A DNA stretch of 64,000 nt from Sphaerolaimus hirsutus (Eukaryota > Nematoda > Chromadorea > Monhysterida > Sphaerolaimidae). The stretch spans positions 10,420,529 through 10,484,528 of the forward strand of contig OZ038451.1 in assembly GCA_964036195.1 (NCBI GenBank), in the 5' to 3' direction. The position numbers and the translations under genes were made by a program. The notes beneath the pieces were generated by a model that was given only the letters and a program-made list of their open reading frames with translations, was not told the DNA's origin and searched no databases. Shown piece after piece: positions 1 to 64,000 of the stretch; within the stretch, counting starts at the first letter, position 1, and each line of letters starts with the position of its first letter.

Positions 1-221
1 TTGTACCATTGCTTATTTGGAACCTACAAAAAAATGCCCAGTAAAAAGTTCATGCCTATTGCCTTCGACTTTGCTGACACGGGCTGGGTAATTTGGTGAC
101 GGTTCTGCAACAGGCAAAGTAAAATATTAAATGATAAAAGCATCATAATTTGCTAAGTGGTAAGTCAAGAGGCAAGTAAAAACTTGAGAGACAAATGGCA
201 AATAACAAGAAAATGTAATTA
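1..221. repeat. Left part of duplicated repeat block R1
   Basis: This stretch is repeated at 40453-41563, where an 883-bp element interrupts it after the octamer ATGCCTAT. Here that site is empty (52-59). The segment 168-221 is an inverted arm of about 50 bp matching 845-905, so the hAT-like element at 222-783 sits inside an older inverted-repeat element. No coding signal is visible. Confidence 0.75.
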
Positions 222-783
222 CAGGGGTGGGCATCTTCAGTTACCGCTGGAAAAACGCGATAGCTTGAGCTACGGTTGAGCTATCACAGTGAAATTTTTA
301 CACAATGGAGTAGACTCCATAGGACACCTATTATGAAGTTAACAACCCGAACGGCCACATTTTGGGTGAGTTGAGGAACACAGTTTTTAGTGTAATTTTG
401 TGACTTGGCATCATCCACAGGATAAATCGAGGGTGGCATTTTAGGGGAGGGGCTCACCGGTCTTTGGTGTGGTGCCTTTCTGTCGTACATTGGCCGATTT
501 TGATGCCCTTTGAGTATGTTGGGTTTTGGGGTCGAGGCTAAAACCAAAATTTTTTTCTCTCTCGAATAGTCCCCCAGTCCCGAGATAAGGGGGGTCAAAT
601 CACAAAATTACACTGAAAACAGTGTGTTCCACAACTCACCCAAAATGTGGCCGTTTGTATTGCAAACTTCAGAATAGGTGTCCTATGGAGTCTACTCTAT
701 TGCGCTAAAATGTCATTGTGATAGCTCAACTGTAGCTCAAGCTATCGCATTTTTTCAGCGGTAACTGAAGATGCCCACCCCTG
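222..783. mobile_element. hAT-like MITE with long terminal inverted repeats
   Basis: The ends read CAGGGGTGGGCATCTTCAG and its reverse complement. The inverted repeat continues inward for roughly 200 bp on each side (the GATAGCTTGAGCTA motif, then the block around ACACCTATT). The flanking octamers TGTAATTA and TATAATAA are a decayed 8-bp duplication. There is no transposase, so the element is non-autonomous. The CAGGG terminus and 8-bp duplication are hAT hallmarks. A near-identical copy lies at 41564-42126. Confidence 0.85.
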
Positions 784-1071
784 TATAATAAATGCACTGC
801 TTCAATGACTATCCTCAGGATTTCAGTGGACTGTGCCATTTTTTTCATTTTTATTACATTTTCTTGTCATTTGCCATTTGTCTCTCAACATTTGAGTTTC
901 CTCTTACGTTTTACTTCACTCTTAACTCGATCTTAACACACTGGATGTCAACTGTTTCGGTGTCAACTCGATTTTAGTTCAAATTATGTCGCAGGACAAC
1001 TTTCAAGTGCACGTACGGCGAAGTCGACGAGGATGTATTGCAATGTGCCTTTTAACATGGTTTCGCAGATC
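784..1071. other. Non-coding remainder of repeat block R1
   Basis: AT-rich sequence whose first 120 bases pair with 168-221 as the outer inverted arm around the inserted hAT-like element. Repeated at 42127-42413. No gene seen. Confidence 0.6.
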
Positions 1072-1323
1072 TAGTAATGGGCGCCATGGCGCTAGCGCCC
1101 TTTGAGGGGGCCAAGGGACGCCGCGCCATGGCGCCATTGGCGCTTGGCCCCCTTTTCTTATGGCGCCTGGCGCTCTGTTTTTGAAATGCGCCATGGCGCG
1201 CTTGGCGCCCTTTTCTTATGGCGCCTGGCGCTCTGTTTTTGAAATGCGCCTTGGCGTATGGCGCCCATTTCCCGTGGCGCACTTGGCGCCTGACACCTTT
1301 TTTCTGGCGCTTTTCTATCACTA
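1072..1323. mobile_element. GGCGCC-rich hAT-like MITE
   Basis: The ends are TAGTAATGG... and ...CTATCACTA (family form TAGTGATGGAA), flanked by a perfect 8-bp duplication CGCAGATC at 1064-1071 and 1324-1331. The interior is a string of overlapping GCGCC/GGCGC palindromes separated by short spacers. Relatives lie at 42414-42593, 43423-44326 and 54533-54660. No protein is encoded; the open frames across it are by-products of GC-rich repetition. Confidence 0.85.
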
Positions 1324-1331
1324 CGCAGATC

Positions 1332-1762
1332 ATAAATTTTTAGTTGATGTGCTACGCAAACTAGTGCAAATGCACATGGCAATGTAAATTCCTTTTCGGC
1401 TTAGCCGCATGAGCACATGAAAATTATCCTGTTACCTGCCGTATTAGTCATCCTTATTAGGATGAGTCATTCTTGATCTCTATCAACTTTAGTTGACAAT
1501 CACCTGACTCTAGAAAACTCAAATGAATCCAAAGCTAATTTAAGTGTTTTTGAAGTTTTGGTTGAAAACTGGTGTGCGCAGGCAGAATAGTGATTTTTCT
1601 TAAGTGATTTTTGATATTTTCTAAGAGACTTTCTAAGAGAAAATTTTTTAAGAGACATTTTCTCGGTGAATTCTTTCCAAATCAAGCTCTCAGCGACATT
1701 TTTCGGATGTCCACTTAGTAGTCTGCCCTCATATGCTGTTTGGCAACTCATCGGCAGCAACA
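1332..1762. other. Non-coding sequence with an empty transposon target
   Basis: This contains the palindromic GAGTCATTC / TATCAAC...GTTGAC motif found many times in the window (43390, 44520, 54800, 55130). The GTTGACAATCACC at about 1493-1505 is the empty counterpart of the site filled by the 904-bp element at 43423-44326. No gene seen. Confidence 0.55.
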
Positions 1763-1886
1763 CTTACCGTATTTCTTCTAATAGAAAAGCACCGTTCAAT
1801 TTTTTGTCAACTTTATTTGCCTGTCATTCTATGGGAGGTGCCGTTCTATTGGAGGCTGCCGTTCTATTAGAAGAAACACGGTAAGT
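1763..1886. mobile_element. Small MITE with CCGTATTTCTTC ends
   Basis: Terminal inverted repeats ACTTACCGTATTTCTTCTAA and the complementary TTAGAAGAAACACGGTAAGT bound about 124 bp. A second inverted pair, CCGTTCTATT, is internal. Fragments occur at 7268-7310. Related CCGTATTTCCTCGAA ends occur at 3770, 13200, 15293 and 55560. Superfamily not assigned. Confidence 0.6.
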
Positions 1887-2520
1887 CATCTTTGTATCTT
1901 CCAACTTGGAGTTACTGCTGTCGACGGCGACAACAACGTCGTCGGAATCCATTTTCAGCCCATAATTTCTTATCTGAAGCCACGATTTTGCTCGACGACA
2001 CAGTATTAGCAAGACATTCATACTGCGACACAATTTGTAAATGTGCCACTATTTCCAGCACATTACTGCACACACGCAGTAAAATTTTGTCACTCTTTTT
2101 TGTGGTTTTATGCTTTTTCAAAAGTGTAAAACTGAACTGTGTGAAAAGCTTTTTTACGCTTTTAGTACCCGGGTATTTTGGCCGGGAAAGCGTAAAAAAG
2201 CGTACGGGTATTTTATGAAAGCGTAAGCGTAAGCGTAAGTATAAATACCCATTTACCCGGGTATTTCGGGTAAGCGTAAATACGCTTTCGCAACTCTGCA
2301 GCAAACTAGAAATATAGTAAACTCGTAAATCAAATTTGAATGAATGGCATTTGTCTGGCTTAAGTTGGCTTTCAATGGCTCAAGTTCACTGGAACTAGAT
2401 GTTCGTCAACTCCAGTTGACGGAGAATAGTAATTTAAAAAAATCTTGAGTGAACCATTGTGTGCATTTAGGGCATCACTTGAGCGCAATGCCATTTCTCG
2501 CAAATGGAATCTGGCCATAG
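1887..2520. other. Non-coding, GCGTAA foldback
   Basis: 2150-2290 is an imperfect foldback of GCGTAAA/TTTACGC units around the ACCCGGGTA palindrome, including a short GCGTAA tandem (2219-2237). Between 2390 and 2420 is a GTCAACTCCAGTTGAC palindrome. No coding exon recognised. Confidence 0.4.
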
Positions 2521-2722
2521 GTGCCAGTCCCAAACCCTGTATAATATAAAATCAAGTGTCAAATGTCATACAAATTTGTCAATTGTCATGCAAAGTGTCA
2601 GGCAAAGTGTCAATTGTCATGCAAACTCCAGTGATAAAATCTTTTCCTTTTGTTTTGATTGACATTTTACATGACATTTGACACTTGACTTTACACTTTA
2701 CAGTGCTTTGAATTTCCCCCAG
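2521..2722 (+). mobile_element. 202-bp introner-family element (no host exon seen)
   Basis: It begins GTGCCAGTCCCAAACCCTG and ends AATTTCCCCCAG, so as a unit it starts with GT and ends with AG and is exactly 202 bp, the same length as the elements at 3016-3217 and 33906-34107. The inside is rich in TGTCA/TGACA inverted repeats typical of the family. AG precedes both ends. I see no convincing coding flanks, so splicing here is not claimed. Confidence 0.6.
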
Positions 2723-2891
2723 GTCGACTGAAGCTTACTTTATTTTCTAATTACTGCGATATCTTCATGAGATAAATGCTCAATTAGTGCTCATGCTCAA
2801 TATGCATTACTTTTATTCCCGGCGGAAATATTGCATGATGCATTTCACACGCAATCATAATAAATTTCGCACGCAATCAGAGTGAACTGAA

Positions 2892-3415
2892 TCAAAACGA
2901 ATTATCTCGACGCGCGGCCACTTTTTGCAGCCACTGTTTTAGCTGGTTGTACTTCCTCAAGTCCTCGCGATAATTGGTCATCTTGGTGTCCGCCAGGTTC
3001 AAAAGTCCCCCATATCTGGGGGCACTCCCAGAGCCTGTAAAATACCTGTCAAATGTCAAATGTCATACGAGGTCTCAAGAGCCCATGTAAAATGCCCTGC
3101 AGAATGGCAAACTTGACACTGCAATCTGCCATTTCGCAGGGCATTTTACATGACTTTTGACACTTTGCACGCCATTTGACATTTTCCTGGGCATTTTACA
3201 GGGTCCGGGAGTGGCACCTGTCCATGAACGCCGCTTTATCGTCATTTGAATAAGCCGTCCGTTCTCGTAGGCTGTTGTCATTCTTCCTGCCCCAAGTTCG
3301 CGGCCGGAGCACGGCTGCAGCGAGTTGACATATTTCTCATTATCGTCAACTCAGAAAGTTGGCAACTGAACGAGCTTACCAACGACTGGTTTGAATGCGG
3401 CCGGTCGCGAAATCG
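2892..3415 (-). CDS. 3' exons of an unrecognised minus-strand gene
   Basis: Three exons can be read on the minus strand. The last (3015 down to 2892, TGA at 2894-2892) encodes about 40 residues containing NLADTKMTNYREDL and KYNQLKQWLQKVAARRD. The middle exon (3286-3218) encodes KNDNSLRERTAYSNDDKAAF followed by MD. The upstream exon ends at 3380 with donor GTAAGC; its 5' limit near 3415 is a guess. The intron between the last two exons (3217-3016) is exactly one 202-bp inverted-repeat element, and splicing it joins ATG GAC AG|A TAT GGG in phase. The upstream intron is 93 bp (3379-3287). The sequence is helical and charged, as expected for a coiled-coil or helical C-terminus. I do not recognise the family. 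The start of the gene is not in the window: sequence beyond about 3415 shows no further exons I can support. Confidence 0.55.
3016..3217 (-). mobile_element. Introner element forming a whole intron
   Basis: Read on the minus strand the element starts GTGCCACTCCCGGACCCTG and ends GGGAGTGCCCCCAG. The two ends are inverted repeats of each other (the shared core CACTCCC, then CCTGTAAAAT). CAG lies before the element and is also its last three bases, consistent with a 3-bp duplication that supplies the acceptor AG. The exon reading frame is restored exactly on removal. Length is 202 bp. Confidence 0.75.
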
Positions 3416-5097
3416 CCTCACTTTTTCGGACGGTCGATAAACAAGCGACAACAACGCATAAAGTGGTCACGGCCACGCCGCCGGGAAGGGCCATGATGGA
3501 TTTAAGTAATAACGTCGGCCGTAAAGTAAAGTTGTCTGCCGCTTCGAATTTGTGATGTTAAACGCGCCAGACCTTCGGAGGTTACCGCGACTAGCGTTCC
3601 GAAAATGGATGTTTTTTCAGATAGTTTAATGTAATTTCAGAAAATCTTTTAGAATATTTCAGAAAAAAATAAATTAAAGCTCTCTGAAAAACGCTGAGAA
3701 AATATATATACCAAATAATCATAAATAAGATATTTTTATATTTTCTTCTCATAAAATAAATACATGTACCGTATTTCCTCGAAATACACCCCTCAAAATG
3801 GACACTATGAATTTATAAACCCCCCTAGTTTAACCCCCCCCCCCCCTCAAAATTTCCACTCTGAAAAGATAAACACCTCGGTGGTAATTCGAGGAAATAC
3901 GGAAATAATTCGCTCTGGAAAAACCTGGAGAAAATGTAAATAAATATAAGATTTTTTATATTTAAAAAATATATAAATCTCCCGAGATTTTTCGACACCC
4001 TAACCACGACGTAAATTAGTGACCCCTGAGTGCTTGTCGCGCCCGATGCCCTGGAGAAAAATGTACCGGACAACTAATACCGATAAAGGCAGTTCTACAA
4101 ATAAAAACGTAGCAAAAAATCTGGGCGAGTATGCAAAAAATCTACTTTTGAGCCCTTGTCATTGGCGTTGCATAGACGCCAGTGCGCTGGCACCAGCGTA
4201 TAGCTACACAGCCGTGATCAACGATAGAAAAACACAGAAATTGAACACAGAAACTCATTGAGTTTCTGTGTTTTTGTTTAACACAGAAACACGGAAACTC
4301 ACAAATTTTGAAAAACTCAAAACTCAAATGAGTTTTTTTTTGGAGAACACAGAAACACGGAAACACAGAATAGTTTTTTTGTTGAGTTTTTTCATTGGAT
4401 TTGAGGAATACTGTGTTGTGAATTTTAACTGAACAAAATAAGAAATGTGCACAAGTGCATATCAACAGATAACAAAGGGTCCAAATTTAATAACAAGTAA
4501 CAAAATACAACCTAAGTAACAAAATGGTGGCACCTGGTCATTATGACAATTACATTTTTCAACACATTTTACAGGGTCCCTGGACATGCATAAACAAATT
4601 TGTAATGAGAAGACCACTATTTTTGCATTGAACCACTGTACTTGGGTAAAAACTTGCATTTTATGAAAAAACTCGAGTAAAAAACACAAAAATAAAAACA
4701 GAGTTACTCAGTTTTTTTCATGAAAAAACTCAAAACACAGGTATTCATTTTTGAAAAACTTAAAACACAGAAAGTGTTTTTGTGGAGAACTTACCCATCG
4801 TTGGCCATGATTAACGATGGCAAACCCTCTGGAAAATGTTTAATAACATGTTTAAAATGCTTTCTTGTTTGTTTGTTTTGTAAATGACTCTGAATATCAG
4901 TTAAAAATAAGTTTTCAAATGTTCGAATTAAGTGTTTGAACTTTTGTCGAATACTTTTCGAATTTTCTCAGCTCAATTATTGCATTTTCAAATTTTTCTG
5001 CTGAATTTTGAACACATATTTAAATTTTTGCAGCTCTTGAAGTTGTTAAAAAATACCTCAGATACATTTGCGCATTCAATCAATGCGAAATTGATGT
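3416..5097. other. Non-coding repeat-rich stretch
   Basis: 3769-3902 is a MITE remnant with CCGTATTTCCTCGAA at one end and TTCGAGGAAATACGG at the other, and poly-C inside. 4205-4800 is dense in AACACAGAAA/TTTCTGTGTT inverted and direct repeats, bounded by GTGATCAACGAT near 4214 and ATGATTAACGATGG near 4807, so it is probably another foldback element. No gene seen. Confidence 0.45.
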
Positions 5098-5105
5098 GTT
5101 GAATC

Positions 5106-5804
5106 TAGGGTTGGAAAAAAACGTTGTTTTTTTAACTCCATGTTTTTTTAAAAAACAACGTTTTTTTTATTAAAAACTTTTTTAAACGTTTTTTTAAAAG
5201 CTCCCAGATATGGCCCTGGGTCAATATATATAGGTATATCAGGCAAGTGGCATTACTCTGTGATGTTATATACAACCATATAATGGCCGTGGAGCCATGG
5301 GATAGAATTATAAATGGTGATTAGTGTCAAAAATGTCCATTTTTTGTTGACATGTTCGTATATCGCCTTATAGTCGAATGTTCGTGACTTCAAGTGAAGT
5401 TTGGCACGGAATAGGTATCAAACAAGGTTATAAAAGGATGGTTGTTACTTTGGAAGTGATGTTACACACTGTGGAGGTACATGGAAGCACATTACCTTAA
5501 TATTATATTTATACTACAGCAACATATGACCAATGTTAGCACTATACCACTGGCTTATTCACCAATGTTAGCACATAGAAATGGATGCTTTGATACTAAA
5601 AATGCCACAAAACCAATACAAAACAACCACCAATGTCAATTTGTGTGTGAAATTGCGCGCTTGCATGCAAAAATTTTGCAAAATACCTAGTGCTTAGTAC
5701 TAAAAATTTTGACCGATGTTTAAAAAAAAACGTTTCGGACCTCATGTTTTTTTAAACGTGTTTTTTTTAAATAAAACGTTTCAAAAAAACATCGGCCAAC
5801 CCTA
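5106..5804. mobile_element. hAT-like element, 699 bp
   Basis: The terminal repeats are TAGGGTTGG and CCAACCCTA, flanked by a perfect 8-bp duplication GTTGAATC (5098-5105 and 5805-5812). Near each end are AAAACGTTT/poly-T blocks. There is no transposase-like frame, so it is non-autonomous. A partial relative is at about 7155-7215. Confidence 0.85.
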
Positions 5805-5812
5805 GTTGAATC

Positions 5813-6530
5813 CTGTTATATTACGCATCTTCATTTTATTACGCATTTTCAGCCAAAAATACTGTAAAAATTTGAAAGCGTTTTTTGAATTTTTGTATCT
5901 TTCTGTAAATTGATTTTTACATGTTTTTCTAGTGGTAAAAAAAAAATCGAAAATATGCTTTTGTTTGCCATCGTTAGCCCTGCTGCAGTTGCAGTGGTAA
6001 AAACGGGGGCGCGGTTGCGTGATCGTTATGGGGGCGGGGTAATAAATATGTGCATGCCTCATAACATGCAAGAAATTGGTTTGAAGGGCGATTTTGTTTG
6101 ATTGGAAGTGAGTAGACGCTTGACATTGTGTGATTGCGATTAGCGTTCCGAAAAATGACCAATCTCAGAAAATCTCTCTAAAAATAAAAAAAAATAAAAT
6201 CTCTCATGTCATTTGGAAAATATAATTACAGTGCACGCAGAAATTCCTGTGCGTATTGGCACCGAGCCAGTGACACTGTTACTCCGCGCACTCGCGCCAG
6301 CCTACATCATTAAACTGTACGCGAATTTTGCTCGGCCGGGCGCGCAGTTTTCCCTATACAAACTCGTGATTTTTACAAACGTTTTGAGGCCCATCACGCG
6401 CTTGAAAATGGGAATTGTGGGTCGAGCGTACGCACAGGGGGCTAAAAGTACATGCGTTCTGTCAAATGTAAGAAAATGTAGAAATTTGACTGTCATTATT
6501 GAGCCCACACACAAAAAAGGTGAGCCTGAC
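5813..6530. other. Non-coding sequence, no gene recognised
   Basis: Mixed AT-rich DNA. Open frames of about 90-106 codons near 6213-6533 show no recognisable domain or splice context. Confidence 0.35.
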
Positions 6531-7040
6531 TAGGGTGTCAAATTTCCGTTTCCGCAGGAAAATTTTTTACCTTTCCGTTTTCTGGCAGCTTAAAATTTGT
6601 TACCTTTCCGTTTTCCGGCAGCTGAAAATTTTTTACCCTTCCGTTTTCCGGCAGCCGAAATTTTTTTACCTTTCCGTTTTCGTTTTTCCGGCCCTTCCAG
6701 TTTCCGGCTGAAAAATTTTTACCTTTCCATTTCCATTTTTCCAGGCCATTTTTCCATTTTCTGGCTCAATTTTCAGTTTTCTGGCATTTTTCCAATCTGT
6801 ATTTATCTTTTTTCACTATGGTGTTTTTAACTACCAGGTTCTTGTGTCGTTCATAATTTTTATCTGTATCCAAATCTGTAAAAAACACAAAGTAATTTTG
6901 GACACATACTTTGCAGTCTGCTGAGTATACTTTTTACTGTTCAGATACATCAAAGTTCACTTTTGCTAAATTCTTATTGTTGTTGAAGTGTACTTTTGCT
7001 ACCTTTTGATGATTTTTTTTTGGTTCAGTTAAGCTTGAAC
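6531..7040. mobile_element. TAGGGTGTCAAATTTCCG element with CCTTTCCGTTTTCCGGCAG tandem
   Basis: This starts with TAGGGTGTCAAATTTCCG (hAT-style terminus) and has about six copies of a roughly 30-bp TTTTACCTTTCCGTTTTCC repeat (6560-6760), then unique sequence. An inverted copy, including the same interior, occupies about 56340-56849 and ends ...GATACCCTA. The right-hand boundary was not found. Confidence 0.55.
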
Positions 7041-7344
7041 TACAAGTGAAGTTACTGGCATGATTTACATTGGCCAAATCGGCCAGCTATCTATCTATCC
7101 CGGAGGCTGCTCAGCTATCTATCTATCCCGAGGCAAAAATTTTGGCTACTACCCAGGGATGGCCAAGGTTTTTTTTCAAAGGTTTTTTTAATAATAAAAA
7201 AACGTTTTATCATCGAATCCATAGATTCTCTGTTCATGTCGTGTCATAGACTCGTGTTTTTGGGAGTTTTACCTGCCATTCTATTGGAGGTGCCGTTCTA
7301 TTAGAAGAAATGACAATTAATGATGATTAATTGGTACATTACCA
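7041..7344. other. Repeat fragments before the tandem duplication
   Basis: GGCCAGCTATCTATCTATCCC direct copies near 7080-7135 match intronic sequence at 33110-33140 and 35270-35300. Fragments of the 5106 and 1763 element families follow. No gene. Confidence 0.4.
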
Positions 7345-7534
7345 TTGGTTTGGTGACGATTATACATCAGTCTAATTGTATTAAGAAAACGGCTTCATTC
7401 TGCTGGCTATGCCCGCCCATGAACTCGAACGCGGGCCGGCGGCGAACACAAAGGCAAACAAAAGGATTGTTTACGATGTCTTTTGTGTTTGCCGCCCTGG
7501 TCACATGATGTATTTCCTCCACATCGTTACCCTG

Positions 7535-7710
7535 TGTGCATTTTTACCCGCTGTGCATGGTTACCCGGCGCGCATGGTGTTGCCCGGTGTGCATGGCGGC
7601 CCGGTGTGCATGGAGGGGCGGCCGCCATGCACACCGGGCAACAATGCACACCGGGCAGCGAAAAATGCACAGCGGGTAAAAATGCACAGCGGGTAAAAAT
7701 GCACAGCGAG
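7535..7710. repeat. GTGCATGG/CCCGG foldback
   Basis: A large inverted repeat of TGTGCAT..TACCCG and GCACACCGGGCA units, centred on GGCGGCCGCC near 7620, would form a long hairpin. Repeated at 18900-19075. The open frames over it arise from the 12-15-bp repetition and are not counted as genes. Confidence 0.6.
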
Positions 7711-7943
7711 TCTGGCTCTGTAAAATGTCAAGTGTCATGCAAAGTGTCCAAAGTCATGTAAAATGCCCTGGAAAATGGCAAACGCACGATTGCCATTTTT
7801 CAGAGCATTTTATATGACTTTTGGCATTTTACATTATATTTTACGTTTTACATGACATTTGACATTTTACAGGGCATTTTACAGTTTCTGGGACTGCACC
7901 CAGGACAACGTCACGCAACAGCGTCGACGTGTCGCTGGACGCC
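7711..7943 (+). pseudogene. Captured intron-exon fragment of the coiled-coil gene
   Basis: 7720-7903 matches the introner intron at 33906-34107. It is followed by 40 bp (7904-7943) identical to the start of the next exon of that gene (GACAACGTCACGCAACAGCG onward, as at 34108-34147). The match stops abruptly at 7943, where the sequence switches to the minisatellite flank also found at 58095. The left break lies inside the element. This is a rearrangement scar and not an expressed gene. Repeated at about 19076-19308. Confidence 0.8.
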
Positions 7944-9257
7944 AGTGCGCAAAGCTGCAAATGGCCAAGTTGTTGCTTATTTTTAAAAAGGCTGCTTTTG
8001 TGCTCAATTGAGAGTTCATGGTGCGGCTTATGCTCTTTTGGGCACAATATATAGGTTTTTTAAAAAGCGGCGCAGCGCTAGTGCTAAATGGGTCAAAGGT
8101 GTCTATAAGCTCCCCATATATTTGTGTATACCTAAATGCATTGAATACTTGAATTAGAGTATATACACGTTAAATTCTTTCATATTTATTATTATTTGTC
8201 AAATAATAAATTGTTCCGATAAACATGACACATTTAAATATTTAACAGTTTAGAAAAAATTCCGTATTTTTTGAATAATTTTGCTGGGAAACAAACTTTT
8301 TTAGCATGATTATTTAAATAAATTGGACCGTTTTGGCAGGGGTTAAAATTCCACAAAATGTTTATCTTCACATTTCACATTGTTATAAAAAACACTGTTC
8401 ATGTGTTACATTTGCTCAAAATGGTATTTGAAATTAGGTAATAATCATTACAGTTGTTAAAAGTAACCAAATTTATGCAAAATATATGTATAAGTGATTA
8501 GTATTAATATTTATGATAATAGAGTTGTTTACAATTAATATACATACCTTTGACAAAAATTAAATTATTTATTTTATTCTTTTATTCATTTTTATCAGCT
8601 TAGAACATGAAAAAATGTTCAGAAAACATAATCAATGACATACATTTTGCCCATTTTTGCATTCAGATTCACTAGTCCCAGTAAAATTCAAAGTTTTTTG
8701 TCCCTGTAAAATGTTACATTGGCTGTTGAATTAGGTATGGTGTGAAGTGGCATTTCTCAAGTGGCTTTTCTCAAGTGTTTTCTGCTGGCACAAATATAAT
8801 ATCAATTTTACTTTTGGAGTTTTCACAAAGAAATTTCAAATGAAATGTGCATATTTTGCATCAATATTACAGCATGTTATTACATTTGCACATAATGCTC
8901 ATTTTTAGTTTCATGACAAAAATTTCCTTTACAGTATTGTTTCTTGACATTTTGTCTAAAATTGAATGGTTTTTAATAACCATTCCCAGGTTCACTGGTG
9001 ACTCTGGTGCAGAGTTGTTAAAAGTATCAAACTTTTTCTAAGTATACATAAACATAAAGTATTTATTTATTACTCAGCCCTGAGTGAGTACAGAAAATGT
9101 AAAGTAAAATTTTATACTTTTACTCATGAGTAAACATGAGTAAAATACTTTTTGAACCACAAAATTCTAATCAAGTATTATTGACCAATTTTTCCTATCA
9201 AAGCCAAGCCTATCAAAAATGCATTTTTTTACGAAAATGAATGAAATGTCATGATAG
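7944..9257. other. AT-rich non-coding sequence
   Basis: Repeated at 19309-20622 and 58095-59407. From about 9011 a GCAGAGTTGTTAAAAGTATC motif begins a hAT-type terminus seen also at 44642, 55240 and, diverged, at 35487. No exon recognised. Confidence 0.5.
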
Positions 9258-10045
9258 GAGACTGCGTGAAATGGAGAATCTGAGACTGTGCGAAATGAAG
9301 AATCTGAGACTGTGTGAAATGGAGAATCTGAGACTGTGCTAAAAGGAAGAATCTGAGACTGTGCAAAATGAAAATCTGAGACTGTTTGAAATGAAAATCT
9401 GAGACTGTGAAATGAAAATCTGAGACTGTGTGAAATGAAAATCTGAGACTGTGCGAAATGAAAATCTGAGACTGTGCAAATGAAGAATCTGAGACTGTGC
9501 GAAATGAAGAATCTGAGACTGTGCGAAATGAAGAATCTGAGACTGTGCGAAATGGAGAATCTGAGACTGTGCTAAAAGGAAGAATCTGAGACTGTGCAAA
9601 ATGAAAATCTGAGACTGTTTGAAATGAAAATCTGAGACTGTGTGAAATGAAAATCTGAGACTGTGTGAAATAAAAATCTGAGACTGTGCGAAATGAAAAT
9701 CTGAGACTGTGCAAATGAAGAATCTGAGACTGTGCGAAATGAAGAATCTGAGACTGTGCGAAATGAAGAATCTGAGACTGTGCGAAATGAAAATCTGAGA
9801 CTGTGTGAAATGTATAATCTGAGACTGTGTGAAATGAATAATCTGAGACTGTGCAAAATGGAGAATCTGAGACTGTGCGAAATGAAGGATCTGAGACTGT
9901 GAAGTGTGAGGATCTGAGACTGTGTGAAATGGAGAATCTGAGACTATGCGAAATGGAGAATCTGAGACTGTGCTAAAATGGAAGAATCTGAGACTGTGCA
10001 AAATGAAGAATCTGAGACTGTGAAGTGTGAGGATCTGAGACTGCG
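9258..10045. repeat. Minisatellite AATCTGAGACTGTG, unit about 20-24 bp
   Basis: About 35 copies of a unit with core AATCTGAGACTGTG followed by a variable CGAAATGAAG/CAAAATGA tail. Unit length drifts between about 20 and 24 bp. Equivalent arrays are at 20623-21410 and 59408-59895, the last with fewer copies. Confidence 0.9.
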
Positions 10046-12475
10046 TGAGATGGAGATGTGAGAGTGCGCGAAGCTAGAAATGTGAGAGTGTGCGAAGCTG
10101 TAAACATGAGAGTGAGCACAATGGTAAAAATGTACGAGTGAGCAAAATGGTAAATGTGAGAGTGAGCAAAATGGTAAATGTGAGAGTGAGTGAAATGGTA
10201 CATGTGAGAGTGAGCGAAATGGTACATGTGATACATTTACACATAGACATGTGAGAGTGTGCAAAACGTGACAATTCCAAATTCATACGTCATCTGTTTT
10301 TTTTGCTTATTTTCAGCTATTCTTGACATTTGCACAAAATGCCAAATTTTTTCACACTTTGATGACCTATGACTCACTTACAGTAGGTATAAAAAGTGAA
10401 TTTGTGAAGTGAAGTGAATTAGTTAAGTTAATTAAATGTGAGAGTGTGCGAAGCTGCAAATGTGAGAGTGCGCAAAGCTGCAAATGTGAGAGTGCGCGAA
10501 GCTGCAAATGTGAGAGTGCGTGAAGCTAGAAATGTGAGAGTGTGCCAAGCTGTAAACATGTGAGAGTGAGCAAAATGGTACATGTGAGAGTGAACAAAAT
10601 GGTAAATGTGAGAGTGAGCGAAATGGTACATGTGATACATTTACACATAGACATGTGAGAGTGTGCAAAACGTGACAATTCCAAATTCATATGTCATCTG
10701 TTTTTTTTGCTTATTTTCAGCTATTCTTGACATTTGCACAAAATGCCAAATTTTTTCACACTTTGATGACCTATGACTCACTTACAGTAGGTATAAAAAG
10801 TGAATTTGTGAAGTGAAGTGAATTAGTTAAGTTAATTAAATGTGAGAGTGTGCGAAGCTGCAAATGTTAGAGTGCGCAAAGCTGCAAATGTGAGAGTGCG
10901 CGAAGCTGCAAATGTGAGAGTGCGTGAAGCTAGAAATGTGAGAGTGTGCCAAGCTGTAAACATGTGAGAGTGCGCGAATCTGCAAATGTGAGAGTGCGCG
11001 AAGCTGCAAATGTGAGAGTGCATGAAGCTAGAAATGTGAGAGTGTGCCAAGCTGTAAACATGTGAGAGTGAGCGAAATGGTACATGTGAGAGTGAACAAA
11101 ATGGTAAATGTGAGAGTGAGCGAAATGGTACATGTGATCCATTTACACATAGACATGTGAGAGTGTGCAAAACGTGACAATTCCAAATTCATATGTCATC
11201 TGTTTTTTTTGCTTATTTTCAGCTATTCTTGACATTTGCACAAAATGCCAAATTTTTTCACACTTTGATGACCTATGACTCACTTACAGTAGGTATAAAA
11301 AGTGAATTTGTGAAGTGAAGTGAATTAGTTAAGTTAATTAAATGTGAGAGTGTGCGAAGCTGCAAATGTTAGAGTGCGCAAAGCTGCAAATGTGAGAGTG
11401 CGCGAAGCTGCAAATGTGAGAGTGCGTGAAGCTAGAAATGTGAGAGTGTGCCAAGCTGTAAACATGTGAGAGTGCGCGAATCTGCAAATGTGAGAGTGCG
11501 CGAAGCTGCAAATGTGAGAGTGCATGAAGCTAGAAATGTGAGAGTGTGCCAAGCTGTAAACATGTGAGAGTGAGCGAAATGGTACATGTGAGAGTGAACA
11601 AAATGGTAAATGTGAGAGTGAGCGAAATGGTACATGTGATACATTTACACATAGACATGTGAGAGTGTGCAAAACGTGACAATTCCAAAGTCATACATCA
11701 TCTGTTTTTTTGCTTATTTTCAGCTATTCTTGACATTTGCACAAAATGCTAAAATTTTTTCACACTTTGATGACCTATGACTCACTTACAGTAGGTATAA
11801 AAAGTGAATTTGTGAAGTGAAGTGAATTAGTTAAATGTGAATAGTTAAATGTTAGTTAAAAGTTAATTAAATGTGAGAGTGCGCGAAGCTGCAAACGTGA
11901 GAGTGCGCGAAGCTGCAAATGAGAGTGCGCGAATCTGCAAATGTGAGAGTGCGCGAATCTGCAAATGTGAGAGTGTGCGAAGCTGAATTTTTTCACACTT
12001 TGATGACCTATGACTCACTTACAGTAGGTATAAAAAGTGAATTTGTGAAGTGAAGTGAATTAGTTAAATGTGAATAGTTAAATGTTAGTTAAAAGTTAAT
12101 TAAATGTGAGAGTGCGCGAAGCTGCAAATGTGAGAGTGTGCGAAGCTGCAAACGTGAGAGTGCGCGAATCTTCAAATGTGAGAGTGCGCGAAGCTGCAAA
12201 TGTGAGAGTGCGCGAATCTGCAAATGTGAGAGTGCGCGAAGCTGCAGATGTGAGAGTGTGTGAAGCTGCAAATGTGAGAGTGAGCACAATGGTAAAAATG
12301 TAAGAGTGAGCAAAATGGTAAATGTGAGAGTGAGCAAAATGGTAAATGTGAGAGTGAGTGAAATGGTACATGTGAGAGTGGGCAAGATGTTAAATGTGAG
12401 AGTGCACAAAATAGTAAATGTGAGAGTGAGCAAAATGGTAAATGTGAGAGTGAGCAAAATGGTAAACAGTAGGGG
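10046..12475. repeat. 24-bp minisatellite ATGTGAGAGTGCGCGAAGCTGC in a ~500-bp higher-order array
   Basis: The unit is ATGTGAGAGTGCGCGAAGCT plus GCAA (24 bp), with variants CTAGAA, CTGTAAAC and AAAATGGTA. Blocks of 8-12 units alternate with a nearly constant spacer of about 170 bp (for example 10266-10436) that contains TTTTCAGCTATTCTTGACA and GGTATAAAAAGTGAA. Block starts at 10436, 10838 and 11340 give periods of about 402 and 502 bp. Because 24 is divisible by three, several frames stay open. Copies are at 21411-23838 and 59896-62540. Confidence 0.9.
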
Positions 12476-13379
12476 GAGTTGTTTGAGGGAAGGGGCAAAA
12501 GGGTAAATACATTTTCCTGGAAAAAAAAGTTGTTTTTAGCTATTCTTGACATTTGCACAAAATGCCAATTTTCACACTTTGATGACCGATGACTCACTCA
12601 CAGTGGGTATTAAACGTGAATTACACAAACGTTCAAAAGAATGGATGATTTTCAGAAAATAAAATTAATTATAATGTTATACAATCTCTAAAAGTAAAAA
12701 TTTCATTCATTAACCTCTAAAAACCGCAGGAAAATAGCAATAAGTATCAATAATATCAATAATTTAGCATATGATTTATTATTTCACATTGGTCACATTT
12801 ATTACATAACATCAGCTTCTTGTGACAATTGTGTAAAACGTGTGATGCAGCTAGTAAATTTAAATGATAAATACAAAACGTAAATGTGTAAATTCTTTAG
12901 TACAGTGAAGGGTGGGGGACCTTTGCCCCCACAGCTACTCAGTAGTGGTTTGGCAGACCTCCGAAAATACTGAACAACTTTTTTAGCCGGTGCCTCGCAC
13001 CACTGTATAAGCGCTTGGCCCTCCAACGCGCTCAAGCCACTCAAAATGTAAAGTAAAAAAGTCGGATCATTGATCATTGTGACGTTTAAATTCACTAGTT
13101 TGTGTGTGTTTTGCCTGTTTTTTTTTGCCTATTTTTTTCAACTTTTTCCAATTTTTAGCTTTTCTCCATTTTCTACCCATCTATGCCTTGAAAAAGCATA
13201 TACTGTATTTCCTCGATGCACTGTTAGCGAAAAAATTTTGTCCTGTAAAATGTCAATTTTAAATAAAAAGGAGAAGTTTTTTTGACTGAAATTTTGACAC
13301 TATCTATGACAATTGACAATTTCTTAGGACATGAATCTAGATGAATGTTGGCACTTGCCCCTGCACGTAGCTAAATATT
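12476..13379. other. Non-coding sequence after the minisatellite
   Basis: AT-rich with isolated matches to other repeats (TGTATTTCCTCGA near 13204). Repeated at 23839-24742 and 62541-63437. A frame of about 97 codons at 12802-13095 on the minus strand is preserved in all copies, but only because the copies are nearly identical; no domain seen. Confidence 0.4.
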
Positions 13380-14460
13380 ATTTACACTGGCAGCAGTCCC
13401 CGCTAGCTTTTTGTGTGTATTTTCTTTAAGTTGGGTAGAAACACCAATCTGACTAAAATAATTATATCTACTTTTTCTTTTCTGTTCTTGTTCTTTTCAC
13501 AAAAGCATTGAAAAACATGTTATTGAACATTTCTGAGCAAAAGTAGACTTGGTGCCAACAGTTGTGTAGGTATTTTCCAAACAAATTTATTGTGCGACAT
13601 TTGCACACAATGGCAAAATGTTTGCAAAATACAGAAAAATCGCTGGCGCCAAGGCTACTTTTGTTCAAAAATGTTCCATAACATGTTTTACAATGCTTTT
13701 GTGCAAAAAAAACAGACAGCAAAAACAAATATAAATATTCTAAACGGTTGCAGTTTTATTATGTTTTAAAGAAAATACTGGAACATTTTCAAGTAAATGT
13801 GGCCTTGGCACCAGCATTTTTGTTACTGTTTTCTTGAAAACTTAAAGAAACCACAATTGATAAAAATATATATTTTTATCTACCTATTTTTTGTTGTCTG
13901 TTTTTTTGCACAAAAGCATTGAAAATCATGTCATAGAACATTTCCAAGCAAAAGTAGACTTGGCGCCAGCATGTTTATGAGTATTTTCTTCAAGACAGAA
14001 AGAAATGGCAGTTGACCAAAATATTTATAATTATTTTTGATGTCTGTTTTTTTGCACAAAAGCATTGAAAAACATGTCATGAAAGATTTCCAAGCTAAAG
14101 TAGTTTTGGCGCCAGCATTTTTGTGTGTATTTTCTTTAAGTCGGGTAGAAACACCAATCCGACTAAAATAATTATATCTACTTTTTGTTTTCTGTTTTTT
14201 TTTCTTCACAAAAGCATTGAAAAACATGTTATTGAACATTTCTGAGCAAAAGTAGACTTGGTGCCAACAGTTGTGTAAGTATTTTCCAAACAAATTTATT
14301 GTGCGACATTTGCACACAATGGCAAAATTTGCAAAATACAGAAAAATGCTGGCGCCAAGGCTACTTTTGTTCAAAAATGTTCCATAACATGTTTTACAAT
14401 TTTTGTGCAAAAAAAAGACAACAAAAACAAATATAAATATTCTAGATGATTACGATTTCT
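13380..14460. repeat. Degenerate long tandem repeat (AAAGCATTGAAAAACATGT family)
   Basis: Modules with CACAAAAGCATTGAAAAACA, TGGCGCCAGCATTTTTGT and GTCGGGTAGAAACACCAATC recur. The module starting at 13410 is repeated at about 14120 (period about 710 bp) with shorter internal repeats in both orientations. Also at 24743-25823 and, cut by the window end, 63437-64000. Confidence 0.65.
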
Positions 14461-14552
14461 TTCCATCTTGAAGAAAATTCTCACATTTTTTTCACATTGC
14501 TCACATAGCATTTGCGATCAAAAATACAGGCAATTGCAAAGGAAAATGAAGG

Positions 14553-14765
14553 GGCACTGCGAACGAAAATTCTGGGGGCTCTGCGAACGAAAATTCTGGG
14601 GGCTCTGCGAACGAAAATTCTGGGGGCTCTGCGAACGAAAATTCTGGCAAATTGCACTATAACGCGGGATTGAATCCCGTTCAAATCCTTAGAGGGATCA
14701 AATCTCGTTCGAATCACTAGAGGGATCGAATCCCATTGAAATCCTTAGAGGGATCGAATCTCGTT
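14553..14765. repeat. Two short tandem arrays: CTGCGAACGAAAATTCTGGG x4 and GAGGGATCGAATC x4
   Basis: Four perfect to near-perfect copies of a 24-bp unit (GGGCTCTGCGAACGAAAATT plus CTGG) are followed by about four copies of a 26-28-bp unit built on AGAGGGATCGAATCCCGTT. Both repeat in the second tandem unit (25916-26128). Confidence 0.85.
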
Positions 14766-14952
14766 TGCGCCCTTTTTTCTGTCGCTTTTAAATCACTAGA
14801 CACCTGGGGGCAGTTCCGCTGAGACGAAATTGCATCATTTATGCGTCAATTTTACTGTTCTCTACATTTGCACACAATCGCTCTGCGCATGCTAGTTTGC
14901 AGCTGAAATTTATTGGAGTTAGGGATTGTGTTTGACAGGCTGCAGCTTTTTC

Positions 14953-15292
14953 CAGGGGCCAGTCCTGCACCCTGTGAACATAATGTAAATGTTGACTGTC
15001 TAGAATTTGTCAAAAATTGAATACATTTTACAGTGTCTTTTACATGACATTTGACACTTTACAGGGTTTATTACATCATGACATATGACATTTTACAGGG
15101 TCTTTTACACTTTACAGGGTTCAATACATTTTACAGGGTCTTTTACATGACATTTGACACTTTACGGGGTTTATTACATCATGACATATGACATTTTACA
15201 GGGTTTTTTACACTTTACAGGGTTCAATACATTTTACAGGGTCTTTTACATGACATTTGACACTTTACAGGGTTTATTACATCATGACATAC
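14953..15292. mobile_element. Composite introner-family element with internal tandem
   Basis: Starts CAGGGGCCAGTCCTGCACCCTG, the terminal repeat of the introner family. The body is two to three copies of a roughly 110-bp module made of TTTTACAGGGTCTTTTACATG and TGACATTTGACACTTTACAG. The right side runs into a CCGTATTTCC fragment, so this copy is truncated. Second copy at 26316-26655. Confidence 0.55.
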
Positions 15293-15854
15293 CGTATTTC
15301 CTTGAAATACCCCCCCCAGATTGCCTTTTTTCTCCCTTTTTCCTTCTAAAGCTTGAAAAACTCCATATAGGTATTGAACCCCTGCGACCCCCCCTCAAAA
15401 AACATCAAATATACACATGATTTGTGATGGAATGGCGCCATTTGAGGGCGCCAAAGTAAGCCGCACCATGGCGCCCTTCTACTACTTTTGCTACTTGTTC
15501 ACCGGGTTGTCTTGTGCACCGACACACCCCCTTTTTGTTGCCGCTCTTAGGGTTCAATCAGAATTGACTTTTCGGGATGGGGATTGGGGTCACGGGATCG
15601 GGATTACTTTTTTGAATTTTCGGGATGAGGATTTTGGAAAACCTTCAAATATACATATTTGATTTTTCACAAATAAATGAAAACATACTTGGATGCCAGA
15701 GGAGAAGCATAAAATTCACATCTGAGCTTTCCGTTCACATTTCTCAGTGAAAAATATCCTTTGACAATTTTGACAAATTTTACTGGGATCGCCGTGATCA
15801 TGATTATGGAATTTTGTCACTATAACCGCTTTTGAAAATGCAACGTTAATTCAG
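15293..15854. other. Repeat fragments upstream of VPS33A exons
   Basis: Contains a CCGTATTTCCTTGAA terminus, a truncated GGCGCC element (TGATGGAATGGCGCC at about 15427) and a GGGATnGGGAT-rich piece starting AGGGTTCAATC at 15550, reminiscent of the 31590-32367 element. No upstream VPS33A exon is visible here or anywhere earlier in the window. Confidence 0.45.
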
Positions 15855-18693
15855 GTGCTCCGGCTGATGTGCCTTCAATCGTTGATCGGCGACGGGCTCA
15901 AAGCCAAAGTGCTCGATTCCTACCGAACCAAATTCGTGCAGGTGGCCGCACTTTTCAATCATCAATGGCGACCCACGCAGTAGTTGACACATGTGTGTCA
16001 ACTTGTTTGTGTCAACTCAAATTTCGGCTCCGCGAGTTGCGCTGCGATCTTCCAATGCACGTGCCGTAATATTCATGTTTCAACTTTATTTTCATTTTAA
16101 TTTTTTTTATTTGCTGCATGTCCATTTGGAGATCGCTCTGCGACACGCGTAACCGAAACCTAAGTTGACACAAACCAGTTGACATGTGTCAACTAGTGTG
16201 TTCTCCACCAACAGCCAACAACACCCCCTTCAATTTACCCCCCCCCCTGCAGAGCTACGGCTACGAACTGGTAGACGACCTTATCAACCTGCAGCGGGCG
16301 GGTATACTACGCGAGCGCGCCGCCGCCCCCAAAAGCATGCCCTTCAGCTACCCCTCCCTGAACGATTCTGGTCCATCCAGGAAGGGGGATAGTTCGCCCG
16401 TTTGTGGAGTGGGTCAGGTGAAGAAACAGTTGCGACTGCTTGTTGAGGGGGTCGATGAACAGGTGTGTTTTTGTTATGTGTTCGTTTTTTTGCATATGCA
16501 GTTGATTGTGGTGGGAGCGGAGTTTGTTGCAGATGTGGTCAACTGAAACGCGTTTTACAGTGAAATTACCATATCCCATCTGAATAAAAATCTAAGATTT
16601 TTTCTCTATATTTGCATTGCTCCATTTATTGGGGCGTTTGGTATACAATTATACAGGTTATTCTATTCAGCAAACTACGGTCCCATTCTTTCTATATTAA
16701 ATTTTCATACGTTCAGTGTGGTCTTTCAAACTTTTCGCTACTCAATAAACAAGGCAAGTAAGCATGATTTCAACCATTCTGATGCCAGTCCCGCACCTTG
16801 TAAAGTGTCAAAGGTCGTGTAAAATGTCGCATATTGTGTAAACTGTCGCGCAAACTGTCTATTGTCATTCAAAATGTCAAAAGTTCAGTAATGCAATTTT
16901 GTATTTTTATTGCCGCTTGACAGGGTGCGGCACTGCTCCCTGGTTTGGCGTGACACTCTCAACCATGCCAATGTACACATCTAAACACCTTCCCGGTCAC
17001 GTCCGGCACCCTATTTTTGATCGTACTTGTGACACCCTATCTCCAGTTCTAGGGCGCGCCAGTAGCTGAAACTTGGGGGAGATATTGGCGCAACCCCCCT
17101 CTACGTCGCATGAATTAGGGGGGTCGCGGCGACCCCCCTAATTCATGCGAGGTAGAGGGGGGTTGCGCCAATATCTCCCCCAAGTTTCAGGCTCTGCGGC
17201 ACCCTAGAACTGGGTATAGGATGTGAGAAGTAAAATCAAAAAATGGGTGCCGGACGTGACCGGGAAGGTGTTTATAACCTGCATCTCCCATGCCCACAGA
17301 AGCCGACCGACTGCGCGTACTCGTACAGCGGGTGGGCGCCGGTGCTGGGTCGGCTGCTGGAGGCGCTGCTGGGCGGCTGGTCGCAGCCGCACCTGCTCGA
17401 CGCCGTCAAGTCGCTGCCCGGCGCCATGGAAGTCAACTTGCGTCGGTTGTTGTGTGTGTGTGTGTACATTGGTGTGGGTGGTTGCCCGAATTGGTTCGGT
17501 TGGCACCTGGCTACTGATTTGCATTGAAAAACTCTTTTGGGAGCTTTACAGGGACGTATCCAGGATTTTTGAGCGGGGGGGGGGGCTGCTTGTTTACGGG
17601 GGCCGGCGAGCGGGGGGGGCTCAGCCCCCCCCCCCCTAAATTTTTTCACTATATAGGGACGGAAAGTTGTTTTGGCGCTAGCGCCATACCAAGGCGCCAC
17701 GCCATGGCGCTATTGGCGTTGGCGCCAGCGCCAGGAACCGCTTTAAATAGATGTAAATATGCATACATATGCAGCGAAAGTCGCAAAAATGTGTTCATTT
17801 TCAAGGATATTTGTTTACAGGGACCGATCCGCTAAAAATACAATGTATGGGGAAGAAATTGCGCGCTTGCGCGCAAAATTTTTCAGAAACATCGAAAAAT
17901 GTAAAGGGAAAATTGCATTTTCCGGGACTTTTTAGGTCTCACCCCGGGAGGGGGGGGGGGCTGCAGCCCCCCCCCCCGCCCCCCCCCCCCCCTGGATACG
18001 GCCCTGGAGCTTTATATTTGAAAAAACGTTAGAAAAAAATCATAAGATTTTTTTTTCTGATGATTTTTTATTTTTGCCAGAATTTTCAGATTTACTTAAT
18101 TATATCTTCATTTTGAGTGATTTTCTGCGATGAAAAAAATCACATTTTTATGTATTTATATTTATTTTTCCGACTAGAGTTGATTATATTTTATCAAAAT
18201 CACCCTATCCTATCAATGCTACTACCTATATTTGATTTTCTTGGAAGCGACAGTATCAATCCCTGATTTTTAAGTGAAAATTTTACTTTTCACATTTTAC
18301 CCTTACTATAAAGACTTTGAATTTCCACGCCGCCGCACATTTCAGCTTGCGAAAGCGACGCCGCAAGCAAATCGGTCCCAGATTCAGGTGCCTCGGAGCG
18401 CCGGCCGTCTGTGCTCATGGTCGTGATCGGTGGGATCACATTTGGTGAGATGTCCGCGCTACGAATGGTTGCCAGGCAGAGGGGTGAGTGGACGGATCGT
18501 GTCCCTGTAGTCATGTAAACCCGCCAGTCATGTATTATTTTTTTTTTGGGGGGTAGCAACGATGGAGTAAACTTTTTTATGACCATTTCGCTGTTTCGCA
18601 GGATTCAATTTGATGGTTGTAACGACGAGCGTGATAAATGGGGAGCGATTTTTGGAACAGTTTCACACGTTGCCGCCGGATGGTATGATGTGA
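15855..18693 (+). CDS. VPS33A: VPS33A-like vacuolar sorting protein, last five exons (copy 1)
   Basis: Exons: 15855-15941 (VLRLMCLQSLIGDGLKAKVL...), 16253-16462 (SYGYELVDDLINLQRAGIL... ending QLRLLVEGVDEQ), 17300 to about 17441 (KPTDCAYSYSGWAPVLGRLL...), 18346-18483 (RPSVLMVVIGGITFGEMSAL) and 18602-18693 (FNLMVVTTSVINGERFLEQF, stop TGA 18691-18693). The order and motifs LQSL..GLK.KVLD.Y, YGYE, SY.YSGWAP, GGITF.E..ALR and TT..ING match the C-terminal third of the VPS33A branch of Sec1/Munc18 proteins, better than VPS33B. VPS33A is a HOPS/CORVET subunit that binds SNAREs during endosome, lysosome and autophagosome fusion. Junction phases agree; the third exon's donor (17441 or 17445) is uncertain. 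About 220 of about 600 expected residues are present. N-terminal exons are absent upstream, so this copy looks truncated by the duplication or by misassembly. Confidence 0.85.
15942..16252 (+). mobile_element. CACACTAGTTGACA-family element inside VPS33A intron
   Basis: The intron holds an inverted repeat of GTTGACACATGTGTGTCAAC at about 15985 and TTGACATGTGTCAACTAGTG at about 16182, with inner arms TTTCGGCTCCGCGAG / CGTAACCGAAAC. The arms resemble those of the element at 33317-33520, including CCATTTGGAGATCGC, which forms a possible mini-exon there. Second copy at 27305-27615. Confidence 0.55.
16784..16942 (+). mobile_element. Introner-family element nested in a longer VPS33A intron
   Basis: Ends CCAGTCCCGCACC..TGTAAAGTG and CTTGACAGGGTGCGGCACTG..CCCTGG are family terminal repeats. 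It lies well inside intron 16463-17299, so it is not the intron itself. Copies at 28147-28305 and, with its left end broken, 45565-45711. Confidence 0.65.
16984..17272. mobile_element. TA-target palindromic MITE, 289 bp
   Basis: The first and last 28 bases are perfect inverted repeats (starting AACACCTTCCCGGTCACGTC) and the whole element folds into one long hairpin around GGTCGCGGCGACC near 17130. The corresponding intron at 45743-45755 lacks it and reads ACATCTATAACC, so the insertion duplicated TA, as in Tc1/mariner-type elements. Second copy at 28347-28635. Confidence 0.9.
17549..18006. mobile_element. hAT-like MITE with G-run/C-run interior
   Basis: Ends CAGGGACGTATCCAGG and CCTGGATACGGCCCTG, flanked by a perfect 8-bp duplication GAGCTTTA (17541-17548, 18007-18014). 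The third VPS33A copy has the empty site (46017-46024). Inside are long G and C runs near each end and a TGGCGCTAGCGCCA / GGCGTTGGCGCCAGCGCC palindromic core. Copies: 28912-29367, a diverged one at 39432-39861 and a truncated one at 57122. Confidence 0.95.
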
Positions 18694-20622
18694 TATGATG
18701 TGATTACCATTGGTTTGGTGACGATTATACATCAGTCTAATTGTATTAAGAAAACGGCTTCATTCTGCTGGCTATGCCCGCCCATGAACTCGAACGCGGG
18801 CCGGCGGCGAACACAAAGGCAAACAAAAGGATTGTTTACGATGTCTTTTGTGTTTGCCGCCCTGGTCACATGATGTATTTCCTCCACATCGTTACCCTGT
18901 GTGCATTTTTACCCGCTGTGCATGGTTACCCGGCGCGCATGGTGTTGCCCGGTGTGCATGGCGGCCCGGTGTGCATGGAGGGGCGGCCGCCATGCACACC
19001 GGGCAACAATGCACACCGGGCAGCGAAAAATGCACAGCGGGTAAAAATGCACAGCGGGTAAAAATGCACAGCGAGTCTGGCTCTGTAAAATGTCAAGTGT
19101 CATGCAAAGTGTCCAAAGTCATGTAAAATGCCCTGGAAAATGGCAAACGCACGATTGCCATTTTTCAGAGCATTTTATATGACTTTTGGCATTTTACATT
19201 ATATTTTACGTTTTACATGACATTTGACATTTTACAGGGCATTTTACAGTTTCTGGGACTGCACCCAGGACAACGTCACGCAACAGCGTCGACGTGTCGC
19301 TGGACGCCAGTGCGCAAAGCTGCAAATGGCCAAGTTGTTGCTTATTTTTAAAAAGGCTGCTTTTGTGCTCAATTGAGAGTTCATGGTGCGGCTTATGCTC
19401 TTTTGGGCACAATATATAGGTTTTTTAAAAAGCGGCGCAGCGCTAGTGCTAAATGGGTCAAAGGTGTCTATAAGCTCCCCATATATTTGTGTATACCTAA
19501 ATGCATTGAATACTTGAATTAGAGTATATACACGTTAAATTCTTTCATATTTATTATTATTTGTCAAATAATAAATTGTTCCGATAAACATGACACATTT
19601 AAATATTTAACAGTTTAGAAAAAATTCCGTATTTTTTGAATAATTTTGCTGGGAAACAAACTTTTTTAGCATGATTATTTAAATAAATTGGACCGTTTTG
19701 GCAGGGGTTAAAATTCCACAAAATGTTTATCTTCACATTTCACATTGTTATAAAAAACACTGTTCATGTGTTACATTTGCTCAAAATGGTATTTGAAATT
19801 AGGTAATAATCATTACAGTTGTTAAAAGTAACCAAATTTATGCAAAATATATGTATAAGTGATTAGTATTAATATTTATGATAATAGAGTTGTTTACAAT
19901 TAATATACATACCTTTGACAAAAATTAAATTATTTATTTTATTCTTTTATTCATTTTTATCAGCTTAGAACATGAAAAAATGTTCAGAAAACATAATCAA
20001 TGACATACATTTTGCCCATTTTTGCATTCAGATTCACTAGTCCCAGTAAAATTCAAAGTTTTTTGTCCCTGTAAAATGTTACATTGGCTGTTGAATTAGG
20101 TATGGTGTGAAGTGGCATTTCTCAAGTGGCTTTTCTCAAGTGTTTTCTGCTGGCACAAATATAATATCAATTTTACTTTTGGAGTTTTCACAAAGAAATT
20201 TCAAATGAAATGTGCATATTTTGCATCAATATTACAGCATGTTATTACATTTGCACATAATGCTCATTTTTAGTTTCATGACAAAAATTTCCTTTACAGT
20301 ATTGTTTCTTGACATTTTGTCTAAAATTGAATGGTTTTTAATAACCATTCCCAGGTTCACTGGTGACTCTGGTGCAGAGTTGTTAAAAGTATCAAACTTT
20401 TTCTAAGTATACATAAACATAAAGTATTTATTTATTACTCAGCCCTGAGTGAGTACAGAAAATGTAAAGTAAAATTTTATACTTTTACTCATGAGTAAAC
20501 ATGAGTAAAATACTTTTTGAACCACAAAATTCTAATCAAGTATTATTGACCAATTTTTCCTATCAAAGCCAAGCCTATCAAAAATGCATTTTTTTACGAA
20601 AATGAATGAAATGTCATGATAG

Positions 20623-21410
20623 GAGACTGCGTGAAATGGAGAATCTGAGACTGTGCGAAATGAAGAATCTGAGACTGTGTGAAATGGAGAATCTGAGACT
20701 GTGCTAAAAGGAAGAATCTGAGACTGTGCAAAATGAAAATCTGAGACTGTTTGAAATGAAAATCTGAGACTGTGAAATGAAAATCTGAGACTGTGTGAAA
20801 TGAAAATCTGAGACTGTGCGAAATGAAAATCTGAGACTGTGCAAATGAAGAATCTGAGACTGTGCGAAATGAAGAATCTGAGACTGTGCGAAATGAAGAA
20901 TCTGAGACTGTGCGAAATGGAGAATCTGAGACTGTGCTAAAAGGAAGAATCTGAGACTGTGCAAAATGAAAATCTGAGACTGTTTGAAATGAAAATCTGA
21001 GACTGTGTGAAATGAAAATCTGAGACTGTGTGAAATAAAAATCTGAGACTGTGCGAAATGAAAATCTGAGACTGTGCAAATGAAGAATCTGAGACTGTGC
21101 GAAATGAAGAATCTGAGACTGTGCGAAATGAAGAATCTGAGACTGTGCGAAATGAAAATCTGAGACTGTGTGAAATGTATAATCTGAGACTGTGTGAAAT
21201 GAATAATCTGAGACTGTGCAAAATGGAGAATCTGAGACTGTGCGAAATGAAGGATCTGAGACTGTGAAGTGTGAGGATCTGAGACTGTGTGAAATGGAGA
21301 ATCTGAGACTATGCGAAATGGAGAATCTGAGACTGTGCTAAAATGGAAGAATCTGAGACTGTGCAAAATGAAGAATCTGAGACTGTGAAGTGTGAGGATC
21401 TGAGACTGCG
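20623..21410. repeat. Minisatellite AATCTGAGACTGTG, second unit
   Basis: Same array as 9258-10045, at offset 11,365, with no length change. Confidence 0.9.
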
Positions 21411-23838
21411 TGAGATGGAGATGTGAGAGTGCGCGAAGCTAGAAATGTGAGAGTGTGCGAAGCTGTAAACATGAGAGTGAGCACAATGGTAAAAATGTAC
21501 GAGTGAGCAAAATGGTAAATGTGAGAGTGAGCAAAATGGTAAATGTGAGAGTGAGTGAAATGGTACATGTGAGAGTGAGCGAAATGGTACATGTGATACA
21601 TTTACACATAGACATGTGAGAGTGTGCAAAACGTGACAATTCCAAATTCATACGTCATCTGTTTTTTTTGCTTATTTTCAGCTATTCTTGACATTTGCAC
21701 AAAATGCCAAATTTTTTCACACTTTGATGACCTATGACTCACTTACAGTAGGTATAAAAAGTGAATTTGTGAAGTGAAGTGAATTAGTTAAGTTAATTAA
21801 ATGTGAGAGTGTGCGAAGCTGCAAATGTGAGAGTGCGCAAAGCTGCAAATGTGAGAGTGCGCGAAGCTGCAAATGTGAGAGTGCGTGAAGCTAGAAATGT
21901 GAGAGTGTGCCAAGCTGTAAACATGTGAGAGTGAGCAAAATGGTACATGTGAGAGTGAACAAAATGGTAAATGTGAGAGTGAGCGAAATGGTACATGTGA
22001 TACATTTACACATAGACATGTGAGAGTGTGCAAAACGTGACAATTCCAAATTCATATGTCATCTGTTTTTTTTGCTTATTTTCAGCTATTCTTGACATTT
22101 GCACAAAATGCCAAATTTTTTCACACTTTGATGACCTATGACTCACTTACAGTAGGTATAAAAAGTGAATTTGTGAAGTGAAGTGAATTAGTTAAGTTAA
22201 TTAAATGTGAGAGTGTGCGAAGCTGCAAATGTTAGAGTGCGCAAAGCTGCAAATGTGAGAGTGCGCGAAGCTGCAAATGTGAGAGTGCGTGAAGCTAGAA
22301 ATGTGAGAGTGTGCCAAGCTGTAAACATGTGAGAGTGCGCGAATCTGCAAATGTGAGAGTGCGCGAAGCTGCAAATGTGAGAGTGCATGAAGCTAGAAAT
22401 GTGAGAGTGTGCCAAGCTGTAAACATGTGAGAGTGAGCGAAATGGTACATGTGAGAGTGAACAAAATGGTAAATGTGAGAGTGAGCGAAATGGTACATGT
22501 GATACATTTACACATAGACATGTGAGAGTGTGCAAAACGTGACAATTCCAAATTCATATGTCATCTGTTTTTTTTGCTTATTTTCAGCTATTCTTGACAT
22601 TTGCACAAAATGCCAAATTTTTTCACACTTTGATGACCTATGACTCACTTACAGTAGGTATAAAAAGTGAATTTGTGAAGTGAAGTGAATTAGTTAAGTT
22701 AATTAAATGTGAGAGTGTGCGAAGCTGCAAATGTTAGAGTGCGCAAAGCTGCAAATGTGAGAGTGCGCGAAGCTGCAAATGTGAGAGTGCGTGAAGCTAG
22801 AAATGTGAGAGTGTGCCAAGCTGTAAACATGTGAGAGTGCGCGAATCTGCAAATGTGAGAGTGCGCGAAGCTGCAAATGTGAGAGTGCATGAAGCTAGAA
22901 ATGTGAGAGTGTGCCAAGCTGTAAACATGTGAGAGTGAGCGAAATGGTACATGTGAGAGTGAACAAAATGGTAAATGTGAGAGTGAGCGAAATGGTACAT
23001 GTGATACATTTACACATAGACATGTGAGAGTGTGCAAAACGTGACAATTCCAAAGTCATACATCATCTGTTTTTTTGCTTATTTTCAGCTATTCTTGACA
23101 TTTGCACAAAATGCTAAAATTTTTTCACACTTTGATGACCTATGACTCACTTACAGTAGGTATAAAAAGTGAATTTGTGAAGTGAAGTGAATTAGTTAAA
23201 TGTGAATAGTTAAATGTTAGTTAAAAGTTAATTAAATGTGAGAGTGCGCGAAGCTGCAAACGTGAGAGTGCGCGAAGCTGCAAAAGAGTGCGCGAATCTG
23301 CAAATGTGAGAGTGCGCGAATCTGCAAATGTGAGAGTGTGCGAAGCTGAATTTTTTCACACTTTGATGACCTATGACTCACTTACAGTAGGTATAAAAAG
23401 TGAATTTGTGAAGTGAAGTGAATTAGTTAAATGTGAATAGTTAAATGTTAGTTAAAAGTTAATTAAATGTGAGAGTGCGCGAAGCTGCAAATGTGAGAGT
23501 GTGCGAAGCTGCAAACGTGAGAGTGCGCGAATCTTCAAATGTGAGAGTGCGCGAAGCTGCAAATGTGAGAGTGCGCGAATCTGCAAATGTGAGAGTGCGC
23601 GAAGCTGCAGATGTGAGAGTGTGTGAAGCTGCAAATGTGAGAGTGAGCACAATGGTAAAAATGTAAGAGTGAGCAAAATGGTAAATGTGAGAGTGAGCAA
23701 AATGGTAAATGTGAGAGTGAGTGAAATGGTACATGTGAGAGTGGGCAAGATGTTAAATGTGAGAGTGCACAAAATAGTAAATGTGAGAGTGAGCAAAATG
23801 GTAAATGTGAGAGTGAGCAAAATGGTAAACAGTAGGGG
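21411..23838. repeat. 24-bp minisatellite higher-order array, second unit
   Basis: Same as 10046-12475. It differs by a 2-bp loss inside one repeat (GCAAAAGAGTG at about 23281 versus GCAAATGAGAGTG) and one substitution in a spacer-adjacent word (GTGATACATTT versus GTGATCCATTT at 11137). Confidence 0.9.
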
Positions 23839-26800
23839 GAGTTGTTTGAGGGAAGGGGCAAAAGGGTAAATACATTTTCCTGGAAAAAAAAGTTGTTTTT
23901 AGCTATTCTTGACATTTGCACAAAATGCCAATTTTCACACTTTGATGACCGATGACTCACTCACAGTGGGTATTAAACGTGAATTACACAAACGTTCAAA
24001 AGAATGGATGATTTTCAGAAAATAAAATTAATTATAATGTTATACAATCTCTAAAAGTAAAAATTTCATTCATTAACCTCTAAAAACCGCAGGAAAATAG
24101 CAATAAGTATCAATAATATCAATAATTTAGCATATGATTTATTATTTCACATTGGTCACATTTATTACATAACATCAGCTTCTTGTGACAATTGTGTAAA
24201 ACGTGTGATGCAGCTAGTAAATTTAAATGATAAATACAAAACGTAAATGTGTAAATTCTTTAGTACAGTGAAGGGTGGGGGACCTTTGCCCCCACAGCTA
24301 CTCAGTAGTGGTTTGGCAGACCTCCGAAAATACTGAACAACTTTTTTAGCCGGTGCCTCGCACCACTGTATAAGCGCTTGGCCCTCCAACGCGCTCAAGC
24401 CACTCAAAATGTAAAGTAAAAAAGTCGGATCATTGATCATTGTGACGTTTAAATTCACTAGTTTGTGTGTGTTTTGCCTGTTTTTTTTTGCCTATTTTTT
24501 TCAACTTTTTCCAATTTTTAGCTTTTCTCCATTTTCTACCCATCTATGCCTTGAAAAAGCATATACTGTATTTCCTCGATGCACTGTTAGCGAAAAAATT
24601 TTGTCCTGTAAAATGTCAATTTTAAATAAAAAGGAGAAGTTTTTTTGACTGAAATTTTGACACTATCTATGACAATTGACAATTTCTTAGGACATGAATC
24701 TAGATGAATGTTGGCACTTGCCCCTGCACGTAGCTAAATATTATTTACACTGGCAGCAGTCCCCGCTAGCTTTTTGTGTGTATTTTCTTTAAGTTGGGTA
24801 GAAACACCAATCTGACTAAAATAATTATATCTACTTTTTCTTTTCTGTTCTTGTTCTTTTCACAAAAGCATTGAAAAACATGTTATTGAACATTTCTGAG
24901 CAAAAGTAGACTTGGTGCCAACAGTTGTGTAGGTATTTTCCAAACAAATTTATTGTGCGACATTTGCACACAATGGCAAAATGTTTGCAAAATACAGAAA
25001 AATCGCTGGCGCCAAGGCTACTTTTGTTCAAAAATGTTCCATAACATGTTTTACAATGCTTTTGTGCAAAAAAAACAGACAGCAAAAACAAATATAAATA
25101 TTCTAAACGGTTGCAGTTTTATTATGTTTTAAAGAAAATACTGGAACATTTTCAAGTAAATGTGGCCTTGGCACCAGCATTTTTGTTACTGTTTTCTTGA
25201 AAACTTAAAGAAACCACAATTGATAAAAATATATATTTTTATCTACCTATTTTTTGTTGTCTGTTTTTTTGCACAAAAGCATTGAAAATCATGTCATAGA
25301 ACATTTCCAAGCAAAAGTAGACTTGGCGCCAGCATGTTTATGAGTATTTTCTTCAAGACAGAAAGAAATGGCAGTTGACCAAAATATTTATAATTATTTT
25401 TGATGTCTGTTTTTTTGCACAAAAGCATTGAAAAACATGTCATGAAAGATTTCCAAGCTAAAGTAGTTTTGGCGCCAGCATTTTTGTGTGTATTTTCTTT
25501 AAGTCGGGTAGAAACACCAATCCGACTAAAATAATTATATCTACTTTTTGTTTTCTGTTTTTTTTTCTTCACAAAAGCATTGAAAAACATGTTATTGAAC
25601 ATTTCTGAGCAAAAGTAGACTTGGTGCCAACAGTTGTGTAAGTATTTTCCAAACAAATTTATTGTGCGACATTTGCACACAATGGCAAAATTTGCAAAAT
25701 ACAGAAAAATGCTGGCGCCAAGGCTACTTTTGTTCAAAAATGTTCCATAACATGTTTTACAATTTTTGTGCAAAAAAAAGACAACAAAAACAAATATAAA
25801 TATTCTAGATGATTACGATTTCTTTCCATCTTGAAGAAAATTCTCACATTTTTTTCACATTGCTCACATAGCATTTGCGATCAAAAATACAGGCAATTGC
25901 AAAGGAAAATGAAGGGGCACTGCGAACGAAAATTCTGGGGGCTCTGCGAACGAAAATTCTGGGGGCTCTGCGAACGAAAATTCTGGGGGCTCTGCGAACG
26001 AAAATTCTGGCAAATTGCACTATAACGCGGGATTGAATCCCGTTCAAATCCTTAGAGGGATCAAATCTCGTTCGAATCACTAGAGGGATCGAATCCCATT
26101 GAAATCCTTAGAGGGATCGAATCTCGTTTGCGCCCTTTTTTCTGTCGCTTTTAAATCACTAGACACCTGGGGGCAGTTCCGCTGAGACGAAATTGCATCA
26201 TTTATGCGTCAATTTTACTGTTCTCTACATTTGCACACAATCGCTCTGCGCATGCTAGTTTGCAGCTGAAATTTATTGGAGTTAGGGATTGTGTTTGACA
26301 GGCTGCAGCTTTTTCCAGGGGCCAGTCCTGCACCCTGTGAACATAATGTAAATGTTGACTGTCTAGAATTTGTCAAAAATTGAATACATTTTACAGTGTC
26401 TTTTACATGACATTTGACACTTTACAGGGTTTATTACATCATGACATATGACATTTTACAGGGTCTTTTACACTTTACAGGGTTCAATACATTTTACAGG
26501 GTCTTTTACATGACATTTGACACTTTACGGGGTTTATTACATCATGACATATGACATTTTACAGGGTTTTTTACACTTTACAGGGTTCAATACATTTTAC
26601 AGGGTCTTTTACATGACATTTGACACTTTACAGGGTTTATTACATCATGACATACCGTATTTCCTTGAAATACCCCCCCCAGATTGCCTTTTTTCTCCCT
26701 TTTTCCTTCTAAAGCTTGAAAAACTCCATATAGGTATTGAACCCCTGCGACCCCCCCTCAAAAAACATCAAATATACACATGATTTGTGATGGAATGGCG

Positions 26801-27217
26801 CCATTTGAGGGCGCCAAAGTAAGCCGCACCATGGCGCCCTTCTACTACTTTTGCTACTTGTTCACCGGGTTGTCTTGTGCACCGACACACCCCCTTTTTG
26901 TTGCCGCTCTTAGGGTTCAATCAGAATTGACTTTTCGGGATGGGGATTGGGGTCACGGGATCGGGATTACTTTTTTGAATTTTCGGGATGAGGATTTTGG
27001 AAAACCTTCAAATATACATATTTGATTTTTCACAAATAAATGAAAACATACTTGGATGCCAGAGGAGAAGCATAAAATTCACATCTGAGCTTTCCGTTCA
27101 CATTTCTCAGTGAAAAATATCCTTTGACAATTTTGACAAATTTTACTGGGATCGCCGTGATCATGATTATGGAATTTTGTCACTATAACCGCTTTTGAAA
27201 ATGCAACGTTAATTCAG

Positions 27218-30054
27218 GTGCTCCGGCTGATGTGCCTTCAATCGTTGATCGGCGACGGGCTCAAAGCCAAAGTGCTCGATTCCTACCGAACCAAATTCGT
27301 GCAGGTGGCCGCACTTTTCAATCATCAATGGCGACCCACGCAGTAGTTGACACATGTGTGTCAACTTGTTTGTGTCAACTCAAATTTCGGCTCCGCGAGT
27401 TGCGCTGCGATCTTCCAATGCACGTGCCGTAATATTCATGTTTCAACTTTATTTTCATTTTAATTTTTTTTATTTGCTGCATGTCCATTTGGAGATCGCT
27501 CTGCGACACGCGTAACCGAAACCTAAGTTGACACAAACCAGTTGACATGTGTCAACTAGTGTGTTCTCCACCAACAGCCAACAACACCCCCTTCAATTTA
27601 CCCCCCCCCCTGCAGAGCTACGGCTACGAACTGGTAGACGACCTTATCAACCTGCAGCGGGCGGGTATACTACGCGAGCGCGCCGCCGCCCCCAAAAGCA
27701 TGCCCTTCAGCTACCCCTCCCTGAACGATTCTGGTCCATCCAGGAAGGGGGATAGTTCGCCCGTTTGTGGAGTGGGTCAGGTGAAGAAACAGTTGCGACT
27801 GCTTGTTGAGGGGGTCGATGAACAGGTGTGTTTTTGTTATGTGTTCGTTTTTTTGCATATGCAGTTGATTGTGGTGGGAGCGGAGTTTGTTGCAGATGTG
27901 GTCAACTGAAACGCGTTTTACAGTGAAATTACCATATCCCATCTGAATAAAAATCTAAGATTTTTTCTCTATATTTGCATTGCTCCATTTATTGGGGCGT
28001 TTGGTATACAATTATACAGGTTATTCTATTCAGCAAACTACGGTCCCATTCTTTCTATATTAAATTTTCATACGTTCAGTGTGGTCTTTCAAACTTTTCG
28101 CTACTCAATAAACAAGGCAAGTAAGCATGATTTCAACCATTCTGATGCCAGTCCCGCACCTTGTAAAGTGTCAAAGGTCGTGTAAAATGTCGCATATTGT
28201 GTAAACTGTCGCGCAAACTGTCTATTGTCATTCAAAATGTCAAAAGTTCAGTAATGCAATTTTGTATTTTTATTGCCGCTTGACAGGGTGCGGCACTGCT
28301 CCCTGGTTTGGCGTGACACTCTCAACCATGCCAATGTACACATCTAAACACCTTCCCGGTCACGTCCGGCACCCTATTTTTGATCGTACTTGTGACACCC
28401 TATCTCCAGTTCTAGGGCGCGCCAGTAGCTGAAACTTGGGGGAGATATTGGCGCAACCCCCCTCTACGTCGCATGAATTAGGGGGGTCGCGGCGACCCCT
28501 CTAATTCATGCGAGGTAGAGGGGGGTTGCGCCAATATCTCCCCCAAGTTTCAGGCTCTGCGGCACCCTAGAACTGGGTATAGGATGTGAGAAGTAAAATC
28601 AAAAAATGGGTGCCGGACGTGACCGGGAAGGTGTTTATAACCTGCATCTCCCATGCCCACAGAAGCCGACCGACTGCGCGTACTCGTACAGCGGGTGGGC
28701 GCCGGTGCTGGGTCGGCTGCTGGAGGCGCTGCTGGGCGGCTGGTCGCAGCCGCACCTGCTCGACGCCGTCAAGTCGCTGCCCGGCGCCATGGAAGTCAAC
28801 TTGCGTCGGTTGTTGTGTGTGTGTGTGTACATTGGTGTGGGTGGTTGCCCGAATTGGTTCGGTTGGCACCTGGCTACTGATTTGCATTGAAAAACTCTTT
28901 TGGGAGCTTTACAGGGACGTATCCAGGATTTTTGAGCGGGGGGGGGGGCTGCTTGTTTACGGGGGCCGGCGAGCGGGGGGGGCTCAGCCCCCCCCCCCTA
29001 AATTTTTTCACTATATAGGGACGGAAAGTTGTTTTGGCGCTAGCGCCATACCAAGGCGCCACGCCATGGCGCTATTGGCGTTGGCGCCAGCGCCAGGAAC
29101 CGCTTTAAATAGATGTAAATATGCATACATATGCAGCGAAAGTCGCAAAAATGTGTTCATTTTCAAGGATATTTGTTTACAGGGACCGATCCGCTAAAAA
29201 TACAATGTATGGGGAAGAAATTGCGCGCTTGCGCGCAAAATTTTTCAGAAACATCGAAAAATGTAAAGGGAAAATTGCATTTTCCGGGACTTTTTAGGTC
29301 TCACCCCGGGAGGGGGGGGGGGCTGCAGCCCCCCCCCCCGCCCCCCCCCCCCCTGGATACGGCCCTGGAGCTTTATATTTGAAAAAACGTTAGAAAAAAA
29401 TCATAAGATTTTTTTTTCTGATGATTTTTTATTTTTGCCAGAATTTTCAGATTTACTTAATTATATCTTCATTTTGAGTGATTTTCTGCGATGAAAAAAA
29501 TCACATTTTTATGTATTTATATTTATTTTTCCGACTAGAGTTGATTATATTTTATCAAAATCACCCTATCCTATCAATGCTACTACCTATATTTGATTTT
29601 CTTGGAAGCGACAGTATCAATCCCTGATTTTTAAGTGAAAATTTTACTTTTCACATTTTACCCTTACTATAAAGACTTTGAATTTCCACGCCGCCGCACA
29701 TTTCAGCTTGCGAAAGCGACGCCGCAAGCAAATCGGTCCCAGATCCAGGTGCCTCGGAGCGCCGGCCGTCTGTGCTCATGGTCGTGATCGGTGGGATCAC
29801 ATTTGGTGAGATGTCCGCGCTACGAATGGTTGCCAGGCAGAGGGGTGAGTGGACGGATCGTGTCCCTGTAGTCATGTAAACCCGCCAGTCATGTATTATT
29901 TTTTTTTTTGGGGGTAGCAACGATGGAGTAAACTTTTTTATGACCATTTCGCTGTTTCGCAGGATTCAATTTGATGGTTGTAACGACGAGCGTGATAAAT
30001 GGGGAGCGATTTTTGGAACAGTTTCACACGTTGCCGCCGGATGGTATGATGTGA
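27218..30054 (+). CDS. VPS33A: VPS33A-like vacuolar sorting protein, last five exons (copy 2)
   Basis: Exons at 27218-27304, 27616-27825, 28663 to about 28804, 29707-29844 and 29963-30054 (stop TGA 30052-30054) correspond one to one to copy 1. The only change noticed in coding sequence is GATTCA to GATCCA in the fourth exon (serine to proline near its start, at about 29744). After the stop, the sequence runs into what looks like the native 3' flank (ATATTTGACTTAG), shared with the third copy, so of the two complete sets this one is more likely to sit in original context on its 3' side. As in copy 1, no N-terminal exons precede it: the 5' side is the tandem repeat unit. Whether it is transcribed from a promoter inside the unit cannot be judged. 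Confidence 0.8.
28347..28635. mobile_element. TA-target palindromic MITE, second unit
   Basis: Same position in the VPS33A intron as 16984-17272, with the same 28-base terminal repeats. Confidence 0.85.
28912..29367. mobile_element. hAT-like G/C-run MITE, second unit
   Basis: Same insertion as 17549-18006, two bases shorter in its homopolymer runs. Target duplication GAGCTTTA at 28904-28911 and 29368-29375. Confidence 0.9.
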
Positions 30055-30767
30055 TATTTGACTTAGTTCGTTAAGTATTAATGTTACCGTTGGCAAATGT
30101 ACAAATGGGCACGCCAATTGGCCTTACTGTGGTTTCAGTGTCGGTTTGTGCACCGCTGCGCATGTGAGCCGTTGCAACTGCATGTTAATTGCTAAATTTC
30201 ATTACAGCGATCTATGATTGAAAGGCTGTGATATTCCTTCCTTTCCCGCATTCGAGTGTGCTGAAAAATATATAGGTGCCTGCCCTATATATACTTTGTT
30301 TGATGAAGATTATATTTGTATTTGATTTTATTATCGACGAAATATCTGCTTATCTAAATATTTATGTATTGGCGCTGCGCACACTAGTTTACCAAATTCT
30401 TAGTTTACCGTTAGTAAACTCATTTTTCAGCTTCTGAGTGCATCTGAGTTTACTGGAATGTGTTATTTTTCATCAACAATCTCCATCAACTGTAGTTGAC
30501 GAACAGCTCATTCCGGTAAACACAAATGCGCTTAGAAGCTGTAAAATGAGTTTACCAATTTCTTAGTTTACCGTTAGTAAACTAGTGTGTGCAGCCGCAT
30601 TGATACATGGAATTTTTGTTATCGATCACGATACGATAATAATATGAATGATCGCTACTTCAGACAAGTAAATATGTCAATATTTGGCAATTAAATAGTT
30701 TGCGTTTTTTATCGCTGCACTCTGTCTGCTTATCATGTAACCTCCAATCATTTTCCCCTCTGTTCAA
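30055..30767. other. Intergenic region between VPS33A 3' end and coiled-coil gene
   Basis: About 700 bp separate the VPS33A stop and the first coding exon of the next gene on the same strand. It contains the polymorphic element at 30372-30599. A short tail-to-head spacing like this must hold the VPS33A polyadenylation site and the next gene's promoter, but I see no clear motif beyond AT-rich sequence. The equivalent region in the other copy is 46715-47193. Confidence 0.45.
30372..30599. mobile_element. CACACTAGTTTACC-type MITE with 3-bp target duplication
   Basis: Present here, absent at 47026-47028 in the second copy of the locus (TATTTATGTATTGATACATGG). The element starts GCGCTGCGCACACTAGTTTACC and ends AGTAAACTAGTGTGTGCAGCCGCA; TTG is duplicated on both sides. 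The interior folds back on GTCAACTAC/GTAGTTGAC. Confidence 0.85.
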
Positions 30768-33700
30768 ATGAAAAATGTGCAGAAGCCAAAAATGAGCATG
30801 GATACTGATTTGGCGCTGCTCATGAAGCGCTACGGCTACCAAGCGACCAGTGGCCCCGAAACTCGGAGATTGATCCAGGAATATGTGAGTGGTTGTTTTG
30901 TTTTTATATTTTGGTCCTTTGGCTGTGTCCGCCCTTTGTCTATTGGGTGTAAACGTGGTAATTTTTTTAAAGTGTTTTTAAGATGATATTTCAAGATTAA
31001 GTAGTTTTCTATATTTTCCTAGTCCATTTTCGATTTTTTTATCTGCCAAATTATGCATATATCCTTATGCTTACCGGCCTTCTGCGGTACCGTACACATT
31101 CCAAACATGCGCCACAGAACTTTACAATCTGCCACCCTAGAATAGGCTTCCATTTTCACTCGCACCATGAACGTTGCTTAAAAACGAGTCAATTGATTAC
31201 GCTCGCGCATGTGATCACTGACCTGCTCGCATGAAATTCCTCATTGTGAGTTCCTACGTCATTTGATTGCATTTTCAGTTGAGCCGGCCCGTGGATCATG
31301 CTCTTGTGGCGGCGAATCTGCGTCGGGTGCTGCTGCGATGCATGGATAAAGCCAGGGAAAGCGTGCAGGCTGCCGACCAGACCGCCGTTAGTCCACCGTC
31401 CCCCGATCCCACACACTAGTTGACATCACAAATAAATGTCAACTGAATGTCAACTAAAAAACATGAAAAAAAGTTTAAGGCATCACATTTTACAGAAACA
31501 ATGAAACATAAGTGTCACGATATTTTATTAACAATGTTCTATCAAATAGGAAGTCGAAATCAAATAATTAACCAAAATTTAGTTGACATTAGGGTTCAAA
31601 CGGGACCAGTTTTTCGGACCGGGACCGGGACCAGAAATTTTTCTTATCGGGACCGGGACCGGGACTAGGTGGTCGGGACCGGGACCGGGACCGGGACTGG
31701 CATTTTTCAATTGTCGGGACCGGGACCGGGACTGGGGCATGCGGACCGGGACCAGGATTTGCCGAACCAGGTACCAGGACCACAGCCCCCTTTTGAGCCC
31801 TATCGGGACCGATAACTATTTGAATGCATATTTTCAGAAGTTTCATACGATTTTCACACTTCAATCAATTTACATTCAATCAAAATTGTCATCAAAAATA
31901 AAATAAAAGTAACAAAATTCAATTGAGTCACAAAAAATGACATAATGCACGAAAATTGTGACAGTGAGTATTGATACATAAGCTGGCGCAGTGCTTTCTG
32001 ACGGAAAAAAATTTTTTCTGCCTTCTCTGATGTCGAACATGAATGAGAATGTTTGGAACTCACCAAAAAAAACGTCAAAAATTCGTTGACGGAGAGAATG
32101 CGCCGAAAGGCGCGAATTTTTTTCGAATTTTACAAGTATTTAAAAGGCAAAATTTGGATCCAGTTCGGTCAATTTTTCTTATCGGGACCGCTGAAAAATT
32201 CCGGGACCGGGACCGGGACTGGGTGGTCGGGACCGGGACCGGGACTGGCCTTTTTCAATTGTCGGGACCGGGACCGGGACCGGGACTGGGGTGTCGGGAC
32301 CGGGACCGCCCCAGTCCCGACTTTTTGCCGAACCATGTACCGGGACCGCGGTCCCGTTTGAACCCTAGTTGACATCGATTTTGATGTCAACTAAAGTGTT
32401 GGAGCCCAATGGCCCTACACACACTAGTTTTCACCGTGACCATTATGAAAACTGAAATGGCGACATGGCGACATCCAGCGTACTCTTTTTGTATGCTATG
32501 TGTTTTAGTTTTAAAAATTTTAAATTTTAACTTTCATTCATTCACATTCCAATTAATATAAAATAAAATCATTCAACCGTGTTCATTAATTTGCATTTGA
32601 AAAATTTTCAGTTTTCACACGAAGTCACGGTGAAAACTAGTGTGTGTAGGCACAATCTGCCGTATTTATTCGAGCGGCGCTCGCAGGCGGCGGCGGCTCT
32701 GCACCAGCGCATGCGCGAGCAGGAGACGCTCATCTCCAAGCAGGAGGAGGACTTGTCGTCGTTGCGCAAGCAGTTGGCGCAGTGCCAACGCGAACTGCAC
32801 ACCAAGCAGCAGATCGCCGACGCGGCGCACGCCGACCAAACCGCCGCGTCGCGCGACGGCCCAGACTTGGAAAAGTGGAAGGAAAAGTATGAGGTTGGGT
32901 TGCGCCTTTAGAATGTCATGCTGAAAATATGCCATGAGTCACGTCAACTAGTTATTTTGAAGGTGCAAATTGACAAAAGGTAGTTTTATTAGCGATTTTG
33001 AGCAAAAGTTGGGATGAAATTTCTCAAAAATCGTTTCAGGTGGCTAAATAGCTGGCCGATTTAGGGGTGTTAAAAAACGAAGCTAAAACCTTTCCCTCTG
33101 GGAAAGGTAGATAGCTGGGCGGCCTCCGGGATAGATAGCTGGGCGATTTTGATTGTAAGCCCCCCCCCCCTTATCGGAACCCCTGTAAATGCGTGTGTTA
33201 CACAGAGCGCTCAGAGCACCCTGAAGCAGTACCAGGACAAGACTGAGCAGCTGAGACACGATCTGCACGCTGCCAATTCGGGACGTAGGGCTGTGGAAGA
33301 TAAATGCAAGGTGCTCTATTGGCGGCCCACACACTAGTTGACACACGCGTGTCAACTGGCCTGTGTCAACTCAGATTTCGGTTTCACATGTCGCATAACG
33401 ACCTTCCAATGCCATTTCCGTAATATTTTTTCAACATTGCAGAATGTGCATTTGGAGATCGCCCTGCTTCAGGTGAAGCCGAAATCTGAGTTGACATCAA
33501 TACTGTGTAAACTAGGGCCGCCTTGATTTTGTTATTTTGATAATTATTTAGGTCAACTTAATCGTGATGTTATTTTAAAAATTTGTACGTAGACACTACA
33601 AAGCGATTTGCTCGCCATGAAGCGTCGATTGGATGCGGTCGAGGGTCGAGCATCTGAGTTGACACTGTTGAAAAATGCTCTGCGAAAATGGCAGCACGCT

Positions 33701-36700
33701 GGCGCTCAATTTTGTTAGCTAAGCAATTCCTACAAATTTGCCAAGGTTTACCTACTACAAAAGTGGTGGACAAACTCGCAACGTTTCATTTCGCAGTGGA
33801 GAAGCTGGATTATCACCGCTTGGCTCCGCCCACTTTCTACCTAGCAGCTAAGCGGTGCGCTTTGACCACTAGCACGGCACTTTCGTCGGCGCCGAAACGC
33901 GTCAGGTGTCAATCCCAGACCCTGTAAAATGTCAAGTGTCATGCAAAGTGTCCAAAGTCATGTAAAATGCCCTGGAAAATGGCAAACGCACGATTGCCAG
34001 TTTTCAGAGCATTTTATATGACTTTTGGCATTTTACATTATATTTTACGTTTTACATGACATTTTACATTTTACAGGGCATTTTACAGTGTCTGGGACTG
34101 CGCCCAGGACAACGTCACGCAACAGCGTCGACGTGTCGCTGGACGCCGCGCAGGAGGAGCACGCGGTCGCTTCAAAATCCGATGCGCACATTAAGTTGAC
34201 CGCGCCGGCGGCCAGTGCGGACAAGTCCATGCAGCGTATTTTGGTTGGTGCTGGCACCTATTTTTTACAAATGATTATCATATTTTTTAAGTTCATTTTT
34301 TCAAAAACAAGGTGAACATTTATCTTTTTTTAATCAAGGTGTTTTGAAAAACAGATTTTTTTTCCAACCGTAGGGCCATCCGACATTGACTTAAAATATG
34401 TGTCCGTAAAAAGTGTCTACGCAGGCGCTGTGTGCGAGTGCGCAACGAGTCGTGCACGGGCGTCCACAAGCAACAATGTTCAGCGGCACAAACAGATTGA
34501 AACCGTCGCCCAAGAAGCGCGACCGTTTGAAGTCGCCGCCCAAACCAACTACAGTGGTGCCAAGCGGACCAGCTCTTCCTGCATCCACCGGTGCAGTTGC
34601 AGCCGCGGCGGCAATTCAATGCTCTGCTTCCAGTTCGGACGCGCCGGCTGGTGCCTCTCCCAGACCCTGTGAAATGCCATGTAAAGTGTGAAATGTCAGG
34701 TGAAGTGTGTAAATACATGTAAAATGCCCTGGAAACTGGGAAACTTAGTTTCTATCTCACCAGGCATTTTACATGACACTTGACACTTTGCACCACACTT
34801 GACACTTTACATGGCATTTTCCAGTGTCTGTGAGTGCCCCCTGGTCTTGCCGCCGTGGCCGGCGACGCGGCGCTCACCGCGAGACTGGGCGCTATGACGC
34901 AACACTGCAGGGCGCTGTCGCCGCTCAGAAAGGCCGGCGCGGCGCTGCGGCAGCCGCTCAGTGGGGCGGCAGCGGCGGGGGTGGGTCAGCCTGCGGCTGC
35001 AAAGTCGCTCACGTGTGTGAGTGGGGGAAATGTGGGAGAGTGTGTGATGCGGGGGTATCTTGAATTTTGACCCCCCGGGGGTTGGATGGATGGGAAATCG
35101 CTCCTCCGGAGGGATAGATAGCTGGAAAAAATTTTTTGATGGGGGGGTCGATATATAGGTTTTTTTAAGGTGAAGAATGAAGAAAATCGCTAAAATTAGG
35201 GGAAACATTTATTAAAATAGGTTTACAAGCACATTTAGCCAAAAATAGCTGAAAAGTGGCAATAATTTGCCGCTGGGATAGATAGATAGCTGGGCGATTT
35301 GGGGGGTTTCCCGTCCGAAACACCACCCCCCCCCCATTCGAAACCCCTGATATGATGGAATTGGTGTGCTGTAGCAAAACGTGTTTCTCTATTTTGCAGG
35401 CCTCTCGCCCCCTCGTCCCGACTCGAGCTGCCAGGTCCAAAACTGCTTTTCTGCCTAAACAAGCAAAAACGTTGGTTGATATTCTGCACAGTTGTTAAAA
35501 TGTACGTACATTTACTCAAAAAATACGCGTACGCGAGTACGCGGTAAATACATTTACATATACTTTTTTAAAGTAATGTACTCACTTTTACGCGTACATT
35601 TTAAAAGTACACGCGTACAGAGAAAATGTATTTTGTTGTTAAAATCCCACTTTTCTGTTGCTAAAATAAGAAAATTTTAAAGAAATCATCATTTTTCTAG
35701 AAAATACTAAATAATCACTAAAAAAGACATCTATTATGCCTTCCAGTGTAAAACTCACTCTCTAGTGTAAAACTCACTATAAAAGGTAGTAGCTTTTACG
35801 TTTTCCGGGGGAAAGTACCCGCTTTTACATTTTCCTGGGAAAAAAAGTATTTTACTCACATTTACGCATGAATACGAGTAAAAAAAGTATTTTACATTTT
35901 CTATACTTTGTGGTGAGTAAAAAAATAAATACTTACATTTACACATACTTTTGAAAAAAGTTAAGTAATTCTAACAAGTCTGATATTCTGCCGTTTTCGT
36001 TTTCGCACACACGTTATGAAGATATTTAACGAATTTTTTCGTTTGCATTTTAAGGCGCGCAGTTCAAAAGCCAGCTGCGGCACCGGTCAGCAGAAATGGG
36101 TCCGCAGTTTCTGATAACGTGGATCAAAGTGTAATTGCGCAACAGCTCAGCGCCGAACAGCAGGCTGTGAAAGAGGAATTCAAAAAGAAAAGACTGAAGG
36201 TTCTGGGCGAGGCGACAGAATTCTTCCATGAACTGCTGCAACTGCAGCATGCATTCATTGAACCGCTGCCCATGATGTTTCGCAAAATTGTGGGTTATTC
36301 TTATTTGTTAGAATTTGTAACAATTGGAACTGAAAAAATTGAACTTTGTACATTTTTCGTGGCAACCGCATGACAGAAAACAGATGCGTCAGCAAAAAAT
36401 ATCCACGCAGTGTTCGACCGAGGAACGACCACCAGACAAGTCTGCACCAGTGAAACCAGTGGCAACCAGTGAAAAAGTACCATCCGTTTCAGCTACAAAT
36501 CAGTCACCTCAAGCGGACACACCAATGGACAAGCAAAGCACTAGTGGTGTTACCGCCGTAAAAAAAGAGCCTACAAAAAATTCTGGCGCTATGATCATTG
36601 GCACAGATCCAAATCCGGACGATTCAGATGATTCTGATGCGGATGGACCTACGTGCATCATTGCCGATTCGGTGGAGACTGTAAAACAGGCGCCAAAGCC

Positions 36701-38917
36701 ACGAGAGAAGAAACTGCCCGCCGCCCGGCAGGTTGAAAAACCCCCTAGCGATGCGATGGTGTGTGTGCAAGTGCTTTTTGGCCCACCCTAGTTATTGGCA
36801 CGTGTTCTATTTTTCCTCAAATCCACTAGAATTTCATATTGGTCCTGCACGGTGTGAAATTCCCGTCACGAATCACGATCTGTCAAGTAAATTCACTTTT
36901 CTATTTTCCTTCTGACAGTGATAAAGTAATTTTCCTTCTGACAGTGATAAAGTAATTTTCCTTCTGACAGTGATAAAGTAGTTTTCCTTCTGACAGTGAT
37001 AAAGTAAAGGTTTCATTGACGTAGGCGTAGGCCTACTAGTCATCCTAACCCGCTAGTCATGTAGACCCGCCAGTCATGTGTTTATACCTGCTACTCATCT
37101 ATGCCTAATTTTGGGGCATAGATGACTAGCGGGGTGATAAGCGACAGCCGGGTTCACATGATTAGTAGAGTACAAAGCGCAGGCCGCAGTGCGTGTGCAC
37201 TACAGTAGTAAATGCGTGAGCCATTTTTCTGGCACTTTTCCATCACTAATTCGGAGCCATCACGCGCAGACAGCGGATAATGACCCAATGAGTGTGGACC
37301 GAGCTTCGCTGTACTTCAACCGGACGGTGAACGCTATCTGCGTGGCCGGTCTCCGTGCGGTGCTGGACAAAAGTTGGTCGGGTGCCTGCCACTCATGACT
37401 CTGTCAAATGTAAAATGACAGGCAGAGTGTAAAATGTCCTGAAAAATTGCAAAAGTTTGCAATTTTGCAGGCATTTTACATGACTTTTGACACTGCATGA
37501 AATTTGACATTTTACACGGCATTTTACATCACTTTTCACACTTTACATGCCGTTTGACATTTTACACGGTATTTTACAGGGTCGAGTGCCCCCAGTAAGA
37601 CCTCTGCACCATTTACAAACCTGTAAAATACATATGTGCCGTGCAACGCAGAGTCGGCAACTGCGTTGGACGAGTCGCACGCGTACGTGCGCGAGCTGGA
37701 CGCGGCGTGGCGCGGCTACAGCTGCGTGGACGGCGGCAGGCACGCCACCGCCGCCCTGGCCAACATGGTCGTCGAGCTGGTCGACTCGGTGGAAAAGCTG
37801 GTCGCTGCCAGTGAAGGTGGTTCTTTGCTTCATAGAACATTTTGGCTCTGTTTAGTTTTGAGTTCCTCGCGGGTCTCTGGGAAATGTAGATTTTAACAAT
37901 ATTTCTTGTTATAATTCTCTGACTGCACAGTTTACATCCTATCTGAGCGAAAAATGACAAACAAATTCTCTCGTGAGTTACATGGCTTTCACTATCGGTG
38001 GGCTTGGTGCACAATTTTTCACATAACTTTAGTTGTTGCAGGCTTTTTGAGATGTACAAAAAAAGTAAAAAATCGATAAAAAAATTACTGAAAATCGGTA
38101 TATAAGCGCACATAATTACTACAAAAAATAGCTGAAAATAAACAATAAAACACATGAACTAGTGATTTTGAGTGAAAATTAGGGTCTACATGCACACCGG
38201 GTTTACATGCGCAGCAGGTTTCAGTCATAATCTATCCTCTAAACACCGCCATCATATCTAGACGGCAGCGAGCTGGTGTGGGTAGGCGACTCGGCCGACC
38301 CGACGGTGCCCAAGCGCTTTGCTGTTCTTCTGGTGGTGCTGTCTCGGTTCTGGCGCCAGCTGCTCGCCGCCATGGACACCATAAACCACGCCGCCAGGCA
38401 CGAACTGCAGAAGGTTGTTGCGGGGTGGGGATTTGGGTACTTTTGATGAACCATTTTGAAATACGTTTTAAGGTACCTGGTAGGGTGTCAGATGCGGTGG
38501 GGTAAATTTCGGAAATTGCGGTGCACGGTACGGTACGGTAAATTTTTCACATTTGCGGTACGGTACGGTAAATTCTGTCACGCCAGTACCTGGTGTGAAA
38601 TTTTATTACCCATCCAGACAGTAAAAGCTGCCAAACATGCCGAATGGCGTTCGTTTGAACGTCTATTATTTTGAACAATTTCTTTTTTTAATTCAGAGGT
38701 GCTTTCCGTTCGTGTATAGAGCAAGCATCACTGATAGTGATTTTACGCGCACTGGATTTGACGAACATGTCTGTTACAGGCTTTAGGCGATCTCGACGAG
38801 ACAGTGCAAGATCTTCACACATTTTTCGGCCAGGGTTCGCAGTCCGGCCGCTCGACCACCAAACAAACAGTTGCCGCGGCTCTGTCCATTGCTCGGGAAA
38901 AAATGAAATCTGATTGA
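30768..38917 (+). CDS. Unrecognised coiled-coil protein gene, about 17 exons, apparently complete (copy A)
   Basis: Proposed exons: 30768-30884 (MDTDLALLMKRYGYQATSG...), 31279-31386, 32687-32893 (or from 32675), 33206-33310, optional 33443-33472, 33593-33713, 33797-33905, 34108-34243, 34425-34650, 34835-35016, 35400-35470, 36055-36289, 36384-36758, 37270-37381, 37652-37816, 38262-38413, 38780-38917 (TGA 38915-38917). All junction phases agree and the sum is about 852 codons. The N-terminal third is coiled coil (QRMREQETLISKQEEDLSSL, TLKQYQDKTEQLRHDLHAAN, LLAMKRRLDAVEGRASEL). Then come an A/P/S-rich linker, a helical part (EFKKKRLKVLGEATEFFHEL), an acidic stretch (PNPDDSDDSDADGPTC) and a helical C-terminus (DRASLYFNRTVNAICVAGLR, KRFAVLLVVLSRFWRQLLAA). 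I do not recognise the family. The start could instead be M at 30795, and the 30781 acceptor-like CAG leaves room for an upstream exon. Junctions at 31386, 33713 and 34834 are the least certain. Confidence 0.65.
31403..32403 (+). mobile_element. CACACACTAGTTGACATC element, with a nested hAT insertion
   Basis: Inverted ends CCCACACACTAGTTGACATC and GATGTCAACTAAAGTGTTGG bound an element of about 220 bp once the 31590-32367 insert is removed. The unnested version is at 47828-48036. The ends contain A|GTTGAC and (in the other copy) AACTAG, so they could supply splice sites, but I could not find a clean in-phase solution using them. Confidence 0.7.
31590..32367. mobile_element. hAT-like element full of GGGACC repeats
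   Basis: Ends TAGGGTTCAAACGGGACC and GGTCCCGTTTGAACCCTA are perfect inverted repeats. The 8-bp duplication GTTGACAT is exact (31582-31589, 32368-32375), and the empty site is visible at 48005-48012. The interior has two clusters of GGGACCGGGACCGGGACTGG (31610-31760 and 32185-32350) around an AT-rich middle. Non-autonomous. Confidence 0.95.
32411..32650 (+). mobile_element. Perfect-TIR MITE CCTACACACACTAGTTTTCA
   Basis: The terminal repeats are perfect for 27 bases (32411-32437 against 32624-32650). It lies back to back with the previous CACACTAG element in the same intron, with only about 10 bp between them. Second copy at 48053-48286. Confidence 0.85.
32894..33205. other. Intron with GATAGATAGCTGGGCG repeat element
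   Basis: Contains GGGAAAGGTAGATAGCTGGG and GGGATAGATAGCTGGGCG direct copies and a C-run before CGGAACCCCTG. The same family occupies 35060-35350. The ends resemble CAGGGGTTCCGATA, suggesting a hAT-type MITE, but the left boundary is unclear. Confidence 0.45.
33317..33530 (+). mobile_element. GGCGGCCCACACACTAG element containing a possible 30-nt exon
   Basis: The ends GGCGGCCCACACACTAGTTG and (reverse) GGCGGCCCTAGTTTACAC, with inner arms CAACTCAGATTTCGG..TTCAC, form an inverted repeat. Its right arm contains 33443-33472, flanked by a good acceptor (TTTTTTCAACATTGCAG) and donor (CAG|GTGAAG). A relative sits in the VPS33A intron at 15942-16252. Confidence 0.65.
33906..34107 (+). mobile_element. 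Introner element forming a whole intron of the coiled-coil gene
   Basis: The 202-bp intron begins GTGTCAATCCCAGACCCTG and ends CAGTGTCTGGGACTGCGCCCAG. The ends pair as inverted repeats over the TCCCAGAC.CTGTAAAATG core. CAG precedes the element and closes it. Removal joins CGC GTC AG|G ACA ACG in phase with the frame SVDVSLDAAQEEHAVASK downstream. The inside has a second inverted pair (ATGTAAAATGCCCTG / CAGAGCATTTTATATGAC). Confidence 0.75.
34651..34843 (+). mobile_element. Introner-family element as intron, unusual 3' end
   Basis: Starts GTGCCTCTCCCAGACCCTG directly after an exon ending GCT G. The right terminal repeat is CAGTGTCTGTGAGTGCCCCCTG. If the intron ended at the element end (34843) the acceptor would be TG. 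An in-phase AG exists nine bases earlier (GTGAG|TG, 34834), which would leave three element-derived codons in the protein. Both give the frame LAAVAGDAALTARLGA. Confidence 0.6.
35017..35399. other. Intron with AGGGGTTTCGAATGGGG-type element
   Basis: Contains G/C runs, CTCCGGAGGGATAGATAGCT and GGGATAGATAGATAGCTGGG, and ends CATTCGAAACCCCTG. Probably one MITE of the family seen at 33050-33185. The second copy (50652-51035) is one C longer. Confidence 0.45.
35487..35982. mobile_element. hAT-like element in an intron (CASASTTGTTA ends)
   Basis: Ends CACAGTTGTTA and TAACAAGTCTG, 9 of 11 positions paired, flanked by the 8-bp duplication ATATTCTG (35479-35486, 35983-35990). The interior has TACGTACATTTACTC / GAGTAAA..TTTACACATAC inverted arms. 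Same insertion at 51123-51618. Related termini CAGAGTTGTTAAAAGTATC occur at 9011, 44642 and 55240. Confidence 0.85.
36759..37269. other. Intron with a four-copy 26-bp tandem
   Basis: Four copies of TTTTCCTTCTGACAGTGATA plus AAGTAA lie at about 36904-37007. Downstream, inverted ATAGATGACTAGC / CTAGTCAT words around 37030-37160 suggest another foldback. Equivalent at 52395-52905. Confidence 0.7.
37382..37595 (+). mobile_element. Introner-family element beginning exactly at an exon's 3' edge
   Basis: GTGCCTGCCACTCATGACTC directly follows the exon (phase 1) and the right terminus is ACAGGGTCGAGTGCCCCCAG. The reading frame is restored only if the acceptor is the later GCAACGCAG at 37651, so the element makes up the first 214 bp of a 270-bp intron. 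Second copy 53018-53231. Confidence 0.65.
37817..38779. other. Two introns and one exon near the gene's 3' end
   Basis: Intron 37817-38261 is AT-rich with no repeat family recognised. Exon 38262-38413 is listed with the gene. Intron 38414-38779 holds two ACGGTACGGTACGGTAAATT copies (38527-38575) inside an inverted GGTACCTGGTAGG / CCAGTACCTGGTG frame, probably a small foldback. Confidence 0.45.
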
Positions 38918-39423
38918 TTATATTTATTTGTTTTTTTGTTGTTTTTTTAAGTGCTTTATCTGAGGCAGATCGACCTGTAGTTTCAGTTTTGGTTGATACC
39001 TCTGTTTTTATTTTTGCAGTAGTAATGCTAATCGGATCCAGAGATATTGTAGAAACGTTGGCAGTGTTGCTCTTGCTTGATTTTTGGCAACTGATTTTTT
39101 GTAGCACATAAATATTTATATGCTAACTCTGATATTTAATTCTGTGAGCATTTCACTGCTATTTATTGTAAAAATATGATATTTTATTTCTGCCGTTTTT
39201 TATAAAAGTCAGAAATAAATGTTCGTCAGAAATACACATAAATTCGTACACACAGGGGCGGTGCCATCTGGGCCATTGATTTCACCTGTTATGCACATTT
39301 TGTTCGCCTCTACTCGATTGCATCGTTCAGTTGCTTTAAATGATTGGCTGTTAAATACCCGTCTTTCGTTTGGATCATTTCCCTCGTGCACGTGATTAGT
39401 GATCAAAAAGCGCCAGGATATTG
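38918..39423. other. Intergenic, no gene recognised
   Basis: The 3' flank of the coiled-coil gene copy A. AT-rich; AATAAA at 39214 may serve polyadenylation of something but is 300 bp from the stop. The block ends in the GCGCCAAG target of the next element. Confidence 0.35.
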
Positions 39424-39431
39424 GCGCCAAG

Positions 39432-39861
39432 CAGGGACCTAGCCAGTATTTTTGAGCGGGGGGGGGGCGGATCGTATACGGAGCCCGGCGAACGGGGGGG
39501 GGGCGGCGCCCCCCCCTAAAATTTTACCTCTGTAGTAGGGAAATGGCGCCATTCGTAGGCGCCACGCCATGGCGTCACTGGCGTTGTCATTGGCGCCAAA
39601 ACAGCAGTATACGTCTGTATTTTACAGGCATTTACAGCGACATGGACACGAGTTGAGTCCATTTTTACTGGCTTTGTGGTCGCGGTGATCGGTAAGCCGA
39701 AAATACATGTTGTGAAGGGTAAATGCGCGCTTGCGCGCAAAATTTTTTCAAACTGTCGGCAAAATCGTCCTCTGAAAGCGCCATTTCTGGCACATTTTTT
39801 GGTCCGGCCCGGGAAGGGGGGGGGCGGCCGCCCCCCCCCACCCCCCCTGGCTACGTCCTTG
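39432..39861. mobile_element. hAT-like G/C-run MITE, diverged copy
   Basis: Ends CAGGGACCTAGCCAG and CTGGCTACGTCCTTG, perfect 8-bp duplication GCGCCAAG (39424-39431, 39862-39869). Same architecture as 17549-18006 (G-run, C-run, CGCGCTTGCGCGC, GGCGCC core). Confidence 0.9.
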
Positions 39862-39869
39862 GCGCCAAG

Positions 39870-40502
39870 CGCCATGGCGCTTTTTCGATCCCAAGCTCCA
39901 TGTCGCTTTTTGCATTGGCGCTGGCACTAAGCGTCAGCGCCAAGTAATGTTGTCGCGTAAAAATTTCGCCATGGCGCCACAGCAGTCGCCATGGCGCTTT
40001 TACACGTGATCCCCCATTCAGGCAGATTGGCGTTTCGACTGCTCGCCGGTTTTGCTCGCAGTTATTGCTGCGATTTTTTTATGCGCTGGCCTGGTTTTGC
40101 ATGTTGAATTCCCGCGTATATAAACATGTAGCGGAAGATTTCCTGTTTCACTTGTCATTTCAGAAAAACTACTGAGGAAAACGTTTGATGATTTCATGAG
40201 AAACCACCACGTCACACACACACACACACAGTGTAAAACTAAATACAAACAAATTTGTATAAGACAAAAAATTTTTTTACGACTTAAGACAATCAATGAG
40301 AAACGGGACTGGCCACTGGTATTTTTACATCGATGGATGCTTCACATTATAATGAGGAAAAACAGAAAATGTATATATCATTCTTGTAATCGTTTGAATT
40401 TGTATGTTTTTTCCATCCTTTTACAATCTCCCAGTAATTCACAAATCCAAATTGTACCATTTGCTTATTTGGAACCTACAAGAAATGCCCAGTAAAAAGT
40501 TC
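39870..40502. other. Intergenic with CA microsatellite
   Basis: GGCGCC-type words to about 40005, then AT-rich sequence with a (CA)n run at 40214-40229. From 40453 the sequence matches position 1 onward, the start of the second copy of the locus. Confidence 0.5.
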
Positions 40503-40510
40503 ATGCCTAT

Positions 40511-41393
40511 GGGCCAGGCTCATTACGCACAGAAACCCGTTACGCACATGCACCCGTTACGCACAGGATCAAAACTCGCCACGCACAGACGCCCGTTACG
40601 CACACAACTGGGGCTGTGTGCGTAACGGGCCCTGTGCATGGCGGGTTTCTGTGCGTATCAGGCGTATGTGCGCAAAGGGCAGGGGATTACTGAGCGAGAC
40701 GGGGGTGTGCACACATGGGTGCGGCAAACACAATGGGCGCAGAACCGTTCGCGCACGCAGAATAGTGTTCGGAAAACCAAGCCGAAACTTTTGATTTCGA
40801 TTCTGGGTCCAATTTCGGGTCACGGTCCAGGTTGAAAAATATATAAAAATTCATATTTTTCAACGGGGACCGCGACCCAAAATTGGACCCGGAATCGAAA
40901 TCAAAAATTTTGATTTGTATTCTGAACACTAGTAATTAGTGTTTGGAAAACCAACCCGAAACTTTTGATTTCCATTCCGGGTCCAATTTCGGGTCGCGGT
41001 CCGGGGCGAAAAATATATGAAAATTCATATTTTTTGACCAGGACCGCGACCCGAAATTGGATCCGGAATCAATATCAAAACTGCACCAAATTCACCTTCA
41101 AGTGACTTCAAGTGGAAGCAAGAAAAACTTTCATTGTAAGGTGAAATGTCGCTGGAGTTTACCACTTAAATCTAAATCTTTACAGCAAGGCAGGGGGGAG
41201 GGGGGGGGGGGATAATGCTCGATTGGTCGGTATTCATGAGCGTTGCTCGCACACAAACTCGGTACGCACACAAACTCGGTATGCACATGGCATCAGCTAT
41301 GTGCGGACCGAGTTTCTGTGCGTACCGAGTTAACATCTGTGCGTAATGGGCTTTTGTGCGTGCCGAGTTTCTGTGCGTACAGCTACAGGCTCC
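40511..41393. mobile_element. hAT-like element with TACGCACAGAAAC ends
   Basis: Target duplication ATGCCTAT at 40503-40510 and 41394-41401; empty site at 52-59. The ends begin GGGCCAGGCTCATTACGCAC and (reverse) GGAGCCTGTAGCTGTACGCA. The interior has many ACGCACAGAAACCCGTT-like copies at both ends and two palindromes of about 180 bp built on GTCCAATTTCGGGTC / GACCCAAAATTGGACCC (40770-41080). Non-autonomous. Confidence 0.9.
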
Positions 41394-41563
41394 ATGCCTA
41401 TTGCCTTCGACTTTGCTGACACGGGCTGGGTAATTTGGTGACGGTTCTGCAACAGGCAAAGTAAAATATTAAATGATAAAAGCATCATAATTTGCTAAGT
41501 GGGAAGTCAAGAGGCAAGTAAAAACTTGAGAGACAAATGGCAAATAACAAGAAAACGTAATTA

Positions 41564-42126
41564 CAGGGGTGGGCATCTTCAGTTACCGCTGGAAAAACGC
41601 GATAGCTTGAGCTACGGTTGAGCTATCACAGTGAAATTTTAACACAATGGAGTAGACTCCATAGGACACCTATTATGAAGTTAACAACCCAAACGGCCAC
41701 ATTTTGGGTGAGTTGAGGAACACGCAGTTTTTAGTGTAATTTTGTGACTTGGCATCATCCACAGGATAAATCGAGGGTGGCATTTTAGGGGAGGGGCTCA
41801 CCGGTCTTTGGTGTGGTGCCTTTCTGTCGTACATTGGCCGATTTTGATGCCCTTTGAGTATGTTGAGTTTTGGGGTCGAGGCTAAAACCAATTTTTTTTT
41901 TCTCTCGAATAGTCCCCCAGTCCCGAGATAAGGGGGGTCAAATCACAAAATTACACTGAAAACAGTGTGTTCCACAACTCACCCAAAATGTGGCCGTTTG
42001 TATTGCAAACTTCAGAATAGGTGTCCTATGGAGTCTACTCTATTGCGCTAAAATGTCATTGTGATAGCTCAACTGTAGCTCAAGCTATCGCATTTTTCCA
42101 GCGGTAACTGAAGATGCCCACCCCTG
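41564..42126. mobile_element. hAT-like MITE, copy of 222-783
   Basis: Same CAGGGGTGGGCATC termini and length (563 bp), with scattered substitutions and small indels. Confidence 0.85.
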
Positions 42127-42413
42127 TATAATAAATGCACTGCTTCAATGACTATCCTCAGGATTTCAATGGACTGTGCCATTTTTTCATTTTCATTACA
42201 TTTTCTTGTCATTTGCCATTTGTCTCTCAACATTTGAGTTTCCTCTTACGTTTTACTTCACTCTTAACTCGATCTTAACACACGGGATGTCAACTGTTGC
42301 GGTGTCAACTCGATTTTAGTTCAAATTATGTCGCAGGACAACTTTCAAGTGCACGTATGGCAAAGTCGACGAGGATGTATTGCCATGTGCATTTTAACAT
42401 GGTTTCGCCGATC

Positions 42414-42593
42414 TAGTAATGGCGCTAGCGCCATTTGAGGGGGCCATGGGACGCCGCGCCATTGGCGCCCTTTTCTTATGGCGCCTGGCGCTCTGTTTTT
42501 GAAATGCGCCATGGCGGCCTTGGCGCTTGGCGCCCATTTCCCGTGGCGCACTTGGCGCCTGACACCTTTTTTTCTGGCGCTTTTCCATCACTA
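42414..42593. mobile_element. GGCGCC-rich hAT-like MITE, short copy
   Basis: The same insertion as 1072-1323, with target duplication CGCCGATC/CGCAGATC, but 72 bp shorter because several GGCGCC modules are missing. Confidence 0.8.
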
Positions 42594-42642
42594 CGCAGAT
42601 CATAAATTTTTAGTTGATGTGCTACGCAAACTAGTGCAAATG

Positions 42643-43289
42643 AAGGGTGTGCTTAAAAAAGTACCGATCTACAAAAAATCGATTTTGAGAAAATCGCGAT
42701 TGAAAGTTTGGAGCATGCAATACCCATACATGGGTATTGGGTATGGGAATATCCACATGCATGAGTATAATCATTGATTATACACATAACACTAGCTATA
42801 TAAAATTTAGGGAATTGTATTTTTGTAGTACAGTACATTTTAAAGGAACAAATTGGTAATAGCATGTAGATCGGTATTTTTTAAAGCACAAAATTAGAAA
42901 GCTGTAGATCGGTACTTTTACCCATAATAAAAAAGCACAAAATAAGTTTTTGCGCAACCGGACACCGATCTGACATCGGTACTTTTAGAAGCACAAAAAA
43001 TAATGTGCAGATCAGTACATTTAAAAGAACAATTTTGAAAAAAGTGTGTAGATCGGTACTTTTAAAGACACAAAAGCTGAAAAAGCTTGTAGATCGGTAC
43101 TTTTAAAATTTCAAAAACTGTATTTTGCGATTTTTTTTGCTTTTTTCGACCCCCCATATCTCAAAATTGAATTTCGCACCCCTTTCATATTATATATATT
43201 TTTGAAGCGCATTTTTATGGGGACCCCAAAAATGGTCCTAACTCAAATTTGAAAAATTTGTAGATCGGTACTTTTAGAAGCACACCCTT
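42643..43289. mobile_element. AAGGGTGTGCTT element with repeated GATCGGTAC motif
   Basis: Absent at the matching point in block R1 (1360-1375). Ends AAGGGTGTGCTTAAAAAAGT and ACTTTTAGAAGCACACCCTT, with CAAATG on both sides. TAGATCGGTACTTTTA occurs about seven times inside, in both orientations relative to the ends. Confidence 0.85.
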
Positions 43290-43422
43290 CAAATGCACAT
43301 GTCAATGTAAATTCCTTTTCGGCTTTGCCGCATGTGCACATGAAAATTATCCTGTTACCTGCCATATTAGTCATCCTTATTAGGATGAGTCATTCTTGAT
43401 CTCTATCAACTGTAGTTGACAG

Positions 43423-44326
43423 TAGTGATGGAATGGCGCCATGGCGCTGGCGCCATTTGAGGGCGCCAAAGGGCGCCGCGCCATGGCGCCATTGGCGCTT
43501 GGCGCCCTTTTTCTGTGGCGCCCTTGGCGCCTGGCGCCCACATTCTGAAAGGCGCCATGGCGCCCTTGGCGCTTGGCGCCCTTTTTCCGTGGCGCCCTTG
43601 GCGCCTGGCGCCCTGCTTTAGAAGGGCGCCAAAAAGGCGCCAGCAGGGTTTCACGGTGAGTGCTGTGTAAACGAAAAAAAATGAAAAACGCATCCGTGGA
43701 TGATCTAAATTCGCCAGAAAAATGGACGGAGTGGTGTGAGTGAGTGGAAATCTTTCGTCCAACGGTTCATCAGATTTGTCTGACGGATCAGAAGACAAGA
43801 ATGATGAATGATAACTTGCAAAATCATAAAAAAAGGATTTAAATCGTTGCAATTAGGAAAAATTGTTTGGAAAGGTCTATTTGTAATGAATGGATTGTTG
43901 TCAAATGACAATTTCCATTGCGTTTGAATTCGTCATTTGGATTTTAGGTATTCAAAAAATTTTTCTTGCTAGCCTTGTTTTTGTTCATTACATCTTGGAG
44001 AACGCGAATTAAGAAGTGAATGCGCGTACAATGGTGCTTTAAAACATTTTTAGCACACGCATGGTGTTGTAGGCACTTTTTATCCTGGCGCCCTTGGCGC
44101 CTGGCGCCCTATTTTCCAAATGGCGCCATGGCGCCCTTGGCGCTTGGCGCCCTCTTTCCGTGGCGCCCCTGGCGCCTGGCGCCCACTTTCTGAATGGCGC
44201 CATGGCGCCCTTGGCGCCTGGCGCCCTTTTTCTGTGGCGCCCTTGGCGCTTGGCGCCCACTTTCCGAATGGCGCCATGGCGCCCTTGGCGCCTGGCGCCA
44301 TTTTTTCTGGCGCTTTTCCATCACTA
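43423..44326. mobile_element. Full-length GGCGCC hAT-like element, 904 bp
   Basis: Ends TAGTGATGGAA and TTTTCCATCACTA, with a perfect 8-bp duplication GTTGACAG (43415-43422, 44327-44334). The empty site is at about 1493 and 54831. GGCGCC arrays at both ends (43433-43640 and 44087-44315) flank an AT-rich 450-bp centre. No transposase frame was found. This appears to be the longest version of the family in the window. Confidence 0.9.
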
Positions 44327-44334
44327 GTTGACAG

Positions 44335-44782
44335 TCACCTGACTCTAGAAAACTCAAATGCATCCAAAGCGGTGTTTAATTTAAATTGGTGTTTTGAGAG
44401 GAAGTGCACCATTTCTGCATCATTTTACAGTTCATTACATTTGCACAAAATGGCTCTGTGCACAATGGTTTTCAATCAAATCTTTCAATTTTTAGCTTCA
44501 AACTCATTTGATGTTTCTAGAATGAGTCATTCTTCATCTCTATCAACTGTAGTTAACAGTCACCTCATTCTAGAATACTCAAATGCATTCAAAGATATGT
44601 AAACGTATTTACTCAGTACTTGAGTGAATATGATGTTTTAAGCAGAGTTGTTCAAATTGTCATACTTTTTTGAAAGTATATGTAAATATAAAGTATTTAT
44701 TTTTACTCACCCCTGAGTACAGAATATGTAAAGTAATTTTTTTTTCATTTTCTCACATTTACCATTTTGTGCACTTTACATT
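44335..44782. other. Non-coding repeats
   Basis: Shares a TGCACCATTTCTGCATCATT / AATGAGTCATTCTTCATCTC block with 54985-55190 and 56180-56320, then an AGAGTTGTT..AAAGTATATGTAAATA piece shared with 55240-55340. No gene. Confidence 0.45.
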
Positions 44783-45455
44783 TTTATCATTGTGCTCACT
44801 CTCACGTTTACTGCTTCGAGCACACTAACATTTCTAGCTTCACACACTCTCACATTTGCAGCTTCGCGCACTCTCACATTTGCAGCTTCTCGCACTCTCA
44901 CATTTGCAGCTTCGCGCACTCTCACGTTTACAGCTTTGCACACTCTCACATTTGCAGCCTCGCGCACTCTCACGTTTGCAGCTTCGCGCACTCTCACATT
45001 TGCATCTTCGCGCACTCTCACATTTACAGCTTCGTGCAGTCTCACATTTGCAGCTTCGCGCACTCTCATATTTGCAGCTTCAAGCACTCTCACGTTTACA
45101 GCTTCGCGCACTCTCACATTTGCAGCTTCAAGCACTCTCACGTTTACAGCTTCGCGCACTCTCACATTTGCAGCTTCGCGCACTCTCACATTTGCAGCTT
45201 TGCGCACTCTCACATTTGCATCTTCGCGCACTCTCACATTTGCAGCTTTGCGCACTCTCATATTTGCAGCTTCAAGCACTCTCACGTTTACAGCTTCGCG
45301 CACTCTCACATTTGCATCTTCGCGCACTCTCACATATTCAGCTTCAAGCACTCTCACGTTTACAGCTTCGCGCACTCTCACATTTGCAGCTTTGCGCACT
45401 CTCACGTTTACAGCTTCGCGCACTCTCACATTTGCAGCTTAGCGCACTCTCACAT
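44783..45455. repeat. 24-bp minisatellite in inverse orientation
   Basis: About 27 copies of TGCAGCTTCGCGCACTCTCA plus CATT, the reverse complement of the 10046-12475 unit. There are no interspersed spacers, and the variants differ (TTCAAGCACTCTCACGTTTA). It is the only inverted array in the window. It stays open in several frames on both strands for over 200 codons, which is a product of its 24-bp period. Confidence 0.9.
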
Positions 45456-45564
45456 TTAATCAACTTCACTTCACAAATTGAATTAACGAGATTAAATGAG
45501 TGATTTTAAGAGATAATTCTGTAGAAATATTTCAAAAATAGACACCTACCGTATTACCTCGAAA

Positions 45565-46714
45565 CCTTGTAAAGTGTCAAAGGTCGTGTAAAATGTCGCA
45601 TATTGTGTAAACTGTCGCGCAAACTGTCTATTGTCATTCAAAATGTCAAAAGTTCAGTAATGCAATTTTGTATTTTTATTGCCGCTTGACAGGGTGCGGC
45701 ACTGCTCCCTGGTTTTGCGTGACACTCTCAACCATGCCAATGTACACATCTATAACCTGCATCTGCCATGCCCACAGAAGCCGACCGACTGCGCGTACTC
45801 GTACAGCGGGTGGGCGCCGGTGCTGGGTCGGCTGCTGGAGGCGCTGCTGGGCGGCTGGTCGCAGCCGCACCTGCTCGACGCCGTCAAGTCGCTGCCCGGC
45901 GCCATGGAAGTCAACTTGCGTCGGTTGTTGTGTGTGTGTGTACATTGGTGTGGGTGGTTGCCCGAATTGGTTCGGTTGGCACCTGGCTACTGATTTGCAT
46001 TGAAAAACTCTTTTGGGAGCTTTATATTTGAAAAAACGTTAGAAAAAAATCATAAGATTATGTTTTTATTTATTTTTATTTTTAATATTTTTATTTTTGC
46101 CAGAATTTTCAGATTTACTTAATTATATCTTCATTTTGAGTGATTTTCTGAGATTAAAAAAATCACATTTTTATGTATTTTTATTTTTCCGACTAGAGTT
46201 GATTATATTTTCTCAAAATCACCCTATCCTATCAATGCTACTACCTATATTTGATTTTCTTGGAAGCGACAGTATCAATCCCTGATTTTTTAAGTGAAAA
46301 TTTTACTTTTCACATTTTACCCTTACTATAAAGACTTTGAATTTCCACGCCGCCCCACATTTCAGCTTGCGAAAGCGACACCGCAAGCAAATCGGTCCCA
46401 GATCCAGGTGCCTCGGAGCGCCGGCCGTCTGTGCTCATGATCGTGATCGGTGGGATCACATTTGGTGAGATGTCCGCGCTACGAATGGTTGCCAGGCAGA
46501 GGGGTGAGTCGACGGATCGTGTCCCTGTAGTCATGTAAACCCGCCAGTCATGTATTTTTTTGGGGGGGGGGGAGGAGCAACGATGGAGGAAACTTTTTTA
46601 TGACCATTTCGCTGTTTCGCAGGATTCAATTTGATGGTTGTAACGACGAGCGTGATAAATGGGGAGCGATTTTTGGAACAGTTTCACACGTTGCTGCCGG
46701 ATGGTATGATGTGA
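45565..46714 (+). pseudogene. VPS33A: VPS33A 3' fragment, last three exons (copy 3)
   Basis: Only exons 45778 to about 45919 (KPTDCAYSYSGWAPV...), 46366-46503 and 46623-46714 (TGA 46712-46714) are present. The sequence starts abruptly at 45565 inside an introner-family element, joined to a CCGTATTACCTCGAA repeat end, so the two preceding exons are missing. Differences from the other copies include GCC to ACC (Ala to Thr) in the fourth exon and GTC to ATC (Val to Ile) shortly after. The introns lack both the 289-bp TA element and the 458-bp hAT-like element, so this copy preserves the empty sites. The 3' flank equals that at 30055. With no 5' part it is best treated as a broken copy, although the retained frames are intact. 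Confidence 0.8.
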
Positions 46715-47193
46715 TATTTGACTTATTTCGTTAAGTATTAATGTTATTGTTGGCAAATGGGCACGCCAATTGGCCTTACTGTGGTTTTAGTGTCGGTTTG
46801 TGCACCGCTGCGCATGTGAGCCGATGCAACTGCATGTTAATTGCTAAATTTCATTACAGCGATCTATGATTGAAAGGCTGTGATATTCCTTCTTTTCCCG
46901 CATACGAGTGTGCTGACAAATATATACCTAGGTGCCTGCCCTTTATATACTTTGTTTTATGAAGATTATATTTGTATTTGATTTTATTATCGACGAAATA
47001 TCTGCTTAATCTAAATATTTATGTATTGATACATGGAATTTTTGTTATCGATTACGATACGATAATAATATGAATGATCGCTACTTCAGACAAGTAAATA
47101 TGTTAATATTTGTCAATTAAATAATTTGCGTTTTATATCGCTGCACTCTGTCTGCTTATCATGTAACCTCCAATCATTTTCCCCTCTGTTCAA
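46715..47193. other. Intergenic region, element-free version
   Basis: Matches 30055-30767 without the 228-bp element; the empty site TTG is at 47026-47028. Confidence 0.6.
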
Positions 47194-49540
47194 ATGAAAA
47201 ATGTGCAGAAGCCAAATTTGAGCATGGATACTGATTTGGCGCTGCTCATGAAGCGCTACGGCTACCAAGCGACCAGTGGCCCCGAAACTCAGAGATTGAT
47301 CCAGGAATATGTGAGTGGTTGTTTTGTTTTTATATTTTGGTCCTTTGGCTGTGTCCGCCCTTTGTGTAATGGGTGTAAACGTGGTAATTTTTCAAGTGTT
47401 TTTTAAGATGATATTTCAAGATTAAGTAGTTTTCGATATTTTCCTAGTCCATTTTCGATTTTTTTCTGCTAAATTTTGTATATATCTTGATGCTCACCGG
47501 CATTCTGCGGTACCGTACACATTCCAAACATGCGCCACAGAACTTTACAATCTGCCACCCTAGAATAGGCTTCCATTTTCATTCGCACCTTGACCGTTGC
47601 TCAACAACGAGTCAATTGATAAAGAACGCGCATGTGATCACTGACCTGCTCGCATGAAATTCCTCATTGTGAGTTCCTACGTCATTTGATTGCATTTTCA
47701 GTTGAGCCGGCCCGTGGATCATGCGCTGGTGGCGGCGAATCTGCGTCGGGTGCTGCTGCGATGCATGGATAAAGCCAGGGAAAGCGTGCAGGCTGCCGAC
47801 CAGACCGCCGTTAGTCCACCGTCCCCCGATCCCACACACTAGTTGACATCACAAATAAATGTCAACTGAATGTCAACTAAAAAACATGAAAAAAAGTTTA
47901 AGGCATCACATTTTACAGAAACAATGGAAATTAAGTGTCACGATATTTTGTTAACAATGTTCTATCAAATAGAAAGTCGAAATCAAATAATTAACCAAAA
48001 TTTAGTTGACATCGATTTTGATGTCAACTAGAGTGTTGGAGCCCAATGGCCCTACACACACTAGTTTTCACCGTGACCATTATGAAAACTGAAATGGCGA
48101 CATGGCGACATCCAGCGTACTCTTTTTGTATGCTATGTGTTTCAGTTTTAAAATTTTAAATTTTAACAGTCATTCATTTACATTCCAATTAATATAAAAT
48201 CAAATCATTCAACCGTGTTCATTAATTTGCATTTGAAAAATTTTCAGTTTTCACACGAAGTCACTGTGAAAACTAGTGTGTGTAGGCACAATCTGCCGTA
48301 TTTATTCGAGCGGCGCTCGCAGGCGACGGCGGCTCTGCACCAGCGCATGCGCGAGCAGGAGACGCTCATCTCCAAGCAGGAGGAGGACTTGTCGTCGTTG
48401 CGCAAGCAGTTGGCGCAGTGCCAACGCGAACTGCACACCAAGCAGCAGATCGCCGACGCGGCGCACGCCGACCAAACCGCCGCGTCGCGCGACGGCCCAG
48501 ACTTGGAAAAGTGGAAGGAAAAGTATGAGGTTGGGTTGCGCCTTTAGAATGTCATGCTGAAAATATGCCATGAGTCACGTCAACTAGTTATTTTGAAGGT
48601 GCAAATTGACAAAAGGTAGTTTTATTAGCGATTTTGAGCAAAAGTTGGGATGAAATTTCTCAAAAATCGTTTCAGGTGGCTAAATAGCTGGCCGATTTAG
48701 GGGTGTTAAAAAACGAAGCTAAAACCTTTCCCTCTGGGAAAGGTAGATAGCTGGGCGGCCTCCGGGATAGATAGCTGGGCGATTTTGATTGTAAGCCCCC
48801 CCCCCTTATCGGAACCCCTGTAAATGCGTGTGTTACACAGAGCGCTCAGAGCACCCTGAAGCAGTACCAGGACAAGACTGAGCAGCTGAGACACGATCTG
48901 CACGCTGCCAATTCGGGACGTAGGGCTGTGGAAGATAAATGCAAGGTGCTCTATTGGCGGCCCACACACTAGTTGACACACGCGTGTCAACTGGCCTGTG
49001 TCAACTCAGATTTCGGTTTCACATGTCGCATAACGACCTTCCAATGCCATTTCCGTAATATTTTTTCAACATTGCAGAATGTGCATTTGGAGATCGCCCT
49101 GCTTCAGGTGAAGCCGAAATCTGAGTTGACATCAATACTGTGTAAACTAGGGCCGCCTTGATTTTGTTATTTTGATAATTATTTAGGTCAACTTAATCGT
49201 GATGTTATTTTAAAAATTTGTACGTAGACACTACAAAGCGATTTGCTCGCCATGAAGCGTCGATTGGATGCGGTCGAGGGTCGAGCATCTGAGTTAACAC
49301 TGTTGAAAAATGCTCTGCGAAAATGGCAGCACGCTGGCGCTCAATTTTGTTAGCTAAGCAATTCCTACAAATTTGCCAAGGTTTACCTACTACAAAAGTG
49401 GTGGACAAACTCGCAACGTTTCATTTCGCAGTGGAGAAGCTGGATTATCACCGCTTGGCTCCGCCCACTTTCTACCTAGCAGCTAAGCGGTGCGCTTTGA
49501 CCACTAGCACGGCACTTTCGTCGGCGCCGAAACGCGTCAG

Positions 49541-49742
49541 GTGTCAATCCCAGACCCTGTAAAATGTCAAGTGTCATGCAAAGTGTCCAAAGTCATGTAA
49601 AATGCCCTGGAAAATGGCAAACGCACGATTGCCAGTTTTCAGAGCATTTTATATGACTTTTGGCATTTTACATTATATTTTACGTTTTACATGACATTTT
49701 ACATTTTACAGGGCATTTTACAGTGTCTGGGACTGCGCCCAG
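49541..49742 (+). mobile_element. Introner element forming an intron, copy B
   Basis: Identical in position and length (202 bp) to 33906-34107. Confidence 0.75.
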
Positions 49743-50285
49743 GACAACGTCACGCAACAGCGTCGACGTGTCGCTGGACGCCGCGCAGGAGGAGCACGCG
49801 GTCGCTTCAAAATCCGATGCGCACATTAAGTTGACCGCGCCGGCGGCCAGTGCGGACAAGTCCATGCAGCGTATTTTGGTTGGTGCTGGCACCTATTTTT
49901 TACAAATGATTATCATATTTTTTAAGTTCATTTTTTCAAAAACAAGGTGAACATTTATCTTTTTTTAATCAAGGTGTTTTGAAAAACAGATTTTTTTTCC
50001 AACCGTAGGGCCATCCGACATTGACTTAAAATATGTGTCCGTAAAAAGTGTCTACGCAGGCGCTGTGTGCGAGTGCGCAACGAGTCGTGCACGGGCGTCC
50101 ACAAGCAACAATGTTCAGCGGCACAAACAGATTGAAACCGTCGCCCAAGAAGCGCGACCGTTTGAAGTCGCCGCCCAAACCAACTACAGTGGTGCCAAGC
50201 GGACCAGCTCTTCCTGCATCCACCGGTGCAGTTGCAGCCGCGGCGGCAATTCAATGCTCTGCTTCCAGTTCGGACGCGCCGGCTG

Positions 50286-50478
50286 GTGCCTCTCCCAGAC
50301 CCTGTGAAATGCCATGTAAAGTGTGAAATGTCAGGTGAAGTGTGTAAATACATGTAAAATGCCCTGGAAACTGGGAAACTTAGTTTCTATCTCACCAGGC
50401 ATTTTACATGACACTTGACACTTTGCACCACACTTGACACTTTACATGGCATTTTCCAGTGTCTGTGAGTGCCCCCTG
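50286..50478 (+). mobile_element. Introner-family intron with unusual 3' end, copy B
   Basis: Same as 34651-34843; the terminal CCCCCTG is also conserved here. Confidence 0.6.
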
Positions 50479-51122
50479 GTCTTGCCGCCGTGGCCGGCGA
50501 CGCGGCGCTCACCGCGAGACTGGGCGCTATGACGCAACACTGCAGGGCGCTGTCGCCGCTCAGAAAGGCCGGCGCGGCGCTGCGGCAGCCGCTCAGTGGG
50601 GCGGCAGCGGCGGGGGTGGGTCAGCCTGCGGCTGCAAAGTCGCTCACGTGTGTGAGTGGGGGAAATGTGGGAGAGTGTGTGATGCGGGGGTATCTTGAAT
50701 TTTGACCCCCCGGGGGTTGGATGGATGGGAAATCGCTCCTCCGGAGGGATAGATAGCTGGAAAAAATTTTTTGATGGGGGGGTCGATATATAGGTTTTTT
50801 TAAGGTGAAGAATGAAGAAAATCGCTAAAATTAGGGGAAACATTTATTAAAATAGGTTTACAAGCACATTTAGCCAAAAATAGCTGAAAAGTGGCAATAA
50901 TTTGCCGCTGGGATAGATAGATAGCTGGGCGATTTGGGGGGTTTCCCGTCCGAAACACCACCCCCCCCCCCATTCGAAACCCCTGATATGATGGAATTGG
51001 TGTGCTGTAGCAAAACGTGTTTCTCTATTTTGCAGGCCTCTCGCCCCCTCGTCCCGACTCGAGCTGCCAGGTCCAAAACTGCTTTTCTGCCTAAACAAGC
51101 AAAAACGTTGGTTGATATTCTG

Positions 51123-51618
51123 CACAGTTGTTAAAATGTACGTACATTTACTCAAAAAATACGCGTACGCGAGTACGCGGTAAATACATTTACATATACT
51201 TTTTTAAAGTAATGTACTCACTTTTACGCGTACATTTTAAAAGTACACGCGTACAGAGAAAATGTATTTTGTTGTTAAAATCCCACTTTTCTGTTGCTAA
51301 AATAAGAAAATTTTAAAGAAATCATCATTTTTCTAGAAAATACTAAATAATCACTAAAAAAGACATCTATTATGCCTTCCAGTGTAAAACTCACTCTCTA
51401 GTGTAAAACTCACTATAAAAGGTAGTAGCTTTTACGTTTTCCGGGGGAAAGTACCCGCTTTTACATTTTCCTGGGAAAAAAAGTATTTTACTCACATTTA
51501 CGCATGAATACGAGTAAAAAAAGTATTTTACATTTTCTATACTTTGTGGTGAGTAAAAAAATAAATACTTACATTTACACATACTTTTGAAAAAAGTTAA
51601 GTAATTCTAACAAGTCTG
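51123..51618. mobile_element. hAT-like element in intron, copy B
   Basis: Same insertion as 35487-35982, duplication ATATTCTG at 51115-51122 and 51619-51626. Confidence 0.85.
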
Positions 51619-53017
51619 ATATTCTGCCGTTTTCGTTTTCGCACACACGTTATGAAGATATTTAACGAATTTTTTCGTTTGCATTTTAAGGCGCGCAGTT
51701 CAAAAGCCAGCTGCGGCACCGGTCAGCAGAAATGGGTCCGCAGTTTCTGATAACGTGGATCAAAGTGTAATTGCGCAACAGCTCAGCGCCGAACAGCAGG
51801 CTGTGAAAGAGGAATTCAAAAAGAAAAGACTGAAGGTTCTGGGCGAGGCGACAGAATTCTTCCATGAACTGCTGCAACTGCAGCATGCATTCATTGAACC
51901 GCTGCCCATGATGTTTCGCAAAATTGTGGGTTATTCTTATTTGTTAGAATTTGTAACAATTGGAACTGAAAAAATTGAACTTTGTACATTTTTCGTGGCA
52001 ACCGCATGACAGAAAACAGATGCGTCAGCAAAAAATATCCACGCAGTGTTCGACCGAGGAACGACCACCAGACAAGTCTGCACCAGTGAAACCAGTGGCA
52101 ACCAGTGAAAAAGTACCATCCGTTTCAGCTACAAATCAGTCACCTCAAGCGGACACACCAATGGACAAGCAAAGCACTAGTGGTGTTACCGCCGTAAAAA
52201 AAGAGCCTACAAAAAATTCTGGCGCTATGATCATTGGCACAGATCCAAATCCGGACGATTCAGATGATTCTGATGCGGATGGACCTACGTGCATCATTGC
52301 CGATTCGGTGGAGACTGTAAAACAGGCGCCAAAGCCACGAGAGAAGAAACTGCCCGCCGCCCGGCAGGTTGAAAAACCCCCTAGCGATGCGATGGTGTGT
52401 GTGCAAGTGCTTTTTGGCCCACCCTAGTTATTGGCACGTGTTCTATTTTTCCTCAAATCCACTAGAATTTCATATTGGTCCTGCACGGTGTGAAATTCCC
52501 GTCACGAATCACGATCTGTCAAGTAAATTCACTTTTCTATTTTCCTTCTGACAGTGATAAAGTAATTTTCCTTCTGACAGTGATAAAGTAATTTTCCTTC
52601 TGACAGTGATAAAGTAGTTTTCCTTCTGACAGTGATAAAGTAAAGGTTTCATTGACGTAGGCGTAGGCCTACTAGTCATCCTAACCCGCTAGTCATGTAG
52701 ACCCGCCAGTCATGTGTTTATACCTGCTACTCATCTATGCCTAATTTTGGGGCATAGATGACTAGCGGGGTGATAAGCGACAGCCGGGTTCACATGATTA
52801 GTAGAGTACAAAGCGCAGGCCGCAGTGCGTGTGCACTACAGTAGTAAATGCGTGAGCCATTTTTCTGGCACTTTTCCATCACTAATTCGGAGCCATCACG
52901 CGCAGACAGCGGATAATGACCCAATGAGTGTGGACCGAGCTTCGCTGTACTTCAACCGGACGGTGAACGCTATCTGCGTGGCCGGTCTCCGTGCGGTGCT
53001 GGACAAAAGTTGGTCGG

Positions 53018-53231
53018 GTGCCTGCCACTCATGACTCTGTCAAATGTAAAATGACAGGCAGAGTGTAAAATGTCCTGAAAAATTGCAAAAGTTTGCAATT
53101 TTGCAGGCATTTTACATGACTTTTGACACTGCATGAAATTTGACATTTTACACGGCATTTTACATCACTTTTCACACTTTACATGCCGTTTGACATTTTA
53201 CACGGTATTTTACAGGGTCGAGTGCCCCCAG
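53018..53231 (+). mobile_element. Introner-family element at exon edge, copy B
   Basis: Same as 37382-37595. Confidence 0.65.
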
Positions 53232-54532
53232 TAAGACCTCTGCACCATTTACAAACCTGTAAAATACATATGTGCCGTGCAACGCAGAGTCGGCAACTGC
53301 GTTGGACGAGTCGCACGCGTACGTGCGCGAACTGGACGCGGCGTGGCGCGGCTACAGCTGCGTGGACGGCGGCAGGCACGCCACCGCCGCCCTGGCCAAC
53401 ATGGTCGTCGAGCTGGTCGACTCGGTGGAAAAGCTGGTCGCTGCCAGTGAAGGTGGTTCTTTGCTTCATAGAACATTTTGGCTCTGTTTAGTTTTGAGTT
53501 CCTCGCGGGTCTCTGGGAAATGTAGATTTTAACAATATTTCTTGTTATAATTCTCGGACTGCACAGTTTACATCCCATCTGAGCGAAAAATGACAAACAA
53601 ATTCTCTCGTGAGTTACATTGCTTTCACTATCGGTGGGCTTGGTGCACAATTTTTCACATAACTTTAGTTGTTGCAGGCTTTTTGAGATGTACAAAAAAA
53701 GTAAAAAATCGATAAAAAAATTACTGAAAATCGGTATATAAGCGCACATAAATACTACAAAAAATAGCTGAAAATAAACAATAAAACACATGAACTAGTG
53801 ATTTTGAATGAAAATTAGGGTCTACATGCACACCGGGTTTACATGCGCAGCAGGTTTCAGTCATAATCTATCCTCTAAACACCGCCATCATATCTAGACG
53901 GCAGCGAGCTGGTGTGGGTAGGCGACTCGGCCGACCCGACGGTGCCCAAGCGCTTTGCTGTTCTTCTGGTGGTGCTGTCTCGGTTCTGGCGCCAGCTGCT
54001 CGCCGCCATGGACACCATAAACCACGCCGCCAGGCACGAACTGCAGAAGGTTGTTGCGGGGTGGGGATTTGGGTACTTTTGATGAACCATTTTGAAATAC
54101 GTTTTAAGGTACCTGGTAGGGTGTCAGATGCGGTGGGGTAAATTTCGGAAAATGCGGTGCACGGTACGGTACGGTAAATTTTTCACATTTGCGGTACGGT
54201 ACGGTAAATTCTGTCACGCCAGTACCTGGTGTGAAATTTTATTACCCATCCAGACAGTAAAAGCTGCCAAACATGCCGAATGGCGTTCGTTTGAACGTCT
54301 ATTCTTTTGAACAATTTCTTTTTTTAATTTAGAGGTGCTTTCCGTTCGTGTATAGAGCAAGCATCACTGATAGTGATTTGACGCGCACTGGATTTGACGA
54401 ACATGTCAGTTACAGGCTTTAGGCGATCTCGACGAGACAGTGCAAGATCTTCACACATTTTTCGGCCAGGGTTCGCAGTCCGGCCGCTCGACCACCAAAC
54501 AAACAGTTGCCGCGGCTGTGTCCATTGCTCGG

Positions 54533-54660
54533 CTGCGCTTGGCGCCCTTTTCTTATGGCGCCTGGCGCTCTGTTTTTGAAATGCGCCTTGGCGTATGGCG
54601 CCCATTTCCCGTGGCGCACTTGGCGCCTGACACCTTTTTTCTGGCGCTTTTCCATCACTA
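54533..54660. mobile_element. Truncated GGCGCC element at a breakpoint
   Basis: Corresponds to about 1194-1323 of the first copy. The left half is missing because the coiled-coil gene's last exon is fused directly to it. The right end CCATCACTA and the CGCAGATC target remain (54661-54668). Confidence 0.8.
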
Positions 54661-56330
54661 CGCAGATCATAAATTTTTAGTTGATGTGCTACGCAAACTA
54701 GTGCAAATGCACATGGCAATGTAAATTCCTTTTCGGCTTAGCCGCATGAGCACATGAAAATTATCCTGTTACCTACCGTATTAGTCATCCTTATTAGGAT
54801 GAGTCATTCTTGATCTCTATCAACTGTAGTTGACAATCACCTGACTCTAGAAAACTCAAATGAATCCACAGCTAATTTAAGTGTTTTTGAAGTTTTGGTT
54901 GAAAACTGGTGTGCGCAGGCAGAATAGTGATTTTTCTTAAGTGATTTTTGATATTTTCTAAAATTCAGGATGTGAATGTGGTGTTTTGAGAGAAAGTGCA
55001 CCATTTCTGCATCATTTTACAGTTCGTTACATTTACACAAAATGGCTCTGTGTACAAGGGTTTTCAATCAAAACGTTGAAGACTCAAAAATCAGCTTCAA
55101 ACTCATTTGATGTTTCTAGAATGAGTCATTCTTCATCTCTATCAACTGTAGTTGACAGGCACCTCATTCTAGAATGCTCAAATGCATTCAAAGATATGTA
55201 AACGTATTTACTCAGTACTTGAGTGAATATGATGTTTTAAGCAGAGTTGTTAAAATTGTCATACTTTTTTCAAAGTATATTTAAATATAAAGTATTTATT
55301 TTTACTCACCCCTGAGTACAGAATATGTAAAGTAATTTTTTAACTCGTGAGTAAACATGAGTAAAATACTTTTTTTTCTCAGAAAATGTAAAAGTGAGTA
55401 TTTTTAGGAATTTTGGCCCAATTTTCACTCAAAATCACTAATTTTCGTACCTCTTTGACCATTTTTACCTTCAAATTCACTAGTTTATGTGTTATGTGCC
55501 TATTTTCAGCTATTTTTTGACATTTTTTCCCTGTTTTTCATTTTTTCTCCCTTTTTCTATCTACTGTATTTCCTCAAAATACCTCCCCCCCCTCAAAATA
55601 CCCCCCTCGTTTGACCCCCCCTCTCGAGACCACTATGAAACAATCACCCCCCTCAAATACCCCCCCAGATTGAGTGTAAAGCTAACGTACATGACAAATA
55701 TCGCAGTTTGTGTTCTGCGTAGTGCAGAAAACACGTTTAAACAATGCTGGAATCACGTTAGAACAGTGTTTATACCATCTACTTACTAATATTACTCTAC
55801 AGGAGTCTATACATGTCAGTTATTGGTGCAATTTCCTACCCCAGTGTACATCGCAAACGACGGTTTTGTACTAGGATTTGAAAAAATTTCTGGCAAAATA
55901 ATACCCCCCCTTCTCGGGAGCACTATGAAACAATCACCCCCACGGGGGTATTTCTAAGAAATACAGTATGCTTTTGGTAAAGCCTAGCACAAAGCCTATC
56001 TGATATACCTTTTCTGTACTCGAGTACTTTCAAAAAGTATATGTAAAAGCGCCTACATGTTCTTTTTCAAAGTATATGTAAATGTATTTACTCGGTACAT
56101 GAGTATACATACTTTTTGAGTAGATGTAAATACGTTTTTAAGTAGATTTTTAATAGTTTCCAAAATACAGGATGTGAATGTGCTGTTTTAAGAGAAAGTG
56201 CACCATTTCTGCATCATTTTACAGTTTGTTACATTTGCACAAAATGGCTCTGTGCACAATGGTTTTCAATCAAAACTTTGAAAACTCAAAAATCAGCTTC
56301 AAACTTATTTGATGTTTCTAGAATGAATTA
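54661..56330. repeat. Third partial copy of block R1 and dispersed repeats
   Basis: 54661-54960 matches 1324-1625, including the empty GTTGACAATC target. Beyond, AGTATATGTAAATA/TTACTCAC repeats, CCTCAAAATACC-type C-rich pieces (55565-55665 and about 55900-55970, CCGTATTTCCTC-family ends) and a second copy of the TGCACCATTTCTGCATCATT block follow. No gene. Confidence 0.5.
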
Positions 56331-56339
56331 TCTCAGCTT

Positions 56340-56849
56340 CTAGAATGAATTCTTAGCTCAACTGAACCAACAAAAAAAATAATGAAAAGTAGCAAAAGTA
56401 CACTACAACAACCATAAGAATTTAGCAAAAGTGAACTTTGATGTATCTGAACAGTAAAAAGTATACTCAGCAGACTGCAAAGTATGTGTCCAAAATTACT
56501 TTGTGTTTTTTACAGATTTGGATACAGATAAAAATTATGAACGACACAAGAACCTGGAAGTAAAAAACACCATAGTGAAAAAAGATAAATACAGATTGGA
56601 AAAATAATGGAAAAATGCCAGAAAACTGAAAATCGAGCCAGAAAATGGAAAATGGAAATGGAAAGGTAAAAATTTTTCAGCTGGAAAACGAAAAAATGGG
56701 CCGGAAAAACAGAAACGGAAAGGTAAAAAATTTTCAGCTGCCGGAAAATGGAAAACGGAAAGGTAAAAATTTTTCAGCTGCTGGAAAATGGAAAACGGAA
56801 AGGTAAAAAAATTTTCCTGCGGAAACAGAAACGGAAATTTGATACCCTA
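56340..56849. mobile_element. Inverted copy of the 6531-7040 element
   Basis: Reverse complement of that element: AAAACACCATAGTGAAAAAA, then GGAAAACGGAAAGGTAAAAA tandem copies, ending AAATTTGATACCCTA. Slightly shorter tandem part. Confidence 0.65.
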
Positions 56850-57121
56850 AGTTAACAGTCACCTCATTCTAGAAGGCTCATCAAAAGCATACAAAGATAA
56901 TTGAAATCTTGGTTCAAGATATTGAAGTGTTTTTGGAATTTTGGTTGAAAACTAGTGTGTGTAGGCAAAATAGTGATTTTTCTAAAGTTATTTTTGATAT
57001 TTTATAAAATAAAGGACCATTTTTACACAGAAATCTCATCTTCATATAGGTAACATTTTAACATAGGTAGGTAGGTTATTTTTTTTTTTTTTGGGTGTGA
57101 AAATTTTGTTCTGCCTTGAGG

Positions 57122-57520
57122 CAAGGACGTATCCAGGGGGGGGGCGGGGGGGGGCTGCAGCCCCCCCCCCTTCCCGGGGTGAGACCTAAAATCTCCCGGA
57201 AAATGCATCTTTTCCTATATATTTTTCGATCTTTCTTAAAAATTTTGCGCGCAAGTGTGCAATCTTTTCCCCACGCGTGGTATTTTCAGCGGATCGCTCC
57301 CTGTAGACCAATATTCTTCAAAATCAACACATTTTTGCGACTTTCGTTGTATATGTATGCATATTTACATACATATAAAGCGGTTTCTGGCGCTGGCGCC
57401 AACGCCAATGGCGCCATGGCGTGGCGCCTATGTATGGCGCCAGCGCCAAAACGCCTTCCCGTCCCTATATAGGGAAAAAATTTAGGGGGGGGCGCTGAGC
57501 CCGCACCCGCCGCTCGCCCG
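57122..57520. mobile_element. G/C-run hAT-like MITE, right end missing
   Basis: Starts CAAGGACGTATCCAGGGGGG, then C-run, GCGCGCAAG and GGCGCC core, and a T-A-rich TATATAGGG segment. The family's matching right terminus is not found before the sequence becomes unique at about 57520. Confidence 0.65.
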
Positions 57521-57550
57521 CGCCGCCTTCCATCCTGTACAAACTACAAA

Positions 57551-57877
57551 ATGCATAGGTCTATTACACACCCGTACCGAAATTCCGTATGTGTCGGTGA
57601 GTTATGTCGACGATATATTGCGAACCTACTGAACGTATTTATGAGTCTCTCTTCAAAATCAGATCCATTCAATGAATCGCGTGTAGTTGACTACGATATC
57701 GCTGGTATCAGCCACAATATTTTATTTGGACATAATTTTGACAGTAATTTTCGTTGTGAGTACGACAACAGTTGCAGAAAGAAAAAACGGAGACGAAAAC
57801 GTATTACAAGTTGGCAGCTGGCCAAAAGTTTCGAAATCGTAATAAATGCAAAAAATTGTAAAAATAAAATAGACTAA
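57551..57877 (+). CDS. Single open frame, 108 codons, unrecognised
   Basis: An uninterrupted frame from ATG at 57551 to TAG at 57875. Composition is more protein-like than the surrounding repeats (for example NESRVVDYDIAGISHNILFG, then the basic run RKKKRRRKR). It occurs once in the window, has no splice context and no domain I can name. It could be an exon or gene fragment carried between elements, or chance. Confidence 0.2.
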   Translation: MHRSITHPYRNSVCVGELCRRYIANLLNVFMSLSSKSDPFNESRVVDYDIAGISHNILFGHNFDSNFRCEYDNSCRKKKRRRKRITSWQLAKSFEIVINAKNCKNKID

Positions 57878-57939
57878 AAATCGGTATATAACCTGTATAT
57901 TGACAAAATTAGTAATTATGAAGGTGAAAATCAACAAAA

Positions 57940-58118
57940 TTAAATGTGAGAGTGCGCGAAGCTGCAAATGTGAGAGTGTGCAAAGCTGCAAATGTGAGAG
58001 TGCGCGAATCTGCAAATGTGAGAGTGCGCGAATCTGCAAATGTGAGAGTGTGTGAATCTGCAAATGTGAGAGTGCGCGAAGCTGCAAATGTGACAGTGCG
58101 CAAAGCTGCAAATGGCCA
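57940..58118. repeat. 24-bp minisatellite, short array
   Basis: Seven copies of the ATGTGAGAGTGCGCGAAGCT unit. They run straight into GCAAATGGCCAAGTTG, the same flank found at 7944 and 19309 after the rearrangement scar, so this copy probably shows the original junction. Confidence 0.85.
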
Positions 58119-59407
58119 AGTTGTTGCTTATTTTTAAAAAGGCTGCTTTTGTGCTCAATTGAGAGTTCATGGTGCGTCTTATGCTCTTTTGGGCACAATA
58201 TATAGGTTTTTTAAAAAGCGGCGCAGCGCTAGTGCTAAATGGGTCAAAGGTGTCTATAAGCTCCCCATATATTTGTGTATACCTAAATGCATTGAATACT
58301 TGAATTAGAGTTTATACACGTTAAATTCTTTCATATTTATTATTATTTGTCAAATAATAAATCGTTCCGATAAACATGACACATTTAAATATTTAACAGT
58401 TTAGAAAAAATTCCGTATTTTTTGAATAATTTTGCTGGGAAACAAACTTTTTTAGCATGATTATTTAAATAAATTGGACCGTTTTGGCAGGGGTTAAAAT
58501 TCCACAAAATGTTTATCTTCACATTTCACATTGTTATAAAAAACACTGTTCATGTGTTACATTTGCTCAAAATGGTATTTGAAATTAGGTAATAATCATT
58601 ACAGTTGTTAAAAGTAACCAAATTTATGCAAAGTATATGTATAAGTGATTAGTATTAATATTTATGATAATAGAGTTGTTTACAATTAATATACATACCT
58701 TTGACAAAAATTAAATTATTTATTTTATTCTTTTATTCATTTTTATCAGCTTAGAACATGAAAAAATGTTCAGAAAACATAATCAATGACATACATTTTG
58801 CCCATTTTTGAATTAAGATTCACTAGTCCCAGTAAAATTCAAAGTTTTTTGTCCCTGTAAAATGTTACATTGGCTGTTGAATTAGGTATGGTGTGAAGTG
58901 GCATTTCTCAAGTGGCTTTTCTCAAGTGTTTTCTGCTGGCACAAATATAATATCAATTTTACTTTTGGAGTTTTCACAAAGAAATTTCAAATGAAATGTG
59001 CATATTTTGCATCAATATTACAGCATGTTATTACATTTGCACATAATGCTCATTTTTAGTTTCATGACAAAAATTTCCTTTACAGTATTGTTTCTTGACA
59101 TTTTGTCTAAAATTGAATGGTTTTTAATAACCATTCCCAGGTTCACTGGTGACTCTGGTGCAGAGTTGTTAAAAGTATCAAACTTTTTCTAAGTATACAT
59201 AAACATAAAGTATTTATTTATTACTCAGCCCTGAGTGAGTACAGAAAATGTAAAGTAAAATTTTATACTTTTACTCATGAGTAAACATGAGTAAAATACT
59301 TTTTGAACCACAAAATTCTAATCAAGTATTATTGACCAATTTTTCCTATCAAAGCCAAGCCTATCAAAAATGCATTTTTTACGAAAATGAATGAAATGTC
59401 ATGATAG

Positions 59408-59895
59408 GAGACTGCGTGAAATGGAGAATCTGAGACTGTGCGAAATGAAGAATCTGAGACTGTGTGAAATGGAGAATCTGAGACTGTGTGAAATGAAAAT
59501 CTGAGACTGTGTGAAATAAAAATCTGAGACTGTGCGAAATGAAAATCTGAGACTGTGCAAATGAAGAATCTGAGACTGTGCGAAATGAAGAATCTGAGAC
59601 TGTGCGAAATGAATAATCTGAGACTGTGCGAAATGAAAATCTGAGACTGTGTGAAATGAATAATCTGAGACTGTGTGAAATGAATAATCTGAGACTGTGC
59701 AAAATGGAGAATCTGAGACTGTGCGAAATGAAGGATCTGAGACTGTGAAGTGTGAGGATCTGAGACTGTGTGAAATGGAGAATCTGGGACTATGCGAAAT
59801 GGAGAATCTGAGACTGTGCTAAAATGGAAGAATCTGAGACTGTGCAAAATGAAGAATCTGAGACTGTGAAGTGTGAGGATCTGAGACTGCGTGAG
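59408..59895. repeat. Minisatellite AATCTGAGACTGTG, third unit
   Basis: About 22 units against about 35 in the other two copies. Confidence 0.9.
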
Positions 59896-62540
59896 ATGGA
59901 GATGTGAGAGTGCGCGAAGCCGCAAATGTGAGAGTGCGTGAAGCTAGAAATGTGAGAGTGCGCGAAGCTGTAAATGTGAGAGTGCGCGAAGCTGCAAATG
60001 TGAGAGTGCGCGAAGCTGCAAATGTGAGAGTGCGTGAAGCTAGAAATGTGAGAGTGCGCCAAGCTGTAAACATGTGAGAGTGAGCGAAATGGTACATGTG
60101 AGAGTGAGCAAGATGACCTATGACTCACTTACAGTAGGTATTAAAAGTGAATTTGTGAAGTGAAGTGAGTTAGTGAAGTTGATTAAATGTGAGAGTGCGC
60201 GAAGCTGCAAATGTGAGAGTGTGCAAAGCTGCAAATGTGAGAGTGCGCGAATCTGCAAATGTGAGAGTGTGTGAATCTGCAAATGTGAGAGTGTGTGAAT
60301 CTGCAAATGTGAGAGTGCGCGAAGCTGCAAATGTGAGAGTGCGCGAAGCTAGAAATGTGAGAGTGCGCAAAGCTGTAAACATGAGAGTGAGCACAATGCT
60401 AGAAATGTGAGAGTGTGCCAAGCTGTAAACATGTGAGAGTGAGCGAAATGGTACATGTGAGAGTGAACAAAATGGTAAATGTGAGAGTGAGCGAAATGGT
60501 ACATGTGATACATTTACACATAGACATGTGAGAGTGTGCAAAACGTGACAATTCCAAATTCATATGTCATCTGTTTTTTTTGCTTATTTTCAGCTATTCT
60601 TGACATTTGCACAAAATGCCAAATTTTTTCACACTTTGATGACCTATGACTCACTTACAGTAGGTATAAAAAGTGAATTTGTGAAGTGAAGTGAATTAGT
60701 TAAGTTAATTAAATGTGAGAGTGTGCGAAGCTGCAAATGTTAGAGTGCGCAAAGCTGCAAATGTGAGAGTGCGCGAAGCTGCAAATGTGAGAGTGCGTGA
60801 AGCTAGAAATGTGAGAGTGTGCCAAGCTGTAAACATGTGAGAGTGCGCGAATCTGCAAATGTGAGAGTGCGCGAAGCTGCAAATGTGAGAGTGCATGAAG
60901 CTAGAAATGTGAGAGTGTGCCAAGCTGTAAACATGTGAGAGTGAGCGAAATGGTACATGTGAGAGTGAACAAAATGGTAAATGTGAGAGTGAGCGAAATG
61001 GTACATGTGATACATTTACACATAGACATGTGAGAGTGTGCAAAACGTGACAATTCCAAATTCATATGTCATCTGTTTTTTTGTGCTTATTTTCAGCTAT
61101 TCTTGACATTTGCACAAAATGCCAAATTTTTTCACACTTTGATGACCTATGACTCACTTACAGTAGGTATAAAAAGTGAATTTGTGAAGTGAAGTGAATT
61201 AGTTAAGTTAATTAAATGTGAGAGTGTGCGAAGCTGCAAATGTTAGAGTGCGCAAAGCTGCAAATGTGAGAGTGCGCGAAGCTGCAAATGTGAGAGTGCG
61301 TGAAGCTAGAAATGTGAGAGTGTGCCAAGCTGTAAACATGTGAGAGTGCGCGAATCTGCAAATGTGAGAGTGCGCGAAGCTGCAAATGTGAGAGTGCATG
61401 AAGCTAGAAATGTGAGAGTGTGCCAAGCTGTAAACATGTGAGAGTGAGCGAAATGGTACATGTGAGAGTGAACAAAATGGTAAATGTGAGAGTGAGCGAA
61501 ATGGTACATGTGATACATTTACACATAGACATGTGAGAGTGTGCAAAACGTGACAATTCCAAAGTCATACATCATCTGTTTTTTTGCTTATTTTCAGCTA
61601 TTCTTGACATTTGCACAAAATGCTAAATTTTTTCACACTTTGATGACCTATGACTCACTTACAGTAGGTATAAAAAGTGAATTTGTGAAGTGAAGTGAAT
61701 TAGTTAAATGTGAATAGTTAAATGTTAGTTAAAAGTTAATTAAATGTGAGAGTGCGCGAAGCTGCAAACGTGAGAGTGCGCGAAGCTGCAAACGTGAGAG
61801 TGCGCGAATCTGCAAATGTGAGAGTGCGCGAAGCTGCAAACGTGAGAGTGCGCGAAGCTGCAAACGTGAGAGTGCGCGAATCTGCAAATGTGAGAGTGCG
61901 CGAGGCTGCAAATGTGAGAGTGTGCGAAGCTGCAAACGTGAGAGTGCGCGAATCTGCAAATGTGAGAGTGCGCGAATCTGCAAATGTGAGAGTGTGCGAA
62001 GCTGAATTTTTTCACACTTTGATGACCTATGACTCACTTACAGTAGGTATAAAAAGTGAATTTGTGAAGTGAAGTGAATTAGTTAAATGTGAATAGTTAA
62101 ATGTTAGTTAAAAGTTAATTAAATGTGAGAGTGCGCGAAGCTGCAAATGTGAGAGTGTGCGAAGCTGCAAACGTGAGAGTGCGCGAATCTGCAAATGTGA
62201 GAGTGCGCGAAGCTGCAAATGTGAGAGTGCGCGAATCTGCAAATGTGAGAGTGCGCGAAGCTGCAAATGTGAGAGTGTGTGAAGCTGCAAATGTGAGAGT
62301 GCGCGAAGCTAGAAGTGTGAGAGTGTGCGAAGCTGTAAACATGAGAGTGAGCACAATGGTAAAAATGTAAGAGTGAGCAAAATGGTAAATGTGAGAGTGA
62401 GCAAAATGGTAAATGTGAGAGTGAGTGAAATGGTACATGTGAGAGTGGGCAAGATGTTAAATGTGAGAGTGCACAAAATAGTAAATGTGAGAGTGAGCAA
62501 AATGGTAAATGTGAGAGTGAGCAAAATGGTAAACAGTAGG
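59896..62540. repeat. 24-bp minisatellite higher-order array, third unit
   Basis: Same unit and spacers as 10046-12475 with different block composition, for example an extra CTAGAA/CTGTAAA block at 59935-60110 and a longer CGTGAGAGTGCGCGAA block at 61745-62005. Confidence 0.9.
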
Positions 62541-64000
62541 GGGAGTTGTTTGAGGGAAGGGGCAAAAGGGTAAATACATTTTCCTGGAAAAAAAAGTTGT
62601 TTTTAGCTATTCTTGACATTTGCACAAAATGCCAATTTTCACACTTTGATGACCGATGACTCACTCACAGTGGGTATTAAACGGGAATTACACAAACGTT
62701 CAAAAGAATGGATGATTTTCAGAAAATAAAATTAATTATAATGTTATACAATCTCTAAAAGTAAAAATTTCATTCATTAACCTCTAAAAACCGCAGGAAA
62801 ATAGCAATAAGTATCAATAATTTAGCATATGATTTATTATTTCACATTGGTCACATTTATTACATAACATCAGCTTCTTGTGACCATTGTGTAAAACGTG
62901 TGATGCAGCTAGTAAATTTAAATGATAAATACAAAACGTAAATGTGTAAATTCTTTAGTACAGTGAAGGGTGGGGGACCTTTGCCCCCACAGCTACTCAG
63001 TAGTGGTTTGGCAGACCTCCGAAAATACTGAACAACTTTTTTAGCCGGTGCCTCGCACCACTGTATAAGCGCTTGGCCCTCCAACGCGCTCAAGCCACTC
63101 AAAATGTAAAGTAAAAAAGTCAGATCATTGATCATTGTGACGTTTAAATTCACTAGTTTGTGTGTGTTTTGCCTGTTTTTTTTTGCCTATTTTTTTCAAC
63201 TTTTTCCAATTTTTAGCTTTTCTCCATTTTCTACCCATCTATGCCTTGAAAAAGCATATACTGTATTTCCTCGATGCACTGTTAGCGAAAAAATTTTGTC
63301 CTGTAAAATGTCAATTTTAAATAAAAAGGAGAAGTTTTTTTGACTGAAATTTTGACACTATCTATGACAATTGACAATTTCTTAGGACATGAATCTAGAT
63401 GAATGTTGGCACTTGCCCCTGCACGTAGCTAAATATTATTTACACTGGCAGCAGTCCCCGCTAGCTTTTTGTGTGTATTTTCTTTAAGTTGGGTAGAAAC
63501 ACCAATCTGACTAAAATAATTATATCTACTTTTTCTTTTCTGTTCTTGTTCTTTTCACAAAAGCATTGAAAAACATGTTATTGAACATTTCTGAGCAAAA
63601 GTAGACTTGGTGCCAACAGTTGTGTAAGTATTTTCCAAACAAATTTATTGTGCGACATTTGCACACAATGGCAAAATGTTTGCAAAATACAGAAAAATCG
63701 CTGGCGCCAAGGCTACTTTTGTTCAAAAATGTTCCATAACATGTTTTACAATGCTTTTGTGCAAAAAAACAGACAGCAAAAACAAATATAAATATTCTAA
63801 ACGGTTGCAGTTTTATTATGTTTTAAAAAAAATACTGGAACATTTTCAAGTGAATGTGGCCTTGGCACCAGCATTTTTGTTACTGTTTTCTTGAAAACTT
63901 AAAGAAACCACAATTGATAAAAATATATATTTTTATCTACCTATTTTTTGTTGTCTGTTTTTTTGCACAAAAGCATTGAAAATCATGTCATAGAACATTT

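Follow-up and report, generated by a model that had tools for sequence, protein, structure and literature searches.

A fold-back DNA transposon family as a probable source of exactly removed introns in the nematode Sphaerolaimus hirsutus

The element at 33906 and its host gene

The window, meaning the whole 64,000-nt stretch analysed here, contains a coding sequence that is interrupted at position 33906 by a 202-nt repeated element (Table 1). The letters at this site read CAG-GTGTCAATCCCAGACCCTG...GTCTGGGACTGCGCC-CAG. When base 33905 is joined to base 34108, one of the three frames is open across 90 nt on either side, with codon phases 2 then 1. A sequence-only reading of the same DNA had proposed a 202-bp GT..AG intron with these phases, and both the letters and the single open frame agree with it.

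The gene lies in a duplicated segment. The 6.5 kb around it recur at 48003–54532 with 99.6% identity; through this tandem duplication the copies at 33906 and 49541 are identical and do not form an independent pair. Ten copies of the element-bearing segment are located on the same contig within 0.35 Mb, and other paralogs are found as far as 0.3 Mb away. In the joined frame, substitutions in the flanks of the tandem paralogs are silent in eight cases and replacing in one (upstream 4:1 among six sequences, downstream 4:0 among seven). The remaining two frames give silent to replacement ratios of 1:4, 0:5, 0:4, and 1:3. One paralog, L038, was omitted from the upstream count, as its left flank is a satellite repeat of the 24-bp kind also present in the window, which replaces the coding sequence that other paralogs have left of the intron copy. 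Across eight paralogous element copies, the first 17 bases, the last 32 bases, and the flanking CAGs are invariant, and the interior varies. An empty site was sought among the paralogs, and all seven with both coding halves contain the element. Pfam searches with nine open frames of the window and the joined frame yielded no match above the cut-off, and the gene is unnamed. Searches of the window with Rfam and for tRNAs gave no matches. The earlier proposal that the whole intron consists of the repeated element is borne out by the silent changes among the paralogs and by conserved genes elsewhere in the genome. Judged from its sequence, 33906–34107 is an introner-derived intron, which would be removed by splicing.

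Table 1. Element copies and associated features in the window, and copies in genes with Pfam matches above the cut-off
Feature	Place	Strand	Triplets (left/right)	Remarks
Coding sequence preceding the putative intron	33757..33905	+		Phase-2 end; 33757 not fixed as exon start
Left target-site duplication	33903..33905	+		CAG; final bases of upstream exon
Putative intron	33906..34107	+	CAG/CAG	Transposon copy (33906–34104) plus right copy of target duplication (34105–34107); GT start, AG finish
A-end inverted repeat	33906..33931	+		GTGTCAATCCCAGACCCTGTAAAATG; putative source of GT donor
B-end inverted repeat	34079..34104	+		Reverse complement, GGGGCAGTCCCAGACCCTG type
Right target-site duplication	34105..34107	+		CAG; putative source of AG acceptor
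Coding sequence following the putative intron	34108..34243	+		Next donor GT probably at 34244
Second copy	3016..3217	-	CAG/CAG	Open frame, phase 2 then 1
Diverged copy	2521..2722	+		GT..AG ends; left triplet TAG; coding context not clear
Further copy	34651..34843	+	CTG/CTG	Intron would be GT-TG; flanks without clear coding selection
Identical copy	49541..49742	+		Tandem duplicate of 33906–34107
Further copy	50286..50478	+		Tandem duplicate of 34651 copy
OSCP1	L059		CAG/CAG	Pfam 3.4e-19 across junction
OSCP1	L058, neighbour of L059		CTG/CTG	Pfam 4.4e-17 across junction
MON2	L019		CTG/CAG	Pfam 2.3e-22 across junction
HSP90 (TRAP1)	L020		CTG/CAG	Pfam 1.2e-22 across junction
DOMON protein	L012		CTG/CTG	Pfam 4.2e-8 across junction
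Srx-type GPCR	L033		CTG/CTG	Pfam 1.3e-7 across junction
Leucine-rich repeat protein	L048			Seventh copy above cut-off; match not across junction

The sequence-only reading had also pointed to a similar element at 3016–3217 in a gene on the opposite strand, and a minus-strand open frame was indeed found around it. A third 202-bp element had been named at 2521–2722: its GT..AG ends are as described, but the element is not surrounded by a clear open frame. The flanks of the copy at 34651 are unlike those of the 33906 copy, with best silent to replacement ratios of 4:7 and 3:4.

Two tandem duplications are present in the window, at 7338–30057 (11.36 kb, 99.9% identity) and 32366–54532 (6.5 kb, 99.6%). 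It also contains 24-bp satellite arrays at about 9260–12500, 20620–23860, 44680–45580, and 59400–62540, of which the array at 44.7 kb is open in several frames.

The transposon family

The 19-base end motif (up to 3 mismatches) occurs 19 times in the window and not once in 100 shuffles. The host genome was searched over 348 Mb in 762 contigs. The exact left 22-mer of the A-end with an adjoining CWG (CAG or CTG) was found 2,099 times, 1,119 of them with CAG, and the exact right 22-mer of the B-end 1,442 times, 853 of them with CAG in the sense direction, while the reversed controls gave 0 in both cases. CTG is read at 41% of the right ends. These counts uphold the earlier judgement that chance is unlikely. 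A genome search with the element itself returned at least 84 matching stretches from the 40 that were scored among 3,998 candidates. Thirty genome copies, aligned with their flanks, form one unit with unlike inverted ends and CWG mostly on both sides. The common A-end is GTGCCARTCCCAGACCCTG and the common B-end, read inward, is GGGGCARTCCCAGACCCTG; the A-end starts with GTGCCA, whereas the B-end finishes with TGCCCC.

A two-ended scan of the fetched loci and the window, allowing up to 4 mismatches per end, produced 143 rows counting both strands. Filtering for a GT start and a CC or CT finish reduced these to 67, and removal of the tandem-cluster loci L034–L039 and of the window's second tandem copies left 52, including the tandem pair L008/L010. 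The triplets of these 52 copies are CAG/CAG in 19, CTG/CTG in 13, CTG/CAG in 7, CAG/CTG in 0, and other in 13. Since the triplets are equal in 32 of the 39 pairs with CAG or CTG on both sides, exceeding the 50% expected if they were independent (p 3e-5), CWG is read as a 3-bp target duplication. The consensus, to which 46 of the 52 copies were aligned, measures 190 nt without the duplication, and median distances of the copies from it are 5 to 8 percent by class. GTGCCA starts 41 of the 46 aligned copies, GT being a selection criterion. The suggested size peak near 202 bp did not appear: exactly 202 is found in 2 of the 52 copies, and element plus duplication has a median of 193 (quartiles 180.5–202). 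By these features, the family is a short non-autonomous inverted-repeat DNA transposon, an almost full-length fold-back, that would reach CWG sites by transposition. The copy at L033 4240–4385 has the ends GTGGCA and, on the other strand, GTGCCA, and thus a GT start in both orientations.

A 3-bp target duplication, here CWG, is a feature of PIF/Harbinger transposons, and the CWG preference of this superfamily would suit the element. The genome contains 163 matches to the Harbinger-type domain PF13359. A Harbinger transposase is a candidate for the partner that would drive the element's transposition, but the element ends are absent from 6.9 kb around the single Harbinger-type gene examined. 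One Harbinger-type family, seen at L060–L062 (G000:C2:10034600-10041500), is about 100% identical over 2.4 kb at 40 of 40 scored places. It is a young family that underwent a very recent burst.

Conserved genes across the junctions

For 32 distinct copies, picked by eye for open frames, the element and its right triplet were taken out, the coding sequence on either side was joined, and the product was compared with Pfam. Matches above the curated cut-off were obtained for seven copies and span the junction in six; the other 25 gave none above the cut-off. Two of the six are in OSCP1, which contains two element introns, one at a CAG and one at a CTG target. OSCP1, TRAP1, and MON2 are conserved and, as a rule, single genes. 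The alignment of TRAP1 with its human counterpart is gapless at the junction (SRRVL/IQSHAKG, with the slash marking the junction). Among eight other exon starts of TRAP1, picked by eye, seven have an AG at the start or within 3 bases of it. At the GPCR locus, a TM7-like NPFVYLYF segment is located further along. In a side observation on the reverse strand of L021, at about 4744, a CTG/CTG copy interrupts an apparent single membrane helix, GLTIALASAIGL/AVLFAAITAFLMMQLRATRR, precisely in frame. No Pfam family above the cut-off was found for this split-helix reading.

Reading frames and orientation

If the element is retained, no frame is open in any copy (0 of 50 to 52, depending on flank length). 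When the flanks are joined over 90 nt, stop-free frames are equally common in the sense and antisense directions (31 of 50 in each). A single-frame test of these flanks was uninformative as well. A codon-usage score was trained on 11 of the 51 scored copies, each being left out of its own test. Flanks were called coding-like if their score passed the level that one tenth of randomly chosen places in the fetched loci exceed. By this measure, the sense flanks of 15 of 18 CAG/CAG, 10 of 13 CTG/CTG, 4 of 7 CTG/CAG, and 3 of 13 other copies resemble coding sequence, so that equal-triplet copies reach 25 of 31, compared with 10% of the random places. Element copies are enriched in genes, with the reservation that they are a non-random sample of the genome.

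The in-frame join scores better than joins shifted by 1–2 bases in 17 of 18 CAG/CAG, 8 of 13 CTG/CTG, 3 of 7 CTG/CAG, and 6 of 13 other copies, where chance would give one third. The effect is strong for CAG/CAG (p 1e-7), modest for CTG/CTG (p 0.03), and not significant for CTG/CAG. High codon-usage scores are also frequent in the antisense direction (12 of 18 CAG/CAG and 9 of 13 CTG/CTG). Antisense readings compared with Pfam gave 0 of 10 above the cut-off, the best E being 0.1, with fewer copies tried than in sense. Most copies carry GT at one end only, and all seven Pfam-supported copies have that orientation relative to their gene. The idea that both orientations might be spliced, raised with the original proposal, finds no backing in the Pfam-supported copies or in the ten antisense readings. 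A reading of the CTG/CTG copies as antisense insertions with an 18-nt in-frame exon extension was rejected, as three of them have sense-strand Pfam matches.

Proposed mechanism and predicted fold

In the proposed mechanism, a non-autonomous DNA transposon of about 190 bp would insert at a CWG (CAG or CTG) and duplicate those three bases. Insertion into an exon on the A-to-B strand would yield a pre-mRNA of the form ..CAG-GTGCCA...TGCCCCCAG-.., in which the A-end would provide the GT and the right triplet would provide the AG when the target is CAG. The intron would comprise the element plus one copy of the triplet, and splicing would therefore restore the coding sequence exactly, whatever the phase. 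The element RNA would fold as a long hairpin and place the donor beside the acceptor. This introner explanation, i.e., a fold-back transposon that inserts as a ready-made and exactly removed intron, is assigned a probability of about 0.88.

Folded alone, the element is predicted to form a single long hairpin, with z-scores against shuffles of -10.4 for the 33906 copy, -14.2 for OSCP1, and -21.6 for TRAP1. Across 46 copies, a median of 82% of bases are paired (minimum 53%), compared with 58% for random stretches (up to 40), among which a single one reaches 85%. When the same number of copies is folded with 20-nt flanks, both bases of the GT are unpaired in 2 copies and at least one of them in 29; for the last two bases, the corresponding counts are 14 and 29. 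The splice sites are thus not clearly free in the predicted fold. The notion that the hairpin hides every inner AG was discarded: of the 98 inner AGs within the final 60 nt, 69 are completely paired, and the last inner ACAG of the 33906 copy is unpaired. From the modelled fold, the stem may guide splicing.

CTG targets

Exact removal of the CTG/CTG copies in the OSCP1, DOMON, and GPCR genes would require a GT-TG intron, and the domain matches of all three agree with exact removal (MDKLYDL/MTMACKYQ in OSCP1). From these sequences, GT-TG introns at CTG/CTG copies are the simplest of several possible readings. The CTG/CTG copies have a median consensus distance of 6.5% (n=9), compared with 7.9% (n=19) for CAG/CAG (p 0.6). 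With no clear shift towards the consensus, they do not resemble fresh insertions that have yet to be eliminated, although the sample is small. AG is found at 59% of right ends (853/1,442), compared with CAG at 53% of left ends (1,119/2,099; p 0.0007), and the unequal pairs comprise 7 CTG/CAG and 0 CAG/CTG (p 0.016). As a right end, AG thus seems to be better and TG to be tolerated.

A tentative explanation, itself rather doubtful, is that the 3' end is set by structure. The hairpin would join the two ends, and the spliceosome would cut at the CWG where the stem begins, whether this triplet ends in AG or in TG. CTG insertions would begin as constitutive GT-TG introns in a family numbering thousands, and a later change of the right T to A would give CTG/CAG.

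Alternative explanations

The transposon might have landed in pre-existing introns or intergenic DNA, with GT..AG ends by chance. The 13 copies with unmatched or degraded triplets, only 3 of which have coding-like flanks, would suit such an origin, as would the 2521 copy with its unclear coding context. A copy within an older intron would, however, leave intron sequence on either side, whereas in six copies a conserved domain runs on unbroken from the last base ahead of the element to the first base behind it, and TRAP1 aligns with its human counterpart without interruption; this origin is very improbable for the family. Nor is it at all probable that the elements simply disrupt genes, so that many of the host gene copies have lost their function or the insertions are polymorphic, and the open frames are remains from before insertion. 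The CTG/CTG copies lack an AG at the exact junction, and the GPCR-type genes could be pseudogenes, as this explanation would expect. Against it stand the 8:1 excess of silent changes in the coding halves of the element-bearing 33906 paralogs, the TM7-like segment at the GPCR locus, the usually single-copy status of OSCP1, TRAP1, and MON2, and the distances from the consensus, by which the copies are not all brand new. Equally far-fetched is removal of the hairpin without the spliceosome through pairing of its ends, as suggested for euglenid nonconventional introns. An almost full-length stem would draw the ends together, and exact removal at CTG sites would leave a non-AG border. Yet the right triplets have drifted towards AG, as expected if AG is used, and most other exon starts of TRAP1 have an AG at or near them. 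Euglenid nonconventional introns have no conserved GT..AG borders, whereas this family has a conserved GTGCCA start, with the GT selected for, and right ends that are mostly AG.

A weightier objection concerns the CTG targets alone, where a nearby AG might replace the terminal TG and make the protein slightly longer or shorter, leaving only the CAG copies as exact introns. This is conceivable but not likely. The OSCP1 CTG/CTG copy has an in-frame AG 45 nt upstream, which would add 15 residues without a stop, and three more that keep the frame at 18, 24, and 30 nt past the junction; for the GPCR copy, such a site lies 60 nt downstream. Human TG acceptors are described only where an AG is close by, and in the examples given there it follows the TG by no more than 28 nt (PMC2374985). 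In the nematode copies, by comparison, the nearest AG upstream for the same donor lies 19 nt before the TG in OSCP1, DOMON, and GPCR alike, and its use would shift the frame. The domain matches of these three genes suit exact removal. Use of the downstream AGs would remove between 6 and 10 residues from the domain match in OSCP1 and 20 residues in the GPCR, and for the DOMON copy no AG between 80 nt upstream and 60 nt downstream would keep the frame.

Relation to known introners

Several features of introners are found in this family. The copies resemble one another up to both splice boundaries (30-copy alignment and the ends of the 52 copies) and have inverted repeats and a target duplication. 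Insertions of the element lie in coding sequence, and their removal restores the frame (six Pfam matches among the 32 copies tried, and the TRAP1 alignment). By the features tested, the element is an introner. For Aureococcus, Huff et al. in 2016 reportedly described introners in which an inverted-repeat DNA transposon gives rise to great numbers of introns. According to a figure legend, the Aureococcus introners have an 8-bp duplication (PMC9860276), in contrast to the 3-bp CWG found here.

The introner survey of Gozashti et al. 2022 reports introners in only two animal groups and names copepods (PMC9860276). The survey describes splice sites that derive from the target duplication, at the 5' site in Symbiodinium and at the 3' site in Chrysochromulina. 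The present family shares with the surveyed introners, as presented there, near-identical introns to near the splice sites, inverted repeats, a target duplication, and enrichment in genes. It differs in its 3-bp CWG duplication, near full-length fold-back, animal host, and right ends, two fifths of which are non-AG. GT-TG introners as such are already known: the Micromonas introners IE-B and IE-D, with 25 and 6 members, likewise have GT-TG splice-site classes (PMC3879977), and the term "inverted repeat" is absent from that text. Unlike in IE-B and IE-D as described there, GT-TG would here follow from insertion at CTG in a family that gives GT-AG at CAG.

Introner elements of Amoebophrya have inverted repeats that fold the intron so that its ends meet, non-canonical borders, and direct repeats of 3–5 nt at the borders (PMC7789003). 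The same paper describes highly variable borders and motifs and an apparent loss of U1, whereas one family with the same GT end and a fixed target is found here. Tunicates are likewise an animal lineage, with many non-GT/AG introns, for which an origin from introner transposons that carry weak splice sites is suggested as one possibility (PMC13326754). S. hirsutus differs from them in its mitochondrial code, table 5, and in its other TRAP1 introns, which look AG-ended.

The mitochondrial genome of the host was recovered at L002–L003 (G000:C762). It measures 14,754 bp with 17% GC, uses the invertebrate code (table 5), and has nad1 and nad2 on the opposite strand. The code, the AT-rich mitochondrial genome, and the animal-type genes indicate an invertebrate. 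By eye, atp8 was not seen, and ARAGORN gave no tRNAs under the bacterial code.

Significance

The origin of new introns is a long-standing question, and the process is visible in very few animal lineages. Here, about 2,000 exact left ends are present in one animal genome with chromosome-length contigs. The duplications are legible in many copies and record the original target (CAG or CTG), the present splice site, and the extent of change between them. If the 3' end is indeed set by structure, the family would represent an extensive natural series that shows step by step how a new intron brings its own splice site to maturity. If the CTG copies are spliced as GT-TG introns, this genome would directly test how far RNA structure can substitute for the AG rule.
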